Source of the DNA: Thalassovita litoralis
GTDB taxonomy: Bacteria > Pseudomonadota > Alphaproteobacteria > Rhodobacterales > Rhodobacteraceae
DNA: 64,000 bases
Assembly (NCBI RefSeq): GCF_900182725.1
Contig: NZ_FXTO01000017.1
Span: 1-64,000 of the forward strand
Direction: 5' to 3'
Part shown: in pieces, positions 1-64,000 of the stretch
Numbering within the stretch: position 1 is the stretch's first letter
How the letters are laid out: each line of letters begins with the position of its first letter
Program-made: the position numbers and the translations under genes
Notes under the pieces: model-generated
What the model was told of the DNA's origin: nothing
The model's input: the letters and a program-made list of their open reading frames with translations, nothing else
The model's database searches: none

Positions 1-60
1 GGGAAAGAACGGTCGCAGCCGCGCCATCTGTTCGTCGGTCAGCCAAAATAGATTGCTCAT
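1..60 (-). CDS. IS5-family transposase, N-terminal 20 residues only
   Basis: Reading from 60 down gives MSNLFWLTDEQMARLRPFFP, a very typical start of IS5-family DDE transposases of the DUF4096 type (the F-W-L-T-D-E-Q-x-A-R-L-x-P-F-F-P pattern). The gene runs off the left edge, so the catalytic DDE residues cannot be seen and intactness cannot be judged. A purine-rich AGGGGG lies just upstream of the ATG and can serve as the ribosome binding site. Confidence 0.85.
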   Translation of the reverse strand, partial: MSNLFWLTDEQMARLRPFFP

Positions 61-133
61 GATACCCCCTGAAAGTTTGGGGATTTGAAGCATGCAACCA
101 ATGCGATCTCAAGCCGATTAATGGGTCCTGAGC
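1..133 (-). mobile_element. Left-edge fragment of an IS5-family insertion sequence
   Basis: The first 60 bases encode, on the minus strand, the N-terminus of an IS5-type transposase. The bases that follow, up to about 133, look like the upstream end of the element. A likely terminal repeat, read on the minus strand, begins GGCTCAGGACCCATT and abuts a CTAG tetranucleotide at 134-137, the kind of short target favoured by some IS5 subgroups. The rest of the element lies outside the window, so the boundary is inferred from one end only. It sits immediately after the stop codon of the GTA g3.5 gene, and therefore between g3.5 and whatever GTA genes follow. Confidence 0.7.
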
Positions 134-361
134 CTAGTGTCCTGCCTGCAAAAGCTGCTGAAACGCCTGCGCCAGAATGGTCCCCACCACCCCGTAGACT
201 GTCAGCCACAGCCGTTTTTCCAACCGTTCCATCATTTCTTCCTGCTTTTCGATCCGCCGGTTCAGCGCGTCGTTATGCAACTTGCTCACTCTTTCATGCG
301 CCTCCAGCCGCAACGCAGGTGCGCAATCGAAAGCCTCGAACCCCATACGTTCATCCCGCAT
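134..361 (-). CDS. GTA g3.5-like small head-cluster protein
   Basis: 75 residues in the position of RcGTA orf g3.5, directly after the portal gene and overlapping its 3' end by 11 bases. The protein is helical and charged in the middle (RIEKQEEMMERLEKRLW). It ends in one hydrophobic segment (LTVYGVVGTILAQAFQQLL), which suggests a small coiled-coil protein with a C-terminal anchor. Its stop codon TAG lies inside the CTAG at the inferred IS boundary, so the coding sequence seems complete but whatever followed it has been displaced by the IS. The assignment rests on position and on resemblance to the RCAP_rcc01685-type GTA head formation family. The biochemical role is not established here. Confidence 0.75.
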   Translation of the reverse strand: MRDERMGFEAFDCAPALRLEAHERVSKLHNDALNRRIEKQEEMMERLEKRLWLTVYGVVGTILAQAFQQLLQAGH

Positions 362-1550
362 GACCGTCCCCTTCCGTGGCCAGAACCGGCAGCCCCAGCA
401 TCCGGCGCTTTTCCGTTTCGCTCAGGAACGCGGCCTCGGATACCCGCCGCCAGATCGAGTCCCGCTCGCTCGCCAATGCCGGGACCTGATCCAGATCGGG
501 CCGCAGATCCAGCCGCGCCCCGTCCCCGGTAAACCCAGACAGCCATTCGCCCAGCCGCGCCGTCACCTTCTGCACCAGCGGCAATACCGTCAGACGGTAA
601 AACGCCCGGTTCGCCTCTTGGTAATTGGCATAGGTTGCGTCCCCTGGCAGGCCCAGCATCATCGGCGGCACCCCAAAGGCCAGCGCGATTTCCCGCGCCG
701 CACTTTCCTTGGTTTTCTGGAACTCCATATCGCTGGGCGAAAATCCCATCGGTTTCCAGTCCAGCCCCCCTTCCAGCAGCATTGGCCGCCCCGCATTCCG
801 TGCGCCCTGATGGTGGCTTTCCATTTCCTCCACCAGCCGCTCATACTGATCCGGTGCCAGACTGCCCTGACCGTCGCCGCCGCGATACACAATCGCCCCC
901 GAAGGCCGCGCCGCATTATCCAGCAGTGCCTTTGACCAGCGCGAGGCACTGTTATGCACATCCAACGCCTGTGCCGCCGCCTGCATGGGCGAAAACCCGT
1001 AATGGTCATCCTGCGGGTGAAAGTTACGGATATGGCAGATCGGTGGCATGGCCCCCGTCATGTCAAACCGATGCTTGCGCCCATTCACCGCGTACTCATA
1101 CGCCACCGGCCAACCATCCGTCCCCGGCACCAGCGCCATCCGATCAGACCGCAAAATATGCAACTCCATCGGTACGGCCCCATCGCTGCCCACCGCTTCG
1201 ACATAGCCGTTCCCGGTCAGCAAAATCTGCGCGTACAGGGCCTCCAGCATTTCGGCCCGTCCCTGCGCCGGATTTGGATGGCGCAGCAACTCTGTCACCG
1301 GATGCACATCGTAGCGCTGCAACCGATCCTGCAAACTCAGCGGAACCGAGGCCGCCGCCTCGCTGATCAGCTTCACACAGCGGAACCCCACCGGGTTTCC
1401 GGTGAACCCCGTGCGCGTCAAAGACACGGTATCGCGCGGGCTCCAGGCCACCCGCCCCGCGCCCTGAAACGCCACCACCGGGCCGGTGGCGCTGGCCTTG
1501 GTTTCCGGCGCGGTCTCAGGCGTCCCGCGTCTGAAGAAGTCCATAATCAT
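351..1550 (-). CDS. GTA portal protein (HK97-type phage portal, g3)
   Basis: 399 residues. This is a portal protein forming the dodecameric ring at the capsid vertex through which DNA is packaged. Family signatures include the early NPVGFRCVKLISEAAASVPL segment, the L-x-x-P-N motif (LLRHPNPAQGR), and the C-terminal AFGVPPMMLGLPGDATYANYQ stretch characteristic of HK97-type portals. Start: AGGAG lies about ten bases before the ATG at 1550. A second ATG follows two codons later, and a longer reading from 1598 has no ribosome binding site. It follows TerL by about 93 bases and overlaps g3.5, as in RcGTA-type clusters, where one transcript covers the head and tail genes. Confidence 0.92.
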   Translation of the reverse strand: MIMDFFRRGTPETAPETKASATGPVVAFQGAGRVAWSPRDTVSLTRTGFTGNPVGFRCVKLISEAAASVPLSLQDRLQRYDVHPVTELLRHPNPAQGRAEMLEALYAQILLTGNGYVEAVGSDGAVPMELHILRSDRMALVPGTDGWPVAYEYAVNGRKHRFDMTGAMPPICHIRNFHPQDDHYGFSPMQAAAQALDVHNSASRWSKALLDNAARPSGAIVYRGGDGQGSLAPDQYERLVEEMESHHQGARNAGRPMLLEGGLDWKPMGFSPSDMEFQKTKESAAREIALAFGVPPMMLGLPGDATYANYQEANRAFYRLTVLPLVQKVTARLGEWLSGFTGDGARLDLRPDLDQVPALASERDSIWRRVSEAAFLSETEKRRMLGLPVLATEGDGHAG

Positions 1551-1643
1551 ACCGTCCACACTCCTTTTCCCAATCAACCCGCAGGCTGCCCCGCTCATCG
1601 GCGTTGAAAGACACCCTGATCTGAAAAGTTTAAGAAAACTGAA

Positions 1644-3035
1644 CTAGAGCGTGCGCAGCCTTGGCCGCGCCACCGGACGCTGGTTCAAAATCAGCTCGTG
1701 CAAGGCCCAGACCAGCGCATCGGCCCGGTCAGGACTGCCACCGCCCACATATCCGGCGCGGGTCATGGCACATAGCTGATCCTCTAACACGCCCAGGCCA
1801 CGAACATGATGCACCCGTCCTTGTTCATACAGCGCCGCCACCGGCTCGGCCCGCACGGTTTTTCCACGCGTGGCGTGCAGCTTGCGGAACGGCACATCCG
1901 GCGCAACCTGCCGGATCACCGCTTCCACCAGATCACCGCCTTGGTTGACCTCTGCCACCAAACGGTCCGCGCCCCAATCCTGCACCGCCCCGGCTGCCAC
2001 CCGCGCCCATTCTGTCGGGCCAACGCCCTGCACCGACAGATCGGCCAGCACATAGGCATCCACCCCCGCGATCCCGGCCACCACGATCCCGCATTCATCT
2101 GAACCGGCATGGCCCGTCACCGGCGGGTCCACCGCCACCACCACGCGGTCCAGCGGCGGCACGTCATCCACACGGCCGCTTTCGATCATGCCCAATGACC
2201 ACAGCGCCCCTTCGGCCTCTTCCATCAGCACACCGTCCAATTCCTGCCGCCCCAGCCGCGTCCCGGCATAGCGTTCCTGCACTTCTTTCAGGAAACTTGC
2301 CGCCAGATTGGCCCGGTTCGCCTCGGTCGCAGCATGTGTCACCACGGTCGAGGATTGCTTCAACACCCCCTTCAGCACCGGCACGTTACGCGGCGTGGTC
2401 GTCACACAGACCCGTGGTGCCTCGCCCAGCCGCAGCCCGAATTGCAACATGTCCCATGTGTCCTGCGCCTTGGGCCATTTCGCCAACTCGTCCACCCATG
2501 CCGCATCGAATTGCGGCCCGCGCAAGGCCTCGGGGCTATGGGCGGAAAACACCTGCGCCGTGGCCCCGTTCGGCCAGATCAGCATCTTCCGCCCTGCATG
2601 CCATTCGGGGCGGCGATCCGGCGGGGAGCAGGCCAATATCCCGCTTTCCCCGAAAATCATCACCTCGCGCGTTTGATCCACGGTTTCCCCCACGATGGCC
2701 AGCCGCCGCGCCCGTCCGGGGTCCAGCGGTTTCGCGCCTTCCACCATGGACCGCACCCATTCCGCCCCGGCACGGGTTTTCCCTGCTCCACGTCCCCCCA
2801 TGATCACCCAATTCCGCCAGTCACCTTCGGGCGGCAACTGATGCGGCATCGCCCAGAACTCGAACAAAAAAGGGAGAGCAAGAAGCTCTCCCTCGGTCAG
2901 GCTATCCAGAAACGCGCCCTGCACCGCGGCAGGAGCGGAGGCGATCCAATCGGCACCTGATACGATCCCGCGCCCCGTCAAAGTCGATGGCATATCCGTT
3001 GACAATGCCAGCTTGCTCTTGCTGTCGTTTTGCAA
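1644..3035 (-). CDS. GTA terminase large subunit (TerL, g2)
   Basis: Up to 463 residues. This is the ATPase/nuclease that packages DNA into GTA heads. The Walker A motif is clear (MGGRGAGKT, about residue 79-87). The C-terminal RNase H-like nuclease begins at VVVAVDPPV and carries a late acidic motif (SPDRADALVWAL). The start is uncertain. The TTG at 3035 has GAGAGGG just upstream but gives a 134-base overlap with g1. An ATG at 2993 (MPSTLTGRG) shortens the overlap but lacks a good ribosome binding site. The product is usually a headful packager in GTAs. No disruption is visible in this gene. Confidence 0.93.
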   Translation of the reverse strand: MQNDSKSKLALSTDMPSTLTGRGIVSGADWIASAPAAVQGAFLDSLTEGELLALPFLFEFWAMPHQLPPEGDWRNWVIMGGRGAGKTRAGAEWVRSMVEGAKPLDPGRARRLAIVGETVDQTREVMIFGESGILACSPPDRRPEWHAGRKMLIWPNGATAQVFSAHSPEALRGPQFDAAWVDELAKWPKAQDTWDMLQFGLRLGEAPRVCVTTTPRNVPVLKGVLKQSSTVVTHAATEANRANLAASFLKEVQERYAGTRLGRQELDGVLMEEAEGALWSLGMIESGRVDDVPPLDRVVVAVDPPVTGHAGSDECGIVVAGIAGVDAYVLADLSVQGVGPTEWARVAAGAVQDWGADRLVAEVNQGGDLVEAVIRQVAPDVPFRKLHATRGKTVRAEPVAALYEQGRVHHVRGLGVLEDQLCAMTRAGYVGGGSPDRADALVWALHELILNQRPVARPRLRTL

Positions 3036-3243
3036 ATTCCCTCTCCACTTCTATGGCAATCCGCAACCAATGGCGGATGTCCTGTATCGCCTTCGTGCCG
3101 TCCTTGACGACCTCCATGTTTCCATCCCGTAGTTTTGCCTGCATGTTGGCCATATCGGCCCTCAACGCCTCTAGCTGGTTCCTGATTTCAGTCAGGCTTT
3201 CGCCCAGCGGAAAGGCGCTGTCGTCGGTCGTGATCAAAGTCAT
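2902..3243 (-). CDS. GTA g1, probable small terminase
   Basis: 113 residues, first gene of the GTA cluster. The central part (EIRNQLEALRADMANMQAKL, then TKAIQDIRHWLRIAIEVEREFAKRQQ) is a helical coiled-coil region of the kind found in RcGTA g1, which has been proposed as the small terminase TerS. The 3' end overlaps TerL in another frame, and the C-terminal residues encoded there (RIRCRLDRLRSCRGAG) have an unusual arginine/cysteine-rich composition, as expected for overprinted sequence. The start at 3243 is preceded only by a weak GAGCAAAG. The function is inferred from family and position. Confidence 0.78.
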   Translation of the reverse strand: MTLITTDDSAFPLGESLTEIRNQLEALRADMANMQAKLRDGNMEVVKDGTKAIQDIRHWLRIAIEVEREFAKRQQEQAGIVNGYAIDFDGARDRIRCRLDRLRSCRGAGRVSG

Positions 3244-3290
3244 CTTTGCTCGCTCTGCCTCATGCTCGGAGTGGTCCCCGCACGAGAGAA

Positions 3291-3328
3291 ACAGAAAAAG
3301 CGGCTCCGGGGTTGCCCCCGCGCCGCTT
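3291..3328 (-). terminator. Terminator-like hairpin in the GTA leader
   Basis: On the minus strand, AAGCGGC and GCCGCTT (7 bp) enclose an inner CGGGG-GCAA-CCCCG stem closed by a GNRA-type GCAA loop. TTTCTGTTT follows directly. It lies between the promoter at 3354-3382 and g1, and no other minus-strand gene in the window could use it. It therefore looks like an attenuator of the GTA operon. The structure is visible in the sequence; the function is inferred. Confidence 0.7.
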
Positions 3329-3353
3329 GCCCACTTCTTCTAGCATGACACAA

Positions 3354-3382
3354 AACCTACACAGGACCGTTCGCAAAGTCAA
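3354..3382 (-). promoter_or_regulatory. Predicted sigma-70-type promoter of the GTA cluster
   Basis: On the minus strand TTGACT (3382-3377), a 17-base spacer and TAGGTT (3359-3354) form a good -35/-10 pair pointing at g1. The predicted transcript start is near 3347. The surrounding gap, 3244-3587, separates the divergent GTA cluster and nspC. Its nspC-proximal half is AT-rich, with GTTATCATTAACAAATCC near 3406, but no second promoter could be fixed there. Confidence 0.6.
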
Positions 3383-3587
3383 GCCAGAACAAAAGCTAAC
3401 CGTCCGTTATCATTAACAAATCCCTAACAATCACACTTCAATCCCAGCGACCACGCCAAAAAAACGCCCCCATTTTCCAATAAAATGTTTGCGTCCCCCA
3501 GCCCCCGGCCTTATGGGGGGCGCAATTTCACAGGCTCTGCCGTTTTCCGTGTCCATTTTGCCCTTTGGCCCACAGAAAGACCGCCCG

Positions 3588-4682
3588 ATGCTTCAAACTC
3601 CCTACTACCTGATCGACAAATCGCACCTGCTGGCGAACATGGAAAAAATCGCGTGGCTGCGCGAAGCCTCGGGTGCCAAGGCGCTGCTGGCGCTGAAATG
3701 CTTCTCCACTTGGGGCGTGTTCGATTTCATGCGCGATTACATGGACGGCACCACATCGTCCTCGCTGTATGAACTGCGTCTGGGGCGGGAAAAATTCGGC
3801 AAGGAAACCCACGCCTATTCCGTCGGCTGGGCCGATCATGAAATAGACGAAGCCGTGTCCTACGCCGACAAGATCATCTTCAATTCGCTGGGCCAGTTGG
3901 ATCGCTTCGCCCCCCGCGCGGCCTCGATCCCGATGGGTCTGCGTCTGAACCCACGCTTTTCCACCTCGGGCTTTGATCTGGCCGATCCAGCCCGCCCGTT
4001 TTCGCGTCTGGGCGAATGGGATTTGCCTCGTCTGGAACAGGCGCTGGATCGCATTTCCGGCGTGATGATCCATTACAACTGTGAAAACAGCGATTTCGAT
4101 CTGTTTTCGCAACAACTGACCCGCATCGAAACCGAATTTGGCCCCTTCCTGAAGAAACTGAACTGGATCAGCCTTGGCGGCGGCATTCATTTCACCGGGC
4201 CGGGCTACCCGCTGGACAAACTCGCCGACCGCCTGAAATCCTTTGCCGATACGCTGGGCGTACAGGTCTATCTGGAACCAGGCGAAGCCAGCATTACCAA
4301 ATCCACCACGCTCGAAGTGTCGGTTCTGGACATCATCGACAACGGCAAAAAAGTCGCCATCGTTGACAGCAGCATCGAGGCTCACATGCTGGACCTGCTG
4401 ATCTACCGCGAAACCGCCAAACTGCCGCAACAGGGCGATCACGAATATCAGATTGCCGGGAAAACCTGTCTGGCCGGGGACATCTTCGGGGATGCCCGAT
4501 TTGAAAAACCGCTGGAAATCGGCGATCATATCAGCATCGACGACGCCGCTGGTTACACAATGGTTAAAAAGAACTGGTTTAATGGCGTGAAAATGCCCGC
4601 CATCGCCATCCGCGAACTAGACGGCACCATCCGCCTGCAACGTGACTTCGGTTACGACGATTTCGCCGCCGCGCTTTCCTAA
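3588..4682 (+). CDS. nspC: Carboxynorspermidine decarboxylase
   Basis: 364 residues. A PLP-dependent fold-III decarboxylase that converts carboxynorspermidine or carboxyspermidine to the free polyamine, the last step of the alternative spermidine pathway. The start MLQTPYYLIDKS is typical of NspC. The PLP lysine is in LLALKCFSTWG, and the C-terminal half carries CLAGDIFGD, matching the alanine-racemase-like group. A TTG 99 bases upstream would add a proline-rich extension absent from the family, so the ATG at 3588 is preferred. It lies 42 bases before the gene for the preceding enzyme of the pathway, so the two are probably cotranscribed. Confidence 0.95.
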   Translation: MLQTPYYLIDKSHLLANMEKIAWLREASGAKALLALKCFSTWGVFDFMRDYMDGTTSSSLYELRLGREKFGKETHAYSVGWADHEIDEAVSYADKIIFNSLGQLDRFAPRAASIPMGLRLNPRFSTSGFDLADPARPFSRLGEWDLPRLEQALDRISGVMIHYNCENSDFDLFSQQLTRIETEFGPFLKKLNWISLGGGIHFTGPGYPLDKLADRLKSFADTLGVQVYLEPGEASITKSTTLEVSVLDIIDNGKKVAIVDSSIEAHMLDLLIYRETAKLPQQGDHEYQIAGKTCLAGDIFGDARFEKPLEIGDHISIDDAAGYTMVKKNWFNGVKMPAIAIRELDGTIRLQRDFGYDDFAAALS

Positions 4683-4724
4683 GCGCCTCATTCACCCGAA
4701 GAAACCCAAAGGGGGTCCCTACAG

Positions 4725-5972
4725 TTGAAAAAGAACGTTCTCATCATCGGCGCCGGTGGCGTCGCTCAGGTCGTGGCGCATAAATGCGCGCAAAATAACG
4801 ATGTGCTTGGCGATATTCACATCGCCAGCCGGACGCTTTCCAAATGCGAAGCGATCCTTGAGTCCGTCCGCGAAAAGGGCGCAATGAAATCCGAGGGCGT
4901 TCTTCAGGCGCATCAGGTTGACGCGATGGACACCGTCGCCGTCGCCGCCCTGATCCGGCAGACCAGCGCTCAGATTGTGATCAACGTCGGCTCCGCCTTT
5001 GTGAACATGTATGTGCTGGACGCCTGCATTGAAACCGGGGCCGCCTATATCGACACCGCGATTCACGAAGACCCCACCAAGATTTGCGAAACCCCGCCGT
5101 GGTACGCGAATTATGAATGGAAAAAACGTGACCTGTGCGCGAAAAAGGGTGTCACCGCCATTCTGGGCGCGGGCTTTGATCCGGGTGTGGTAAACGCCTT
5201 TGCCCGCTTTGCCATCGACATGATGGATGACGTGAAATCCATCGACATCGTGGACATCAACGCCGGGTCGCACGGCAAATATTTCGCCACGAACTTTGAC
5301 CCGGAAATCAACTTCCGCGAATTCACCGGCGTCGTCTACTACTGGGAAGACCAGCAGTGGAAAGAAAAAAAGATGTTCGAATCTGGCCACGATTGGGATC
5401 TGCCCGTCGTCGGCACCTGCCGCGCCTATCAGTCCGGCCATGACGAGGTTCACAGCCTTGCCACCAACTACCCGCAGGCCGATGTGCGGTTCTGGATGGG
5501 CTTTGGCGAGCATTACATCAACGTCTTTACCGTGCTGCAAAACCTTGGCCTGCTGTCCGAACAGCCCGTCAAAACCGCCGAGGGTCAAGAGGTCGTGCCG
5601 CTCAAGGTCATCAAGGCCGTGCTGCCCGATCCGTCGTCGCTGGCGCCGAACTACACCGGCAAAACCTGTATCGGTGATCTGGTCAAAGGCACCAAAGACG
5701 GCCAGCCGTTCGAAGTGTTCGTGTACAACGTCGCAGACCACAAAGAAGCCTATAACGAGGTCGGCAGCCAAGGCATTTCCTACACCGCAGGCGTGCCCCC
5801 CGTTGCCGCCGCGATGCTGGTTGCCAGCGGCGAATGGGACGCCAAAACCATGAAAAACGTCGAAGAACTGGACCCCAAGCCGTTCTTTAGCATTCTGGAC
5901 CGGATCGGCCTGCCCACCCGCGTACAGATCGGCGGTCTGGGCGGCGCAGACAAGCCCTGGACAGACGCCTGA
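4725..5972 (+). CDS. Carboxynorspermidine synthase (saccharopine dehydrogenase family)
   Basis: 415 residues. An NAD(P)H-dependent enzyme that condenses aspartate semialdehyde with a diamine (putrescine or diaminopropane) to the carboxylated polyamine used by NspC. The N-terminal Rossmann motif is VLIIGAGGVAQVVAHK. The family segments GAAYIDTAIHEDP and ILGAGFDPGVVNAFA follow. The start is TTG at 4725 with GGGGG ten bases before it; no in-frame ATG fits better. It is followed by a strong terminator, so nspC and this gene form a two-gene operon, in the reverse order to the reaction order. Confidence 0.93.
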   Translation: MKKNVLIIGAGGVAQVVAHKCAQNNDVLGDIHIASRTLSKCEAILESVREKGAMKSEGVLQAHQVDAMDTVAVAALIRQTSAQIVINVGSAFVNMYVLDACIETGAAYIDTAIHEDPTKICETPPWYANYEWKKRDLCAKKGVTAILGAGFDPGVVNAFARFAIDMMDDVKSIDIVDINAGSHGKYFATNFDPEINFREFTGVVYYWEDQQWKEKKMFESGHDWDLPVVGTCRAYQSGHDEVHSLATNYPQADVRFWMGFGEHYINVFTVLQNLGLLSEQPVKTAEGQEVVPLKVIKAVLPDPSSLAPNYTGKTCIGDLVKGTKDGQPFEVFVYNVADHKEAYNEVGSQGISYTAGVPPVAAAMLVASGEWDAKTMKNVEELDPKPFFSILDRIGLPTRVQIGGLGGADKPWTDA

Positions 5973-5979
5973 CACGATC

Positions 5980-6010
5980 AAAGCCCGGCCTCGCGCCGGG
6001 CTTTTTCTTT
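5980..6010 (+). terminator. Rho-independent terminator after the spermidine operon
   Basis: AAAGCCCGGC, loop CTCGC, GCCGGGCTTTTT and more T residues, starting seven bases after the stop codon of the synthase gene. Reversed it also has an A-tract, so it may act for the convergent DUF1992 gene as well. Confidence 0.9.
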
Positions 6011-6018
6011 CGCGAGCC

Positions 6019-6342
6019 TTATCCCTGCTGCATATATTTCCGCCGCGCCTCTTCTTCGATTGCCCGGCGCATTTCAATGTCAGCCAGCTCTGCCAAAACA
6101 GCCGTGCGCTCTGCCGCATCGGTCAGTCCTGCCAACCGCGCCCGCAACTCTGCCGCCTGTTTTTTCAGCGCCATTTCGCGCGGCAATACCCCCGCTTCGG
6201 CCATGATCCGAAACCCCGCCGCCACGGCCGCATCCCCCGGTAGTTGCGGCGACAATGGTTTGCCTGCCCCTTTCAGATCCTCAAACTGCCCTTCGGCCTG
6301 CGCCTTCAGGATTTGCCGCTCTGCCAGCTTATCAAACCGCAT
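6019..6342 (-). CDS. DUF1992 (DnaJ-C28-like) protein
   Basis: 107 residues. The sequence starts RFDKLAERQILKAQAEGQFEDL and continues with GAGKPL, which is the DUF1992 signature found in bacterial proteins and in the conserved domain of DNAJC28. It is a small soluble helical protein of unknown function. No J domain is present. A longer reading to 6483 would add a cysteine/glycine-rich N-terminus unlike the family, so the ATG at 6342 was chosen. It is convergent with the spermidine operon and divergent from the MFS gene. Confidence 0.88.
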   Translation of the reverse strand: MRFDKLAERQILKAQAEGQFEDLKGAGKPLSPQLPGDAAVAAGFRIMAEAGVLPREMALKKQAAELRARLAGLTDAAERTAVLAELADIEMRRAIEEEARRKYMQQG

Positions 6343-6473
6343 TTGATCCTCGCTTTCACGCGCTACACTTTTTGAGTTTACCACATCCAACACCGCAGGA
6401 CATTCCCCACCCCCGCAACCCCGGATTGACGCGGCAGCAAAGCCCGATACTGTCGGCGCACAGGGAGAACACC

Positions 6474-7646
6474 ATGAAATCAACTGGCCTGAATACCGGC
6501 GCCATCCTTCTGGGCCTGACGCTGGGCGTCTGCATCACCAACGGCTTTGCCCGGTTTGCCTATGGGCTGATCCTGCCCGCCATGCGCGCCGATCTGGATT
6601 GGAGCTATACACAGGCCGGGTGGATCAATACCGCCAACGCCTTGGGCTATATCATCGGCGCGATGCTGACGCTGCTGATCGTCCAGCGCATCCCCGCCGC
6701 CCGCATTTTTCAATGGGGCATGGGTCTGACCGTTGTGTTCCTGATCGCCACGGCCTTCACCCACGATTACAGCCTGCTGACCCTGTGGCGGCTGCTGACG
6801 GGCATCGGCGGCGCAATGGCCTTTATCGCTGGTGGGGCCTTGGCCGCAGCCCTGCACCCCGACAAACAAAGCCGCAACGCGCTGGCCATTGCCATCTATT
6901 ACGGTGTGGGCGGTGGGTTAGGCATGGTCCTGTCCGGCGCGGGCCTGCCGTGGCTGTTTCACCATTACCCGCCCGCTATCTGGCCCTATAGCTGGGGTCT
7001 GATGGGGCTGGTCAGCGCGATCTTCCTGCCGCTGTGTCTGTGGGCCGCACAACAACTTCACCCACCCGTGAAACCCGCCACCCCACCCCAAGGCCACCTG
7101 CCGCTGGGGCGCATGATCTTTCAGATTCTGGGCTATTTCGGGTTTGGGCTGGGCTATATCGTCTATGTCACCTTCCTTGTGGCGTGGATGAAACGCGGCT
7201 TTGACACCGCAACGCTGATTTCGGCGGTCTGGATCACAATGGGGCTGGGCATCATGCTGTCGCCCTTTATCTGGCGTCCGCTGCTGGCGCGGTTCCGGTC
7301 CGGCATCCCGCTGGCCGCGATCCTGATCACAATGGCCGCCGGGGGCTTGTTGCCGCTGGTGCTGCCATCCGTTCTGGGGTTGATCCTGTCCGCCGCCCTG
7401 TTTGGCGCGTCGGTCTTCATGGCCCCGTCCGCCGTCACCAGCTTTTGCCGCCTGAACCTGCCCCCCGAACGCTGGGGGCGCGCTGTCAGCCTGTTCACCG
7501 TGGTCTTTGCCGTGGGACAAACCATCGGTCCCATCGCCGCCGGTGCACTGGGGGACATCACTGGCGACATCGGCCAAAGCCTTGCTGCGGGCGGCGCAAT
7601 TCTGGCCTTGGGCGCATTGGTCGCCCTGCTTCAGAAGCCATTGTAA
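6474..7646 (+). CDS. YbfB/YjiJ-family MFS transporter
   Basis: 390 residues with about twelve hydrophobic segments, an inner-membrane secondary transporter. The opening TLGVCITNGFARFAYGLILPAM and the segment W-S-Y-T-Q-A-G-W-I-N-T-A-N match the YbfB/YjiJ (DUF1228) group. Substrates of this group are not established. The start at 6474 has CAGGGAGA at good spacing; the frame is open further upstream but overlaps the DUF1992 gene. It is single, with no linked enzyme genes to suggest a substrate. Confidence 0.88.
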   Translation: MKSTGLNTGAILLGLTLGVCITNGFARFAYGLILPAMRADLDWSYTQAGWINTANALGYIIGAMLTLLIVQRIPAARIFQWGMGLTVVFLIATAFTHDYSLLTLWRLLTGIGGAMAFIAGGALAAALHPDKQSRNALAIAIYYGVGGGLGMVLSGAGLPWLFHHYPPAIWPYSWGLMGLVSAIFLPLCLWAAQQLHPPVKPATPPQGHLPLGRMIFQILGYFGFGLGYIVYVTFLVAWMKRGFDTATLISAVWITMGLGIMLSPFIWRPLLARFRSGIPLAAILITMAAGGLLPLVLPSVLGLILSAALFGASVFMAPSAVTSFCRLNLPPERWGRAVSLFTVVFAVGQTIGPIAAGALGDITGDIGQSLAAGGAILALGALVALLQKPL

Positions 7647-7675
7647 AAAAAACGCCCCCCGAAAGACCGGAGGGC
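7645..7675 (-). terminator. Terminator of mltG
   Basis: On the minus strand, GCCCTCCG, loop GTCTTT and CGGGGGGC (8 bp with one G-T pair) are followed by GTTTTTTTT. It lies between the convergent MFS and mltG genes and is oriented for mltG. Confidence 0.8.
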
Positions 7676-7702
7676 ATTGTTGCTACAGATCAGTGACCGA
7701 CC

Positions 7703-8860
7703 TTACTGGTTCGCGCGTTCCGCCTCGATCCGCCGCCATTTGGCGACGTTGCGGTTATGTTCATCCAGCGTTTCCGCAAAGGCATGACCGCCCGAACCAT
7801 CTGCCACGAAGAACACGAAATTCGTATCCGCCGGGTCCATCGCAGCCTGAATGCTGGCCTTGCCGGGGTTGGCGATTGGGGTCGGTGGCAATCCGTCAAT
7901 TGTATAGGTATTCCAAGGCGTTTCGCGGCGCAGTTCACTTTGCCGCAGCCCCCGGCCCAACACACCTTCGCCCTTGGTGATACCATAGATCACGGTCGGG
8001 TCCGTTTGCAGGCGCATCCCTTTTTCCAGACGGTTGATGAACACGCTGGCCACGGTGCGGCGTTCCTCGGGGATGCCGGTTTCCTTTTCGATGATCGAGG
8101 CCATGATCAGCGCCTCTTCCTTCGATTGATAGGGCAACCCATCCACCCGGTTTTTCCACGCCTCTTCCAGCGTCAACGCCTGCGCTTCCGTCATTCTTTC
8201 GATGACAGACGCCCGCGTATCGCCCACACGCACCTCGTAGCTGTCGGGTGCAAGCGTCCCTTCGGCGGGCAGCGTAGCCACTTCGCCGTCCAGCACGTCG
8301 ATATGGTTCAACGCGTCCACCACCTGCCAGCTTGTCACACCTTCGGCCACGGCAACGCGATACCGCGTATCGGCCTGCCCGCGCACTTGTGTAAACTTTT
8401 CAGGTACTTCGGCGGCGTTGCTGGGATCGAATTCGGCTTTTTCCTCGTAACGGTTCGTGGCCGGGTCCAGTTCGCGCACCACGACGGCAGATTTGGTCAC
8501 GCCCAGACGGTACACCACTTCAACGCCACAGGTGCTGGCCCCGCCACGCGTCACGATGTCAACGATTTCTTCCATCGAAGACCCCTGCGGGACAAGGAAG
8601 CTCCCGGCCTTCAGCTTATCGGCTTTCTGGGTGTAATCCGCCCCCAGCCGCAAAATCGCGCCGCTGGTCACAGCGCCATCTTTTTCAAGACGTTGCGATA
8701 CAGACTTAAAGCTGGAACCACCTTCAACCCGCAGGCAAATCGCCTCGTCCAAAGGTCCGGCTTCACGATATTGCTGTTGTCCCCACAGGATCAATCCCCC
8801 CAGCAGGAACAACGCCACAATCAGGATCGTCAGCGCGTTAGACGCGATGGCTCGCCACAT
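7703..8860 (-). CDS. mltG: Endolytic murein transglycosylase MltG
   Basis: 385 residues. An inner-membrane enzyme that cleaves nascent glycan strands and sets their length. One N-terminal membrane segment (about residues 8-27) precedes the LysM-like and YceG domains. The catalytic glutamate is E258 in ASIIEKETG, followed by the family motif LQTDPTVIYG and the PTPIANPG segment. The gene follows fabF with a four-base gap on the same strand, the usual alphaproteobacterial arrangement, and is ended by the terminator at 7645-7675. Confidence 0.96.
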   Translation of the reverse strand: MWRAIASNALTILIVALFLLGGLILWGQQQYREAGPLDEAICLRVEGGSSFKSVSQRLEKDGAVTSGAILRLGADYTQKADKLKAGSFLVPQGSSMEEIVDIVTRGGASTCGVEVVYRLGVTKSAVVVRELDPATNRYEEKAEFDPSNAAEVPEKFTQVRGQADTRYRVAVAEGVTSWQVVDALNHIDVLDGEVATLPAEGTLAPDSYEVRVGDTRASVIERMTEAQALTLEEAWKNRVDGLPYQSKEEALIMASIIEKETGIPEERRTVASVFINRLEKGMRLQTDPTVIYGITKGEGVLGRGLRQSELRRETPWNTYTIDGLPPTPIANPGKASIQAAMDPADTNFVFFVADGSGGHAFAETLDEHNRNVAKWRRIEAERANQ

Positions 8861-8864
8861 AGGG

Positions 8865-10124
8865 TCAGCTCACTTTGCCGAACAGAACACTGGCATTGGT
8901 GCCGCCAAAGCCAAAGCTGTTGGACAGCGCCACATTGATTTCGCGTTCGCGTTTCTGGTTCGGCGCCAGATCAATCGGGCTGTCCACCGCCGGGGTGTCC
9001 AGATTGATCGTCGGCGGGGCCACCTGATCCCGGATCGCAAGGATCGAGAAGATCGCCTCGATCGCGCCAGCGGCGCCCAGCAAATGCCCTGTGGCCGACT
9101 TGGTGGATGACATGGTGGCCTTGCCCGCCGCATCGCCCAGCAGCCGTTCCACGGCCGCCAGTTCGATCACATCCGCCATGGTCGAGGTGCCATGCGCGTT
9201 GATGTAATCCACCTGATCGGCGGTAATCCCGGCCCGGTTCAGCGCGGCCGTCATCGACCGGAACCCGCCATCGCCATCTTCGGACGGGGCCGTGATGTGA
9301 TAGGCATCGCCGGACAGGCCATAGCCCAGAACTTCGGCATAGATTTTCGCGCCGCGCGCCTTGGCGTGTTCGTATTCTTCCAGCACGACAACGCCCGCGC
9401 CTTCGCCCATAACAAACCCGTCCCGGTCCGCGTCATAGGGGCGGCTGGCCGCCTGAGGGTTGTCTTTGCGCTTCGTGGACAGCGCCTTGCAGGCATTGAA
9501 CCCGGCAATCCCGATTTCCGAAATCGCAGATTCCGCGCCCCCGGCCAGCATCACATCGGCATCACCCCACTGGATCAGCCGCGCGGCATCACCAATCGCG
9601 TGCGCCCCGGTCGAACAGGCCGTGACAACCGCATGGTTCGGCCCCTTGAACCCGTAGCGAATGCTGACCTGTCCCGAAATCAGGTTGATCAACGCCCCCG
9701 GAATAAAGAACGGCGACACCCGGCGCGGGCCTTTTTCCTTGATCAGGATCGCAGTATCGGCGATCGAATTCAGCCCACCAATCCCGGACCCGATCATCAC
9801 GCCGGTGCGCAGGCGGCTTTCTTCGTCCTCGGGCATCCAATTGGCATCACGCACGGCCTGCGTGGCCGCAGCCACCCCGTACAAGATGAAATCATCCACC
9901 TTGCGGCGCTCTTTGGGTTCCATCCAGTCATCGGCATTGAACGTGCCGTTGGTGCCATCGCCCAGCGGCAATTCGCAGGCGTAATCAGTTGCCAGATGGC
10001 TGGCATCGAAACGGGTAATAGTCCCCGCCCCGGATTCCCCGGCCAGCAGGCGCTTCCAGGTTTCTTCGACCCCACAAGCCAGCGGAGTGACCAGTCCAAG
10101 CCCAGTAACAACGACACGACGCAT
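8865..10124 (-). CDS. fabF: 3-oxoacyl-ACP synthase II
   Basis: 419 residues. A condensing enzyme of type II fatty acid synthesis that extends acyl-ACP with malonyl-ACP. The catalytic triad is intact: C170 in VVTACSTGAH, H311 in NAHGTSTMAD and H347 in SATGHLLGAAGA. The start MRRVVVTGLG at 10124 is the family start; the open frame extends 15 codons further without support. Upstream, acpP is separated from fabF by an arginase-family gene, which breaks the usual acpP-fabF adjacency. Confidence 0.97.
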   Translation of the reverse strand: MRRVVVTGLGLVTPLACGVEETWKRLLAGESGAGTITRFDASHLATDYACELPLGDGTNGTFNADDWMEPKERRKVDDFILYGVAAATQAVRDANWMPEDEESRLRTGVMIGSGIGGLNSIADTAILIKEKGPRRVSPFFIPGALINLISGQVSIRYGFKGPNHAVVTACSTGAHAIGDAARLIQWGDADVMLAGGAESAISEIGIAGFNACKALSTKRKDNPQAASRPYDADRDGFVMGEGAGVVVLEEYEHAKARGAKIYAEVLGYGLSGDAYHITAPSEDGDGGFRSMTAALNRAGITADQVDYINAHGTSTMADVIELAAVERLLGDAAGKATMSSTKSATGHLLGAAGAIEAIFSILAIRDQVAPPTINLDTPAVDSPIDLAPNQKREREINVALSNSFGFGGTNASVLFGKVS

Positions 10125-10230
10125 GTTTATGCCCTTCCTCAGCAGTCTTTCTCCGCTCTTACCCTGCATCCTACCCTATGGGCAAGAGTGCGAGGCGACA
10201 GGCATCCCGTCCGGGCGCGGATTCACGCCT

Positions 10231-11163
10231 CTATCTGGCCTGACGCGCAATCAGGCCGACCACCGCCGCCGCCAGTTGCCCGGCGGTTCGCGCCCCCAAT
10301 CCGTTGATATCCGCCGCAGGCATGAACTCGACCAGATCAAAGGCCGCAATCCGCGCCTTGGCGGCCACCGCTTCGATCAGTTCCAACGCCTGCGCATAGG
10401 TCAGCCCACCCGCTGTCGGTGCAATCACCGCAGGCATCACAGACGGGTCCAGCGCGTCACAATCGAAACAGATCACCACATCGCTGCCTTCGGGGATCAG
10501 ATCAATCGCCCTCTGCACCCCATTCCGCGACACCTCGACCCCGGTCACGAACTGAGCGCCCCAATGTTTTGCGTCCTCATAATCGCTGACACGGGCCGAT
10601 CCGATCCCCCGCGCCCCAACCTGCACGATCCGCTGAACATGCGCCATTTCGCTGGCCCGCCGCATGGTGGACGAAAGCCCAAGCCTTTCGCCATCCACCT
10701 CGTCGCGCCAATCAATATGCGCGTCAATTTGCAGGATGACCAACGGGCCGCGCCCCTCGAACGCCTCCAGCATCGGGGTGGGCAAAGAATCATCGCCCCC
10801 CAGCAAAACCGGCACCGCACCGGCATCCAGCACATCGACCACGGTGTCCCGGATCAGCCGCCGGGCGGCGGCGGAATCATCGGCCCGCACGGGCAAATCC
10901 CCCAGATCGACCGCCGCCACATCCGGCGGCAGGACCGGCCCCATCAGATCGAAATTCATGTGATGCGCGTTTGCGGTGTAATCCGCCACCCCCGCCCGGA
11001 TCGCCGCAGGCCCATCCATGCAATAGGCCCCGACACTGTCATATGGCGTGGCAGACCCGGCCCCGATCACCGCAATCTGCGCCCCTTTGGCAGAGCTTCG
11101 CACAGGAAACCCCAGAAACCCACCGGCCCCATGCGCCCCGAACATCTTTGCCAGATCGGCCAT
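10231..11163 (-). CDS. Arginase/agmatinase-family ureohydrolase
   Basis: 310 residues. This family hydrolyses guanidino compounds (agmatine, arginine, guanidinobutyrate and similar) to urea plus an amine, using two metal ions. Metal motifs visible are DAHIDWRDE and FDCDALDPS. The first metal motif reads GGDDS where GGDHS is usual, so one histidine ligand is replaced by aspartate. The ATG at 11163 has AAGGGG at ideal spacing; an ATG two codons before and a longer frame to 11226 are possible. The gene sits between acpP and fabF, with a terminator before it, so it must have its own promoter or rely on read-through. The exact substrate cannot be told from sequence. Confidence 0.85.
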   Translation of the reverse strand: MADLAKMFGAHGAGGFLGFPVRSSAKGAQIAVIGAGSATPYDSVGAYCMDGPAAIRAGVADYTANAHHMNFDLMGPVLPPDVAAVDLGDLPVRADDSAAARRLIRDTVVDVLDAGAVPVLLGGDDSLPTPMLEAFEGRGPLVILQIDAHIDWRDEVDGERLGLSSTMRRASEMAHVQRIVQVGARGIGSARVSDYEDAKHWGAQFVTGVEVSRNGVQRAIDLIPEGSDVVICFDCDALDPSVMPAVIAPTAGGLTYAQALELIEAVAAKARIAAFDLVEFMPAADINGLGARTAGQLAAAVVGLIARQAR

Positions 11164-11227
11164 TTTCATCCCCTTGCATTGCGCCACCACGGCCACCTGT
11201 CCGCAGTTAACCCCATATGCAGGCATG

Positions 11228-11258
11228 AAAAAAGCCCCCGCCGTTTCCGGCAGGGGCC
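11228..11258 (-). terminator. Terminator of acpP
   Basis: On the minus strand, a GC-rich inverted repeat (GCCCCTGCCGG against CCGGCGGGGGC, loop about AAA) is followed by TTTTTT. It lies 22 bases after the acpP stop codon and partly overlaps the upstream part of the arginase-family open frame, which supports the later start for that gene. Confidence 0.85.
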
Positions 11259-11280
11259 ATTTGCAGCATTGCTACGAAAC

Positions 11281-11514
11281 TTAGGACGCTTCGGTGATGA
11301 ATTTCACAGCATCGCCAAAGGTCTGGATGGTTTCGGCGGCGTCATCGGGGATTTCGATGCCGAATTCTTCTTCGAAAGCCATGACCAGTTCCACGGTGTC
11401 CAGGCTGTCTGCGCCCAGATCGTCGATGAACGACGCGTTCTCGGTCACCTTGTCTTCTTCCACACCCAGGTGCTCTACAACGATCTTCTTCACGCGGTCT
11501 GCGATATCGCTCAT
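11281..11514 (-). CDS. acpP: Acyl carrier protein
   Basis: 77 residues. Carries acyl chains on a phosphopantetheine arm attached to S37 in the [10 protein letters not shown] motif. The start [10 protein letters not shown] is the family start; two more codons upstream (Met-Asp) are in frame. The protein is highly acidic, as expected. A dedicated promoter lies about 160 bases upstream and a terminator follows, so it can be transcribed alone. Confidence 0.98.
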
Positions 11515-11671
11515 GTCCAAGTCCTTATAACTTCGTTGGGCTTTTGGCCCGGTTCTCCGCCCTCGCCCGCGGGGATGGCTTCTCTGGTAGTGCCCGGTTT
11601 AGCGGGCGGCTCGTCTTCCCGCAAGCGGGATGTCCGGCAGCGCATCCAGCCCCCCCGGAAAATCTGCGCGC

Positions 11672-11699
11672 CCTATAGCACATGGGACGCATGAGGCAA
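11672..11699 (-). promoter_or_regulatory. Predicted acpP promoter
   Basis: On the minus strand TTGCCT (11699-11694), 16-base spacer, TATAGG (11677-11672). This gives acpP a leader of about 150 nucleotides. The gap 11515-11833 between acpP and fabG holds nothing else recognisable apart from short GC-rich hairpins near 11600-11640 within that leader. Confidence 0.6.
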
Positions 11700-11833
11700 A
11701 TGGTTTCGCACCCGGATGGCGCAGGGAATCATAGGTGGCTACGATTGCCCTGCTTTCATCTTGCCTCAAATACTCATCACGCAACAGCACAGGCCAGCGC
11801 AGCGCCCGACAGGGAACGCCACGCCCTTAGCCC

Positions 11834-12571
11834 TTACAGCATCGCCATACCGCCATTCACATGCAGCGTGGCCCCGGTCACATAGCCCGCCTCGGGGCTG
11901 GATAGATACAGCACAGCCGCCGCGATCTCCTCGGGGGTGCCCATACGGGCGGCCGGGATCTTGCTGTTGATGGCGGCTTTCTGCTCGTCGTTCAGCTTAT
12001 CGGTCATCGCGGTGGCAATGAAACCCGGCGCTACGGCATTGGCGGTGATTCCGCGACTGGCCACCTCGTAGGCGATGGATTTGGTCAAACCCACCATCCC
12101 GGCCTTGGACGCGGCATAGTTCACCTGACCGGGGTTGCCCGTGGCCCCCACGATCGAGCTGATATTCACGATCCGCCCCCAACGCGCCTTCATCATCGGG
12201 CGCATGACGCCCCGGCACAGGCGCATGGTGGCGGTCAGGTTCACGTCAATCACGGACTGCCATTCATCGTCCGACATGCGCATGAAAATCTGGTCACGGG
12301 TGATCCCGGCATTGTTCACCAGAATATCCACCGCGCCCATTGCTTCCAGCGCTTGTTTCGGCAACGCATCTACCGCCGCCGGATCAGACAGGTTGCACGG
12401 CAGCACATGCGCCCGCTCTCCCAGTTCTGCCGCCAAGGCTTCCAGCGGTTCAACCCGTGTGCCGCTTAGCCCCACGGTCGCGCCAGCCCCATGCAGCGCC
12501 TTGGCGATAGCCCCGCCAATCCCCCCGGACGCCCCGGTGATCAAAGCGCATTTTCCAGTCAGGTCAAACAT
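11834..12571 (-). CDS. fabG: 3-oxoacyl-ACP reductase
   Basis: 245 residues. An NADPH-dependent SDR enzyme reducing 3-oxoacyl-ACP. The cofactor motif GASGGIG is at about 13-19, NNAGIT follows at about 86-91, and the catalytic Ser-Tyr-Lys are at S138/S139, Y152 and K156 (YAASK). The C-terminus VTGATLHVNGGMAML is typical. The ribosome binding site AAAGGA precedes the ATG. It follows fabD by 76 bases that contain two perfect inverted repeats. Confidence 0.97.
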   Translation of the reverse strand: MFDLTGKCALITGASGGIGGAIAKALHGAGATVGLSGTRVEPLEALAAELGERAHVLPCNLSDPAAVDALPKQALEAMGAVDILVNNAGITRDQIFMRMSDDEWQSVIDVNLTATMRLCRGVMRPMMKARWGRIVNISSIVGATGNPGQVNYAASKAGMVGLTKSIAYEVASRGITANAVAPGFIATAMTDKLNDEQKAAINSKIPAARMGTPEEIAAAVLYLSSPEAGYVTGATLHVNGGMAML

Positions 12572-12592
12572 GTCCTATCCTTTCTTCCCAGC

Positions 12593-12640
12593 CAAATTTC
12601 TGTCCAAAGAAATTTGACCAGAATTTTCCAAAAATTCTGG
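12593..12640 (-). repeat. Two adjacent perfect inverted repeats between fabD and fabG
   Basis: Repeat one: CCAGAATTTT (12618-12627), spacer CCA, AAAATTCTGG (12631-12640). Repeat two: CAAATTTC (12593-12600), spacer TGTCCAAA, GAAATTTG (12609-12616). They are unusually AT-rich for this genome and lie just before the fabG ribosome binding site. Either hairpins in the mRNA or operators in DNA are possible. No U-tract follows, so simple termination is unlikely. Confidence 0.8.
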
Positions 12641-12647
12641 CCCCGGC

Positions 12648-13583
12648 TCAGCCGTTCAGCGCCGATTTTACGTCTTCGGGGGTGCCGATTGCCTTGCAGG
12701 CAATGGATTTTTCAATCCGGCGGATCATGCCGGACAGCGCCTTGCCCGCGCCGATTTCCCAAATATCGGTCACACCCTGCTCCGCCATCCACATCACGCT
12801 TTCCCGCCAGCGCACAGACCCCGTGACCTGTTCCACCAGCAAGGACCGGATGGTCATCGGATCGTCCACCGCCTTGGCCACCACATTGGCGACAACCGGC
12901 ACGACAGGGGTTTTGATGTCCACATCATCCAGTGCTTCGGCCATGACGCGGGCGGCGGGGGCCATCAGCTCGCAATGGAACGGGGCGCTGACCGGCAACA
13001 GAACCGCGCGTTTCGCGCCTTTTTCCTTGGCCAGTTCCACCGCGCGTTCCACGGCGGCCTTATGTCCCGAAACCACAACCTGCGCCGGGTCGTTATCGTT
13101 GGCAGCCTGACACACCTCGCCTTCGGCGGCGGCGGCGGCCACATCGCGGGCGGTTGCGAAATCCAGCCCCAGCAGCGCGGCCATCGCGCCTTCGCCCACT
13201 GGCACGGCCTGTTGCATGGCCTGCCCACGGGTCCGCAGCAGGCGGGCGGCGTCGGAAATGCTCAATGCTCCGGCAGCGGCCAGCGCGGAATATTCACCCA
13301 GCGAATGCCCCGCCACGAAAGATGCGGTTTCCGCCAGCACCAGCCCTTCGGCCTCCAGCGCCCGCAGCGCCGCCAAAGAGGTCGCCATCAGCGCAGGCTG
13401 GGCGTTCTGCGTCAGCGTCAACTGATCCTGTTCGCCGTCCCAGATCAGCGCGCTGAGTTTTTCGCCCAAGGCATTGTCCACCTCGTCGAATACCGCCTTG
13501 GCTGCGGGGTAGGCATCGGCCAGCGCCTTGCCCATGCCGATCGTCTGCGCGCCCTGACCGGGAAAAACGAATGCAGTTGTCAT
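12648..13583 (-). CDS. fabD: Malonyl-CoA:ACP transacylase
   Basis: 311 residues. Loads malonyl groups onto ACP. The N-terminal FPGQGAQTIGMG motif, the nucleophile S94 in GHSLGEY and the APFHCELM histidine motif are all present. Of two near starts, MTTAF at 13583 has GAGG six to seven bases upstream, whereas the ATG at 13589 abuts the ribosome binding site; the longer frame to 13769 would run into the divergent cytochrome gene. First gene of the fabD-fabG pair. Confidence 0.97.
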   Translation of the reverse strand: MTTAFVFPGQGAQTIGMGKALADAYPAAKAVFDEVDNALGEKLSALIWDGEQDQLTLTQNAQPALMATSLAALRALEAEGLVLAETASFVAGHSLGEYSALAAAGALSISDAARLLRTRGQAMQQAVPVGEGAMAALLGLDFATARDVAAAAAEGEVCQAANDNDPAQVVVSGHKAAVERAVELAKEKGAKRAVLLPVSAPFHCELMAPAARVMAEALDDVDIKTPVVPVVANVVAKAVDDPMTIRSLLVEQVTGSVRWRESVMWMAEQGVTDIWEIGAGKALSGMIRRIEKSIACKAIGTPEDVKSALNG

Positions 13584-13767
13584 GGTCATCCTCGTCCCAT
13601 TTGCTTTTTTCGTGATGTAACCAGCCGAACGGTTGACCACAAGTAAAACAGCCATTTTTCGCCATATGTCCGTGGATGCAGGGCCAATGTGCGGGGATGC
13701 GGATTTTCGCTGCCACGCAGCAAAGATAGGATCGGACGATCTATCCCAAAGGTTCCCGAGGTTCCCC

Positions 13768-14973
13768 ATGTCCCTTCACAACACATCTTTGTCTTACGGC
13801 CCGGTCGCGCGGGGGCTGCATTGGGCCACCGCCGTGCTGATCGTGCTGATGATCCCGCTGGGCTTTGCCGCCGAAACGCTGGCGGACTCCGCAAACGCCC
13901 CCGGCGCCACCCCGTCAGACGCGGCGATTGCGCGGGTCATCTTTTTGTTTTCGCTCCATAAAACGTTGGGTGTTCTGGTGTTTTTTCTGGCCCTGTCCCG
14001 GCTGATCTGGATGATCCTTCAACCCAAACCTGCCCCCCTGCACCCGGATCGCCGGACCGAGACATTTCTGGCGGAAACCGTGCATTTCGCCCTCTATGGG
14101 GCGCTGGTGCTGGTGCCGCTGTCAGGCTGGCTGCACCATGCCGCCGCCACGGGTTTCGCCCCGATCTGGTGGCCCTTCGGTCAATCCCTGCCCTTTGTTC
14201 CCAAAGACGCGGCGCTGTCGCATGTCTTTTCCGCGCTGCACGGGCTATCTGTCTGGGTGCTGATCGGGGCCTTGGCGCTGCATATTGCCGGGGCGTTGAA
14301 ACATCACCTGATTGACAAGGACACCACCCTGTCCCGCATGACGCGCGGCACAAGCGGCGGCATTGCGCACACCAACGCCCCTACCCTGCCACTGGTCGCG
14401 GCCATTGCCCTGTGGGCGCTGGTGCCGGTCGGGGCATTTTCCGCCGGGTTGTTTGCCACCGGCACAGACAAAACCCCAGAGCTGGCACAGGTCGTCAGCG
14501 ATTGGCAGGTACATGACGGCACGCTGGGCATCGCCATCACCCAGATGGGCAATCGCGTCGAAGGCACATTTTCCGACTGGACGGCACAAATCAGCTTTGC
14601 CGACGATCCAAGCACCGAAAAGAACGGATCGGTCGATGTCACAATCTCCATCCCGTCGCTGACATTGGGATCGGTGACGGATCAGGCGATGGGACCGGAC
14701 TATTTCGATGCCAGCACCCACCCCACAGCGCGGTTCACCGCCGACATCCTGCGCAGCGCTGATGGGTTTATCGCCAAAGGCACGTTGACGATCAAGGATC
14801 ACAGCCTGCCGCTGACCCTGCCCTTTACCTTGGTTCAGGACGGCCAGACCGCCACCGCCGAAGGCCAAACCCAAACCGACCGGCGCGATTATGGCATGGG
14901 GCAGTCCGTCACAGCCGAAGGCACATTGGGGTTCACTGTCGATATTCTGTTCAAACTGACCGCCACGCGGTAA
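13768..14973 (+). CDS. Cytochrome b561 fused to a YceI domain
   Basis: 401 residues. The N-terminal part (about 1-215) is a four-helix cytochrome b561 with candidate haem histidines in GLHWATA, LHKTLGV, GWLHHAA and ALHIAGALKHH. It transfers electrons across or within the inner membrane. A linker helix (LPLVAAIALWALVPVGAFSAGL) leads to a periplasmic YceI lipocalin-like domain (about 250-401), which in this family binds polyisoprenoid-type lipids such as ubiquinone. The pairing suggests a quinone-linked redox role, which is inference. A free YceI protein is encoded convergently just downstream. The start at 13768 is the usual b561 start; the longer frame has no support. Confidence 0.9.
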   Translation: MSLHNTSLSYGPVARGLHWATAVLIVLMIPLGFAAETLADSANAPGATPSDAAIARVIFLFSLHKTLGVLVFFLALSRLIWMILQPKPAPLHPDRRTETFLAETVHFALYGALVLVPLSGWLHHAAATGFAPIWWPFGQSLPFVPKDAALSHVFSALHGLSVWVLIGALALHIAGALKHHLIDKDTTLSRMTRGTSGGIAHTNAPTLPLVAAIALWALVPVGAFSAGLFATGTDKTPELAQVVSDWQVHDGTLGIAITQMGNRVEGTFSDWTAQISFADDPSTEKNGSVDVTISIPSLTLGSVTDQAMGPDYFDASTHPTARFTADILRSADGFIAKGTLTIKDHSLPLTLPFTLVQDGQTATAEGQTQTDRRDYGMGQSVTAEGTLGFTVDILFKLTATR

Positions 14974-14989
14974 TCATCTGCCCCACATC

Positions 14990-15020
14990 AAAAAAGCCGC
15001 CGGTTTCCCGGCGGCTTTTT
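14990..15020. terminator. Bidirectional terminator
   Basis: AAAAAGCCGCCGG, loop TTTC, CCGGCGGCTTTTT is a perfect 13-bp stem with A- and T-tracts on both sides. It serves the convergent b561-YceI gene (plus) and the yceI gene (minus). Confidence 0.95.
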
Positions 15021-15042
15021 CTATTCCCGGCTTAGGCCCGGA

Positions 15043-15624
15043 TCATTCGGCTTTCATCGCCTCGATCGAAATCGAAACTGTCACTTCGTCACTGATATAA
15101 GGCGCGTACAGGCCCAGCCCGAATTCCGAACGCACCAGCGTGGTGGTCGCATTAAACCCGGCCCAAGGCTTGCCCGCCATCGGGTGATCGCCTGCCTGTG
15201 TCATCACTGCATCCAGCACCACCGATTTGGTCACACCGTTCAGCGACAGATCGCCAGTGATCAGCGCGGTTTTATCGCCAGTCACTTCGATCCCGGTCGA
15301 GGTAAAGCTGACCATTTCATCATCCGCCGCATCAAAGAAATCGGGGGACATGAAATGAGCGAACCGCTCTTCCCAGCCGGTCAGCATGGTTTTGACAGGG
15401 AAGGACACGGTCACGGACGAATCTGCCGGGGCGGCCTGATCGAACATGATCTCGCCATCAAACCCGGAAAACAGACCGTAAGTCGTGGAAAAGCCAAGGT
15501 GATTATAGGAAAACAGAATTTGGCTGTGGCTGGCATCCAGAACGTATTTTTCAGCTTCTGCCGACGCCATGCCAGCGCCAAATGTTGCAGCGGCCAGTGC
15601 TGCGGCGAATACGGTGGTTTTCAT
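15043..15624 (-). CDS. YceI-family periplasmic lipid-binding protein
   Basis: 193 residues with a signal peptide MKTTVFAAALAAATFGAGMASA cleaved before EAEKYV. The core begins YVLDASHSQILFSYNHLGFSTTYGLF, the standard YceI opening, and ends with the EFGLGLYAPYISDEVTV strand. YceI proteins are periplasmic beta-barrels that hold long isoprenoid molecules. The start at 15624 has CAGGAG upstream. It is convergent with the b561-YceI fusion, so free and membrane-tethered versions of one domain are neighbours. Confidence 0.93.
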   Translation of the reverse strand: MKTTVFAAALAAATFGAGMASAEAEKYVLDASHSQILFSYNHLGFSTTYGLFSGFDGEIMFDQAAPADSSVTVSFPVKTMLTGWEERFAHFMSPDFFDAADDEMVSFTSTGIEVTGDKTALITGDLSLNGVTKSVVLDAVMTQAGDHPMAGKPWAGFNATTTLVRSEFGLGLYAPYISDEVTVSISIEAMKAE

Positions 15625-15742
15625 TTCGGGCACTCCTGTGAATTGCCTGTAAAGGATGCCCGAAAGATCACCGCTTTGCCGCGACGCGGCAATTCCGCAC
15701 CAATTCACAAACCCTGTTGGAAAATAAACACTCGTTGCGTGT

Positions 15743-16225
15743 TTACATCGCCGGGCGCTTGCGCAGGCCTTGCAGCGATTGCAGCACGCTGGGGTCTAGA
15801 TGCGTTCCCACCGCGACGCGCAGCACCTCTTGGCCGCCAGTCAGGCGCGCCTTCAGGATACCGCCGGTCAGGCTGATTTCTTCCATTTCATCAAACCCGT
15901 ACTGGCCCTGAAGCCGCGCAATCCCATCCCGGCCCCGCAACACATGGTTCAGGCGATGGTTGCTGACATCCAGATGGAACTCCTCGGCAAAGTCTGCGCG
16001 ACCTGCACCCCACAAGCCCACCGCTATTCCGAAAAACAAGAAGGACATGACCAGCCGCACCAGCATTTCCGCCCCGTCCAGTGTGGCCCCCGGCACCAAC
16101 CACAGCCCGACCGCAGCCAATCCCAGCACCATGCCGAAAAATTTCATCGTCGCCTGTGTCACCGATTGCGCGCCGTGCATCGCTGCACCGGGTTGGTTCA
16201 TGCCGTATTGGGTGAAGTTCTTCAT
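15743..16225 (-). CDS. Small two-helix membrane protein of unknown function
   Basis: 160 residues. Two membrane segments are visible, around 28-46 (KFFGMVLGLAAVGLWLVPG) and 56-73 (RLVMSFLFFGIAVGLWGAG). They are followed by a hydrophilic C-terminal domain with strand-like segments (EEISLTGGILKARLTGGQEVLRVAVG) that may sit in the cytoplasm. The start at 16225 has AGGAAGGA upstream; the longer frame to 16507 reads across the rpsF promoter. I do not recognise the family. A similar layout occurs in small roseobacter hypothetical proteins. Confidence 0.75.
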   Translation of the reverse strand: MKNFTQYGMNQPGAAMHGAQSVTQATMKFFGMVLGLAAVGLWLVPGATLDGAEMLVRLVMSFLFFGIAVGLWGAGRADFAEEFHLDVSNHRLNHVLRGRDGIARLQGQYGFDEMEEISLTGGILKARLTGGQEVLRVAVGTHLDPSVLQSLQGLRKRPAM

Positions 16226-16371
16226 GCAGAATCCTTCCTGCTTGTCATCCAGTGTGTCCTGTTCAACCCAAACCTGCATTGCTAAAACGGCAACAATTGG
16301 GCAAAGATGCGGGTATATTCCGGTTCCCCCCGCCCCCACAGGAAAACTGCCCCCCGAACCGATATGCAGGG

Positions 16372-16400
16372 TTGTGAAATGGGCGGTTCCATCGTATAGG
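16372..16400 (+). promoter_or_regulatory. Predicted promoter of the rpsF operon
   Basis: TTGTGA (16372-16377), 17-base spacer, TATAGG (16395-16400), about 105 bases before rpsF. The gap 16226-16505 contains this promoter and the divergent ribosome binding site of the small membrane protein gene, and nothing else I can identify. Confidence 0.55.
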
Positions 16401-16505
16401 CACGCTTCCTTCCGCAATTTTGGATGAACCGCGCAGTCTCTCGTGGATGGGGCGCGGAAGGGTAGCCCTCCTATGAAATGCGCTTGAAAATGAACAGGAG
16501 TAAAC

Positions 16506-16862
16506 ATGCCGCTTTACGAGCATGTCTTCATCTCGCGCCAGGATCTGTCCAACGCGCAAGCTGAAAGCCTCATCGAACATTTCGGCACCGTTCTGGCTGA
16601 CAACGGCGGTAAAGTCGTTGATAGCGAGTACTGGGGCGTCAAGACGATGGCCTACAAGATCAACAAAAACCGCAAAGGCCACTATGCCCTGCTGAAAACC
16701 GACGCCCCGGCGACGGCTGTGCAGGAAATGGAACGCCTGATGCGCCTGCATGACGACGTGATGCGCGTACTGACCATCAAGGTCGACGCTCACGAAGATG
16801 GCCCCTCGGTCCAGATGCAGAAACGCGACGAACGTGGCGAACGCCGCGAACGCCGTTCGTGA
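16506..16862 (+). CDS. rpsF: 30S ribosomal protein S6
   Basis: 118 residues. Binds the central domain of 16S rRNA together with S18. The start MPLYEHVFISRQDLS is preceded by AGGAG. The body shows the S6 motif Y-W-G-V-K-T-M-A-Y-K-I-N-K-N-R-K-G-H-Y. The tail is charged (KRDERGERRERRS), as in many alphaproteobacteria. First gene of rpsF-rpsR-rplI. Confidence 0.98.
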   Translation: MPLYEHVFISRQDLSNAQAESLIEHFGTVLADNGGKVVDSEYWGVKTMAYKINKNRKGHYALLKTDAPATAVQEMERLMRLHDDVMRVLTIKVDAHEDGPSVQMQKRDERGERRERRS

Positions 16863-16888
16863 TCAGCTTGAATAAAGGACGCTAAATC

Positions 16889-17116
16889 ATGGCAGCCAAA
16901 CCGTTTTTCCGCCGCCGCAAGGTTTGCCCCTTCTCGGGCGACAACGCTCCGGCGATTGACTACAAAGACACCAAACTGTTGCAGCGCTACATCTCTGAGC
17001 GCGGCAAAATCGTGCCCTCGCGCATCACTGCCGTTTCGGCCAAGAAGCAGCGTGAACTGGCCCGTGCTATCAAGCGCGCCCGCTTCCTTGCCCTGCTGCC
17101 CTACGCCGTGAAGTAA
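16889..17116 (+). CDS. rpsR: 30S ribosomal protein S18
   Basis: 75 residues, with the core [19 protein letters not shown] and the basic end [20 protein letters not shown] typical of S18. It is 26 bases after rpsF with no priB between them, the normal state in alphaproteobacteria. Confidence 0.98.
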
Positions 17117-17128
17117 GGAGAGACTGAT

Positions 17129-17728
17129 ATGCAAGTTATCCTTCTGGAACGTGTGGCCAAACTGGGCCAAATGGGCGATGTGGTTGATGTGAAACCCGGC
17201 TACGCCCGTAACTTCCTGTTGCCGCAAGGCAAGGCGCTGACCGCGTCGGACGCCAATGTTGCTTCGTTCGAAGCACAAAAAGCCCAACTGGAAGCCCGCA
17301 ACCTGGAAACCAAGAAAGAAGCCGAAGCACTGGCCGAAAAGCTGGGTGGCCAGCAATTCGTGGTGATTCGTTCCGCTTCGGACGGCGGCAACCTGTACGG
17401 CTCGGTTACTCCGCGTGACGTGGCCGAAGTCGCCACTGCCGAAGGGTTCTCGGTTGACAAGAAACAGGTCGTCATCATCCTGCCGATCAAGACGCTGGGC
17501 CTGCATGACGTTGCTGTCACGCTGCACCCCGAAGTGTCCTGTGGCGTTCAGGTGAACGTGGCCCGTTCGACCGAAGAAGCCGAACTGCAAGCCTCGGGCA
17601 AGTCGATTCAAGAACTGGCCGCAGAAGAAGAAGCTGCTGCCGAATTCGAAATCTCCGAACTGTTCGACGAAATCGGCGCCGCCACCTCGGACGACGACGA
17701 AGCTCCGGCTGCGGACGACGAAAACTAA
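17129..17728 (+). CDS. rplI: 50S ribosomal protein L9
   Basis: 199 residues. The N-terminal domain ([29 protein letters not shown]) is the L9 rRNA-binding domain, joined by a long helix to the C-terminal domain ([17 protein letters not shown]). The protein is longer than the usual ~150 residues. The extra C-terminal tail is acidic ([12 protein letters not shown]), a common feature in Rhodobacterales. Last gene of the operon, followed by a strong terminator. Confidence 0.98.
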
Positions 17729-17750
17729 GATCGGATTTTTCCGACCGACA

Positions 17751-17789
17751 GGCCGCGCGAAAGGAACACTTTCGCGCGGCCTTTTTCTG
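17751..17789 (+). terminator. Terminator of the ribosomal operon
   Basis: A perfect 13-bp stem GGCCGCGCGAAAG / CTTTCGCGCGGCC with loop GAACA, followed by TTTTTCTG. Confidence 0.97.
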
Positions 17790-17888
17790 TTTTCGGGACA
17801 TACACCATACACACGCGTATATTTTCGCGTTTTTTCCGTTTTCCAACTTTCGTTAGTATGGTTACACTTTTGTATAGAATCTGATTTT

Positions 17889-17904
17889 CCGTATCATAAT
17901 ACGG
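17889..17904. promoter_or_regulatory. Palindrome upstream of luxR, possible operator
   Basis: CCGTAT-CATA-ATACGG, a perfect 6-bp inverted repeat, lies 71 bases before the luxR start in an AT-rich stretch (17800-17905). TATAGAAT at 17873-17880 could be the -10 of the luxR promoter, which would place the palindrome near or just after the transcript start. Its regulator is unknown. Confidence 0.4.
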
Positions 17905-17975
17905 ACCAATTGCCCCAAACCGGGGGATCAACGGCGCGACAATTAACGCGCGGCCTGACGAGAAAGGGCCGAAAC

Positions 17976-18677
17976 ATGAATATCGTTGATCTCAGCACGC
18001 TGAGAAACCGCGACGTGGATTTCGTGCAGTTCCTGAACGAACTTTGCGACAGTCTGGGGTTCGACTACGCGTCTTACGCCACCAGCTCGCCGATTTCCGG
18101 CGATGTGCAGGGCTATGCCAACTATCCCGATAGCTGGAAGCTGCATTATATGCAGCGCGGGTTGCACCGGATCGACCCTACCCTGCATAAATCCGCGCTC
18201 AGCATCGCCCCCGTCGATTGGAGCCGCTTTACCCAAGACAAGCGGTTTAACACGGTCTTTTCCGATGCAGGCGATTTTGGCATCACCCCGCGCGGCCTGA
18301 CGGTGCCGGTACGTGGCCCCTATGGCGATTGCGGTTTGCTGAACGTGACCCGGAAATGCTCGGATGCGGAATGGTACAGCCAGATCCGCCACGTCGTTGG
18401 GGAATTGCAAGTGGCGGCGGTCCACATACATGATCGCGTGATGCATTCCGGCATCCTTCACAAGGCGCTGGCCACCCCGATTTTGTCCCAACGCGAATTG
18501 GAAATTCTGCAATGGGTTGCTGTTGGAAAATCCCAGCAGGACGTGGGCGACATCCTGTCAATCTCGCACCGCACGGTCGAGGTTCACCTGCGCTCCAGCC
18601 GTGAAAAACTGGGGGCATTAACCACGGCGCAAGCTATCGGTCGCGCCATCGGTCTTGGCATGATACACCCCGGCTGA
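17976..18677 (+). CDS. LuxR-type quorum-sensing regulator
   Basis: 233 residues. The N-terminal autoinducer-binding domain (about 10-160) shows the W-x-x-x-Y pattern (SWKLHYMQRGLHRIDPTL) and a PVRGPYGDCGLLNV segment matching the family pattern around the acyl-homoserine lactone pocket. The C-terminal HTH (about 165-230) reads ILSQRELEILQWVAVGKSQQ...ILSISHRTVEVHLRSSREKLG, with the conserved E, I/L, W and V positions of LuxR/GerE. The start at 17976 follows AGAAAGG. It lies 182 bases before a luxI gene on the same strand, so it is the presumed receptor for that signal. Confidence 0.93.
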   Translation: MNIVDLSTLRNRDVDFVQFLNELCDSLGFDYASYATSSPISGDVQGYANYPDSWKLHYMQRGLHRIDPTLHKSALSIAPVDWSRFTQDKRFNTVFSDAGDFGITPRGLTVPVRGPYGDCGLLNVTRKCSDAEWYSQIRHVVGELQVAAVHIHDRVMHSGILHKALATPILSQRELEILQWVAVGKSQQDVGDILSISHRTVEVHLRSSREKLGALTTAQAIGRAIGLGMIHPG

Positions 18678-18827
18678 TCCGTACCAACAAAAAGAAGCTT
18701 TTGAAATACATAATTAATTAGTGTAATTTCCCCTGCGACATCTTCGGGAAAGCGTCATTTTCTGCCGCGTGATCCGCAGGTCTACGGGAAACCCCTAATA
18801 GCCCCCCCTTCTACCCCGAGTAGACTT

Positions 18828-18847
18828 TACCAGCACTGATACTGGTA
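18828..18847. promoter_or_regulatory. Candidate lux box before luxI
   Basis: TACCAG-CACTGATA-CTGGTA is a perfect 20-bp dyad of the usual lux-box size. A second, smaller repeat TCTAC-CCCGA-GTAGA lies at 18810-18824. The dyad ends only 12 bases before the luxI start codon. This position is closer than the usual activating site near -42 and could mean repression or a very short leader. The site is visible; its use by the adjacent LuxR is inferred. Gap 18678-18859 otherwise holds nothing else identified. Confidence 0.6.
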
Positions 18848-18859
18848 GGGGAAACCAAT

Positions 18860-19684
18860 ATGATCATCGTTGTGGATGCGCTGAACAAACATTTGTTCCA
18901 AGATGTTTTAACCGAAATGTACCGCTTGCGGGCCCGCGTTTTTCAGGATCGTCTGGGCTGGGAAGTAACGGTTCGCGATGGGATGGAAATCGACTCGTTT
19001 GATGCCCTGAACCCCGCGCATGTGATTTGTTTGGATGATGATGGCGATGTTGTGGGCTGTATGCGCCTGCTGCAAACCACCGGGCCGCATATGTTGGCCG
19101 ATGTATTCCACAGCATTCTGGACGGCGAACCGCCCCTGCGCAGCAGCAGCGTATGGGAAGCCACCCGTTTTTGTGTCGACACCAAGAAGCTATCGGGCGG
19201 CAAATCCCGTAACTCGATTTCCTACGTCACCAGCGAAGTCATGGCTGGCGCGTTTGAATATGCTATGAAGGCAGGCGTCACGGATGCCGTGGCGGTGATT
19301 GACCCTGTGATGAACCGCGTCTTGCAGCGGTCCAATAACGCGCCCTACGATTATCTGGGCAGCGCCAAGCCGATGGGCAAGGTCGTTGCGATGGCCGCCC
19401 TGATGGACTGCACCCCGGAACGGGTTAACGCCATCCGCGATTTTGCCGGGATTTCGGGCGATGTATTCGCCACGCCCGAAGCGGCGCTGGACTGTTTCTA
19501 TCGTAATCGCCGCCCCCAAACGGCCAAACGCGCCATTACCAATCCCCGGACAGCGCTGCTGCAATATTGTCAGGAACAATATGACAGTGCCGACACCCCC
19601 GAAGAACGCGCCGCAGCCGAGGCTTTGCGGCTGGAACTATCGCCGCTGATTGATGATGCGCCCGTCCGCCGCTGTCAGGCGTAA
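18860..19684 (+). CDS. Acyl-homoserine-lactone synthase (LuxI family)
   Basis: 274 residues. Makes an N-acyl homoserine lactone from S-adenosylmethionine and an acyl donor. Conserved residues are present: RARVFQDRLGW near the start, the acidic EIDSFD, the arginine in GCMRLLQTT, and the WEATRFCVD motif. It is longer than the usual 200-225 residues: roughly the last 60 (from about NRRPQTAKRAITNPRT) form an extra charged tail of unknown role. The ribosome binding site AGGGGAAA precedes the ATG. The acyl chain length cannot be predicted reliably. Confidence 0.93.
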   Translation: MIIVVDALNKHLFQDVLTEMYRLRARVFQDRLGWEVTVRDGMEIDSFDALNPAHVICLDDDGDVVGCMRLLQTTGPHMLADVFHSILDGEPPLRSSSVWEATRFCVDTKKLSGGKSRNSISYVTSEVMAGAFEYAMKAGVTDAVAVIDPVMNRVLQRSNNAPYDYLGSAKPMGKVVAMAALMDCTPERVNAIRDFAGISGDVFATPEAALDCFYRNRRPQTAKRAITNPRTALLQYCQEQYDSADTPEERAAAEALRLELSPLIDDAPVRRCQA

Positions 19685-19719
19685 TCTAAGAATACTGACC
19701 ACTCACGGACAGTCAGCCG

Positions 19720-20136
19720 CTATCCACCGAAATTTTCGCCGGTGGGTAGCGGCGCCATACGGATCAGTCGGGAATCACTCACCCCGGCCTGACGATGCAC
19801 CATCGCCTCGCGGTATTCCGGGTCTTTGATCATTTCCGCGAATGTCCCCGGACCGGGGTATTCCGCGATAAAGCACAGATCCCAGTCTTCGTCCTGCGGG
19901 CCAATCAACATCTGTTCCATTGCGCCGCGCCACACGATCCGCCCGCCCAGCCGTTCCAGTACCTTCTGACTACCCGTACCATAAGCGGCATAGGCTTCGG
20001 CCCCTGTGGCGTCACGCCCGTCCGGGTATTCCGCCTTATCCCGCAATTTCACAAGGTTCAGCATATGGATCGGACCGGGCCGGTCATTGGCCCGAAACGC
20101 CGCGAAATCGTCCTTGCTAAAGCTGGTATAGGTCAT
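19720..20136 (-). CDS. DUF1330-family protein
   Basis: 138 residues with the ferredoxin-like dimeric alpha-beta barrel pattern: PIHMLNLVKLRDKAEYPDGR, then the Y-x-x-Y-G-T-G region, and WDLCFIAEYPGPGTFAEMI near the C-terminus. DUF1330 proteins are small cytosolic proteins of unknown activity, some with roles in small-molecule degradation. The start at 20136 has GGGGAGG upstream. It is convergent with luxI. Confidence 0.85.
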   Translation of the reverse strand: MTYTSFSKDDFAAFRANDRPGPIHMLNLVKLRDKAEYPDGRDATGAEAYAAYGTGSQKVLERLGGRIVWRGAMEQMLIGPQDEDWDLCFIAEYPGPGTFAEMIKDPEYREAMVHRQAGVSDSRLIRMAPLPTGENFGG

Positions 20137-20210
20137 AATACGCCTCCCCTGATCAAACCCTTGGGCGCAGGCTGGGCCACGCCACAGGGCTTCGTCAAGC
20201 GTCACAGACA

Positions 20211-20747
20211 TTACGCCACGTCGCATACCATCGCGCGACTGGCAGCCAATTCCGCCTGAAACACTGCTTTGGGGCCATCGTGTCCAGCAGGCAAGGCGCC
20301 AATCACCTCTTCGGCCCAATCAAGATAGGCATTTTTCCACTCCACAGACCAAGACGCCGGAGGCGACATCCGCAAGGCCCGCACGTTACTGGTTTTATCA
20401 GCGATCTTGATCAGGGCTGCCCCCGGCGATTTGCCAGCCGCATGTTTGACTTGCTGGCGTTTACGCTCTGCCTTGGGCAGGGACTTGTCATCAGTGACTT
20501 CCATAACCAACCCGGCCACAATCGCTCCGAACAAATCAGTCAATTCCGATTGGCTCGTTGGCGGACAATCTTCAACCGTATCATGCAACCAAGCCGCCGC
20601 GATCCAGTCTTCGGAACCACCCCAGCCCGCCACCAAATCGGCCACTTCCCGCAAATGAACCTCATAGGGTTCTTCGGCCAGACCTTTGCGAATTTGGCCA
20701 GCATGGCGTTCCTGCGCAAAAGCGCGTGCGCGTTCGATCAATGTCAT
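20211..20747 (-). CDS. HD-domain hydrolase, small SpoT/MESH1-like
   Basis: 178 residues forming a single HD domain. Metal ligands are visible as H31 (EVHLREVADLV), H55-D56 (AAWLHDTVEDC) and the later KIADKTSN aspartate. This layout and the opening ARAFAQERHAGQIRK resemble the small alarmone hydrolases (MESH1/SpoT N-domain), which remove pyrophosphate from (p)ppGpp, but no synthetase or regulatory domain is present. The substrate is therefore inferred, not shown. Start at 20747 with AGGAGA upstream. It may be cotranscribed with the DUF1330 gene 74 bases downstream. Confidence 0.8.
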   Translation of the reverse strand: MTLIERARAFAQERHAGQIRKGLAEEPYEVHLREVADLVAGWGGSEDWIAAAWLHDTVEDCPPTSQSELTDLFGAIVAGLVMEVTDDKSLPKAERKRQQVKHAAGKSPGAALIKIADKTSNVRALRMSPPASWSVEWKNAYLDWAEEVIGALPAGHDGPKAVFQAELAASRAMVCDVA

Positions 20748-20901
20748 GGCATTCTCCTCTGCCGACAGCCCGCATGGTCCCAAACAAAACCTGCTGGGCC
20801 ATCAAAAAGTTTAATCTTCAGGAAAAGCAGTTCATCCCGGCATCAAGCCTTCGGACTGCACATGCAGGATGGATCATCCGCGTGGAGAATGCAAGTCACA
20901 T

Positions 20902-20927
20902 AAAAAAGGCCACCGCAAAGGGTGGCC
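20902..20927 (-). terminator. Terminator of tig
   Basis: On the minus strand, GGCCACC, loop CTTTGC, GGTGGCC, then TTTTTT. It begins 27 bases after the tig stop codon. Confidence 0.9.
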
Positions 20928-20953
20928 TTCAGTGTCATCAAATGACGCAGGAC

Positions 20954-22291
20954 TTATTCGTCGTCCAGTGCCTCGACCGCAGTTTGAAGATCGTCTTTCG
21001 ACACTTCTTTCTCGGTCACTTTGGCCTGTTCAACAACGTGATCCACGACCTTGTCTTCAAAGATCGGCGCACGCAGTTGCTGCTGCATCTGCTGGTTCTG
21101 CTGGATGAACTCGAAGAACTGGCGTTCTTGGCCCGGATACTGGCGGGCTTGGTTCATGATCGCCTGAGTCATCTCGGCATCGGTGACTTCCACCTCGGCC
21201 TTGCGGCCAATCTCGGCCAGCAACAGGCCCAGACGCACGCGGCGTTCTGCCAGCTTGGTGTGTTCCTCGGTGGTTTCGATGTTCCCGTGGTTGTGGTCGT
21301 GGACCTCGGGGTTATCTTCGTGCCACAGCTGATGTGCGATCTGGTTGGCTTCGGCTTCCACCAGCGACGGCGGCAGGTCGAAGGACACTTTGCCATCCAG
21401 AACGTCCAGCAGTTTGCGCTTCAGCACAGCGCGCGATGCACCGGCATATTCAGCTTCCAGACGCTCGGCTACTTGGCCTTTCAGCGCGGCCAGATCGTCC
21501 GAACCGAATTTCTGCGCCAGCTCGTCGTTGATTTCAGCCGCGACCGGCTCGTTCACGGCTTTGATGGTGCAGGTGAATACAGCCGCTTTGCCAGCCAGAT
21601 TGGCCGCGCCGTATTCTTCGGGGAACGTGACGTTCACGTCCATTTCTTCGCCTTCTTTGGCTTCACCGATCAGCTGATCCTCGAAACCGGGGATAAAGCT
21701 GTTGGAACCCAGAACCAGCGGGTAATCTTCGGCCGAACCGCCGTCGAACGCTTCGCCGTCCACCTTGCCGACGAAATCCATGACGACCTGATCGCCTTCT
21801 TTCGCCTTGGTGCCTTTGCGGCGTTTTTTCCAGTCGGATACGGTTTCCGCCAGCGAGGCCAAGGCTTCGTCGATCGCGGCATCGTCCGCTTTCACGACCA
21901 TGCGCTCCAGCTCGACGTCGGAAAAATCGACTTCGGGGATTTCCGGCAGGGCTTCATAGGACATGGTGACTTTGACATCGTCACCCTCTTTCCAGTTTTC
22001 GCCATCCACCATGTTGACCTGCGGCTGCATCGCCGGACGGTCGCCCGAGCTTTCAAAATGCTCGTTCATGGCACCGTCGATGGTTTCCTGCATAGCTTCG
22101 CCCAACAGACGCTGGCCGAATTGCTTGCGCAGCAGCGCCATCGGCACCTTGCCTTTGCGGAAGCCCTTCATCTCGATCTCGGGCTGGGCTTCGGTCAGCT
22201 TTTCGGTGACTTTCGCATCCAGTTCGGCCGCCGTGACGGTGATCTCGTAACCGCGCTTCAGGCCTTCGTTCAGGGTCTCGGTGACCTGCAT
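20954..22291 (-). CDS. tig: Trigger factor (ribosome-associated chaperone)
   Basis: 445 residues. It binds nascent chains at the exit tunnel. The ribosome-binding signature is [14 protein letters not shown] (about residues 44-57). The peptidyl-prolyl isomerase domain follows ([19 protein letters not shown]...[15 protein letters not shown]), then the helical C-terminal chaperone domain. The start [10 protein letters not shown] is the family start; eight codons upstream are also open. It has its own promoter and terminator and, unusually, no clpP or clpX next to it on either side. Confidence 0.97.
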
Positions 22292-22354
22292 GTTATCTCT
22301 TCCTTCTCGGTACATTCGGTGGCGGCCCCCGTTGAGGCGCCGAAATCTCGCCGT

Positions 22355-22383
22355 CTTCTAGGGGCAGAAAGGCAAGGGTGCAA
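22355..22383 (-). promoter_or_regulatory. Predicted tig promoter
   Basis: On the minus strand TTGCAC (22383-22378), 17-base spacer, TAGAAG (22360-22355), about 65 bases before the tig start codon. Confidence 0.5.
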
Positions 22384-22500
22384 GCGCGAATCCCGCGTCA
22401 AAGCGGGGCATTTGGCCCTGTTTGGCGCTTCTGCGTTGCAGCACCGGCAGCAAAGACCGCAGCCCGCGCCATACGCGGCGGCCCAGAACCGTTCACAACG

Positions 22501-22530
22501 AAAAAGGGCGCTCTGTCGCCAGTGCGCCCT
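22501..22530 (-). terminator. Terminator of the cox operon
   Basis: On the minus strand AGGGCGC, 12-base loop, GCGCCCT, then TTTTT, located 20 bases after the coxM-like stop codon. Confidence 0.8.
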
Positions 22531-22549
22531 CCATTTGTTTGTCCATCAC

Positions 22550-23335
22550 TTAGTTACAGGCCGCGACTGCCCGTTTTGTCATGACTTTCACCAGATGCGC
22601 CCGATAGGCTCCGGTGCCGTGCAAGTCACCGATCATATCGTCCCCGGATAATGACAACCCATCAACAGCGTCGGGCGTGAAACTGCCGGACAAAGCCGCT
22701 TCGGCCTCGGACCAGCGGAACACGCCATCATTGCCCGCGCCGGTGACGGCCACGCGAACCCCATCAGCGTATTGCGCCACGAACACCCCAACCAGCGCAA
22801 AGCGCGAGGCAGGCTGTTCAAACTTCTGGTAATTGGCCCGTTGCGGAATGGGGAACCGGACTGCGGTGATGATCTCGCCTTCGTCCAGCGCCGTTGAAAA
22901 CAGGCCTTGGAAATAATCATCCGCAGCAATTTCCCGCGCATTGGTGACGATGGTCGCCCCTGATGCCAGCGCCGCTGACGGGTAACAGGCGGCCGGATCG
23001 TTATTGGCTAGACTGCCGCCCACGGTGCCACGGTTGCGCACAGCCGGATCGCCAATCCCCCCGGCCAAAGCTGCCAACGCCGGATAAGCCCCGGCATTGG
23101 ACGCCACGACAGCGTGGGGGGTCGCCCCGCCCAACGTCAGCGTCGCCCCATCAGAGGACACCCCGACCAGATCGGCAATCCCGCCAAGCGAAACCAGCTT
23201 TGATGGCATCGCCAGCCGTTGTTTCATCGTCGGCAACAGGGTTTGCCCCCCACCCAGCGCCTGCGCGTCTTCTTCGCGCAGAGCCGCGATGGCCTCGTCC
23301 ACGGTGGCGGGTTTCACGAACTCGAAATTATACAT
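22550..23335 (-). CDS. coxM: Molybdenum hydroxylase FAD subunit (form II CoxM-like)
   Basis: 261 residues. The FAD-binding medium subunit of a xanthine-oxidase-family enzyme passes electrons from the iron-sulfur subunit to the acceptor. The FAD motifs are ALGGGQTLLPTMKQR (about 27-41) and RNRGTVGGSLANNDPAACYP (about 101-120). The start at 23335 is the family start MYNFEFVKPATVDEA, with AGGAA upstream; a longer frame to 23434 overlaps coxL. Last gene of coxG-coxS-coxL-coxM. The physiological substrate of form II enzymes is debated. Confidence 0.92.
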   Translation of the reverse strand: MYNFEFVKPATVDEAIAALREEDAQALGGGQTLLPTMKQRLAMPSKLVSLGGIADLVGVSSDGATLTLGGATPHAVVASNAGAYPALAALAGGIGDPAVRNRGTVGGSLANNDPAACYPSAALASGATIVTNAREIAADDYFQGLFSTALDEGEIITAVRFPIPQRANYQKFEQPASRFALVGVFVAQYADGVRVAVTGAGNDGVFRWSEAEAALSGSFTPDAVDGLSLSGDDMIGDLHGTGAYRAHLVKVMTKRAVAACN

Positions 23336-23360
23336 GGTTTTGTTCCTTTCCTGTCCGGTC

Positions 23361-25733
23361 TTAACCCTGCTGCATCGCCGCCCACACGCGGGACGGGCTG
23401 ACGGGCATGTCGATATGATCCACGTTGTAACCACCGCGTTGCAGCGCGTCGATCACGGCATTGACCACCGCAGGCGGGCTGCCAATCGCCCCGGCCTCGC
23501 CGCAGCCTTTGACGCCCAGCGGGTTGTGGGTACAGGGCGTCTGACACGAATGGTCCACGCTGAAGGATGGCACGTCAGAAGCCCGCGGCATCGCATAATC
23601 CATGAACGACCCGGTCAAAAGCTGACCGTTTTCATCGTAAACGGTATTTTCCAGCAAGGCCTGTCCGATCCCCTGCGCCACACCGCCATGCACCTGACCG
23701 GCCACGATCATCGGGTTGATCACGTTGCCAAAATCATCCGCAGCGGTGAAGCCAAGGATATCCACTTTGCCGGTGTCGGGGTCCACTTCGACCTCGCACA
23801 CATAAGCCCCGGACGGATAGGTGAAATTCGACGGGTCATAGAACGCCGTTTCCTCCAGCCCCGGTTCCAGACTTTCCAGCGGATAGTTATGCGGCACATA
23901 GGCCGCCAGGGTCACATCGCCCCATGCCACCGATTTGTCGGTGCCAGCCACGCTGAATTGTCCGTCTTTCAGTTCAATATCAGCCTCGGACGCTTCCAGA
24001 AGATGCGATGCGATCTTTTTCGCCTTGTTGATGATCTTTTCGGTCGCCCGGACCATAGCCGAGCCACCCACCGCGATAGACCGCGATCCATAAGTCCCCA
24101 TCCCCATCGGGGTCTTGCTGGTGTCGCCATGCACGATGTCGATCAGGCTGACATCAATCCCGATCATTTCCGACACGACTTGGGCAAAGGTGGTTTCATG
24201 CCCCTGCCCGTGGCTGTGGCTGCCGGTAAACACGCTGATGGACCCGGTCGCATTCACTCGCACGGTGGCGGATTCATACAGGCCCGCCCGCGCGCCCAAC
24301 TGCCCCACAAGGTTCGACGGCGCGATACCGCAGGCCTCGATGAAATGGGCCAGCCCATACCCACGCAGCTTGCCCCGCGCCTTGGATTCCGCCGCCCGCG
24401 ATTCAAAATTCGCGTAGTCGGTCATTTCCAGCGCCTTATCCAAGGTCGCATCATAGTTGCCGGTGTCATACATCACCGCCACCGGGGTCTGATACGGGAA
24501 CTGATCGGGCTTGATGAAATTCAGCCGCCGCAGCTCTGCCGGGTCCATCCCAATCTCGCGCGCAGCTTTATCAATCACGCGTTCCAATTGATACGTCGCC
24601 TCGGGTCGCCCAGCGCCGCGATAGGCATCGACGGGAACCGTATTGGTGAACACGGCCTTTACGTTCACATAAACCAGCGGCGTGGTGTAGTTCCCCGCCA
24701 TCAGCGTGCCATGCAGCCACGTTGGGATAGACGGCGCAAAGGTCGACAGATACGCGCCCATATTGGCATAGGTGTCGGTACGCACGGCGGTGAACTTATG
24801 GTTTTCATCCATCGCCAGTTCGATTTTCGTCACATGGTCGCGCCCATGCGCATCCGAAATGAACGCCTCGGACCGGGAGGAGGTCCATTTCACCGGACGG
24901 TTCACCACTTTGGCGGCATAGGTCACGAATGCTTCTTCGGCATAGTGATAGATCTTCGACCCGAAACCGCCGCCCACATCCGGGGCCACAACGCGCAGCT
25001 TATGTTCGGGGATGCCCAGCACGAAGGCCCCCATCAGCAGTCGGATCACATGCGGGTTCTGGCTGGTGGTATACAGCGTATATTCATCATTGGCGCGGGA
25101 ATATTGCCCCACGGCCACGCGCGGCTCCATCGGGTTCGGCACCAGACGGTTGTTGGTCAGCTCCAGCGTGGTGACATGATGCGCCGATTTGATCGCCTGA
25201 TCCACGGCTTCGCGGTTTTCTTCGACAAAGCCCCAGTCGTAACACAGGTTGCTGGTCAGATCGTCATGCACCTTGGTGGCACCATCCGCCAGCGCGTCCT
25301 TCATGTTCAGGACCGGCTCCAGCTCCTCGATGTCGACCTCGATCGCCTCGACCGCATCGCGGGCCTGTTCGGCGGTTTCGGCCACGACAACGGCAATCGG
25401 GTCGCCCACATGGCGGACTTTACCTTCGGCCAGAATGGGGTGTTTGGGTTCCTGCATCGGCTGGCCGAAACGGTCTGTCACCTGCCATCCGCAGGGAATG
25501 CCACCGGCCTGCGCAAAATCCGCAGCGGTGAAAATTTTCACCACCCCGTCCATCGCTTCGGCGGCGCTGGTGTCAATGCTGTTGATTGTGCCATGCGCCA
25601 CGTCCGAGCGCAGAAAACAGGCATAGGTCTGCCCGGCAATATTGATGTCGTCGGTGTAGTTGCCGACCCCGGTCAGAAACCGGATATCCTCGCGGCGCTT
25701 GGTGCTGTCGCCGATGCCTCCGTCTTTGGGCAT
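23361..25733 (-). CDS. coxL: Molybdenum hydroxylase large subunit (form II CoxL-like)
   Basis: 790 residues. The catalytic subunit binds molybdopterin cytosine dinucleotide. The active-site loop reads AYRGAGR at 370-376, which is the form II signature; form I CO dehydrogenase has AYxCSFR instead. The Mo-cofactor motifs [10 protein letters not shown] (251-260) and the C-terminal [13 protein letters not shown] with the catalytic glutamate are intact. Form II enzymes are annotated as CO dehydrogenases, but many probably oxidise aldehydes or other small molecules. The adjacency to a quinoprotein alcohol oxidation cluster makes an aldehyde substrate a reasonable inference. Confidence 0.93.
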
Positions 25734-25756
25734 GTCTGGTCCTCCCTGTCCTTGTG

Positions 25757-26242
25757 TTATTCTGCTGCGATGGCGCCCACGTCCTGCCCGGACGCCGCCA
25801 TGATTGCCTTGACGATGTTATGATACCCGGTGCAGCGGCAAATATTGCCTTCCAGATAGTGACGGATTTCGGTTTCCGTCGGCTTGGGGTTGTCCTTCAA
25901 CAGCGCTGCCGCAGACATCACCATGCCCGGCGTACAGAACCCGCATTGCAACCCATGATGATCCTGAAACGCCTGTTGAATGGCATTCAGCGTGCCATCC
26001 GGCGCAGCCTGTCCTTCGATGGTGGAAACATCTGCCCCATCGGCCTCGGCGGCCAGCATGGTACAGGATTTCACGGCTTTTCCGTTCACATGCACGACAC
26101 AAGCGCCGCATTGGCTGGTGTCACAGCCCACATGAGTGCCAGTCAGCCCCAGCGTGTCACGCAGGAATTGCACCAGCAGCGTGCGCCCTTCGGCGTCGCC
26201 CGAACGGGTCTTGCCGTTCACGGTCATTGTGATTTTGGTCAT
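25757..26242 (-). CDS. coxS: Molybdenum hydroxylase [2Fe-2S] subunit (CoxS-like)
   Basis: 161 residues. It carries two [2Fe-2S] clusters that move electrons from Mo to FAD. The plant-ferredoxin-type cluster uses C40, C45, C48 and C60 ([16 protein letters not shown]...C). The second uses C100, C103, C135 and C137 (CGFC...CRC). All eight cysteines are present, so the subunit should be functional. It sits between coxG and coxL with gaps of under 30 bases. Confidence 0.95.
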
Positions 26243-26270
26243 TTGGTCCTCCCTAATGCGATTGCTTGGA

Positions 26271-26813
26271 TCAGCCGCCGAACATACGTTTCAGCAGGCT
26301 TTTCTTGGCGGGTGCCTCTGTGGTTTCGGCATTTTCTGCCGGGTCAGCTTCGGGCGCTTCGGCGGGGGCTGCGTTCCCCTCGACCTCGGCCTGAAAGCAT
26401 TCAAAAAACTGATCGGCCATTTTTTTCGCGAAACTGTCGATGATCCGGCTGCCCAGTTGCGCCAGCTTGCCGCCCACTTTGGCGTCCACCTCGTAATGCA
26501 GCGCGGTGCCTGCGCCGTTATCGGCCAATGTGACCCGTGCGCCGCCTTTGGCAAAGCCAGCCGCGCCGCCCTTACCTTCGCCGCTCAGCGTCAGGCTTTT
26601 GCCTTCGACAATATCGGACAGCGTGACCGCCCCCTTGAAGGTCGCCTTTACCGGCCCGACCTTCTGCACCACCGTGGCCTCGAACCCATCTTCGGCAGAG
26701 CCGGTCATTTCCTGACAGCCGGGAACGCATTCCTTTAGCACATCCGCAGACAATAACGCCTGCCAGACAGCGGCGCGGGGGGCGGCGATTTCGCGGGTAT
26801 CCTTCAGTTCCAT
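26271..26813 (-). CDS. coxG: CoxG-like SRPBCC protein
   Basis: 180 residues. The N-terminal 150 form a SRPBCC fold typical of CoxG ([34 protein letters not shown], then the G-x-A-x-V-x-x-K-V-G-P-V segment). CoxG has been linked to membrane attachment or quinone delivery for Mo hydroxylases. The C-terminus adds a proline/alanine/glutamate-rich linker and a short basic tail ([11 protein letters not shown]) that could be a membrane-touching helix, which fits that role. First gene of the operon. A candidate operator lies 54 bases upstream. Confidence 0.9.
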
Positions 26814-26867
26814 TTGGGGTCTCCATGTCCGTCTGCCGATTTAGGCAGGTTTCAGGGGCCGTGCGCT

Positions 26868-26879
26868 ATTCGACCAAAG
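26868..26879. promoter_or_regulatory. CGACCAAAGTCG-type motif before coxG
   Basis: ATTCGACCAAAG here is identical to the 12 bases found (opposite strand) at 28584-28595 between the cytochrome and binding-protein genes of the quinoprotein cluster. It links the cox operon to the motif family described at 33374-33418. Confidence 0.55.
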
Positions 26880-26886
26880 CAGGGGG

Positions 26887-27789
26887 TCAGCGCAAAGCAG
26901 GGGGCGAATAGGTCAGGCCATAGCGGGCGAAAATCGCGGCAATCCGGCCATCCTGCATGGCGGCGTAAATCGCGTCATCCACCGCATAAGCCAATGGTTT
27001 ATAAGCAAAATGAGAAGCAACACCGATGGTCCAGCGGGCCTTGGCAAATCCGGGCAAGGGCGGTGTGTGCAGGTCCAGCGCATCGGTCAGGGCAAATTCC
27101 AGTTCGGCCTGCGGTCCCATCGCGGCCATGCTGTCCCCACGCGCCAATGCGCCCATCGCCTGCGTATAATCCGCATAGCGTTGCACATGCTGGCCCAACT
27201 GACCGCCCGGAAAAGCCGACAGATAAAAATCCGCGATCGAGTCATTTTCCACCGCGACACTATCGAACCGGAAATACGCGGGAACAGGCGGATCGTCAGG
27301 ATAGGCATCTTTGCGATAGGCGATTGCCACCTGTTCCACATGATATTGGCCGGTGAACACGACCTGTTCCACCCGACAGGTAAATTCGCTGTCATAGGGA
27401 ACGTGCAACATCACATTGGCGACGGCCCCGCCCACAACCGGGCCTTTCCACACCCAGTTACGCAAATCCGCCTCCAGCGTTTCGCCCGCAGTCACCAGTT
27501 TGAATCGCGGTTCCACACCAATATCCGCCGCAATCAGGCGGGCGATGTCGATATCCACACCAGTGATTTCGCCGTTTTGTTCAAATGACCACGGCGGGAA
27601 GTTTTCATAGGCGGCAAAGGTCATGAACCCCTGCGCCTGTATTGCATCCAGATCAGCCCCAACCACATCGCGCGCGACATTCTGGGGTTTAGGTTGGGGC
27701 ACATAATCACCGCACCGGGCAAGGGATGGGGAACCTGCCAAAAGTGCCAGACTTGTCACAAGTCCGAGGGAGAGGAAATTTGCGATCAT
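26887..27789 (-). CDS. Quinoprotein dehydrogenase-associated binding protein (MoxJ/XoxJ-like)
   Basis: 300 residues with a signal peptide ending near SPSLA. The mature part is a family-3 solute-binding fold (GFMTFAAYENFPPWSFEQNGEITGVDIDIARLIA is the usual first lobe). It matches the group found next to PQQ alcohol dehydrogenases (MoxJ/XoxJ type), where it is thought to help activate or mature the dehydrogenase rather than to serve a transporter. It is cotranscribed with the PedF-type cytochrome 18 bases upstream. The start at 27789 has AAGGGGG upstream. Confidence 0.87.
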   Translation of the reverse strand: MIANFLSLGLVTSLALLAGSPSLARCGDYVPQPKPQNVARDVVGADLDAIQAQGFMTFAAYENFPPWSFEQNGEITGVDIDIARLIAADIGVEPRFKLVTAGETLEADLRNWVWKGPVVGGAVANVMLHVPYDSEFTCRVEQVVFTGQYHVEQVAIAYRKDAYPDDPPVPAYFRFDSVAVENDSIADFYLSAFPGGQLGQHVQRYADYTQAMGALARGDSMAAMGPQAELEFALTDALDLHTPPLPGFAKARWTIGVASHFAYKPLAYAVDDAIYAAMQDGRIAAIFARYGLTYSPPALR

Positions 27790-27807
27790 GTGCCCCCCTT
27801 TTTCCGC

Positions 27808-28485
27808 TTAATGCGCTGCGGAAAGGCCGATTGTCAGCGCCTCGGCGGCGGCATGATAATCGGGGTTTGCGCCAGAAATCAGATGGGCCGCGCGATAAGC
27901 CACGCTGTCAGCCAGCGGCGCCCCCGATCCGGTTTCCACCTGATCGGCAATGGATTGCAATTCGCTGTGCAGCGCGGCGGTATCCCCTGCACCGCCTTTT
28001 GCCATGTCCGCCAGTTGATCGCGGATTTCCTTTAGACGGGTGGAGAATTCATCCAGTTCGCCATCATCGGGGCGCGTTTCAATATAGGTGCGAATGGCCC
28101 ACGCGGCTTTCTGACCCAGCAGTTCCCCAAAAGCGGGCATCTTGGTAATCCCGTTCTGGGTATATCCTGTCTGGAACCGTTCCACGAACCATTCATCGCC
28201 GTATTCTTCGGCCTCCAGATACCGCAGATCGGGGGCCAACCCGCCCGACACCGCACCCAGCCCATGACAGCGGGCGCAGTTCTGGTTATAGCCGCTGGAC
28301 CCAATGTCCACCGCCGTCTGCCAAACCTGATCCCCCTGACTGCGGTATGGGTTTTCGCTCAGCCATTCTTCGCCCACATCAGGCAGGGCATCGGTGTTCA
28401 CCGGCTGCGGCGCGACATCCCCATGCGCCAGCGCCATGCCAGCCACAGCGATCAGCCCCAGAGCGGTGACAGTCATGCGTTTCAT
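27808..28485 (-). CDS. pedF: PedF-type cytochrome c-550
   Basis: 225 residues with signal peptide MKRMTVTALGLIAVAGMALA. One haem site is present, C70-A-R-C-H74, with a likely axial methionine in ITKMPAFGEL. The opening HGDVAPQPVNTDALP and the overall layout match the cytochrome c-550 PedF family, the electron acceptor linked to quinoprotein ethanol dehydrogenases. The C-terminal third is a helical extension without a second haem motif. The start at 28485 has GGGAGGA upstream. It is divergent from the binding-protein gene at 28648, across a region with two candidate operators. Confidence 0.9.
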   Translation of the reverse strand: MKRMTVTALGLIAVAGMALAHGDVAPQPVNTDALPDVGEEWLSENPYRSQGDQVWQTAVDIGSSGYNQNCARCHGLGAVSGGLAPDLRYLEAEEYGDEWFVERFQTGYTQNGITKMPAFGELLGQKAAWAIRTYIETRPDDGELDEFSTRLKEIRDQLADMAKGGAGDTAALHSELQSIADQVETGSGAPLADSVAYRAAHLISGANPDYHAAAEALTIGLSAAH

Positions 28486-28546
28486 TTGTGAAATCCTCCC
28501 GGTCGCTTGGTTTTGAAGGCACTTAAACCGCAACTTGCCGACAGGG

Positions 28547-28595
28547 ATATTCGACCTTGGTTCAATCCCCCGCAAAAGCAAGACTTTGGTCGAAT
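28547..28595. promoter_or_regulatory. Two CGACCAAAGTCG-type motifs in a divergent promoter region
   Basis: Site one, 28547-28566, reads ATATTCGACCTTGGTTCAAT. Site two, 28581-28595, reads on the minus strand ATTCGACCAAAGTCT. Their centres are about 32 bases (three helical turns) apart, between the divergent pedF-like gene (minus) and the binding-protein operon (plus). Two sites may serve one promoter each. Confidence 0.6.
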
Positions 28596-28647
28596 GGCGG
28601 GGGGCTGTCCGCTGGTTCTACGCTTTCCCCAACAGGGAGGACGGAAC

Positions 28648-29823
28648 ATGAAACGGCTGTTATGCAGGGCCGCTGTGCTGGCGCTATCGGTCTGTGTGGG
28701 GGCGCAATCCGCGTTTGGCGACGTTTCCTTGCGCATCGCCTATTTGCGGCACGAACGGACCCACCCGCCGGTTCTGTCCAACCTGTCCCCGATCCCCGAC
28801 GATCTGGGCATTGCCGGGGCGGAACTGGCGCTGAAGGACAGCCAGACCACAGGCAAATTTCTGGGTCACAGCTATGAATTATCGGTGATCAGCGTCCCCC
28901 CCGAAGGCAATGTCATCCCCGCCGCGTTGGGGGTGCTGGCGGGCAGCGATCTGGTGCTGCTGGATATGCCCGCCCCGGATGTGCTGGCGGTGGCGGACCT
29001 GCCTGCGGCACAGGCAGCACTGTTGTTCAACGTCACCGCCCCGGATGATGCGCTGCGCGATACCGATTGCCGGGGCAACCTGTTTCACACCCTGCCCAGC
29101 CACGCCATGCGCACCGATGCGCTGATGCAATTCATCATGTCAAAACGCTGGTCCGATCTGGCGCTGATTCAGGGGGCGCACCCCGAAGACGCGGCCTTTG
29201 CCGCCGCGCTGGACCGCAGCGCCGCCAAGTTCGGGTTGAAAATCGGCCCCCGCAAAACATGGACCTTTGACGCGGATATGCGGCGGAACGCAGCCCAAGA
29301 GGTGCCGCTGTTCACGCAAGATCTGGGAAAATACGATCTGTTGCTGGTCGCGGACGAATTAGGCGATTTTGCCCGCTACATCCCCTATAACACATGGCTG
29401 CCCCGCCCCGTGGCCGGATCGGCGGCACTGGTTCCCGTGGCGTGGGATCGGGTGGTGGAACAATGGGGCGCGGTGCAGATGCAAAACCGTTTCCACGATC
29501 AGACAGGCCGCGACATGCACCCCGAAGATTACGCCGCATGGGCCGCCCTGCGCGCACTGGCCGAAGCCGCCACCCGGACCGGGCAATCCGACCCGGCGAC
29601 CCTGCGCAGCTATTTGCTGTCCGATGCGTTTCAACTGGCCGCGTTCAAGGGCCGCCCGCTGTCGTTCCGCCCGTGGAACGGACAATTGCGCCAACCCATT
29701 CCGCTGATCAGCGGCGATGCAATGGTGGTCCAGGCCCCCTTGCCCGGCTTTCTGCATCAACGCTCGGAATTGGACACATTGGGCCGCGACGCGCCCGAAA
29801 CCACATGCAAGGCATTCCAATGA
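28648..29823 (+). CDS. PQQ-alcohol-system ABC-type binding protein
   Basis: 391 residues, signal peptide ending near GAQSAFG. The body is a Leu/Ile/Val-type periplasmic binding fold beginning VSLRIAYLRHERTHPPVLSNL, characteristic of the substrate-binding protein encoded with PQQ-dependent alcohol dehydrogenases (TIGR03863 type). Whether it binds an alcohol, a metal chelator or a cofactor is not known. AGGGAGGA precedes the start. The stop codon overlaps the start of the beta-propeller gene (ATGA), so the two are translationally coupled. Confidence 0.88.
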   Translation: MKRLLCRAAVLALSVCVGAQSAFGDVSLRIAYLRHERTHPPVLSNLSPIPDDLGIAGAELALKDSQTTGKFLGHSYELSVISVPPEGNVIPAALGVLAGSDLVLLDMPAPDVLAVADLPAAQAALLFNVTAPDDALRDTDCRGNLFHTLPSHAMRTDALMQFIMSKRWSDLALIQGAHPEDAAFAAALDRSAAKFGLKIGPRKTWTFDADMRRNAAQEVPLFTQDLGKYDLLLVADELGDFARYIPYNTWLPRPVAGSAALVPVAWDRVVEQWGAVQMQNRFHDQTGRDMHPEDYAAWAALRALAEAATRTGQSDPATLRSYLLSDAFQLAAFKGRPLSFRPWNGQLRQPIPLISGDAMVVQAPLPGFLHQRSELDTLGRDAPETTCKAFQ

Positions 29824-30779
29824 AACACTGTTTACTGCCCCTCTTTCTGGCGCTTTGCGCTGCCCCCGCCGGGGCCGAGGAAATCTGGATCACCAATGAA
29901 AAAGACAACACAATCAGCGTGATTGACGTGGCAACGCTGGCGGTTACGCGCACCATCCCCACCGGGGAACGCCCGCGCGGGATCACCTTTAGCCATGATT
30001 TCAGCCGGGTGTATATCTGTGCCTCGGACAGTGACACGGTGCAGGTGATGGACCCGACCACCGGGGCGGTTCTGCATAACCTGCCCTCGGGCGAAGACCC
30101 GGAACAATTCGTGCTGCACCCCAATGACCGCCATCTGTATATCGCCAACGAAGATGACGCGATCACCACCGTTGTGGATACCGAAACAAGACAGGTTATC
30201 GCCCAGATTGACGTGGGCATTGAACCCGAAGGCATGGCCGTATCCCCCGATGGAACAATCGCCATCACCACATCAGAAACTACCAATATGGCGCATTGGA
30301 TCGACACGGAAACTCGCCAGATCGTCGCGAACACGCTGGTCGATGCCCGCCCGCGTCACGCCGAATTCGCCGCGCATGGCACGCAGCTATGGGTCAGCGC
30401 GGAAATCGGTGGCACGGTCAGCGTGTTTGACGTGGCCAGCAAAGCCGAAAAGGCCAAGATTCATTTCAAGGTCAAAGGCGTTCACCCCGACCGGGTGCAG
30501 CCCGTTGGGTTTGAATTCACCGCCGATGAAAAAACCGCCTTTGTCGCGCTGGGACCGTCGAACCATGTGGCCGTGGTGAACGCCGAAACCTTTGAGGTAG
30601 AGGAATACATCCTTGTCGGTCGCCGGGTCTGGCATATGGCGTTCAACGCCGACAAATCCCTGTTGTTCACCACCAATGGCGTCTCTGGCGATGTCACCGT
30701 GATCGACGTAGCCAGCCGCAAACCCATGAAAACCATCAAAGTTGGCCGCTTCCCCTGGGGCGCGGCGCTGCGCCCCTGA
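29820..30779 (+). CDS. PQQ-catabolism-associated beta-propeller protein
   Basis: 319 residues with a signal peptide ending at APAGA. About seven YVTN/NHL-like repeats are visible (EIWITNEKDNTISVIDVATLAV; RVYICASDSDTVQVMD; HLYIANEDDAITTVVD; ELWVSAEIGG equivalents; LLFTTNGVSGDVTVIDVA). It matches the TIGR03866-type propeller encoded in Ped/Exa alcohol clusters. Its function is unknown; a periplasmic scaffold or binding partner is plausible. It is coupled to the preceding gene by a 4-base overlap. Confidence 0.9.
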   Translation: MKHCLLPLFLALCAAPAGAEEIWITNEKDNTISVIDVATLAVTRTIPTGERPRGITFSHDFSRVYICASDSDTVQVMDPTTGAVLHNLPSGEDPEQFVLHPNDRHLYIANEDDAITTVVDTETRQVIAQIDVGIEPEGMAVSPDGTIAITTSETTNMAHWIDTETRQIVANTLVDARPRHAEFAAHGTQLWVSAEIGGTVSVFDVASKAEKAKIHFKVKGVHPDRVQPVGFEFTADEKTAFVALGPSNHVAVVNAETFEVEEYILVGRRVWHMAFNADKSLLFTTNGVSGDVTVIDVASRKPMKTIKVGRFPWGAALRP

Positions 30780-30797
30780 TCCATGAAAGGACACCCT

Positions 30798-31235
30798 ATG
30801 AAAGCCCTGATGATATTGGCCGCCTGCGCCCTGCCCTTTGCCGCATTGGCCGAAAGCGAAGGGCCAAAATTCGGCATGGCCGGGTTGTTGTCTGCCAAAA
30901 ACAAACAGGACTTGCCCCCCATCACGCTTAGCGCCGGAATGCCGCTGGCCGATGGGCCTTGGGTTCTACAATCCGGCACCTATTACGAATTTGAAATTCA
31001 GGGCGACGGCAGTCAGGAACTGGCGCTGATCGGGCCGGAGTTTTTTCGCGCGATCTGGATTGATGAAATCGTGGTCGAAGGATTGGAAATCCGCCCCCTT
31101 GGGTTGGACAGCGTGGAATTCGATGAAGCCGGGGAAATGGAAATCGGGTTTATCGCCATCAAACCGGGGCGCTATTACCTGAAGGTGCCGGGCAGCACCG
31201 GCGACACGCAGCGGTTGGAGATTACCATTCAGTGA
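30798..31235 (+). CDS. Small periplasmic protein of the alcohol cluster
   Basis: 145 residues with signal peptide MKALMILAACALPFAALA. The mature part has mainly beta-strand character (YYEFEIQGDGSQELALIGPEFFRAIW; KPGRYYLKVPG), suggesting a cupredoxin-like or lipocalin-like sandwich, but no Cys/His/Met copper set is visible. I do not recognise a named family. The start at 30798 has AAAGGA upstream. The stop overlaps the GTG start of the ABC ATPase gene, which ties it to the transporter. Confidence 0.8.
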   Translation: MKALMILAACALPFAALAESEGPKFGMAGLLSAKNKQDLPPITLSAGMPLADGPWVLQSGTYYEFEIQGDGSQELALIGPEFFRAIWIDEIVVEGLEIRPLGLDSVEFDEAGEMEIGFIAIKPGRYYLKVPGSTGDTQRLEITIQ

Positions 31236-31951
31236 GCGGCCTTTCCGTCCAGTCCCTGTGCTTTACCTACGGCGCCAAACAGGCGTTGGACGGGGTCAGT
31301 TTTGACGTGGCTCCGGGGGAATTTTGTGCGCTTCTGGGACCGAATGGCGCGGGTAAATCCACGCTGATGTCCCTATTGACCCGGCTGTTTACCACCCAAC
31401 AGGGGCGTATCAGGGGTGCGGGGCATGATCTGGCCCGCACCCCGCGCAAGGCCTTGGCGCAGATCGGCGTTGTGTTTCAGCAAACCACGCTGGATCTGGA
31501 TTTATCGGTCTATCGCAACCTGTCCTATTTCGCGGCGCTGCACGGTATTTCCGGGCGCGAGGCTCATGATCGGATCATGGCGGCGCTGGAACGGCTGGAC
31601 ATGGCGGACCGCGCCCATGAACGCGCCCGCGATCTGAACGGTGGGCACAGGCGCAGGACGGAAATCGCCCGGTGCCTGATCCATCGCCCCTCGGTGCTGT
31701 TGCTGGATGAACCCACGGTGGGGCTGGATGCCGCAGCCCGCCGGGCAATCACCGATCACGTTCACGACCTGACCAGCACCGAAGGGCTGACCGTGCTTTG
31801 GGCCACCCACCTGAGCGACGAGGTGCGCGATAGCGACCGGCTGATCGTCTTGCATCAGGGGCGCATTCTGGCCGATGGAAACTGTGGTGCCTTGCGCGGG
31901 CCAACGCCTCTGCCCGATTATTTCCTGACCCTGACAGGAGCCAGCGCATGA
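31232..31951 (+). CDS. ABC transporter ATPase of the PQQ-alcohol system
   Basis: 239 residues. Walker A is GPNGAGKST (about 35-43), the Q-loop is VFQQTTLDLDLSV, and Walker B is VLLLDEPTVGLD with the switch histidine in ATH. The signature motif is degenerate (LNGGHRRRTEIAR where LSGGQ is usual), a substitution shared with the PQQ-linked ABC group (TIGR03864 type). GTG start overlapping the previous stop. It pairs with the permease that follows in an ABC-2-like system whose cargo is unknown. Confidence 0.9.
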   Translation: MSGLSVQSLCFTYGAKQALDGVSFDVAPGEFCALLGPNGAGKSTLMSLLTRLFTTQQGRIRGAGHDLARTPRKALAQIGVVFQQTTLDLDLSVYRNLSYFAALHGISGREAHDRIMAALERLDMADRAHERARDLNGGHRRRTEIARCLIHRPSVLLLDEPTVGLDAAARRAITDHVHDLTSTEGLTVLWATHLSDEVRDSDRLIVLHQGRILADGNCGALRGPTPLPDYFLTLTGASA

Positions 31952-32739
31952 CGGCCTATCTGACCGCCCTATACGCCATCACCCTGCGCGAGGCGCTGCG
32001 CTTTACCCGTCAACGGGGCCGTTTTGTCGCTGCACTGGTGCGCCCGCTGGTGTGGCTGGTGGTGTTTGCCGCAGGGTTTCGCGCCGCGTTGGGTCTGTCG
32101 ATTACGCCGCCCTATCAGACCTATATCACCTATGACATTTACATCGTGCCGGGGCTGTGCGGCATGATCGTGCTGTTCAACGGAATGCAAAGCTCGCTGT
32201 CGCTGGTCTATGACCGGGAAATGGGATCTATGCGGTTGTTGCTGACCAGCCCCTTGCCGCGCTGGTGGCTGCTGACCTGTCGGCTGATTGCGTCCACCGT
32301 GATTTCCTGTTTTCAGGTCTACACCTTTCTGGCCATTGCCGCGCTATATGGCATTACCTTTCCGCTGCTGGGCTATATTGCGGTGCTGCCTGCGCTGGTG
32401 TTGGCGGGGGTGATGCTGGGGGCGCTGGGGCTGGCGTTATCGTCCACCATATCGCAATTGGAAAATTTTGCCGGGGTGATGAATTTCGTGATCTTCCCGA
32501 TGTTTTTCCTGTCCTCCGCCCTGTATCCGCTGTGGAAAATGGCCGAAAGCTCTGCCCTGCTGCATGACATCTGTGCGCTAAACCCATTCACCCACGCGGT
32601 CGAGGTGATCCGCTTTGCGCTCTATGCCCAGACGAACTGGACCGCGGCGGGATGGACCTGTCTGGCGGGGGCAGTGCTGATGGGGCTGGCGCTGTGGGGC
32701 TATGATCCGGCGCGGGGATTGTTGCAGCGCAAGGGATAG
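31948..32739 (+). CDS. ABC-2-type permease of the PQQ-alcohol system
   Basis: 263 residues with six membrane segments and the ABC-2 signature SSALYPLWKMAESSALLHDICALNPFTHAVEVIRFALY near the C-terminus. It matches the permease encoded with PQQ alcohol dehydrogenases (PedC type). ABC-2 permeases normally export, which conflicts with the linked binding proteins, so these probably work separately. It overlaps the ATPase gene by 4 bases (ATGA). Confidence 0.9.
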   Translation: MTAYLTALYAITLREALRFTRQRGRFVAALVRPLVWLVVFAAGFRAALGLSITPPYQTYITYDIYIVPGLCGMIVLFNGMQSSLSLVYDREMGSMRLLLTSPLPRWWLLTCRLIASTVISCFQVYTFLAIAALYGITFPLLGYIAVLPALVLAGVMLGALGLALSSTISQLENFAGVMNFVIFPMFFLSSALYPLWKMAESSALLHDICALNPFTHAVEVIRFALYAQTNWTAAGWTCLAGAVLMGLALWGYDPARGLLQRKG

Positions 32740-32753
32740 GACCAAAGTCGTAA
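32739..32753. promoter_or_regulatory. CGACCAAAGTCG-type motif before the Sel1-like gene
   Basis: GGACCAAAGTCGTAA starts at the stop codon of the permease gene. A possible -10, TATGCT at 32790-32795, lies about 45 bases downstream, so the site would be centred near -55, a normal activator position. Confidence 0.6.
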
Positions 32754-32814
32754 GACCATACAACGCTGCGGGGAAACCGGGTTTTGCGCTATGCTATCCG
32801 CAAGGAGGAGCGCC

Positions 32815-33354
32815 ATGAAACCCATGATCCTGATTGCCATGCTTGGCATTGCCACGCCTGCCCTTGCACAGGATGACGATCCGGGCGGGGTGTTGAACCC
32901 GCAGGACACCGGATTGGGCCGGGTGATGCGCAACGTGGACGAAGGCGTGCTGGACATGACCACCTGCGCCACGGGCTACTACATCACCAAATCCGGGCGG
33001 CACGCGCTGGCGCGCAAACTGTTCGAGGCCTGCGCCGCCGCTGGCTATACCGGCGCAATGACATGGATGAGCCAGTTGGATAACAACGGATTGGGCGGCG
33101 AATATGACCCCGACGCCGCCGCCGATTGGGACCGCCGCGCCGCCAATGCGGGCGATCCGGTGGGCAAATTCAACTACGGTCTGGACCTGCTGCGCGGTCA
33201 TGGCGTGGCACAGGATACGGCACGGGGCCGCGCCTATGTGGATCAGGCCGCACGCGACGGGCTGGACATCGCCCAACGCCTAAAAGGCGCGGGGTATGAT
33301 CTGGACGAGGTAACGCCGGACGCCGACAACTGGAAATATGCGCCGCTGTTTTAA
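32815..33354 (+). CDS. Sel1-repeat-like periplasmic protein
   Basis: 179 residues with a signal peptide ending at TPALA. The second half contains Sel1-type helical repeats (DAAADWDRRAANAGDPVGKFNYGLDLLRGHGVAQDTARGRAYVDQAARDG). It resembles small proteins found in methanol and alcohol oxidation clusters and may help assemble the dehydrogenase; this is inference. One C-x-n-C pair (TTCATG and FEACAAAG) could form a disulfide. The start at 32815 has AAGGAGGA upstream. Confidence 0.8.
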   Translation: MKPMILIAMLGIATPALAQDDDPGGVLNPQDTGLGRVMRNVDEGVLDMTTCATGYYITKSGRHALARKLFEACAAAGYTGAMTWMSQLDNNGLGGEYDPDAAADWDRRAANAGDPVGKFNYGLDLLRGHGVAQDTARGRAYVDQAARDGLDIAQRLKGAGYDLDEVTPDADNWKYAPLF

Positions 33355-33373
33355 CAGATTGGCTGAAACGCCC

Positions 33374-33418
33374 CATCTACGACCAAAGTCGTAGATGTTT
33401 TTACGACTAAAGTCGTAG
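33374..33418. promoter_or_regulatory. Two perfect CGACnAAAGTCG palindromes before the cytochrome c gene
   Basis: Site one (33374-33397) is a perfect repeat with 10-base arms, CATCTACGAC - CAAA - GTCGTAGATG. Site two (33402-33417) is TACGAC-TAAA-GTCGTA. Centres are 24 bases apart. They lie between the Sel1-like gene and the cytochrome c gene. Site one is followed by TTTTT and could also terminate the upstream transcript. Its core recurs at four or more other intergenic places in this island, which argues for an operator. Confidence 0.8.
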
Positions 33419-33506
33419 TTAACCAACTGGATTTATTGATCTTTATCAACAAACAGACAGAACCACAGAAGCTATCTTCATGGCAACCCCAATTCAGGAG
33501 ACACCC

Positions 33507-33929
33507 ATGAAACACGCCCCCCTTTATCCCCTGTTCGCCGCCCTTCTGGGCCTGTCCGCCCTGCCCGCGATTGCCAGTGATGCCACGTTCGAGGCAGTGA
33601 AAATCAGCGCCGGGGAACAGCTATTCGCCGCCGAATGCCGCCGCTGTCACGCCACGGATGCGCAGCATGACAGCTATGGTCCACCACTGGAAAACGTGAT
33701 CGGACGGGCAGCAGGCAGCTACCCTGATTACGATTATTCGGTTGCGCTGGAAGCATCCGGCATTGTCTGGACGGAACCCGCGCTGCGGGCGTGGATGGCG
33801 GACAATCAGGGCTTCATGCCCGGCACGAAAATGCGCCATGTCGGGATCACCGATCCCACCGTGCAGGATTTCATTCTGGCCTATCTGCGATCCATCACCA
33901 CCCGCGACGGCAAGGCCATCGACAACTGA
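33507..33929 (+). CDS. Class I cytochrome c, likely alcohol dehydrogenase electron acceptor
   Basis: 140 residues with a signal peptide ending near LPAIA. The haem site is C44-R-R-C-H48, and an axial methionine is likely in QGFMPGTKMRHVG. Size and motif layout match small c2/c550-type cytochromes. It is encoded just before the quinoprotein dehydrogenase and behind two candidate operators, so it is the probable direct acceptor, with the PedF-type cytochrome as a second component. The start at 33507 has CAGGAG upstream. Confidence 0.9.
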   Translation: MKHAPLYPLFAALLGLSALPAIASDATFEAVKISAGEQLFAAECRRCHATDAQHDSYGPPLENVIGRAAGSYPDYDYSVALEASGIVWTEPALRAWMADNQGFMPGTKMRHVGITDPTVQDFILAYLRSITTRDGKAIDN

Positions 33930-34097
33930 GTCTGCACCACCCCCGGCCATTCCGGTCCGGGGGTGGTTTTGCGCGCAAATTCAACACCATCACAGCATGG
34001 ACAAACCTGCATCCAATACTTTAAGATTGATCAATAACCAACTGATATAACACAATACGGCTAATGTTCATCGGCGCTCAACCTACCCTATTCAAGG

Positions 34098-34117
34098 GTC
34101 TTACGACCTTTGTGCAA
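34098..34117. promoter_or_regulatory. Variant operator motif before the quinoprotein dehydrogenase
   Basis: GTCTTACGACCTTTGTGCAA. Read on the minus strand it shares GTCGTAAGAC with the site at 32745-32755. It is centred about 110 bases before the dehydrogenase start codon. The gap 33930-34216 contains it and a GGGAGGA ribosome binding site at 34204-34210; no clear -35/-10 pair was found. Confidence 0.5.
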
Positions 34118-34216
34118 TTTCGCCGCACCCCTTGCGCTTAAATAATGCCTCCAAGCCTTAGCTGCGTCCGATCGGAAGGCGCTTGGGCTGCGCATAACAC
34201 CCAAGGGAGGACACCG

Positions 34217-35980
34217 ATGAACCGGTTCATACTGACGGTCGCCGCAAGTTTTCTGGCAGCCACCACTGCCATTGCAGGCGTGACCGAGAACGATCTGAAC
34301 ACCGACCAGACCAACACGACACAGGTGGTCACAAACGGGATGGGACGGCATTTGCAGCGCTACAGCCCGCTGGAAACCCTGAACAAGGAAACCGTGAAAA
34401 ACCTGATGCCCGCGTGGGCGTTTTCGCTGGGCGGCGAAAAACAGCGCGGACAGGAAACCCAGCCGCTGATTTATGACGGCGTGATGTATATCACCGGGTC
34501 GTATTCGCGGCTGTATGCGATTGACGTACATACCGGCAAGGAACTGTGGCAATACGATGCCCGCCTGCCCGAAGGTATCCTGCCCTGCTGTGACGTGATC
34601 AACCGGGGCGCTGCGATTTTTGGCGATAACATCTATTTCGGCACGCTGGACGCGCGTCTGGTGGCGCTGGATCTGAAAACCGGCGATGTGAAATGGCGCA
34701 AGAAGATTGCCGATTACAAGGCCGGGTATTCCTATACCGCCGCCCCGCTGGTGGTGGATGGCAAGGTGATCGTGGGCAACTCTGGCGGTGAATTCGGGAT
34801 TGTCGGCACGGTTTACGCCTATGACGCCGCGAACGGCGATCTGGTTTGGACCCGCCCCATGATCGAAGGCCACATGGGGACGCTGAACGGCAAAGAATCC
34901 ACAATGACCGGCACGCTGAACGCAACATGGCCGGGCGATATGTGGAAAACCGGCGGCGGCGCGACATGGCTGGGCGGATCGTATGACGCGGACACCGATA
35001 CGCTGGTGTTTGGCGCGGGCAACCCGGCCCCGTGGAACAGCCACCTGCGCAATGCAGGCACCCCGACCGAGGGCAACAAGGGCGACAACCTGTATGCCGC
35101 CAGCCGCGTTGGGATCAATCCGGCAAACGGGGAAATCAAGTGGCACTATCAGACCACCCCACGCGAAGGCTGGGACTATGACGGCGTGAACGAAGTCGTC
35201 GCCTATACCGACCGTTCGGGGAACAAGCGTTTCGCCACGGCAGACCGCAACGGGTTCTTTTATGTGCTGAACCGCGAAGACGGCAAATTCGTCCGCGCCG
35301 CCCCGTTTGTCAAAGACATCACATGGGCCAGCGGGATTGATGACACCGGCCGCCCGATGTTCAACGAAGGCAACCGCCCCGGAAATCCGTCCGCCTCGGC
35401 CGATGGGAAAAAGGGCGAGGTGATCTTTGCCTCTCCGTCGTTCCTGGGGGGTAAGAACTGGATGCCGATGGCGTTCAGCCAGAAAACCGGGAATTTCTAT
35501 GTGCCATCGAATGAATGGGGCATGGATATCTGGAATGAACCGATCACCTATAAGAAAGGCGCCGCCTATCTGGGGGCCGGGTTCACCATCAAGCCCAACT
35601 ACGAGGATCACATCGGGTCGCTGAAAGCGATTGACCCCGACACCGGCGATTGGAAGTGGGAATATAAAAACGATGCCCCGCTGTGGGGTGGCGTGATGAC
35701 CACCGCAGGCGGTCTGGTGTTCTTTGGCACCCCCGAGGGCGAGTTTATCGCACTGGATGACGAAACCGGCGAAAAGCTGTGGTCGTTCCAGACCGGGTCC
35801 GGCATCGTGGGACAGCCCGTGACCTGGGAAATGGATGGCGAACAATATGTTTCGGTCGTGTCCGGCTGGGGTGGCGCGGTGCCGCTGTGGGGCGGCGAAG
35901 TCGCCAAGAAGGTGAACTACCTGAACCAGGGCGGCATGGTCTGGACATTCAAGCTGCCGAAACAACTGGCGATGCAATAA
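34217..35980 (+). CDS. exaF: Lanthanide-type PQQ-dependent alcohol dehydrogenase (ExaF/PedH-like)
   Basis: 587 residues. A periplasmic eight-bladed quinoprotein that oxidises primary alcohols and passes electrons to cytochrome c. The signal peptide ends at ATTAIA. Vicinal cysteines C124-C125 (ILPCCDV) form the family disulfide over PQQ. Metal ligands are E192 (GGEFG), N269 (GNPAPWN) and catalytic D320. D322, giving the D-Y-D of GWDYDGVNE, is the extra aspartate that marks lanthanide-dependent enzymes. Segments such as [15 protein letters not shown] and [15 protein letters not shown] resemble ExaF/PedH (ethanol type) more than XoxF. No pqq synthesis genes are in the window. Confidence 0.92.
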
Positions 35981-36004
35981 ACCACCGCACAACCTGAACA
36001 GATC

Positions 36005-36034
36005 ACGCGCGCCCTATCCGGGGCGCGCGTTTTG
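36005..36034 (+). terminator. Terminator of the alcohol dehydrogenase gene
   Basis: ACGCGCGCCC, loop TATCCG, GGGCGCGCGT (perfect 10 bp), then TTTGC. The T-tract is short. Confidence 0.75.
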
Positions 36035-36057
36035 CTATACGACCTTTAGGTATATAG
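36035..36057. promoter_or_regulatory. Variant operator motif before the response regulator gene
   Basis: CTATACGACCTTT directly followed by AGGTATATAG, an imperfect dyad that shares TACGACCTTT with the site before the dehydrogenase. It sits 43 bases before the regulator start, so autoregulation is possible. Confidence 0.45.
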
Positions 36058-36099
36058 GCCCGTGGCGGCCCGTTTGTTACCGTTTGTTAGCCCTTTTCC

Positions 36100-36819
36100 A
36101 TGACAGCAGCACAGACAGCGCGAATGACAGCCATGAGACCCCAGCACACATATATTGGCCGGACCTTTGAAACCGCCCTGATCGTCGACGATCACCCCCT
36201 GTTTTGCGACGCCTTGTCGATGACGCTGCGATCCAGCGCGGGGATTGGCCAAATCGACACGGCGGCCACGCTGGAACAGGCGATTGATCATATCGCGGCG
36301 CAGGGGGCGCCCGATGTGGTGGTGCTGGATCTGAACCTGCCGGATGTGAACGGGCTGGACGGGCTGGTGCGCATTCGCAATGCAACGGACAGCCCGATCG
36401 TGGTGGTGTCGTCAATGGCGGACAACCGGGTGATCAGCGGCGTGATCCATGCCGGGGCAAACGGGTTTGTCCCCAAGCACAGCCAGCGAGAGGTGTTTCA
36501 GGCCGCGTTCGACGTGTTGCGCAATGGTGGGATTTTCATTCCGGCGGGTTATGTGTTGCTGGACCGTGCCGCCAGCCCCAATCAGGCCGACACGCTGGAA
36601 CGGCTGGCCACGCTGACCAATCAGCAAGCCCGCATTCTGCAACTGATCTGCGAAGGCAAGCTGAACAAGCAAATCGCCTATGACCTGTCGATTGCCGAAA
36701 CCACGGTCAAGGCGCATGTCACCGCCATCATGCGGAAGCTGGGGGTCCAAAGCCGCACGCAAGCTGTGCTGATCGCCAAAGAGGCGAGCTTCACCAGCGT
36801 GTTGCAAGACCGCGCCTGA
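36100..36819 (+). CDS. NarL/LuxR-type response regulator (AgmR/EraR-like)
   Basis: 239 residues. The receiver domain (about 25-145) has the acidic pair DDH near residue 30, the phospho-acceptor D77 in VVVLDLNLPDVNG, and the K of FVPKHS. The C-terminal HTH (about 170-235) reads LTNQQARILQLICEGKLNKQIAYDLSIAETTVKAHVTAIMRKLG. This is the family of AgmR/EraR/PedR, which activate PQQ alcohol dehydrogenase genes in pseudomonads. It is the natural candidate to bind the motifs in this island. Start uncertain: ATGs at 36100, 36124 and 36133 all lack a good ribosome binding site. Confidence 0.9.
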   Translation: MTAAQTARMTAMRPQHTYIGRTFETALIVDDHPLFCDALSMTLRSSAGIGQIDTAATLEQAIDHIAAQGAPDVVVLDLNLPDVNGLDGLVRIRNATDSPIVVVSSMADNRVISGVIHAGANGFVPKHSQREVFQAAFDVLRNGGIFIPAGYVLLDRAASPNQADTLERLATLTNQQARILQLICEGKLNKQIAYDLSIAETTVKAHVTAIMRKLGVQSRTQAVLIAKEASFTSVLQDRA

Positions 36820-36861
36820 GGCGCGTACCATCCGTCAGGTTACCAAGGGGAGGAGTACCTG

Positions 36862-38043
36862 ATGCAACAAAGCAGCGACCTTTCGGGGGCGCTGGTTCGG
36901 GCGTGCGAAACCGGGGGACCGGATATCGTGCGCTCGGCCTGTGTAGAGGCTGCTGCGCCGGATGCGCTGCGGCAGCTTGCCCTGCATCTGCGGCCAAAGG
37001 ATTTGGAACTGGTGATCCTGTTCGTGTCCCCTCATGCGGATATTACAGCGGTGGCGGCAGACGCCGCCCGCGTCTTTGCCCCTGCGCGGGTGATCGGCTG
37101 CACCACCGCCGGGGAATTGTGCAGTCAGGGCTATTCCGAGGGGCAGATCGTCGCCGTGGGCCTGCCGCGCGAACATTTCTGCGCCCGCACCCTGCTGATC
37201 CGCGATCTGGACGATTACGACCAGCAAGACCTGATCGGCGATCTGATCCGGGGCCGCAACGACATGGCCCGCGAAACCCCTGACTGGATGTCGGAATGCG
37301 CGATGCTGCTGGTGGACGGGCTGACCATGCACGAGGACGAGCTGACCGCGCATCTGTCGATGGGCGTGGGTCCGGTGCCGCTGTTTGGCGGCAGCGCGGG
37401 CGATGGGGATCGGTTTGAACGCACCTTTGTGCTGCATGACGGTGTCGCTTATCGTAACGCGGCCATCGTGGTGCAATTGCGCACCGATTGCGAAATCGAG
37501 GTGTTCAACACCGACCACCTGCGCCCCACCGAAAAGCGCATGGTCGTGACCGGCGCAGACCCGGCCCGCCGGATCGTGCATGAAATCAACGCCGAACCCG
37601 CCGCCCGTGAATATGCGCGGATGCTGGGCAAAGACCCCGAACAACTGACCACGTTCACCTTTGCCGCGCATCCGGTTGTGGTGCGGATTGGCGGCAAACA
37701 TCATGTGCGGTCCATTCAGCGGGTCGAACCGAATGGCGATCTGGTGTTCTTTTCCGCCATTGACGAAGGGGTGGTTCTGACGCTGGCGGACTCGACCGAT
37801 ATGGTACAACATCTGGAAGGCCAGCTAGCGGCGCTGAATGAACGTGGCAAACCGGATTCGATCATCGCCTTTGACTGCGTTTTTCGCCGGATGGAGGCCG
37901 AGCAACGCCAACAGGCCGGGCAGCTTTCCAATCTTTTGGCGCAATATAATGTGGTGGGCCTGTCCACCTATGGCGAACAGATCAATTCGCGCCATGTGAA
38001 CCAAACGCTGACCGGCGTTGCCATCTATCCCCCAAAGGCCTGA
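36862..38043 (+). CDS. FIST-domain sensory protein
   Basis: 393 residues. The N-terminal FIST domain shows DLELVILFVSPHADITAVA and RVIGCTTAGELCSQGYSEGQIVAVGL; the FIST-C part contains VGPVPLFGGSAGDGDRFERTFV and a C-terminal FDCVFRRMEAE and VGLSTYGEQINSRHVNQT. FIST domains are thought to bind small ligands such as amino acids and act with kinases. It lies between a response regulator and a hybrid kinase, with only 5 bases to the kinase gene, so it probably supplies the signal input. No membrane segment is seen, so it should be cytoplasmic. Confidence 0.9.
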   Translation: MQQSSDLSGALVRACETGGPDIVRSACVEAAAPDALRQLALHLRPKDLELVILFVSPHADITAVAADAARVFAPARVIGCTTAGELCSQGYSEGQIVAVGLPREHFCARTLLIRDLDDYDQQDLIGDLIRGRNDMARETPDWMSECAMLLVDGLTMHEDELTAHLSMGVGPVPLFGGSAGDGDRFERTFVLHDGVAYRNAAIVVQLRTDCEIEVFNTDHLRPTEKRMVVTGADPARRIVHEINAEPAAREYARMLGKDPEQLTTFTFAAHPVVVRIGGKHHVRSIQRVEPNGDLVFFSAIDEGVVLTLADSTDMVQHLEGQLAALNERGKPDSIIAFDCVFRRMEAEQRQQAGQLSNLLAQYNVVGLSTYGEQINSRHVNQTLTGVAIYPPKA

Positions 38044-38048
38044 CTGCC

Positions 38049-40259
38049 ATGACCCCGGACCTGATCGACAGCAACGATTCACTGGAACGGCAGAACGAAA
38101 AACTGCTGAGAATCGTGTCCACCCTGATGCGGCGGGTGGAACAGGATATTGATTCTTCGGGCGTGGCCTATACCCAGTTTCAACGCGCCGTGATGCTGGA
38201 GGACGAAGTTCGCGCCCGCACCCGCGATTTGGGCCGGGCGCTGGACCTGTTGAATGAATCCAACGCCAAGCTGGCGATTGCCAATCAGGAAACCGAAGCC
38301 GCCCGCGCCGATCTGGCGAATGCGATTGAAACGGTTCAGGAAGGCTTCGCGCTGTTTGACGCCCGCGAAAAGATGGTGATGTGTAACAGCCGCTTCGGGA
38401 TGCACATGGGCGACATCCGCGAGGCGCTGAAACCGGGGCTGAGTTTTCGTGATTATGTGCGCAAGATCAGCCAATCGCGCTATTTATCCCTGCCCCCCGG
38501 TGAAACCGCCGCCACATGGGAAGCCCGCCGGATGGAGCGGCACAAGGACAGCAGCGTGATTTTCAATGTGCGCCTGACCGGCAAGCGTTGGATTCAGGTC
38601 AGCGAACATCGCACCGCCTCGGGTGGGACGGTGATCTTGCAAACCGATGTGACAGATATTGTGCGGCTGGAACGGCAGGAACGCGAACGGCTGATTGACG
38701 ATCAGGCGCGGCTGATCCGGGCCACGCTGGAACATCTGCGCCAGGGCGTGTGCATCTTTGACAGTTTCGGGCGGCTGGTGGGCTGGAACCACCGGGTCAG
38801 CGAATTGCTATCGGTGCAGGTGAAGCGGTTCCAACTGGGCAGCAAATTTGCCACCATCGTGGATCATTTCCGCCAATCTTATACGTTTTCGGACGGGATC
38901 ACCCCGGATTATATCGTCCAATGGTCCGAAGAAGAGGACACCCCGCGCATCCCGCTGTCCTTTGAAATTCAGCGCGGGCTGGATGTGACGCTGGCGGTGT
39001 TCATGCAGGAAATGCCCGACAAGGGGTTCGTGATCAGCTTCACCGACATCACCGCCGAACGCGCCGCCATCCGCGCCATGACCGAAGCGAAAGAGTCGCT
39101 GGAACATCGGGTTTTTGAACGCACGCTGGAACTGGAAGACGCGCTGGCCGAGGCAGAGCGCGCCAATGCGTCCAAATCCCGGTTTGTGGCAGCGGCCAGT
39201 CATGACCTGTTGCAACCGCTTTCGGCGGCCAAGCTGTATGTCGCATCGCTGGAAAATGACATCACCGACGCGGAACCCAAAACCCTGCTGAGCAAGGCCA
39301 GCAACGCCTTGCAAAGCGTGGAAAATATTCTGGGGGCATTGCTGGATATTTCCAAACTGGATTCCGGGCTGGCTCATACGCATATTTCCAACGTCAATCT
39401 GGGCATGATGCTGCGGCAACTGGACGATGAAATGCGTCCGACCGGCGTGGCCAAGGGACTGGATTTCCGCGTGGTCCATACCCGCGCCGAAGTATCCAGC
39501 GATGCCACCTATTTGCGGCGTATCCTGCAAAACCTGATGTCAAACGCGCTGCGCTATACCGCGCGGGGCAAGGTGCTGGTGGGGTTGCGCCACCTGCCCG
39601 GCAAGGTCCGGGTCGAGGTGTGGGATACCGGCCCCGGCATCCCCGAAGATGAACAGGACCGCATATTTGGCGAATTCCAGCGCCTGAACGCCACCGCCAG
39701 CGCCGCCGACGGTATGGGGCTGGGGCTGGCGATTGTGGACCGGGCCTGTGCCTTGCTTCAGCATCCGCTGATACTGCGGTCTGAACTGGGGCGCGGCACG
39801 GTGTTTTCCGTGGAATTGCCGCTGGCGCGATCACAGCCCACCCAACCGCAACCGGCCGGGTTCGGGTGCCGCCCCCTGCCCTATGACGTCAGCAATCTGG
39901 TGGTGTTGCTGATCGAAAATGATGACGAGCTGCGCAACGCGCTGACGATCACGATGGAACAATGGTCTGTCGATGTGCTGACCTGCAAAAGCGGCCAAGA
40001 GGCGCTGGACCTGCTGGACGAAATCGACATGGCCCCGGATGTGATCGTGGCGGATTACCAACTGGACGATGGCGAAGACGGGCTGGATGCCATTCGCCGC
40101 CTGCGCGACCGCTGCGGCATGGTGCCTGCCTGTATCATATCGGCCAATCGTTCAACGGAACTGGTGCAGGACTGCGCCCAAAGCGGCCTGCCCCTAATGT
40201 ATAAACCGATTGAACCGGCGCAGCTTCGCAATTTCCTGCGCCATCCCGCACAGGTGTGA
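38049..40259 (+). CDS. Hybrid sensor histidine kinase (NahK/ErcS'-like)
   Basis: 736 residues, no membrane segments, so cytoplasmic. Order: N-terminal coiled coil (about 10-95), two PAS-7-type domains (about 95-205 and 225-335), a coiled coil, the HisKA domain with H385 in AAASHDLLQPLSAAK, an ATPase domain with N-box NLMSNALRYT, G1 DTGPGIP and G2 GMGLGLAI, and a C-terminal receiver with D669 in VIVADYQLDDG. Architecture and H-box resemble NahK/ErcS' kinases, part of the ethanol oxidation control network in Pseudomonas aeruginosa. It forms one unit with the FIST gene. Confidence 0.92.
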   Translation: MTPDLIDSNDSLERQNEKLLRIVSTLMRRVEQDIDSSGVAYTQFQRAVMLEDEVRARTRDLGRALDLLNESNAKLAIANQETEAARADLANAIETVQEGFALFDAREKMVMCNSRFGMHMGDIREALKPGLSFRDYVRKISQSRYLSLPPGETAATWEARRMERHKDSSVIFNVRLTGKRWIQVSEHRTASGGTVILQTDVTDIVRLERQERERLIDDQARLIRATLEHLRQGVCIFDSFGRLVGWNHRVSELLSVQVKRFQLGSKFATIVDHFRQSYTFSDGITPDYIVQWSEEEDTPRIPLSFEIQRGLDVTLAVFMQEMPDKGFVISFTDITAERAAIRAMTEAKESLEHRVFERTLELEDALAEAERANASKSRFVAAASHDLLQPLSAAKLYVASLENDITDAEPKTLLSKASNALQSVENILGALLDISKLDSGLAHTHISNVNLGMMLRQLDDEMRPTGVAKGLDFRVVHTRAEVSSDATYLRRILQNLMSNALRYTARGKVLVGLRHLPGKVRVEVWDTGPGIPEDEQDRIFGEFQRLNATASAADGMGLGLAIVDRACALLQHPLILRSELGRGTVFSVELPLARSQPTQPQPAGFGCRPLPYDVSNLVVLLIENDDELRNALTITMEQWSVDVLTCKSGQEALDLLDEIDMAPDVIVADYQLDDGEDGLDAIRRLRDRCGMVPACIISANRSTELVQDCAQSGLPLMYKPIEPAQLRNFLRHPAQV

Positions 40260-40296
40260 TTGCGGCCCCTTCACCGCAAAAAGCGCGCTTTAGAAC

Positions 40297-40941
40297 TCAC
40301 TGGGGATCAGGATGGGCTGCCCTGAACCGGGCCAATTCCCGTTCAGACGGATTTTGCCCGGTATAGGTTTTGACATAGTCGGGCATCCGCTCCATCCGCG
40401 TTGCCATATCCTCTTGTACCTGAAGCGAGATATAGCCGATCTGCACCAGATACACCGTTCGCGCGCGGACATCGGCCTCTTTGTGGTCAAACCCGAAGCG
40501 GATGAACATGCGTTGGATCGCATCCAGCCGCACCGCGTCAGCGGCATTGACCCGCGCGGCAACCGCTTCGTCCTGATGCGCCCAGCCCCGCACGGCCAGA
40601 TCGAACCGCGACCGGAACGGGCCATCATCCAGAAAGATGCCAATCAGGTTCAGCACCGCTTCGGATATGGTTTCGGCATAGGCTTCGGTCGCGGCGACAA
40701 GGCTGCCGGTGTTGGTGGTTTCCCAGCGTTCCAGCAGCGCATCCAGCAGCGCGGCGCGATCTTTGAAGAACCAGTAAAAACTGGTGCGGGACAGGTCCAA
40801 CTGGCTGGCAAGTGGCTGGATTTTCACCGCGTCCAGACCGGAATCAACAAACGCATTTTGCGCCGCGTCCAGCCACAGGTCTTTTGATCCGCGCCACCCG
40901 GTTGCGTTTTCGCCTGATGCATCTGTTTTTGCCTGTGTCAT
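40297..40941 (-). CDS. TetR-family regulator, divergent from the demethylase operon
   Basis: 214 residues. The N-terminal HTH (about 20-65) reads LDAAQNAFVDSGLDAVKIQPLASQLDLSRTSFYWFFKDRAALLDALL, the TetR pattern. The C-terminal ligand domain is helical with no cysteine pair. It is divergent from the operon starting at 41058, with a dyad between them, so it probably represses that operon until a substrate binds. It is convergent with the kinase gene. Confidence 0.9.
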   Translation of the reverse strand: MTQAKTDASGENATGWRGSKDLWLDAAQNAFVDSGLDAVKIQPLASQLDLSRTSFYWFFKDRAALLDALLERWETTNTGSLVAATEAYAETISEAVLNLIGIFLDDGPFRSRFDLAVRGWAHQDEAVAARVNAADAVRLDAIQRMFIRFGFDHKEADVRARTVYLVQIGYISLQVQEDMATRMERMPDYVKTYTGQNPSERELARFRAAHPDPQ

Positions 40942-41007
40942 GGCCTTGAACTTACGCGGTTATTTTAGGTTTCGCAATAAAATAGACAGCAGTGAATGAA
41001 AACTTGA

Positions 41008-41026
41008 CAGATATGTACATTATCTG
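41008..41026. promoter_or_regulatory. Candidate TetR operator
   Basis: CAGATA-TGTACAT-TATCTG, perfect 6-base arms. It overlaps a TTGACA (-35) at 41004-41009 in front of the flavoprotein gene, so a protein bound here would block the promoter. Confidence 0.6.
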
Positions 41027-41057
41027 GAATCCTCTTTTCAACAAGACGGAGCATCCC

Positions 41058-43103
41058 ATGTCCAACGATCCCCTACTTCAGCCCTATCAGTTGAAACACC
41101 TGACCCTGCGCAACCGGATCATGACCACCAGCCATGAACCCGCCTATCCCGAAGACGGGATGCCCAAGGCGCGTTATGCCGCCTATCACGCGGAACGCGC
41201 CAAGGCCGGTGTGGCGCTGGCCATGACCGCAGGCAGCGCCGCCGTGTCCAAGGACAGCCCGCCGGTGTTCAACAACATCCTGGCCTACAAGGACGAGGTG
41301 GTGCCGTGGATCAAACAACTGACCGATGCCTGCCACGATCATGGCTGTGCGGTGATGATCCAGCTCACCCACCTTGGCCGCCGCACCGGATGGAACAAGG
41401 GCAACTGGCTGCCGTCGGTTTCGTCGTCCAAACACCGCGAACCGGCGCACCGCGCCTTTCCCAAACTGGCCGAGGATTGGGATATCGAACGCATCATCAC
41501 CGATTTCGCAGATGCCACCGAACGGATGAAGGCCGGGGGCATGGACGGGATCGAATTGCAGATCTACGGGCACCTGCTGGATCAATTCTGGTCGCCCATC
41601 ACCAACGATCTGGATGGCCCCTATGGCGGGCAAACGCTGGACAGCCGAATGAAGATGCTGATGGATGTGCTGGGCGGCATCCGCAAACGCGTGGGCGATG
41701 ATTTCATCGTGGGGGTTCGCTATACCGCCGATGAAATGCAGGATCGCGGCATCACCCCCGAAGAAGGGATCGAAATTTCCAAGCGGCTAAAAGACAGCGG
41801 CATGGTGGATTTCCTGAACGTGGTGCGCGGGCGCATTCACACGGACCCGGCGATGACGGATATGATCCCGGTTCAGGGCATGAAAAACGCGCCGCATCTG
41901 GATTTTGCTGGCGCGGTGCGGGCTGCCACGGGAATGCCCACCTTCCACGCGGCAAAAATCCCCGATGTCGCCACGGCGCGCCATGCCGTTGCCTCGGGGC
42001 TGCTGGATATGGTGGGGATGACGCGGGCGCATATGGCCGATCCGCATGTGGTGCGCAAAATCATCGAAGGGCGCGAGGATGATATTCGCCCCTGCGTTGG
42101 CGCCACCTATTGTCTGGACCGGATTTATCAGGCGGGCGAGGCCCTGTGCATCCACAACGCCGCCACGGGCCGCGAACTGTCCATGCCGCATGACATCACC
42201 CCGGCAGAGACCCGCAAAAAGGTGGTGATCGTCGGCGCAGGCCCGGCAGGGCTGGAAGCCGCCCGTGTTGCCGCCGAACGTGGCCATGACGTCACCGTGT
42301 TCGAAGCCCAGCCCGATCCCGGCGGGCAAATCCGCCTGACAGCACAAAACCCGCGCCGCCGCGAAATGATCAGCATCATCGACTGGCGCATGGCCCAATG
42401 CGCGGCCCGTGACGTGGAATTCCGCTTCAACACTTGGGCCGAGGCGGATGACATCACCGCCCTGAACCCCGATGTGGTGGTGGTCGCCACCGGCGGGATG
42501 CCCAATGTGGAACTGTATGAAACCGGCAAGGATCAGGATCTGGTCACGACCGCATGGGACATCATCGCGGGCGATGTGAAACCCGGCCAGAACGTGCTGA
42601 TCTATGACGAAAGCGGCGACCACCCTGCCCTGATGGCCGCTGAAACCGCCGCCAATGCAGGCAGCAAGGTCGAGGTCATGACCCCAGACCGCGTATTTGC
42701 ACCGGACATCATGGCGATGAACCTTGTGCCCTATATGCGCGCGCTTCAGGACAAGGATGTGACATTCACCGTCACCCGCCGCCTGTTGGATGTCAGCCGC
42801 GATGGCAATCAGCTAAAGGCGAAAATCGGCACGGATTACAGCGATTTCACCAGCGAAAAGACCTATGATCAGGTAGTGGTGAACTATGGCACGCTGCCCT
42901 TGGACGATCTGTATTTCGATCTGAAACCGCTGTCATCAAACGGGGGCGCGGTGGATTACGATGCCCTGATCGACGGACAGACACAGGACGTTGTGCGCAA
43001 TGCAGACGGCGCGTTCAAGCTGTACCGCATCGGCGATGCCGTCAGCGCCCGCAACACCCACGCGGCAATCTATGACGCGCTGCGCCTGATGAAGGACATC
43101 TGA
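41058..43103 (+). CDS. TMADH-like flavoprotein, probable N-methylproline demethylase
   Basis: 681 residues. The N-terminal FMN barrel (about 1-335) belongs to the old yellow enzyme/trimethylamine dehydrogenase group, and the C-terminal part binds a second flavin ([30 protein letters not shown]). The iron-sulfur motif is C346-x2-A349-x2-C352-x11-C364: the second of the four TMADH cysteines is alanine. This pattern recurs in secondary-amine demethylases acting on dimethylglycine, N-methylproline or hydroxyproline betaine products, as I recall the family. Start at 41058 with AAGACGGAG upstream. First gene of a tight four-gene operon. Confidence 0.85.
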
Positions 43104-43104
43104 C

Positions 43105-44121
43105 ATGCGCAGCACCAAAACCGTTCACGTCATTTCCTGCCATGCCGAGGGCGAAGTTGGGGACGTGATCGTGGGGGGCGTTACCCCGCCCCCCGGTGCA
43201 ACCCTGTGGGACCAACGCAAATGGATTGCGCAGGATGAAACCCTGCGCAATTTCGTTCTGAATGAACCGCGGGGCGGTGTGTTCCGGCATGTAAATCTGC
43301 TGGTGCCGCCCAAACACCCGGACGCCGATGCCGCCTTTATCATCATGGAACCCGAAGACACCCCGCCCATGTCCGGGTCCAATTCCATCTGTGTGTCTAC
43401 CGTGTTGCTGGATGGCGGGATCATTCCAATGGTGGAACCCGTCACTGAACTGACGCTGGAAGCCCCCGGCGGGCTGGTCCGGGTGCGGGCCGATTGTGCG
43501 AACGGTAAGGCGCAGCGGATCACCGTGCAAAACCTGCCCTCTTTCGCGCAACATCTGGATGCAAAGTTAGAGGTCGCGGGACTGGGCACGATTACCATCG
43601 ACACCGCATTTGGCGGCGATAGTTTCGTGCTGGTCGACGCCCCCGCGCTGGGATTTTCGATCACCCCCGACGAAGCCGCCGATCTGGCCCGCCTTGGTGT
43701 GAAAATCACCAATGCCGCGAATGAACAACTGGGGTTCAGCCACCCCACCAATCCCGATTGGACGCATATCAGCTTTTGCGGGTTCGTGACGCCGGTGCAA
43801 AACGGCCAGACCCGCCACGCCGTTGCCATTCAGCCCGGCAAGATTGACCGGTCCCCCACCGGAACCTGTGTTTCCGCCCGGATGGCGGTCATGGCGGCGC
43901 GGGGGCAAATGGCGGTTGGCGATGGGCTGGAATGCCGCTCTATCATCGACAGCCGATTTGACGGGCGCATTGCGGGGACTGTCGACCTGAACGGAACCCC
44001 GGCCATTATCCCTGAAATATCAGGGCGGGGCTGGATCACGGGCATTCATCAACACATGCTGGACCCGGATGACCCGTGGCCCGGCGGATATAAACTCAGC
44101 GACACTTGGGGGGTAAAATGA
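43105..44121 (+). CDS. Proline-racemase-family protein with Ser/Thr active-site pair
   Basis: 338 residues. The family includes proline racemases, 4-hydroxyproline epimerases (two catalytic cysteines) and trans-3-hydroxyproline dehydratases (Cys/Thr). Here the first site reads [13 protein letters not shown], with S90 at the first cysteine position, and the second reads [11 protein letters not shown], with T252 at the second. Neither catalytic cysteine is therefore in place, which excludes the ordinary two-cysteine racemase mechanism. It might act as a dehydratase or lyase on a proline derivative, or have another function. It is one base after the flavoprotein gene and overlaps the next gene by 4 bases. 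Confidence 0.85.
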
Positions 44122-44849
44122 AAATTGGTATCCTTGGAACCGGCACAATCACCAGCGCCGTCGTGCGTGGCATTGCGCAGGATGACCACCAGATCACCGT
44201 ATCCAACCGCAGCGCAAACAGGGCGCGGGCGCTGTCAGAAACCTTTGCCAATGTGCTGATCGCGGATAATCAGGGCGTTCTGGACCAAAGCGATGTGGTG
44301 ATCGTGGGGCTGATGGCCGATGTGGGGCGCACGGTTCTGCCTGACCTGACGTTCCGCCCGGATCAACAGGTGATTTCCGTGATGGCCGGTGTCCCGCTGG
44401 ACGAGGTCGCCACGCTGGTCGCCCCCGCGCAGGGGGCTGCCGTGATGATGCCCTTTCCCGGTATCGCGCAGGGCGGCAGCCCGCTGATGATGCAGGGCGA
44501 TGCCGATCTTGTGGGCCGATTGTTTGGCGACCGCAATACCCTGTATCCGCTGAAAAACGCCGAAGAACTGTCGGCCTATCTATGTGCGCAGGCCGTGCTG
44601 TCGCCCGTGGCGCGAATGGTGGACGATGCCGCGCAATGGCTGGCGGACCGGGTAGACGATCCCGCACAGGGCGAAGCGTTCCTGCGTGTTCTTGTGACCT
44701 CCAGCCTGCACAACACCCCGGCGATTGAACTGATTTCCGCACTGAACACCGAAGGCGGCTATAACCAGCGCCTGCGTCAGCATATGGAAACCGCAGGGAC
44801 AGGCGCGGCCCTGACCGAAGGCCTGAACACGCTGGAGCGTGACGCGTGA
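44118..44849 (+). CDS. Pyrroline-5-carboxylate reductase-like NAD(P)-binding protein
   Basis: 243 residues. The Rossmann motif [19 protein letters not shown] is at the N-terminus, followed by [18 protein letters not shown] and the [12 protein letters not shown] segment, which corresponds to the R-x-M-P-N region of ProC. The C-terminal helical domain is present but divergent from true ProC. An imine reduction in the breakdown of the proline-related substrate is the likely role, inferred from context. The start ATG overlaps the previous TGA, and its stop overlaps the GTG of the next gene. Confidence 0.82.
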
Positions 44850-46825
44850 GCCTGCCGCATGTCTTTGCCCCGCTGCAATTGCGGCACAAGACGCTGAAAA
44901 ACCGGATCGTGTTCGGGGCGCATACGGCGAATATGGCGCAGGATGGGCTGCCGGGCGATCAGCATCTTGGTTATTATCTGGAACGCGCCCGTGGCGGGGC
45001 GGCGATGATCACGGTGGAACCCATGCCCGTGCATCCCGCCGCCGTGCTGACGCGTGGCAATTTCCGGGTGGGGTCTGATGACGTGATCCCCGGCTTTCGC
45101 CGCATCACGGATGCCTGCCATGCCCATGACACGGTGATGATCCAACAGCTTTACCACGTTGGTGCGCATGGTGATTGGGACAATAGCTGGCACGCGCCCT
45201 GGTCGCCCTCGGGCGGGCCAAGCTACCATGACAATGACGGCAGCCACCCGATGACCGCGGCCCAGATCGAGGAAACCATTCAATCCTTTGTGGATGCCGC
45301 GATCCGCTGCCAGAAAGCGGGCTTTGACGGGGTCGAGGTCTGGGCTGCCTACAACTGTTTGCTGGATCAGTTCTGGTCGCCCTTTTCCAATCAGCGCAGC
45401 GATGACTGGGGCGGAAGCCTTGAAAACCGCACCCGTTTTTCGCGCGAGGTTTTGCGCCGTATCCGCGCCGCCTGTGGCGATGATTTCATCATCGGCCTGT
45501 CCGTGTCCGACGATCAGGACACCGGCGTTTTCCCCACGCAGGACGAATTACTGACCATCCTGCGCCTGCATGATGATGCGGGTTTGATGGATTACATCAC
45601 CGTCGGCGCAGGCAGCTATGTGGATTTTCAAAAGATCATCCCCAGCTTTCAATACCCCGAAAACCTGACCGCCGATCTGACCGAGCGCCTGAAGGCCGCC
45701 AGCCTGTCTGCCGTCATTATTTCCGAGGCCGGCATTCGCACTCCCGAAAATGCCAATATCCTGCTGGGGGCCGGACAGGCCGATCTGGTGTCCATCGTGC
45801 GCGGGCAGATTGCGGACCCTTATTTGGTATCCAAGGCCGAACAGGACCGGACCGACGACATTCGCGGTTGTCTAAGCTGCAATCAACAATGCTGGGGCCG
45901 TCGCGGGCGGGATTACCACATTTCCTGCCTGATCAACCCGTCTGTTGGGCATGAATATCTGTGGGGCGGCGATACGTTCACCCAAACGGAACACCCCAAA
46001 TCCGTCCTGATCGTCGGCGCGGGGCCTGCCGGGCTGGAATGTGCGCGGGTGGCGGCGGAACGCGGCCATCGCGTGACATTGGCCGAGGCCGCCCCCGATC
46101 CGGGTGGGCAATTCCGGTTGGCCGGGCTGCAACCCCGGCGCGGACAGATCACCGACCTGATCGCGTGGTATAGCCGCCAGTTGGAAAAACTGGGCGTCGA
46201 TCTGCGGTTCAACACCTATCTGGAAGCAGACGAGATTGCCGCCATCGGTGCCGATACTGTGGTTCTGGCCACTGGCGCCCTGCCTGCGGAAACCGGGTTC
46301 CAAAAGACCCTGCCCCATGTTCCCGAATTGCCGGGAATAAACCGGGGCAATGTCTGGTCTGTGCATGACGTGATGGAGCGCACGGCGCGATTGGGTCAAC
46401 ACGTTCTGTTGCTGGACGAAGGCGGACATTGGCGCGGGGTCGGCACCGCCTGGCATCTGGCACAGGCCGGGCATCAGGTGACGGTGCTGACGCCCGACGC
46501 GATGGTAGGCCGCGATCTGGCCCGCATGGCGTCCGATTTCGGGGCACGGCAGGCCTTGGCGCGGTTGGGGGTGCGGTTCGTCTGCGAAAGCGCGATTACC
46601 GAATGGACCGGCACCGGCGCGGATTGCGTATCCCTGCTGACGCAAGAGCCATTCCAGATCACCGCCGATGCGCTGGTGCTGTCCACCACACCGCGGGCGG
46701 ATCATTCCCTGCCGGATGCGCTGCATGATATGGGGATGGTCCCGCTGTTGATCGGGGATGCACAAGCCCCCAGATCAGCCGCCGCCGCCATATATGAGGG
46801 GCGAAAACTGGGACTGTCGCTTTGA
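44846..46825 (+). CDS. Second TMADH-like flavoprotein oxidoreductase
   Basis: 659 residues, same two-part architecture as the protein at 41058: FMN barrel (VFAPLQLRHKTLKNRIVFGAH) and a C-terminal flavin/NAD domain ([23 protein letters not shown]). All four iron-sulfur cysteines are present here (CLSCNQQC...HISC), unlike in the neighbour. The two paralogues may demethylate successive or different N-methyl compounds. GTG start inside the TGA of the previous gene (GTGA). The start [12 protein letters not shown] is consistent with the family. Confidence 0.87.
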   Translation: MSLPHVFAPLQLRHKTLKNRIVFGAHTANMAQDGLPGDQHLGYYLERARGGAAMITVEPMPVHPAAVLTRGNFRVGSDDVIPGFRRITDACHAHDTVMIQQLYHVGAHGDWDNSWHAPWSPSGGPSYHDNDGSHPMTAAQIEETIQSFVDAAIRCQKAGFDGVEVWAAYNCLLDQFWSPFSNQRSDDWGGSLENRTRFSREVLRRIRAACGDDFIIGLSVSDDQDTGVFPTQDELLTILRLHDDAGLMDYITVGAGSYVDFQKIIPSFQYPENLTADLTERLKAASLSAVIISEAGIRTPENANILLGAGQADLVSIVRGQIADPYLVSKAEQDRTDDIRGCLSCNQQCWGRRGRDYHISCLINPSVGHEYLWGGDTFTQTEHPKSVLIVGAGPAGLECARVAAERGHRVTLAEAAPDPGGQFRLAGLQPRRGQITDLIAWYSRQLEKLGVDLRFNTYLEADEIAAIGADTVVLATGALPAETGFQKTLPHVPELPGINRGNVWSVHDVMERTARLGQHVLLLDEGGHWRGVGTAWHLAQAGHQVTVLTPDAMVGRDLARMASDFGARQALARLGVRFVCESAITEWTGTGADCVSLLTQEPFQITADALVLSTTPRADHSLPDALHDMGMVPLLIGDAQAPRSAAAAIYEGRKLGLSL

Positions 46826-46827
46826 TC

Positions 46828-46860
46828 AAAACCCCCGGCCCTGATATGGGCCGGGGGTTT
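46828..46860. terminator. Bidirectional terminator
   Basis: AAAACCCCCGGCCC, loop TGATAT, GGGCCGGGGGTTT lies between the convergent flavoprotein and reductase genes. Confidence 0.9.
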
Positions 46861-46864
46861 CGCA

Positions 46865-47938
46865 TTACAATTCGACCTCGACCCGGCCAATCGGGTTGGA
46901 ACAGCAGGCCAGAATATAGCCGTCTTCGATCTCTTCCTCGGTGATGCCGCCGTTGTGGACCATCACCACCTCGCCGGATAGTTTGCGCACCTTACAGGTG
47001 CCACACAGGCCAAAGGTACAGCCCGACGGGATCGGCAAATGCTGCGCCCGTGCCATTTGCAGCACCGTATCGGTTTCACGGCACACGACCGATTTCCCGG
47101 ACTTGGCAAAGACGATTTCCGCCTTGGCGTCATCCTCGGGAACCACGTCGTCAAACTCGGTCATTTCGGCCTGCGTTTCCGCCGGGGCCGCAAAGGATTC
47201 CTGATGATAGCGGTCCATGTCAAAGCCCAGCGAGTTCAGGATTTCCCGCACGGCTGTCATGAAGCCTTCGGGACCGCAGCAATAAACGTCACGTTCCAGA
47301 TAATCGTTGCACATCAGGCCCAGCATGAGCTGATTCAACTGCCCGCGATAGCCCGTCCAGACCTCGTAAGGATCGGAATCTTCGACCACGAAATGCAGCT
47401 TCAGCCCCGATGCCCGCCCGGCCATGAATTCCAGCTTGCGGCGGAAAATCAGGTCCAGCGGACGCTTGGCGCATTGGACAAAGCAAATATCCGGCGATTC
47501 CCCACGTTCAAACAGGGTGGACGCCATCGACATCATCGGCGTTACGCCGGACCCTGCGGAAATGAACAGGTACTTGCCTTCGGGCCGGGGCGGCAGATGG
47601 AACAGCCCAGCCGGACCATAGGCGCGTATCTGCATTCCCGGCGTCAAATGGTCCAGCATCCAGCGCGTTCCCACCGAACCGGGCTGTGCCTTTACCGTGA
47701 CCGTCAGATAGGCATTCGTCACCGGCGAGGATGAAATCGTATAGGTCCGCTGCACATTGCCGCCCGGCACCGGCAGGTCCAGCGTGATGAATTGCCCCGC
47801 CTTATAGACAAAGGTTCCCCCCGATGGCGGACGGAAGGCAAAGGTTTTGACATCCGGTGCCTCGGGCAGGACGGCCACGCATTCCAATGGCTCTGCGTCG
47901 GTCCAGACCGGGGTGGTTGCGGTTGGCATTGGGATCAT
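46865..47938 (-). CDS. Reductase component of a Rieske N-demethylase
   Basis: 357 residues. Order: FAD domain (RTYTISSSPV, about 64-73), NAD domain (GKYLFISAGSGVTPMMSMAS; YCCGPEGFM), and a C-terminal plant-type [2Fe-2S] ferredoxin domain (PSGCTFGLCGTCKVRK...ACC). It transfers electrons from NAD(P)H to the Rieske oxygenase encoded 3 bases upstream. The same pairing is found in GbcAB, stachydrine and carnitine demethylases. GGAG lies seven bases before the ATG at 47938, inside the end of the oxygenase gene. Confidence 0.92.
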   Translation of the reverse strand: MIPMPTATTPVWTDAEPLECVAVLPEAPDVKTFAFRPPSGGTFVYKAGQFITLDLPVPGGNVQRTYTISSSPVTNAYLTVTVKAQPGSVGTRWMLDHLTPGMQIRAYGPAGLFHLPPRPEGKYLFISAGSGVTPMMSMASTLFERGESPDICFVQCAKRPLDLIFRRKLEFMAGRASGLKLHFVVEDSDPYEVWTGYRGQLNQLMLGLMCNDYLERDVYCCGPEGFMTAVREILNSLGFDMDRYHQESFAAPAETQAEMTEFDDVVPEDDAKAEIVFAKSGKSVVCRETDTVLQMARAQHLPIPSGCTFGLCGTCKVRKLSGEVVMVHNGGITEEEIEDGYILACCSNPIGRVEVEL

Positions 47939-47941
47939 GGG

Positions 47942-49168
47942 TTACTCCGCCGCCATTGGGGTGGTCAGGTGCTTGGCGAAAGCGTTGCAATACCAATCCA
48001 CGAACTGATTTACGCCACCCTCTTGCACTTGGCTGTAGGGGCCGGGGATGTAACCGGGCGACGCCACGCCTTTTTGGTTTTCCTCGACGATCTGACGGTC
48101 TTCGTTGTTGGTGGCAATCCAAACCTCGGTCAGGCGGGTCAGGTCGTAATCCACGCCTTCCTGTGCATCCTTGTGAACCAGCCACGTCGTTGTCACCTCG
48201 GTTTCGGTGGGGCTGATCGGCAGCACGCGGAAGGTCAGCACCTGATCGGACAGGAAATGGTTCCACGTGTTCGGGTAATGGAAATACAGGCACGATCCGG
48301 CATCGGCAAACGGCACCGTCCCGATCCGTTTCGCCACGGCCGCCTTGCCATCCATCGTATAGCTGACCGCATCGCCCAGAAACGGAATGCGGACAAAACG
48401 CCATTGTTCGGATGGGTCAATCAGATACCGCGCGGGCAGGCCTGCGGCCTCGCACCGTTCGACATGGGCCAGACCCGCGTTCGAGGTGGTGGAATCATCC
48501 GCCCCCACAAGGTTCGGATCGTCCGGGAACGTCACGCACAGCGACGGGTGGTTGGACCCGCAGTGGTAACATTCGCGATTGTTTTCCAGCACCAGCTTCC
48601 AATTCGCCTGCTCGACGATCGTGGATTGATGCGCGACCTTCAGATTGGGCAGGTCATGCGGGGCCAGATAGCGTGCCGCCGCCTGTTCCAATGCAGCCGT
48701 ATCCGGCGCGGTTTCAGCAAGGCAGATAAAGATCATGCCGGAAATTTCCCGGCAATGCACCGCACCCAGCCCGTGATCCGCCGGATTGAAATCGGCCCCC
48801 ATTTCCCGCGCCCACAACAGCCGACCGTCCAGATCATAGGTCCACTGGTGGTAGGGACAAACCAATTTGGCCGAAGCCCCCTTGCGCGCCGCACAGATTC
48901 GGCTGCCCCGGTGGCGACAGGAATTGTGGAACGCCCGCGCAATGCCGTCGGCCCCGCGCACGACGATCACCGACGCGGCCCCAATCGTGACGGTCACATA
49001 ATTGCCGGTCTTGGGCAGCTCCGGCCCCGCTGCGGCAAAGATCCATTCGCGTGACCAAAGCGCCTCGATCTCTTGCTGATAAAGGCCGGGATCGGTGTAG
49101 CACTGCTGCGGCAGCGAATGCCACGGGCGGCGGGATTGCAGGATCGACAACGGATCTGAAACTGTCAT
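47942..49168 (-). CDS. Rieske non-haem iron oxygenase, probable proline betaine demethylase
   Basis: 408 residues. The Rieske cluster ligands are C84-x-H86 and C104-x2-H107 (CRHRGSR...CPYHQW). The mononuclear iron site has H202 and H207 in NNRECYHCGSNHP plus a later acidic residue. The family oxidatively removes N-methyl groups from quaternary amines, releasing formaldehyde: stachydrine (Stc2), glycine betaine (GbcA) or carnitine. The neighbourhood with proline-racemase-like and P5C-reductase-like genes favours proline betaine or hydroxyproline betaine, which is an inference. The start at 49168 is preferred to a longer frame overlapping the LysR promoter. Confidence 0.88.
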   Translation of the reverse strand: MTVSDPLSILQSRRPWHSLPQQCYTDPGLYQQEIEALWSREWIFAAAGPELPKTGNYVTVTIGAASVIVVRGADGIARAFHNSCRHRGSRICAARKGASAKLVCPYHQWTYDLDGRLLWAREMGADFNPADHGLGAVHCREISGMIFICLAETAPDTAALEQAAARYLAPHDLPNLKVAHQSTIVEQANWKLVLENNRECYHCGSNHPSLCVTFPDDPNLVGADDSTTSNAGLAHVERCEAAGLPARYLIDPSEQWRFVRIPFLGDAVSYTMDGKAAVAKRIGTVPFADAGSCLYFHYPNTWNHFLSDQVLTFRVLPISPTETEVTTTWLVHKDAQEGVDYDLTRLTEVWIATNNEDRQIVEENQKGVASPGYIPGPYSQVQEGGVNQFVDWYCNAFAKHLTTPMAAE

Positions 49169-49283
49169 GGGGCTTATCCTGTAACAGAAAGGGAAATGAA
49201 CATGACCGGGAACCACCCCGGCGCGATTGCCTTCGATTAAGAAAGATTGACATTCTGGCGCAATCGCAAAAAAAATGTCTTTG

Positions 49284-49300
49284 CATTAACTGAATTAATG
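49284..49300. promoter_or_regulatory. Candidate LysR-type operator
   Basis: CATTAA-CTGAA-TTAATG, a perfect dyad that contains the T-N11-A pattern of LysR sites. It lies 24 bases before the lysR-type gene and about 115 bases before the divergent oxygenase gene. Confidence 0.6.
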
Positions 49301-49324
49301 TCAAATTGCTGGAACATCGCCCCC

Positions 49325-50218
49325 ATGTCGCTTCACAAACGCAATCTGCCGTCTTTGACATCTTTGGCCAGTTTTGAATCTGCGGCGCGGCATCAAAGCT
49401 TCAAATTGGCCGCGCATGACCTGAATGTTACCCCCGCAGCCATCAGCCATCAGGTCAAATCCTTGGAATCAGAGATGAATATCGCGCTATTCACGCGCCA
49501 TCACCGGGGGGTCGAACTGACAGAGCCGGGCGCGTTGCTGTTTGTCGCCATTCAACGCGGCTTTGATCACATCGCCGAAGCGGTGTCACAGCTTCGCCTG
49601 CGCAGCGACCAAGAAGCGGTAACGATCGAAGCAACCACCGCCATGTCCTCTTTCTGGCTGACACCAAGGTTGAGTAAATTTTGGGCGAAACATGTCGATA
49701 TCCCGGTTGCCCAGAACGTCACGGATCAGCCCGGCACATCGGCCCCCAGCGATTTGCATATCTTTTACGGCGACCCAGACATCGCCCAAGGGGATTGCCA
49801 AATCCTGTTTCGGGATCGGATCACCGTTTTGGCCGCCCCCGGTTTCGCGGACCGTCACGGCGTTACAACGCTGGATGATCTGCACCGATGCCCCGTCATT
49901 CACCAAACCGCATCAGACAAACGCTGGACCGGCTGGCAAAGCTTTTGCGAGGAACTGGGACACGATGGCAGCGTCGGCTTTGGGCATTACGTCAACAACT
50001 ACATGATCGCGCTTCAGGCCGCACAGGATGGTATGGGCGCGGTGCTGGGGTGGGAAACCCTGACCCAGCATCTAATTCAGGACGGCAGGCTTGTGCAAAT
50101 GCTGCCCGAAAAGATTGACGCACCACATGCGTTTTATATTTCCACCCGCAAACACGCCCCGGCGGCGGCGCTGACGCTGCGCAACTGGCTGGTGAAATCC
50201 GTCCCGCCACAGGGCTAA
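49325..50218 (+). CDS. LysR-family regulator (GcvA-like)
   Basis: 297 residues. The N-terminal HTH reads LPSLTSLASFESAARHQSFKLAAHDLNVTPAAISHQVKSLE, the GcvA-type pattern. The effector domain (about 95-297) contains an odd short first lobe and the FFG-like LFRDRITVLAAPGFA. It is divergent from the Rieske oxygenase gene and probably activates it in response to the betaine or a breakdown product. The frame is open for 26 more codons upstream, but the operator-like dyad lies there, so 49325 is preferred. Confidence 0.92.
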   Translation: MSLHKRNLPSLTSLASFESAARHQSFKLAAHDLNVTPAAISHQVKSLESEMNIALFTRHHRGVELTEPGALLFVAIQRGFDHIAEAVSQLRLRSDQEAVTIEATTAMSSFWLTPRLSKFWAKHVDIPVAQNVTDQPGTSAPSDLHIFYGDPDIAQGDCQILFRDRITVLAAPGFADRHGVTTLDDLHRCPVIHQTASDKRWTGWQSFCEELGHDGSVGFGHYVNNYMIALQAAQDGMGAVLGWETLTQHLIQDGRLVQMLPEKIDAPHAFYISTRKHAPAAALTLRNWLVKSVPPQG

Positions 50219-50243
50219 ATCCCAGGCGCCCCCACGAAATAGG

Positions 50244-50270
50244 CCGCCAAGATCACTTGGCGGTCTTTTC
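50244..50270 (+). terminator. Terminator of the lysR-type gene
   Basis: CCGCCAAG, loop ATCA, CTTGGCGG, then TCTTTTCTTT. It overlaps the last codons of the convergent RND pump gene (stop at 50253-50255). Confidence 0.8.
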
Positions 50271-53200
50271 TTTGCCCGCCAATCCCAGATCGGACAGGAT
50301 CACATATAGCGCAGGCAGCACCAGCAGCACCAAAACGGTCGAGGTCAGCAACCCGAACACCACCGAAATCACCAGCGGTTTCAACGTCTGCGATTGGGTG
50401 GACGTTTCCGCCAACAGCGGGGCCATGCCCAAAATCGTGGTCGAGACGGATACGAAAATCGGGCGGAACCGCGCCCGCACGGCGGCCCCGGCGGCGCGGG
50501 CAACCTGCGCCCCCTCGCCGAGCTGGCGGCGGATCACCTCGACCAGCAGGATGGCGTTATTCACCACGATCCCGGCCAGTGACGCCGCCCCCACCAGTGA
50601 CGGCATGGAAATGTTATAGCCCATCAGCACATGGCCCCAGATCACCCCCAAAAATGCCAGCGGGATCGTGATCATGACGATCACAGGCTGAACATAGCTG
50701 CGGAATTGGAACGACAGGATCAAATACACCCCGACGATCCCGATCAGGAACCCACGCAGAATAGACCCGACCGTTTCCGCCGAATTGGCCGCCTGCCCGG
50801 CAATTTCAAAACTCAGCCCCGGCGTTTGCGCCACAAGCAATGGCAGGAACCCGTCGCGCATCCGCGCGGTGATGGCATCGGCATTGCCAAACCGCCCGTC
50901 CACATCCGCCTGCACCGTCAACGTCCGCAGCCCGTTGCGGCGGGTGATGGTGGCCCAGCCACGGGCCTCGTGGATTTCAACGACCGTATCCAGCGGCACG
51001 GCTGTGCCATCGGGCAAGGTGATCGTGAAATCCGCCAGATCGGCGCGGGCATCCCGGTCCGAGGCGGCAAGCTGTACCAGAATTTCAAACGGCAAATCCC
51101 CCTGCCGCACATCAGCCAGTTGCGTTCCCAGATAGGCCGCACGCAACTGCCCCGCGACAGTGGCCGCCGTCAACCCCAAGGTCCGCGCCCCCGGTGCCAG
51201 TTGCAATTGCAGTTCGGGCTTGCCCGGTCGCAGGTCCAGCATGGCGTTGCGCACACCGACATAGCGCTGCACCTCGGCCAACGTGGAGCGGCCAGCGGTT
51301 TCCAGAACCGACAGATCGGGATGCGACAGGCGCAATTCCACCGCGATCCCCTGCGGCCCCATCCCCGGTTCCGTCAGGATCAGCGACGACACGCCGGGCA
51401 ACGGCCCGATTTCCTGACGCCACGCGCTGATCAGTTCATCCAGCGTTGTCCCCCTGATTTCCGCCGACAACAGATCGGTGGACACGGTTGCCACATGCGG
51501 CCCGGTTTCCCCCGCCGACAGGTTGCGCCCCATTTTAGTGATGGTCCGCTGCACCAAAGGTTGCCCGTCCGGCTGATCCGGGGTCAGCGCCGCGTTCACC
51601 CGCGCCAAGGCCGCTTCGACCTGCGCCACGGCGGCTTCGGTTCGCGCCAGCGGCGTTCCAGCGGGCAGCATCAAGCGGGCCTCTAGCACATCGCCATCAA
51701 TTTCGGGCATGGCATCGCGTTTCACCACCCCGCCGCGCAATGCGCCCACGGTGGCAATCAGCGCCCCAATGGCCAGCCCCAGCACCAGCCAGCGCAGGCG
51801 GATTGCGGTATCGGCCAGACGCCCGATCCCACGTTCGCGCATAGCGTCGAACGCCGCATCAAATGCCACCCGAAACCGCGACGGCGCGCCCGTCATTTTA
51901 TGCAACCCGTCTTTCAGGTGGTGCGGCAGGATCAAAAAGGCCTCGACCAGACTGGCAGCCAACGCAGCCAGCAATACCAGCGGCAGTACCTCCAGCACCG
52001 CACCCAGATCCCCGGACAGGAAAGACAGCGGCAAAAACACCGAAACCGTGGTCAGAAACGACGACAACACGCCGGGCGCAACCGCCATAACCCCGGCTGT
52101 GACGCTTTCCAGACTGATCCCATTTCCCGCGTGAACGGCGATTGAATCTGACAGCACGATGGAATCGTCCATCACGATCCCGATCGCCATCAGCAACGCC
52201 ACCAGCGTGATCATGTTCAGGCTCAGCCCCGTTAAGGACATCCACACGAACGCCCCCAGAAACGCCACCGGCAGCCCCATCGCCGCCCAGATCGCATAAC
52301 CGGGGCGGAAAAACAGGCTCATCACGATGACAACCAGCACCAGCCCCATGACGCCGTTTTTCACCAGCATCGCCAGCCGGTCCCGAATGATCGAGGTCAC
52401 ATCCTGCACCACCTCGACCCGCAGGGTATCGGGTAAGCGAGTATTTTCAGTCGTGACTAGGCCCTGCACACTGTCCAAGGCCCGCAGGGCGTCGGCCTCC
52501 AGCGGTTTATGAATATCCAACAGGATCGCGGGGCGGCCATTGATCAAGGCCCGGTCCTCGGCCGGTTCAAAGGTTTCAGTGATCCGCGCCATTTCTGCTA
52601 GACGCAAAACCGCGCCATCCGCCAGCGTCAGGACCGGCAAAGCCCCCAAGGTTTCGATTGCACGGGCTTCGGCGGTAAAGCGCAGGGTCAGATCGCTGGC
52701 CGGGGTTTCGATCCGTCCCGCAGGCAAATCAAGGCTTTGCGCCCCGATGATCTGCGCCAGCCCTTCGGCCGTCAGCCCATGCTGCGCCAAAACCGCACGA
52801 TCCGGCAGCACCGAAAGCGTCCGCACGCCCACGCCCGATGGCAGCACCTTGGCCACATCCGGCAGGGCAGACAGCCGATCCGCCAATCCATCCGCGTACA
52901 GGTCCAACTGTTCCAGCGGCACATCGCCATGAATGGCAACCGATGTCACCAAATCCGTCCGGTGCAATTCGCGCACGATTGCGGGATCGGCACGGGCTGG
53001 AAAGGTGTCAATCGCGGATACCTCGGTGCGCAGGCTGTTGACAAAACGCAGTGCATCGCCCGCCGGTTCCATCGTCGCCACCGCCCGCACCATATTATCC
53101 CGCGCAACACAGTTCAGCGTCTCAAGGTTTTCCACCCCCTGCACCGCATCCCACAACGGGGCGCAAATGGCGGTTTCCACATCCCCCGCCGCAGCCCCGC

Positions 53201-53348
53201 GATAGGGAACGGTGATTTCCGCCTCGACCGGGCGAAAATCGGGAAAGGTTTCACGCAACAATGTGGGCGCGGCAAACGTCCCCGCCGCGATAAACACCAG
53301 CAGCAACAGGTTGGCCGCAGTCGGATGGCCCGTAAACCAGCGGATCAT
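50253..53348 (-). CDS. RND-family efflux pump inner-membrane protein
   Basis: 1031 residues, the usual RND length, with two blocks of membrane helices and two large periplasmic loops. The proton-relay motif in the fourth helix is GIVMDDSIVLSDS, corresponding to the Asp-Asp pair of AcrB. The N-terminus (MIRWFTGHPTAANLLLLVFIAAGTFA) and the loop VPYRGAAAGDVETAICAPLWDAVQGVENLETLNC place it in the hydrophobe/amphiphile exporter branch, closer to uncharacterised environmental pumps than to AcrB. It is coupled by a 4-base overlap to the adaptor gene. No outer-membrane channel gene is adjacent. Confidence 0.93.
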   Translation of the reverse strand: MIRWFTGHPTAANLLLLVFIAAGTFAAPTLLRETFPDFRPVEAEITVPYRGAAAGDVETAICAPLWDAVQGVENLETLNCVARDNMVRAVATMEPAGDALRFVNSLRTEVSAIDTFPARADPAIVRELHRTDLVTSVAIHGDVPLEQLDLYADGLADRLSALPDVAKVLPSGVGVRTLSVLPDRAVLAQHGLTAEGLAQIIGAQSLDLPAGRIETPASDLTLRFTAEARAIETLGALPVLTLADGAVLRLAEMARITETFEPAEDRALINGRPAILLDIHKPLEADALRALDSVQGLVTTENTRLPDTLRVEVVQDVTSIIRDRLAMLVKNGVMGLVLVVIVMSLFFRPGYAIWAAMGLPVAFLGAFVWMSLTGLSLNMITLVALLMAIGIVMDDSIVLSDSIAVHAGNGISLESVTAGVMAVAPGVLSSFLTTVSVFLPLSFLSGDLGAVLEVLPLVLLAALAASLVEAFLILPHHLKDGLHKMTGAPSRFRVAFDAAFDAMRERGIGRLADTAIRLRWLVLGLAIGALIATVGALRGGVVKRDAMPEIDGDVLEARLMLPAGTPLARTEAAVAQVEAALARVNAALTPDQPDGQPLVQRTITKMGRNLSAGETGPHVATVSTDLLSAEIRGTTLDELISAWRQEIGPLPGVSSLILTEPGMGPQGIAVELRLSHPDLSVLETAGRSTLAEVQRYVGVRNAMLDLRPGKPELQLQLAPGARTLGLTAATVAGQLRAAYLGTQLADVRQGDLPFEILVQLAASDRDARADLADFTITLPDGTAVPLDTVVEIHEARGWATITRRNGLRTLTVQADVDGRFGNADAITARMRDGFLPLLVAQTPGLSFEIAGQAANSAETVGSILRGFLIGIVGVYLILSFQFRSYVQPVIVMITIPLAFLGVIWGHVLMGYNISMPSLVGAASLAGIVVNNAILLVEVIRRQLGEGAQVARAAGAAVRARFRPIFVSVSTTILGMAPLLAETSTQSQTLKPLVISVVFGLLTSTVLVLLVLPALYVILSDLGLAGKEKTAK

Positions 53349-54664
53349 TTTGTGGCCTCTTGCGTATCTGCCGCCGAAACCGGATGCAGCGCCATGCCCG
53401 GCAAGGCCGGAGCAATATCATCCAGAACAATGCGTTCGCCCGTGGCCAGCCCATCGCGCAACACCACCACGCCATCCTGCCGGAATGCCACCGACACAGG
53501 CCGTAGCTCCAACTGATCCCCCGGCGACACCACATACACAGTGCCCCCATGCAAGGCGCCTTCGGGGATGGTGATCACATCGTGCAGCGGTGCGCCTGTC
53601 AGCGCCACTTCGACCTGCATATTCGGCACCAAGGGCAACCGCACCGGCGGCGCGGCATCGGCATAGGGGTTATCCACCGTCACCACGACCGGCACGGTCC
53701 GGGCCTTGGGGTCCAATGCGCCTTCGACACGGCTGACCGTGGCCTGCCAGAACTGGGCCGGATCAATCAACGGATGCAACTGCGCCGCCATCCGCCCGGA
53801 CGGTCCCGCCCCGATTGCCGTCAACGCATCCCCTGCCCCGTCCATCGGCACCAACAGCCGCCGGAACGCGGTCAGCGGCACCTGCACCACCACCTCGGCG
53901 CGGGCAACGCCATTTGCCTGCACCAGCATTTGCCCGACAGATACAGATTGATACAGTTCCGCCCCAACGGCGCCGATCCGCACATCGAACGGCGCTTTTA
54001 AAACGCTGTGGTCCAAATCGCGCCGGGCGCGGCCAATCGCGGCTTTGGTGCGGGCCTGTTGCGCCGCCAAGCGTTCCAGCCGCGCCGGGATCAGGTCCAG
54101 ACTGTTTTGCAATTCCGTCACCACGCGGCGAATTTGCAGCTCCGCCTTTTCCGCCTCGTCCGCACGGGTTTGCGGGGCAACGCCTTGTGCTACCAGATTC
54201 CGGGTGCGCGTCAGGTCTGCCTGCGCAATCTGCAAGCGTTCGCTTTCCAGCGTCAGAATGCGGCGGGTGTTGTCCTGTTCCGCCCGAAGCTGGGTTTCCT
54301 CGGCGGATAATGCACTCAGGTCCGCCTGCCCTTGGGCAATCGCCAGTTCATAATCCGTGGGGTCGATCTTTAGCACTTCTGTCCCGGCGGCGATCAACTT
54401 ACCCGCCTCCAGATCGGGATGCCGCCAAATCACCTGCCCCCGCACTTCGGCAATCGCGGCCCATGTGGTTGCCGCCCGCACGCTGCCCCAGCCCCGCACC
54501 ACCGGGGCAATATCCTGAGGCACCACCGCTGCCACCCTGACCGCCAGACCATCAGCGGCGCGATCTTCCTGTGCCGGGCCGGGGGCGGTTGAAATCAGCC
54601 ACGCCGCCGTGGCCGCCCCTGCCAAGACCGGAGGGATTGCAAGCAAAACAGACCAGCGCGCCAT
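53345..54664 (-). CDS. RND pump periplasmic adaptor (membrane fusion protein)
   Basis: 439 residues. An N-terminal membrane anchor (SVLLAIPPVLAGAATAAWLIS) is followed by the barrel-sandwich half-motif ATTWAAIAEVRGQVIWRHPDLEAGKLIAAGTEVLKID. A long alpha-helical hairpin follows (about 125-225, LSAEETQLRAEQDNTRRILTLESERLQIAQ), then the beta-barrel part. It bridges the inner-membrane pump to an outer-membrane channel. The ATG at 54664 has AAGGAG upstream; the five-codon longer TTG reading overlaps the ribosome binding site. First gene of the pump operon, divergent from a TetR gene. Confidence 0.92.
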   Translation of the reverse strand: MARWSVLLAIPPVLAGAATAAWLISTAPGPAQEDRAADGLAVRVAAVVPQDIAPVVRGWGSVRAATTWAAIAEVRGQVIWRHPDLEAGKLIAAGTEVLKIDPTDYELAIAQGQADLSALSAEETQLRAEQDNTRRILTLESERLQIAQADLTRTRNLVAQGVAPQTRADEAEKAELQIRRVVTELQNSLDLIPARLERLAAQQARTKAAIGRARRDLDHSVLKAPFDVRIGAVGAELYQSVSVGQMLVQANGVARAEVVVQVPLTAFRRLLVPMDGAGDALTAIGAGPSGRMAAQLHPLIDPAQFWQATVSRVEGALDPKARTVPVVVTVDNPYADAAPPVRLPLVPNMQVEVALTGAPLHDVITIPEGALHGGTVYVVSPGDQLELRPVSVAFRQDGVVVLRDGLATGERIVLDDIAPALPGMALHPVSAADTQEATK

Positions 54665-54735
54665 CGCATTCTCCTTCAAGCGGTAAAATCCAAGCCTATG
54701 ACGATTCGACTTGGATGATGTCGGAAATTATGTTA

Positions 54736-54747
54736 GTGAGTACTTAC
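54736..54747. promoter_or_regulatory. Candidate TetR operator of the pump operon
   Basis: GTGAGTACTTAC, a near-palindrome centred on AGTACT, with a further TTAC after it. It lies in the 98-base gap between the divergent pump and regulator genes. Positions suit repression of both. Confidence 0.55.
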
Positions 54748-54762
54748 TTACAAGAGAGAATT

Positions 54763-55362
54763 ATGAAAGCCCGCAAACCCGCCGCTGACCGGAAATCCGA
54801 AATTGTTGCCGCCGTGTTGGTTCTGGCCGACCGGATCGGCCCGGATCGGCTGACCACCAATGATGTCGCGCAACAGGTGGGGCTGACACAGGCCGCCATC
54901 TTTCGCCATTTCCCAACCAAGGCCGATCTGTGGGCCGCGGTTGGCGACACGCTGACAGACCGGCTGACCCAAAGCTGGGATGCGGTCCTTGGTGACACCC
55001 TGCCCCCGCGCGAACGTCTGCGCGCCCTGGTCATCGCGCAGTTCAGCCAAATCGCGGCCTGCCCGGCGCTGCCGTCTATCCTGCATTCACGGGAACTGAA
55101 TGTGGATAACCCTGCCCTGCGCAACGCGGTTCAGGGGCTGTTGATGCGTTTTCAAACCCATCTGATCGACACGCTGAAAGACATGGCGCAAGCCGGGGAA
55201 ATAGCCGAGAATATGCCTCCCGAAGATGCGGCTGTCTTTCTAACCTCGCTTATTCAGGGATTGGCGATCCGCTGGAGCCTTGGCGTCCGCACCTTTGACC
55301 TTGTGACCGAAGGCACCCGCCTGCTGGATGTGCAACTGTCCTGCATGACATCCGTTGACTGA
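54763..55362 (+). CDS. TetR-family regulator of the RND pump
   Basis: 199 residues. The HTH (about 10-55) reads KSEIVAAVLVLADRIGPDRLTTNDVAQQVGLTQAAIFRHFPTKADLW. The C-terminal region resembles the TetR_C group of efflux repressors. Divergent from the pump with an operator-like repeat between them, so it is a likely local repressor relieved by a pump substrate. The start at 54763 (MKARKPAADRKSE) has AAGAGAGA upstream; an earlier reading would cross the operator. Confidence 0.92.
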   Translation: MKARKPAADRKSEIVAAVLVLADRIGPDRLTTNDVAQQVGLTQAAIFRHFPTKADLWAAVGDTLTDRLTQSWDAVLGDTLPPRERLRALVIAQFSQIAACPALPSILHSRELNVDNPALRNAVQGLLMRFQTHLIDTLKDMAQAGEIAENMPPEDAAVFLTSLIQGLAIRWSLGVRTFDLVTEGTRLLDVQLSCMTSVD

Positions 55363-55367
55363 CGCCG

Positions 55368-55441
55368 CGACCCCTGAAGGACTCGAACCCTCAACCTGCT
55401 GATTAGAAGTCAGCTGCTCTATCCAGTTGAGCTAAGGGGTC
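55368..55441 (-). tRNA. tRNA-Arg (anticodon TCT)
   Basis: 74 bases on the minus strand. The acceptor stem is GACCCCT/AGGGGTC (perfect), the D-arm reads GCTCAACTGGATAGAGC, the anticodon arm GCTGA-CTTCTAA-TCAGC gives TCT, and the T-arm contains GGTTCGAGTCC. The 3' CCA is not encoded. It starts six bases after the TetR stop codon on the opposite strand. Confidence 0.95.
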
Positions 55442-55752
55442 TGCGGCGTGCGGCTGGTTTAGACGATTGGTGAAGCGCACACAATCGGTCAAAACTGGAT
55501 TATGCCAAGGTTTCAGCGCAGGAAAGAACCGCGATGGCAGTCTTGCCCCCTAACTGACGCACTCCACTTCCGCAAACCCCGATACCCCACAGCCCAACCC
55601 GACACCGCCAAATTGCGACAAGAAACGGCAACAACGGCGGCCAGTCAAAAGCGGCCAAAACTGTAGAAAACAGCGTCCGAATCGGACGCGCTCGGACGCT
55701 CGGACGACCCACTAACTGAAGCCAGATTTTATCTTTTATTTTCATGTAGTTA
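55442..55752. other. Gap between two tRNA genes, no supported gene
   Basis: 311 bases between tRNA-Thr and tRNA-Arg. A minus-strand frame at 55500-55766 runs into the tRNA and looks spurious. A short imperfect tandem (CGGACGC, CTCGGACGC, TCGGACGAC) lies at about 55675-55707, and 55725-55745 is very AT-rich (TTTTATCTTTTATTTTCATG) for this genome. The composition hints at a degraded insertion next to a tRNA, but no integrase, attachment repeat or other gene can be shown. Confidence 0.5.
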
Positions 55753-55828
55753 TGGTGCCCCCACACGGACTCGAACCGCGGACCTACTGATTACAAATCA
55801 GTTGCTCTACCAGCTGAGCTATAGGGGC
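55753..55828 (-). tRNA. tRNA-Thr (anticodon TGT)
   Basis: 76 bases on the minus strand including an encoded CCA. Acceptor GCCCCTA/TGGGGGC with one wobble pair, D-arm GCTCAGCTGGTAGAGC, anticodon arm CTGAT-TTGTAAT-CAG giving TGT, and T-arm GGTTCGAGTCC are all standard. Confidence 0.95.
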
Positions 55829-55873
55829 ACTCGGGCGGTGGATACGGTATGCTGACCGCCACTGCAAGGGGGT

Positions 55874-57529
55874 TTAGCGACTGGCGCGTGCCAAAAGGCC
55901 GACGGCGGCCAGTCCGACCATAATCACCAGCACCGCCGCCGGTGCGGCATCGCCCAGATTTTCAAGGCTGGCCTGATCGTGAACCCGCGTGGCCAGTGTG
56001 TTGAAATTGAACGGACGCAGCAGCAGCGTGGCCGGTAACTCCTTGACGCAATCCACAAAAACCAACAGCAAAGCAGACCCGACAGAGCCACGGATCAGCG
56101 GGAAATAGACCTGCCGCAGCACTTGCCCGCGCGACCGCCCCAAAGACCGGGCCGCCATCGGCAAGCTGGGCGATACACGCCCCATCGCCGCGTCCGCCGC
56201 CCCTTGGGCGATGGCAAAAAACCGCACCGCATAGGCCAGGATCAACGCAAAGGCCGAGCCGGTCAGAATCAGCCCGATATCCACACCTGTGACGGCCTCG
56301 ACCATATCCGCCAGACCATTATCCAATGCCGCCAGCGGGATCAGTATCCCCACCCCCAGCACAGCCCCCGGCGCCGCATATCCAATGGTGGTCAGCGGCA
56401 GCAGCAAACGCGGCAAGGGGCGACCGGACAGGCGCACGCCATACACCATGAAAACCCCCGCCAGCACGGTCACGAAAGCCGCGATTCCCCCCACCATCAG
56501 CGTATTCATCAATGACTGAAGCAAACCGGGATCGGCCCAGCGTTCCGCGTTTTGCAACGCATGGGACAGGATCACCCCGGCGGGCAGCAAGAATCCCATG
56601 AAAAAGGGAATGAAACAGGCCACCAACGCCAGCCAGCCAGCCCCGCCCTGTAACCAAACGCGATCATTGGCGCGGTGCCGGTTGGACAGGTTGAAAAACC
56701 GGCTTTTGCGGCGGCTGGCTTTTTCCAGCGTCACCAGCAGGATCACCATGACCAGCACGACACAGGCGATCTGTGCCGCGCCGCCCGCATTGTTGCTTTC
56801 CAGCCAGACGCTGAAAATGCCGGTGGTCAGGGTTTGCACCGCGAAATAATCCACGGTCCCGAAATCGTTGACGGTTTCCATCATCACCACAGCCATGCCT
56901 GCCGCAATTGCGGGGCGGGCCAACGGCAGGCCAACGCGGCGGAACCGTTCAAACGCACCGGCCCCCAGTGACATCGCGACTTCCTCGGTTGCGCCGGATT
57001 GTTCACGAAACGCCGCGCGGGCCAGCAGGTAAACATAGGGGTAAAGCGCCGCAGCCAACACGATCACCGCCGCCCCCAATGACCGGATTTCCGGGAACCA
57101 GTACTCCCGCGCCGATTGCCACCCGAACACAGACCGCAGCGCAGTTTGCACCGGCCCGGCATATTCCATCAGATCGACCAGCGCATAGGCCCCGACATAG
57201 GCCGGAATCGCCAAGGGCAGCAGCAACAGCCATTCCAGCCAACCGGACAGGGGAAAACGGTAACGCGCGATGATCCACGCGGCCCCGGTCCCGACCATCC
57301 CCGCCAAGATCCCAACCGCGCCCATCAGAACCGCAGTCGTTCCCAGATAGCGCGGCAAGGTGGTCGAAATCAGATGCGGCCAGATATTATCTGTCGGATT
57401 AAAGGCAATCCAGATCACCGCCAGAATGGGGGCCATGACCACGGTGGCAATCAGCGCAGCGCCAACAGACCACAGGCTTGCGGGACGGACGCGCGGCGCT
57501 TTGGAAAGGGGTTGGGGGATATCAGTCAT
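55874..57529 (-). CDS. Fe(III)-type ABC transporter permease (FbpB/SfuB family)
   Basis: 551 residues, a fused double permease with about twelve membrane segments. Each half has an EAA loop: EVAMSLGAGAFERFRRVGLPLARPAI in the first and AARSLGRSRGQVLRQVYFPLIRGSV in the second. This is the FbpB/SfuB/HitB layout for ferric iron uptake in the inner membrane. No binding protein or ATPase gene is adjacent within the window, so partners must be elsewhere. It is bounded by tRNA-Thr on one side and a divergent gene on the other. Confidence 0.92.
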   Translation of the reverse strand: MTDIPQPLSKAPRVRPASLWSVGAALIATVVMAPILAVIWIAFNPTDNIWPHLISTTLPRYLGTTAVLMGAVGILAGMVGTGAAWIIARYRFPLSGWLEWLLLLPLAIPAYVGAYALVDLMEYAGPVQTALRSVFGWQSAREYWFPEIRSLGAAVIVLAAALYPYVYLLARAAFREQSGATEEVAMSLGAGAFERFRRVGLPLARPAIAAGMAVVMMETVNDFGTVDYFAVQTLTTGIFSVWLESNNAGGAAQIACVVLVMVILLVTLEKASRRKSRFFNLSNRHRANDRVWLQGGAGWLALVACFIPFFMGFLLPAGVILSHALQNAERWADPGLLQSLMNTLMVGGIAAFVTVLAGVFMVYGVRLSGRPLPRLLLPLTTIGYAAPGAVLGVGILIPLAALDNGLADMVEAVTGVDIGLILTGSAFALILAYAVRFFAIAQGAADAAMGRVSPSLPMAARSLGRSRGQVLRQVYFPLIRGSVGSALLLVFVDCVKELPATLLLRPFNFNTLATRVHDQASLENLGDAAPAAVLVIMVGLAAVGLLARASR

Positions 57530-57634
57530 GCGGGTTCCTTGCCCGAATACGGTTTAACTGTCCAGAAAAGACCTTATTATTGCCCCAGCTTGTCGGATAG
57601 GACCGACCCAGAGGCAAAAAGCAGTAGTAAACAG

Positions 57635-58510
57635 ATGAAGATCATCCTCCATGCCGGTGCCCATGCCACTGACGAAGACCGTGTGGTAAAGTGCCTGTTA
57701 AAGAATAGCGGGCTTTTGTCTGGCCGCAACGCCGCGGTGCCGGGGCCGTCGCGGTATCGGTCGCTGATCCGTGACACATTGGCCGCAATGGACGAAGGGC
57801 CACTGGCCCCCGATGCACGCGATTTGATTCTGGACGCAATCATCGAAAGCGATCATCCCGCACGGTTGATCCTATCGAACGAACATTTCTTCGGTGTGCC
57901 GAAAATCGCAGTCACCGGGGGGCTGTTTTATCCGGGGGCCGAAACCAAGCTGCAAAAGCTGTGCGACCTATTCGATGGCGATTCGGTCGAACTGTATCTG
58001 GGGCTGCGCAACCCGGCCACGTTCCTGCCAGCGCTGCACGCCCTTTGCCCCAAAATGTCGTTTCAGGACTTTCTGGGCGGGTCCGATCCCTTGCAGTTGC
58101 ATTGGTCGGAATTGCTGATGCGCATTCGGACCGCCCTGCCCGATTTGCCGATCACGGTCTGGTGCAACGAAGACACGCCGCTGATCTGGGCGGAAATCCT
58201 GCGCGATCTCATGGGGCTGCCCGCCGGGGAAAAAATCACCGGCGGTTTCGATCTGCTGACGGAAATCATGACACAGGACGGGATGCAAAGGTTCCGCACC
58301 TATCTGAAAAGCCACCCGGTCATGTCGGATGAACAGAAACGGCGGGTGATCTCTGCCTTTTTGGACAAATTCGCCCGCCCCGAGGCCATAGAAGAAGAAA
58401 TCGACGTTCCGGGCTGGACCGGCGAAACCATTGATTACCTAAGCGCGGCTTACGAACAGGATGTGGCCCGTATTGCCACCCTGCCGGGCCTGCGTCTGCT
58501 GCAACCGTAG
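57635..58510 (+). CDS. Conserved sulfotransferase-like protein of unknown function
   Basis: 291 residues, soluble. The N-terminus MKIILHAGAHATDEDRVVKCLLKN resembles the strand-loop-helix at the PAPS-binding site of sulfotransferases (H-x-G-x-H-x-T/D), and ELYLGLRNPATFLPALHALC resembles the second, 3'-phosphate-contacting region with R-N-P. No full sulfotransferase signature can be claimed, so function is open. The start is the ATG at 57635; an earlier frame reads through the neighbouring permease region in antisense. Confidence 0.75.
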   Translation: MKIILHAGAHATDEDRVVKCLLKNSGLLSGRNAAVPGPSRYRSLIRDTLAAMDEGPLAPDARDLILDAIIESDHPARLILSNEHFFGVPKIAVTGGLFYPGAETKLQKLCDLFDGDSVELYLGLRNPATFLPALHALCPKMSFQDFLGGSDPLQLHWSELLMRIRTALPDLPITVWCNEDTPLIWAEILRDLMGLPAGEKITGGFDLLTEIMTQDGMQRFRTYLKSHPVMSDEQKRRVISAFLDKFARPEAIEEEIDVPGWTGETIDYLSAAYEQDVARIATLPGLRLLQP

Positions 58511-58555
58511 ACCTGTTGCACAACCCGGCCCTGTTATGGTGCCGGGTTGATGCCG

Positions 58556-58816
58556 TCAGCTCATGCCCAGGGCTTCTTTGTACAGCTCCAGAACGGCCTC
58601 TTCCTCGGCAATATCGTTTTGGTCGCGCTTACGCAGGGCAATTATTTTGCGCATGACCTTGGTGTCATACCCACGCCCTTTGGCTTCGGCCATGACCTCT
58701 TTTTGCTGCTCGGCGATGTCTTTCTTTTCCATTTCCAGACGCTCGAACCGCTCGATAAACTGGCGCAGCTCGTCCGCGGTTACACGGTAGTTCGCTTCGA
58801 TGATATCGTCGTTCAT
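58556..58816 (-). CDS. GapR-like DUF2312 DNA-binding protein
   Basis: 86 residues. The sequence VTADELRQFIERFERLEMEKKDIAEQQKEVMAEAKGRGYDTKVMRKIIALRK is the DUF2312/GapR signature, a coiled-coil followed by a basic helix. GapR in Caulobacter binds overtwisted AT-rich DNA ahead of replication and transcription. Start at 58816 (MNDDIIEANYRV); the longer frame lacks support. A weak hairpin (AACCCGGC / GCCGGGTT, 58519-58549) lies downstream, between it and the convergent unknown gene. Confidence 0.92.
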   Translation of the reverse strand: MNDDIIEANYRVTADELRQFIERFERLEMEKKDIAEQQKEVMAEAKGRGYDTKVMRKIIALRKRDQNDIAEEEAVLELYKEALGMS

Positions 58817-58972
58817 GCCTTGGCCTCCGGGGTGTGTTTTGCGCAATTTCCTACCCGTCCCGCCGCCATACCGCAAGTGCATCAGAAAGACCGGCTGCGA
58901 AAATGCGCCACGTTGCGCACGGGTGAAGTTCCTGATAGCGGACGCGCGGAACGAACACCCGGAGGAATGGGC

Positions 58973-59188
58973 ATGGAAATTTTGATCTGGGGCGGCGCTA
59001 CGATTTCGGTCATCGGACTGCTGGGCCTTGTCTGGTGCATTTTCCGGGTGGCCAAGGCCAAACGCGCCGGGCTGAGCGATGATGACCTGCGCGATGCGGT
59101 AAAGCGCGTGGTGCCAATCAATCTGGGCGCGCTGTTTTTATCCGTCATCGGCCTGATGATGGTGATTCTGGGCGTGTTTCTGGGCTAA
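58973..59188 (+). CDS. Small two-helix membrane protein
   Basis: 71 residues with two hydrophobic segments, about 3-24 (ILIWGGATISVIGLLGLVWCIF) and 50-70 (NLGALFLSVIGLMMVILGVFLG). A basic/acidic loop (RVAKAKRAGLSDDDLRDAVKRVV) lies between them, so both ends probably face the periplasm. GGAGG lies seven bases before 58973; an ATG two codons earlier abuts it. No function known. Confidence 0.75.
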   Translation: MEILIWGGATISVIGLLGLVWCIFRVAKAKRAGLSDDDLRDAVKRVVPINLGALFLSVIGLMMVILGVFLG

Positions 59189-59210
59189 GCCCCACACCGC
59201 CACCCCACCG

Positions 59211-61280
59211 TCATACGGGATCGTCAATCTTGCGACGGCCACGCCCGATGGCGTTCAGCACATCGAACCCTTCCCCATTCAGGACCAGCCGCGCAATTCC
59301 CGGATCAGGGGCAAACAGATGCGGGGCGGTGCTTTCATAGGGTTTCATCGCGCGGATCACATTAAACAGCCCCACCCGGTCCGCCATATGCATCGGCCCA
59401 CCCTGCCATGCCGGAAAGCCCAAATGGCGGATCGCAACCAGATCAATATCCGACGGGCGCAGCGCCACATCTTCGCGTAGCAATTTCGCGCCTTCATTGA
59501 TCAAGGCTCCCAGACACAGATGGGCAATAGTTTCCGCCGAAAGCGGGGCCGTTGTGGCGCTGTCAGCGTGTACCGCCCCGTCCTGCCATGTCAAAAATCC
59601 CTGCCCCGCGGTGCGCCCCGTCCGCCCCTGTGCCAAAAGTGCCTTGACCCGTTCCAGATGATGTAATGCGAAACGGGCGTGATCATGCAATTGGGCCGCG
59701 CGCTTTTGCACCAGTTCCAACCCCTGCCCGTCCATCGTTGCAAAGACCGGGCTGCCCATTCCCATCCTGACAAGCGCATGATCTACATAGGCCGGGGAAA
59801 CCCCCTGATCCGCAACGAACAGCGCCGCATCGCGCAGGGCGCACAGCAGGCGCATTCCGATCGTGCCGCCCCCACTGCCGCAACGCACCGGAAGCACCCC
59901 CATTCGCATCAAAACATCAGCCACCGTCACCACAGTTGTCGGGGCGCTGTGCGGGCCGGGGATCAATTCCGCCAGCCGGGTTTGCGGGGTGGCGGGCGGG
60001 CAATACAGCCCCACCACCTGCCGTTCCCGCCCCGATGCGCGGGCAATCGGATCAATCGGCAAAGTCTGCGTGTGGCACACCATCATCACCGAAGCCGGAA
60101 GCACCGTTTCCAAAGCACTGAACACCTGCACCTTGGTTTGCAGATTATCCGCCACCGCTTCGATCACCAGATCGGTTTCGGCCAGATCGCGCAGTTCTGT
60201 TGTTTGGTTCAGATGCGCCAATTGCGCGGGTTGGCCCGTAGCTTGCACATTCGCAGTCCTCAGCAGGGCCACCAGACGCGTGCGGGCCGCCTCCGCAGCT
60301 TCGGGGGTGCGTTCATACCACGTGACGGTCAAACCGCCCTCTAATGCACCCTGAACCATTGCGGCGGCTGCGGCACCGCCGCCGATCACGCCCAGATGCG
60401 TCACCTCTTGCGGTTTGGCAGAAATGGCTTCGGGCATGTTTGGGGCGCGTCGCCGGGCCAGTTGTACATGCAACAGCCCCCGCGCGTAATCCGATGCCAC
60501 GCAATCCTGAAACGCGGTTTCCTCGAACGCCTGCCCCGCAGAAAACGGCAATAACAACGCCCGTTCGACACAATCGACCAATAGCCGCTCGGGCAGCGGT
60601 GCCGTCTCTCCCAGCGCGGCGCGACAATCCCGAACCGAGGTCTGATAAGCCACCGGATCGGCGAAACCATCGGGAACCTGCGAACTGCGGCGCAACGGTA
60701 GCTGCCCCTTGATCAGACGATGCAGATACGCCAGCCCAGCCTTTTCCACGCCGTCGCCGTGCAATTCATCCACCAGCCCGGCCAAACGGGGATGCGACAC
60801 CGGAACCACCTGCCCCGACAACATCACCGCCAGCGCCCGATCTGCCCCGATCAGACGCGGCAAGCGTTGCGTACCCCCCGCCGAAGGAATCAATCCAACC
60901 GAAATTTCAGGCAACCCGATCCGGGTGTCCTTTAACGCCAGCCGGGCATGGGCAGCCAAGGCCAACTCCAGCCCCGCGCCCGTCACCGCCCCGAACAATG
61001 TGGCGACCACGGGCTTTGGGAACCCGTCGATCCTGTCGCACAAATCCGCCAGCGATGGCGCACCATCCCGCATTTCGGGGCTGGCCACATTATACCCGGC
61101 AGAAAACAACCCGCCCGATCCGGTCAGCATGATACCGCGCACTGCGGTATCGCGCTCCAGCTCCTCCAGAAGTGCCGCCAATTCCGCCCGCACAATCGGC
61201 CCCAGAAAATTTCGGGGCGGATTGGTCAAACGCAATACCGCAATATCTCCGATCCGCTCTTGAGAGAGTTTCAGGCTCAC
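59211..61280 (-). CDS. FadJ/FadB-like protein with degenerate dehydrogenase half
   Basis: 689 residues. The N-terminal enoyl-CoA hydratase domain (about 1-190) keeps both catalytic glutamates (VTGAGLELALA and GLPEISVGLIPSAGGTQRLPR). The 3-hydroxyacyl-CoA dehydrogenase half is unusual: the NAD motif reads VIGGGAAAAAMVQGAL instead of G-x-G-x-M-G-x-G-I-A, and the catalytic His-Phe-Phe-Asn-Pro is replaced by GLYCPPATP, so no histidine is present. The C-terminal domains (LPSDIDLVAIRHLGFPAWQGGPMHMAD-like segment) are conserved. It is probably a hydratase or isomerase whose dehydrogenase half is inactive or altered. Confidence 0.85.
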   Translation of the reverse strand: MSLKLSQERIGDIAVLRLTNPPRNFLGPIVRAELAALLEELERDTAVRGIMLTGSGGLFSAGYNVASPEMRDGAPSLADLCDRIDGFPKPVVATLFGAVTGAGLELALAAHARLALKDTRIGLPEISVGLIPSAGGTQRLPRLIGADRALAVMLSGQVVPVSHPRLAGLVDELHGDGVEKAGLAYLHRLIKGQLPLRRSSQVPDGFADPVAYQTSVRDCRAALGETAPLPERLLVDCVERALLLPFSAGQAFEETAFQDCVASDYARGLLHVQLARRRAPNMPEAISAKPQEVTHLGVIGGGAAAAAMVQGALEGGLTVTWYERTPEAAEAARTRLVALLRTANVQATGQPAQLAHLNQTTELRDLAETDLVIEAVADNLQTKVQVFSALETVLPASVMMVCHTQTLPIDPIARASGRERQVVGLYCPPATPQTRLAELIPGPHSAPTTVVTVADVLMRMGVLPVRCGSGGGTIGMRLLCALRDAALFVADQGVSPAYVDHALVRMGMGSPVFATMDGQGLELVQKRAAQLHDHARFALHHLERVKALLAQGRTGRTAGQGFLTWQDGAVHADSATTAPLSAETIAHLCLGALINEGAKLLREDVALRPSDIDLVAIRHLGFPAWQGGPMHMADRVGLFNVIRAMKPYESTAPHLFAPDPGIARLVLNGEGFDVLNAIGRGRRKIDDPV

Positions 61281-61407
61281 GGGCTGGCCCTTCCGTCATA
61301 AATAATAGGCGCTCTCGCACCAGTTCCTTATGGGATTACTGTGCAAAATGCGCCCACCGTTTTGCAAGCCCCCAAGGGAGCAAGATTTTTTCGTCGTCGC
61401 CCCCCGT

Positions 61408-61623
61408 TTACAGCGGCAGGTTGTCGAACCGATCCTCGATCTCGTCTTCGACCGCCTGAATATCCAAATCGGCCAGCCGCGCCGGGATGTTCAAACCAGC
61501 CTGCCGCATTTTATCGACCGTGCGATGCAGTTCCGCCTGCATCTCATGGCGGGCGCTTTCGGGGGCTTGCGCGATGTCGCGCTCCAGCTTGTCGATCAGT
61601 TCCAGAAAAGTCTTCTCGACCAT
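61408..61623 (-). CDS. Small conserved helical protein
   Basis: 71 residues, acidic and helical (KTFLELIDKLERDIAQAPESARHEMQAELHRTVDKMRQAG, then DLDIQAVEDEIEDRFDNLPL). No membrane segment. The start at 61623 is 22 bases after the DksA-like gene on the same strand, so cotranscription is likely. Family not recognised. Confidence 0.75.
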   Translation of the reverse strand: MVEKTFLELIDKLERDIAQAPESARHEMQAELHRTVDKMRQAGLNIPARLADLDIQAVEDEIEDRFDNLPL

Positions 61624-61645
61624 GTCGTTTGCTCCTTTTCTACGA

Positions 61646-61969
61646 TTAGGCACCACTGGCGCAGGCGGTACACAGCGGGGCGGCGGGAAGCACCGCCAAC
61701 CGCTCTTCGGCAATGGCATCGCCGCATTTGACGCAATAGCCATATTCACCATCGCGAATCCGCTGCAAAGCGGCCTGAATACCGCGAATTTCTTCCTGTC
61801 CGGCCTGCCCCAGTGTTTCCAGCACCTCTTCGCCTTCGCGCTCTACGGCCAGCTCTTCCCAATCCTTAGAATGCGGAGCGTCCAGTTCTGCCTCGATCCC
61901 GTGCAAACGGGTATCCAGTTCTGACAGACGTTTCAGCAGCATCGCCTTGTATTCAGACACATCTTTCAT
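61646..61969 (-). CDS. DksA/TraR-family zinc-finger protein
   Basis: 107 residues. A helical coiled-coil N-terminus (KAMLLKRLSELDTRLHGIEAELD) is followed by a C4 zinc finger, YCVKCGDAIAEERLAVLPAAPLCTAC. The finger is standard. The coiled-coil tip is short compared with DksA, and the D-x-x-D-x-A tip motif is not clear, so it belongs to the wider TraR/DksA group. It may bind the secondary channel of RNA polymerase. The start at 61969 has AGGAGGAA upstream. Confidence 0.9.
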   Translation of the reverse strand: MKDVSEYKAMLLKRLSELDTRLHGIEAELDAPHSKDWEELAVEREGEEVLETLGQAGQEEIRGIQAALQRIRDGEYGYCVKCGDAIAEERLAVLPAAPLCTACASGA

Positions 61970-62080
61970 CGCGGTTCCTCCTGAGTCCGGCAAAGATTGT
62001 CACGCAAAACGGCGCACGGCATTGACCCATATCAACCCTTCTGCGGCAATCTGTGCATCTTGTGATACTGCACCCTTGCC

Positions 62081-62104
62081 ACATATGCACAAAAGTATAT
62101 ATGT
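62081..62104. promoter_or_regulatory. Promoter and candidate BigR/SqrR-type operator
   Basis: ACATATGCAC - AAAA - GTATATATGT, a 24-base imperfect dyad (8 of 10 positions match). It overlaps a promoter TTGCCA (62076-62081), 16 bases, TATATG (62098-62103), so a bound repressor would block it. Persulfide-sensing ArsR repressors (BigR/SqrR) control genes of this type from such AT-rich sites. No such regulator gene is in the window. Confidence 0.6.
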
Positions 62105-62128
62105 TAAGCGAAACGGAGGACCCATTCC

Positions 62129-62992
62129 ATGAAGCCAGAAGTAACCGCCTTTTTCGATGACGCAACGAATACGATTTCCTATGTGGTGAAAGACCCTGCT
62201 GGTTCGTCCTGTGCTGTTATCGATTCCGTGCTGGATTTCGACTATTCGTCGGGCCGCACCGATACGAAATCGGCCGATGCCGTCATCCAATATGTCAAAG
62301 ACAACAACCTGACCGTGGAATGGCTGCTGGAAAGCCACGTTCACGCTGACCACCTGTCTGCCGCGCCGTATATTCAGGATCATGTTGGTGGCAAAATCGG
62401 GATCGGCGACCGGATCAAGATCGTGCAGGACACCTTTGGCAAGGTGTTTAACGAAGGCACCGAATTCCAGCGCGACGGCAGCCAGTTCGACCAGTTGTTT
62501 CAGGAAGGCGACAGCTTCCATATCGGGCAATTGCGCGGGGACGTGCTGCATACCCCCGGCCATACGCCTGCCTGTCTGACCTATGTGATTGGCGACGCGG
62601 CATTCGTTGGCGATACGCTGTTCATGCCCGATTTCGGAACCGCACGCTGCGATTTCCCCGGCGGATCGGCGGAAACGCTGTATGCCTCGATCCAGAAAAT
62701 TCTGGCGCTGCCGGATGAAACCCGCATTTTCGTGGGCCACGATTACAAGGCACCGGGCCGCGACGAATACGCATGGGAAACCACCGTTGGCGACCAAAAA
62801 GCCCGCAATATCCATGTCGCCAGCGACAAGGACAAAGACACCTTTATCAAGATGCGGACGGAACGCGATGCAACGCTGGCCATGCCCAAGCTGATCATTC
62901 CGTCGCTTCAGGTGAACATGCGCGCGGGCCAGATGCCCGAACCCGACGAAAAGGGCGATGTCTTCCTGAAGATTCCGGTGAACAAGCTGTGA
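62129..62992 (+). CDS. Persulfide dioxygenase-like MBL-fold hydrolase (Blh)
   Basis: 287 residues. Metal ligands H70, H72, D74 and H75 are in ESHVHADHL, with further histidines in LHTPGHTPACLTY and FVGHDYKAPG. The segment FMPDFGTARCDFPGGSAETLY is the marker of the persulfide dioxygenase (ETHE1/Blh) group, which oxidises glutathione persulfide to sulfite using one iron. It is followed by two YeeE/YedE genes, the same set as in BigR-controlled sulfide detoxification operons. GGAGGA precedes the start. Confidence 0.92.
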   Translation: MKPEVTAFFDDATNTISYVVKDPAGSSCAVIDSVLDFDYSSGRTDTKSADAVIQYVKDNNLTVEWLLESHVHADHLSAAPYIQDHVGGKIGIGDRIKIVQDTFGKVFNEGTEFQRDGSQFDQLFQEGDSFHIGQLRGDVLHTPGHTPACLTYVIGDAAFVGDTLFMPDFGTARCDFPGGSAETLYASIQKILALPDETRIFVGHDYKAPGRDEYAWETTVGDQKARNIHVASDKDKDTFIKMRTERDATLAMPKLIIPSLQVNMRAGQMPEPDEKGDVFLKIPVNKL

Positions 62993-63011
62993 TCCGGCAC
63001 CGCTGAACATC

Positions 63012-63053
63012 AGGCCCCGATCCCCGCGCGAACAGGGGAACGGGGCCTTTTCT
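63012..63053 (+). terminator. Terminator after the persulfide dioxygenase gene
   Basis: AGGCCCCG with an inner TCCCC / GGGGA stem, closed by CGGGGCCT and then TTTTCT. Genes downstream may depend on partial read-through or their own promoter. Confidence 0.8.
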
Positions 63054-63096
63054 ATCTGCACAACACTAAAATCATCCTACAGGGAAAGGAAACGCG

Positions 63097-63534
63097 ATGA
63101 TGAACTCGATCCCGGTCGATTGGATATGGGGGCTGATCGGTGGATTGCTGATCGGCACCGGCGGCGCTGTTTATCTGCTGGCGAATGGCCGCATCATGGG
63201 CGCCAGCGGCATTTTGGGCGGCTTGGTGGATCGGTCCGGCTGGTCCACATGGAAAGAGCGCGCGGCCTTTCTGCTGGGCGTGTTCCTGCTGCCCATCCCA
63301 CTGTATCCGCTGTATCGCGCCGTTGACACGCATATCACAAGCAACTGGGCCGTGATCATTGCGGCGGGGCTGCTGGTTGGCATCGGAACGCGTTTTGCCA
63401 ACGGCTGCACCTCGGGGCATGGGGTCTGCGGGATTTCGCGCTTTTCATTGCGCGGGATCGTCGCAACCGTGTTCTACATTCTGGCTGGCGGCGTCGCCGT
63501 CATCATCTTCCGTCATCTTCTGGGGCTGGTGTGA
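63097..63534 (+). CDS. YeeE/YedE-family membrane protein, first half
   Basis: 145 residues with about four membrane segments and the family motif GIGTRFANGCTSGHGVCGISRFSLRG, whose cysteines resemble those that pass thiosulfate or sulfur atoms in YeeE. In many bacteria two half-size proteins (PmpA/PmpB type) replace one long YeeE, as here. Likely role: import or export of a sulfur species together with the dioxygenase. Starts at ATG ATG (63097 or 63100) after AGGGAAAGGAA. Confidence 0.9.
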   Translation: MMNSIPVDWIWGLIGGLLIGTGGAVYLLANGRIMGASGILGGLVDRSGWSTWKERAAFLLGVFLLPIPLYPLYRAVDTHITSNWAVIIAAGLLVGIGTRFANGCTSGHGVCGISRFSLRGIVATVFYILAGGVAVIIFRHLLGLV

Positions 63535-63535
63535 C

Positions 63536-63970
63536 ATGCAAAGACTGATTTTCGCATTCATCGCAGGCGGCCTGTTTGGGGCGGGCCTGTTTATTTCCGG
63601 CATGACCGACACCACCAAGGTGCAGGGCTGGCTGGATGTGTTCGGCAACTGGGACCCCACGCTGGCCTTTGTCATGGGCGGGGCCATCATCCCGATGGCA
63701 ATCGCATGGCGTTTCGTACCGGGGCGCAAACCGCTGGTCGGCGGGGATTTCCCCACGCCACCGAAACCCGAAATTGGCCGTGATCTTGTGATCGGGTCCA
63801 CCCTGTTCGGCTTTGGCTGGGGCTTGGCTGGTCTGTGTCCGGGGCCGTCGATTGCATCGCTCAGCTATGGCGGTGTAGGGCATTGGGTTTTCGTTGCAGC
63901 CATGATTGCGGGCATGATGATCGCGCCCTATCTGCGCGTGACGCTGGACAGAACCGTACCGGCGGAATAA
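63536..63970 (+). CDS. YeeE/YedE-family membrane protein, second half
   Basis: 144 residues with four membrane segments and the partner motif FGFGWGLAGLCPGPSIASLSYGG, containing the conserved cysteine. The N-terminus FIAGGLFGAGLFISGMTD is the usual opening of this half. One base after the previous stop, so the two are coupled and should form one transporter. Confidence 0.9.
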   Translation: MQRLIFAFIAGGLFGAGLFISGMTDTTKVQGWLDVFGNWDPTLAFVMGGAIIPMAIAWRFVPGRKPLVGGDFPTPPKPEIGRDLVIGSTLFGFGWGLAGLCPGPSIASLSYGGVGHWVFVAAMIAGMMIAPYLRVTLDRTVPAE

Positions 63971-64000
63971 AGCGGATTCATGCAAATCCGACAAATCACC

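Follow-up and report, generated by a model that had tools for sequence, protein, structure and literature searches.

A 7-2-7 inverted repeat as the probable operator of a NarL/LuxR-type response regulator in a PQQ-linked alcohol oxidation cluster of Thalassovita litoralis

The alcohol oxidation cluster and the palindromes in its gaps

The window, namely, the whole 64,000-nucleotide stretch of Thalassovita litoralis DNA analysed here, contains a gene for a PQQ-dependent, PedH-like alcohol dehydrogenase (34217..35980, forward strand; TIGR03075). Among solved structures, the best matches of this enzyme are the quinoprotein ethanol dehydrogenase entries 6zcv and 6zcw (E about 1e-247), which we take to be the lanthanide-dependent PedH of P. 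putida; both WD[YF]D aspartates and the adjacent cysteines are retained in the alignment, a likeness that suggests the use of lanthanides by the Thalassovita enzyme as well. On the same strand, the dehydrogenase is preceded by a cytochrome c gene (33507..33929), a gene named Sel1-like in the original prediction (32815..33354), the product of which has no Pfam or NCBIfam match at E 0.001, and a PedA1A2BC-like set (28648..32739) that encodes a TIGR03863 binding protein (482.6 bits, cut-off 413.6), a TIGR03866 beta-propeller (529.7, cut-off 287.3), an unnamed protein of 145 amino acids, a TIGR03864 ATPase (347.5, cut-off 302.25) and a TIGR03861 permease (439.6, cut-off 241.35). The reverse strand carries the gene for cytochrome c550 PedF (27808..28485; TIGR04494), in line with it a family 3 solute-binding protein (26887..27789), and coxG (26271..26813). 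Downstream of the dehydrogenase, on the forward strand, lie the genes for a response regulator of the LuxR/NarL type with receiver and GerE domains (36133..36819; PF00072 and PF00196 over cut-off), which is the proposed binder, a NosP-like FIST-domain protein (36862..38043; Pfam FIST/FIST_C over cut-off) and a NahK/ErcS'-like hybrid histidine kinase (38049..40259; kinase domains over the Pfam cut-offs). The best curated families for the latter two proteins all fall under their cut-offs (NosP, 393 bits against 450; NF041832, 385.8 against 400; NF041831, 414.9 against 1500).

The original prediction placed a palindrome at eight positions in the gaps of this cluster; six of these (28547, 28581, 32739, 33374, 33402 and 34098) are strong, with matrix scores of 17.5 to 26.7 bits, and the two at 26868 and 36035 are weaker than claimed. 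The highest score in the window and in the genome scan, 26.7 bits, belongs to the perfect 16-mer TACGACCAAAGTCGTA (33378..33393, forward), the distal of two predicted operators before the cytochrome c gene, where the arms reach 33374-33397 and have, around CAAA, the 10 bp each that were described originally. The proximal one, TACGACTAAAGTCGTA (33402..33417, forward; 22.1 bits), has a -10-like TTTATC (33442-33447) 24 bp downstream. For pedF, the predicted operator (28550..28565, reverse; 22.4 bits) lies 23 bp before a -10-like TTAAGT (28521-28526) and is conserved in relatives, and that for the PedA1-type binding protein and its ABC operon (28579..28594, forward; 17.5 bits) lies 24 bp before TACGCT (28619-28624). 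Before the dehydrogenase, TACGACCTTTGTGCAA (34102..34117, forward; 19.7 bits) stands 23 bp from AATAAT (34141-34146), and in relatives this site is mostly kept at -106 to -125. The remaining strong site, TAGGACCAAAGTCGTA before the Sel1-like gene (32737..32752, forward; 19.6 bits), has a -10-like TATGCT 37 bp downstream, not 23-24, and among 24 loci a site with at most three mismatches precedes this gene in the window and three others only. It also shares 3 bases with the ABC permease gene, at the stop codon, so that the claimed confinement to non-coding gaps holds in full for five of the six.

Of the weak pair, the site before coxG (26869..26884, reverse; TAAATC 25 bp downstream) is at noise level, 6.8 bits, because its right half has decayed and one good half-site is left; relatives have good coxG sites at the same place, about -70. 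The site before the response regulator (36038..36053, forward; below 5 bits), 24 bp before TACCGT (36078-36083), is degenerate and homologous in position to good sites in relatives, mostly at -70 to -100. The degenerate state of this genome's own regulator site and the different spacing at the Sel1-like gene are weak points of the operator model.

Shape, recurrence and promoter spacing of the repeat

The palindrome best fits a 16-bp inverted repeat of the NarL type (7-2-7), TWCGACC-WW-GGTCGWA. An unseeded count of dyads in 479 upstream regions of 66 loci ranked GACC-N2-GGTC first, with 31 occurrences against 3.4 expected, and the consensus of 53 sites, which was not symmetrised, is TACGACCTTGGTCnAAT, itself a 7-2-7 inverted repeat. 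The scoring matrix was trained on 92 sites of relatives, to the exclusion of the window and of two same-genus loci, and is symmetric by construction; its training sites were chosen by means of a consensus that came from the finding, which introduces a degree of circularity, the dyad count itself being unseeded and the tests on pqq, regulator-less genomes and unlinked dehydrogenases being out of sample. The window is included in the dyad ranking and in the counts of footprints, unlinked dehydrogenases, promoter spacing and coxG genes with and without the regulator, and all counts across relatives come from related genomes, which are not independent events.

With this relatives-only matrix, the six best places in the window are the six strong sites (26.7, 22.4, 22.1, 19.7, 19.6 and 17.5 bits) and the next scores 10.1 bits; non-coding DNA makes up 1357 of the 25,872 bases mapped. 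The original prediction would have failed if matches were as frequent inside genes as between them, and in the window the gap sites come out on top. The signal is visible only with the full matrix. The core that was proposed as the marker of the regulon is present as an exact 12-mer, CGACCAAAGTCG, in one copy in the window and one in the 4.11-Mb genome, both being that at 33380, and is enriched neither in the window (5 matches at up to two mismatches, 6.3 expected) nor genome-wide (30 at up to one mismatch, 15 per strand; reversed control, 83, or 46 + 37). With three mismatches allowed, the loose 16-bp consensus likewise gave 214 matches against 438 in the control. Scoring by the 12-mer or the loose IUPAC consensus was dropped for this lack of enrichment, and a family-wide IUPAC count at up to one mismatch, which matched 204 of 394 genomes, was abandoned as too insensitive.

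Footprints with at most three mismatches recur in relatives far more often than in mid-gene pieces: before the dehydrogenase in 25/30 against 0/30, before the binding protein in 25/28 against 0/28, before coxG in 26/41 against 2/41, before the cytochrome c gene in 7/15 against 0/15 and before the regulator in 20/66 against 0/66, where pedF and the binding protein have one common gap and a single site between divergent coxG and regulator genes is counted twice. The family 3 binding protein has a site of its own, at the same threshold, in 0 of 26 loci. Aligned coding parts of 13 other genes yielded 17 matches of at least 9 bits, with a maximum of 14.5. Matches upstream of the kinase (25 of 62 loci) were rejected given that this stretch is the coding end of the FIST gene; they reach 18.9 bits and stem from a conserved peptide, GFSTYGEQ, and FIST coding sequence was therefore set aside. 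Among 25 dehydrogenase genes with no regulator gene within 10 kb, 12 have a site of at least 15 bits, and the other 13 score lower, several of them with the variant GTCGTACGACC form.

Most sites end 23-24 bp upstream of a -10 hexamer, with 62 of 112 sites (window included) having their best -10 at one of these two offsets; the eight sites at cytochrome c promoters have no peak at this distance. With the hexamer assumed at -12 to -7, the spacing puts the operator centre at about -43.5 to -44.5, which we infer to be the position of an activator. Conceivably, the repeats could be chance or structural elements, such as terminators or RNA hairpins, as the missing enrichment of the 12-mer and of the loose consensus might be taken to indicate; however, the relatives-only matrix and the genome scan pick out exactly these sites, their spacing to the -10 element is fixed and they recur upstream of unlinked genes, all of which makes this explanation scarcely credible. 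The dyad is a real regulatory site.

The linked response regulator as the probable binder

The original prediction named the linked regulator as the binder, and we, too, consider it probable, from the comparative sequence evidence, that the palindrome is the operator of this NarL/LuxR-type protein and switches on PQQ-linked alcohol oxidation, including the unlinked pqqABCDE operon. The regulator is present in 77 of the 79 genomes that have the dehydrogenase compared to 61 of 315 others (Fisher p 1e-40). When coxG and regulator sites were left out of the matrix training, coxG sites of at least 12 bits were found in 33 of 41 regulator-bearing loci and in 1 of 19 genomes without the regulator, that is, with no regulator match at E <= 1e-50; the 19 coxG genes, one per genome, were hand-picked from the upper part of the match list, and these genomes may harbor another coxG lineage. 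The second coxG of the Thalassovita genome itself, 71% identical, likewise lacks a site. Co-occurrence equally fits any partner inherited alongside the regulator, so the binder of a genuine operator might be a different LuxR-type response regulator or another factor inherited with the cluster. The same genome has four further regulators that could fill such a role; their matches span 195 residues or more with 29-35% identity, and one of the four contains an in-frame stop. The single exception among the regulator-less genomes, G119, keeps a good coxG site. Against this stand the joint occurrence of regulator and dehydrogenase, the sites that relatives carry before the regulator gene itself, the 18 of 19 regulator-less genomes without a coxG site of at least 12 bits (with the lineage caveat) and the 7-2-7 shape, which suits the GerE class; another binder thus appears unlikely. 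The linked LuxR-type regulator is the best-supported reading, in view of co-occurrence, the regulator-less controls, the shape of the repeat and the activator position.

NarL-type regulators are able to repress, and with a site inside or adjoining the -35 region, repression under some condition, or both modes at different promoters, might be envisaged. The centre near -44 and the low conservation of the -35 element, as judged by eye from aligned promoters, favour activation instead, and so does the precedent of activation by AgmR in the available part of PMC12997753; we regard a repressing role as improbable.

Under the preferred activator model, a dimer of the regulator would bind the 7-2-7 repeat and, at about -44, beside or on top of a poor -35 element, would activate transcription, much as NarL does at ogt. 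The operators of E. coli NarL, as described in the available text of PMC7419079, consist of two 7-base elements in an inverted repeat with a 2-bp gap, and that at ogt, at -44.5, abuts the -35 element; the arrangement and the centre near -44.5 are common to both systems, whereas the half-site here is TWCGACC and the regulator is only a distant relative, its best match among solved structures being NarL 1a04 (E 7e-24). Judging from gene order, phosphate would reach the regulator by way of the NosP-like FIST protein and the NahK-like hybrid kinase, whose genes follow directly. Its best curated model, NCBIfam NF041830, reaches 155.9 bits against a cut-off of 390, which does not allow an ErdR assignment. 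The regulator has neighbours of the NosP type (the FIST protein) and of the NahK/ErcS' type (the hybrid kinase), which identify it by context as AgmR/ErbR-type, a reading that keeps the AgmR part of the original AgmR/EraR-like label and would change the rest; the dehydrogenase, pedF and the pqq operon, which are AgmR/ErbR targets, all have predicted sites with promoter spacing.

Reach of the regulon and comparison with known systems

The scan of the 4.1-Mb genome with the matrix model listed ten entries, nine of which fall on the six window sites; the sole extra place listed is the divergent promoter region between pqqABCDE and a NosR-like gene, on another contig. The regulon thus extends beyond the local one that had been proposed, its assignment to alcohol oxidation remaining the best-supported one. 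By analogy with AgmR in Pseudomonas, it would include the synthesis of the cofactor, PQQ. Where PqqB is 71% identical or more, every pqq region, 12 in all with that of the Thalassovita genome, carries a site followed by a -10 at 23 or 24. A pqq site of 18.1 bits belongs to the regulator locus L244 of Ruegeria pomeroyi; the pqq operon of one genome with both regulator and dehydrogenase (G338, locus L304) and that of the distant locus L283 have none. The predicted members are the PedH-like dehydrogenase, the cytochromes c, the PedA1A2BC-like transporter, the Sel1-like gene, the regulator itself and, weakly, coxG, along with the unlinked pqqABCDE operon and its divergent NosR-like gene. A further match in the same genome (C2:98895, 16.1 bits) lies inside an ORF (1054-1428 of L171), is absent from the model list and was discarded.

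The operator sequence apparently has not been described before, and the kind of system is already known. In Pseudomonas, according to the available part of PMC12997753, the LuxR-type response regulator AgmR/ErbR (PedR1) controls a regulon of dehydrogenase, pedF and PedA1A2BC-type genes with a distal pqq target, and agmR is listed beside pedS1 and a nitric-oxide-sensing (NosP homologue) gene; to the extent of that description, all these elements, including the NosP-type neighbour, are shared with the cluster described here. The differences are that this cluster has one PedH-like dehydrogenase and that an operator is defined here, whereas an AgmR binding motif was not found in the part of that article available. 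FlhSR of Paracoccus denitrificans resembles the present system, by description, in the two-component control of C1 and alcohol oxidation genes (PMC8879981, available text, where the words 'motif' and 'binding site' are absent). Lanthanide- and PQQ-dependent alcohol oxidation is reported to be extensive in the ocean (PMC11996626, in the part available), and our literature search found no account of its regulation in Rhodobacterales. A defined operator turns the cluster into a testable regulon with predicted responding promoters, would tie cofactor synthesis to enzyme synthesis across contigs, supplies the AgmR class with a candidate binding site and would give a metabolic regulon a NosP/NahK-like pair as its input. 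We tentatively suggest, as a possibility on which we would not insist, that in Rhodobacterales this type of pair, which serves nitric-oxide signalling in Pseudomonas, acts by way of one AgmR-type regulator and the 7-2-7 operator to drive the whole lanthanide/PQQ system, from the enzyme and the cytochromes to the metal transporter and the synthesis of the cofactor, with the FIST protein sensing an alcohol or aldehyde or, perhaps, with nitric oxide directly setting alcohol oxidation.

Twenty distant loci delimit the reach of the operator. Two with dehydrogenase clusters, L286 and L294, have nothing of at least 12 bits in the respective gaps, and in L294, a full cluster from another class of the same phylum, TACTACC-like half-sites are discernible by eye; apart from these and the two loci that follow, the stretches fetched contain no dehydrogenase match. 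L283 (regulator 58% identical) keeps the sites before the dehydrogenase and the binding protein, and in L291 (43%) the region before the dehydrogenase scores 14.8 bits and the gap between pedF and the propeller gene 13.0.

A recurrent inverted repeat in the alcohol-oxidation island

The original prediction was that a palindrome with the core CGACCAAAGTCG, recurring between the genes of an alcohol-oxidation island, is the operator of the linked regulator; the sequences are indeed present at the positions named. NCBIfam and Pfam searches identify in this island coxG (26271..26813, minus strand), a family-3 binding protein, the PedF cytochrome c550 (27808..28485, minus strand), a PedA1A2BC-like binding protein/ABC set (28648..32739; four TIGRFAMs above cut-off), a cytochrome c (33507..33929), a PQQ dehydrogenase of the methanol/ethanol type (34217..35980) and a response regulator with receiver and GerE domains (36133..36819); the Sel1-like gene (32815..33354) had no family match in these databases. 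The dehydrogenase retains both WD[YF]D aspartates and the adjacent cysteines, and its nearest solved structures are the quinoprotein ethanol dehydrogenases 6zcv/6zcw, which we take to be PedH. The nearest named loci of the regulator, 87% identical, are those of a Rhodobacteraceae MAG and Thalassobius vesicularis. Two genes follow downstream of the regulator: one for a FIST protein (36862..38043), which NosP matches with 393 bits against a cut-off of 450, the other for a hybrid kinase (38049..40259) that comes close to the NahK/ErcS' family, with 385.8 bits against 400.

The 12-mer alone is no proof of anything: its exact form occurs once in the 4.11 Mb genome, at 33380, with 30 matches genome-wide on both strands at up to one mismatch vs 83 for the reversed control, and 5 matches in the window at up to two mismatches vs 6.3 expected. 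The loose 16-bp consensus, at up to three mismatches, likewise showed no enrichment (214 vs 438 for the control), and a matrix was therefore needed. A symmetric 24-bp matrix built from 92 sites of relatives, with the window and the loci L017 and L018 excluded, gave six top places in the window (28550, 28579, 32737, 33378, 33402 and 34102) at 26.7 to 17.5 bits, the next scoring 10.1, and all six belong to the originally predicted set. The weaker members of that set at 26868 (6.8 bits) and 36035 (below 5 bits) score poorly but lie where relatives carry sites. The aligned coding segments of the cluster, FIST aside, scored 14.5 at most.

Conservation and promoter geometry

A relative of the regulator at E <= 1e-50 is found in 138 of the 394 genomes of the family, and footprinting used 66 loci, namely 60 around the regulator, five further loci and the window. 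In an unseeded survey of gapped dyads, covering 479 upstream regions compared with coding parts of the same genes, GACC-N2-GGTC ranked first (31 observed vs 3.4 expected). When best matches to TWCGACYWWRGTCGWA at up to three mismatches were compared between upstream and mid-gene pieces, they were found upstream of the dehydrogenase in 25/30 cases (mostly at -106 to -125) vs 0/30 mid-gene, of the binding protein in 25/28 vs 0/28, of coxG in 26/41 vs 2/41, of the cytochrome c in 7/15 vs 0/15, of the regulator in 20/66 vs 0/66 and of Sel1 in 4/24 vs 0/24; none of 26 regions upstream of the family-3 binding protein had such a match. Kinase upstream matches (25/62) were set aside, that stretch being FIST coding sequence.

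Among 156 sites, a TAnnnT hexamer lies 3' of the 16-mer at an offset of 23 in 35 and of 24 in 24, vs 4 at offset 22, 7 each at 25 and 0, and 0-4 at the rest. When -10 hexamers were scored on a graded scale over offsets 12-35 with duplicates removed, 112 sites remained, of which 41 had their best hexamer at 23 and 21 at 24. The leading offset is 23 for the dehydrogenase and regulator and 24 for the binding protein; for coxG, 23 ranks second behind 0, and the eight cytochrome c sites lack the 23/24 peak. Within the window, the hexamer follows the site at 23 bp for pedF and the dehydrogenase, 24 bp for the binding protein, the proximal cytochrome c and the regulator, 25 bp for coxG and 37 bp for Sel1. 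If the hexamer occupies -12 to -7, the site is centred at -43.5 or -44.5, comparable to the 7-2-7 site of NarL that passages of PMC7419079 place at -44.5 in the ogt promoter.

A pqq operon outside the window

A sequence model of 53 of the 92 relatives' sites (19 coxG, 13 binding protein, 12 dehydrogenase, 9 regulator; no pqq sequence) returned ten rows at E <= 10 over the whole genome, nine representing the six window sites and the tenth falling on contig 32, between a gene for a NosR-like 4Fe-4S protein (454 bits against a cut-off of 1000) and the pqqABCDE operon. There PqqB, PqqC and PqqD are above cut-off, PqqE is truncated at the end of the stretch and PqqA (36 aa) was read from the sequence. 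The E-value of this row, 5.5, is not significant on its own, and the case rests on gene context, spacing and relatives: the gap holds two predicted sites, of 17.9 bits toward the NosR-like gene and 12.6 bits toward pqqA, followed by TAnnnT at 23 and 24 bp, respectively. Among 29 regions upstream of pqqB (those shorter than 250 bases, exact duplicates and weakly matching pqqB genes were excluded; L086 and L240 share a contig, and L067 and L207 have common sequence), all 12 with PqqB at least 71% identical, our genome included, have a site that scores 10 bits or more and is followed by TAnnnT at 23 or 24 bp. At lower identity, 9 of 17 have no match of 8 bits (L001, L169, L250, L283, L304, L307-L310), the genome of L304 nonetheless having the regulator; the remaining eight have matches of 10.7-20.9 bits, with the spacing in two (L312, L314).

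The NosR-like membrane 4Fe-4S gene (L170:229-2310), divergent from pqqABCDE, has its own predicted site and -10 element, and divergent NosR-like genes also occur at six relatives' pqq loci (L019, L061, L075, L206, L305, L306). The site-less L307-L310 are plasmid-borne operons of Salipiger, Alloyangia, Ruegeria and Mameliella; a GntR-type regulator adjoins L307, and a HAMP-type kinase and response regulator adjoin the other three, which suggests that a different regulator controls PQQ synthesis there.

The candidate binding protein

The dehydrogenase is present in 79 of 394 genomes, and the regulator in 77 of these vs 61 of the 315 others (Fisher 1e-40); the two exceptions are 73% complete (G178) or carry a broken dehydrogenase fragment (G247). 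Among the dehydrogenases examined, a site of at least 15 bits precedes 23/25 lying within 10 kb of the regulator vs 12/25 elsewhere, TACGAC being inside the best site of 23 of the 25 unlinked ones. Six unlinked dehydrogenases (L151, L153, L154, L155, L159, L162) have the variant GTCGTACGACC with a decayed right half, possibly an alternative half-site arrangement. Scored by a matrix whose 48 training sites came from other genes, coxG has a site of at least 12 bits at 33/41 loci with the regulator vs 1/19 genomes without it, a comparison weakened because the second coxG of our genome (71% identical) also has no site and the 19 regulator-less genes may belong to its lineage. In G119, which has no close regulator homologue, a well-placed coxG site (L263; 15.2 bits, at -78) may reflect recent loss of the regulator or another binder. 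A locus from a different family in this class, its regulator 58% identical, keeps sites before the dehydrogenase and binding protein and has none before its pqqB.

The sites, their conservation, genome-wide specificity and spacing, and the co-occurrence are established, and the palindrome is probably the operator of the linked regulator; the identity of the binder, activation, the signal and lanthanide use we infer. For Pseudomonas, passages of PMC12997753 describe AgmR as an activator of both the core ped genes and the distal pqq operon, list agmR together with pedS1 and a nitric-oxide-sensing gene (a nosP homologue) and give no AgmR binding motif. In the literature covered, which includes few subscription journals, we recognised no such motif and no Rhodobacterales PQQ regulon; one consensus string occurs in a Thermus paper and in a deltaproteobacteria paper. 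For ErdR, PMC9927353 reports a motif obtained by AIDmut-Seq, shown as a figure.

At 22550-26813, molybdenum hydroxylase subunits (CO-dehydrogenase/aldehyde-oxidase-like) adjoin coxG. Because such genes also stand beside the regulator-FIST-kinase module in two distant alphaproteobacterial stretches (L284, L285) that contain no dehydrogenase match, this module may have been partnered with aldehyde oxidation first.
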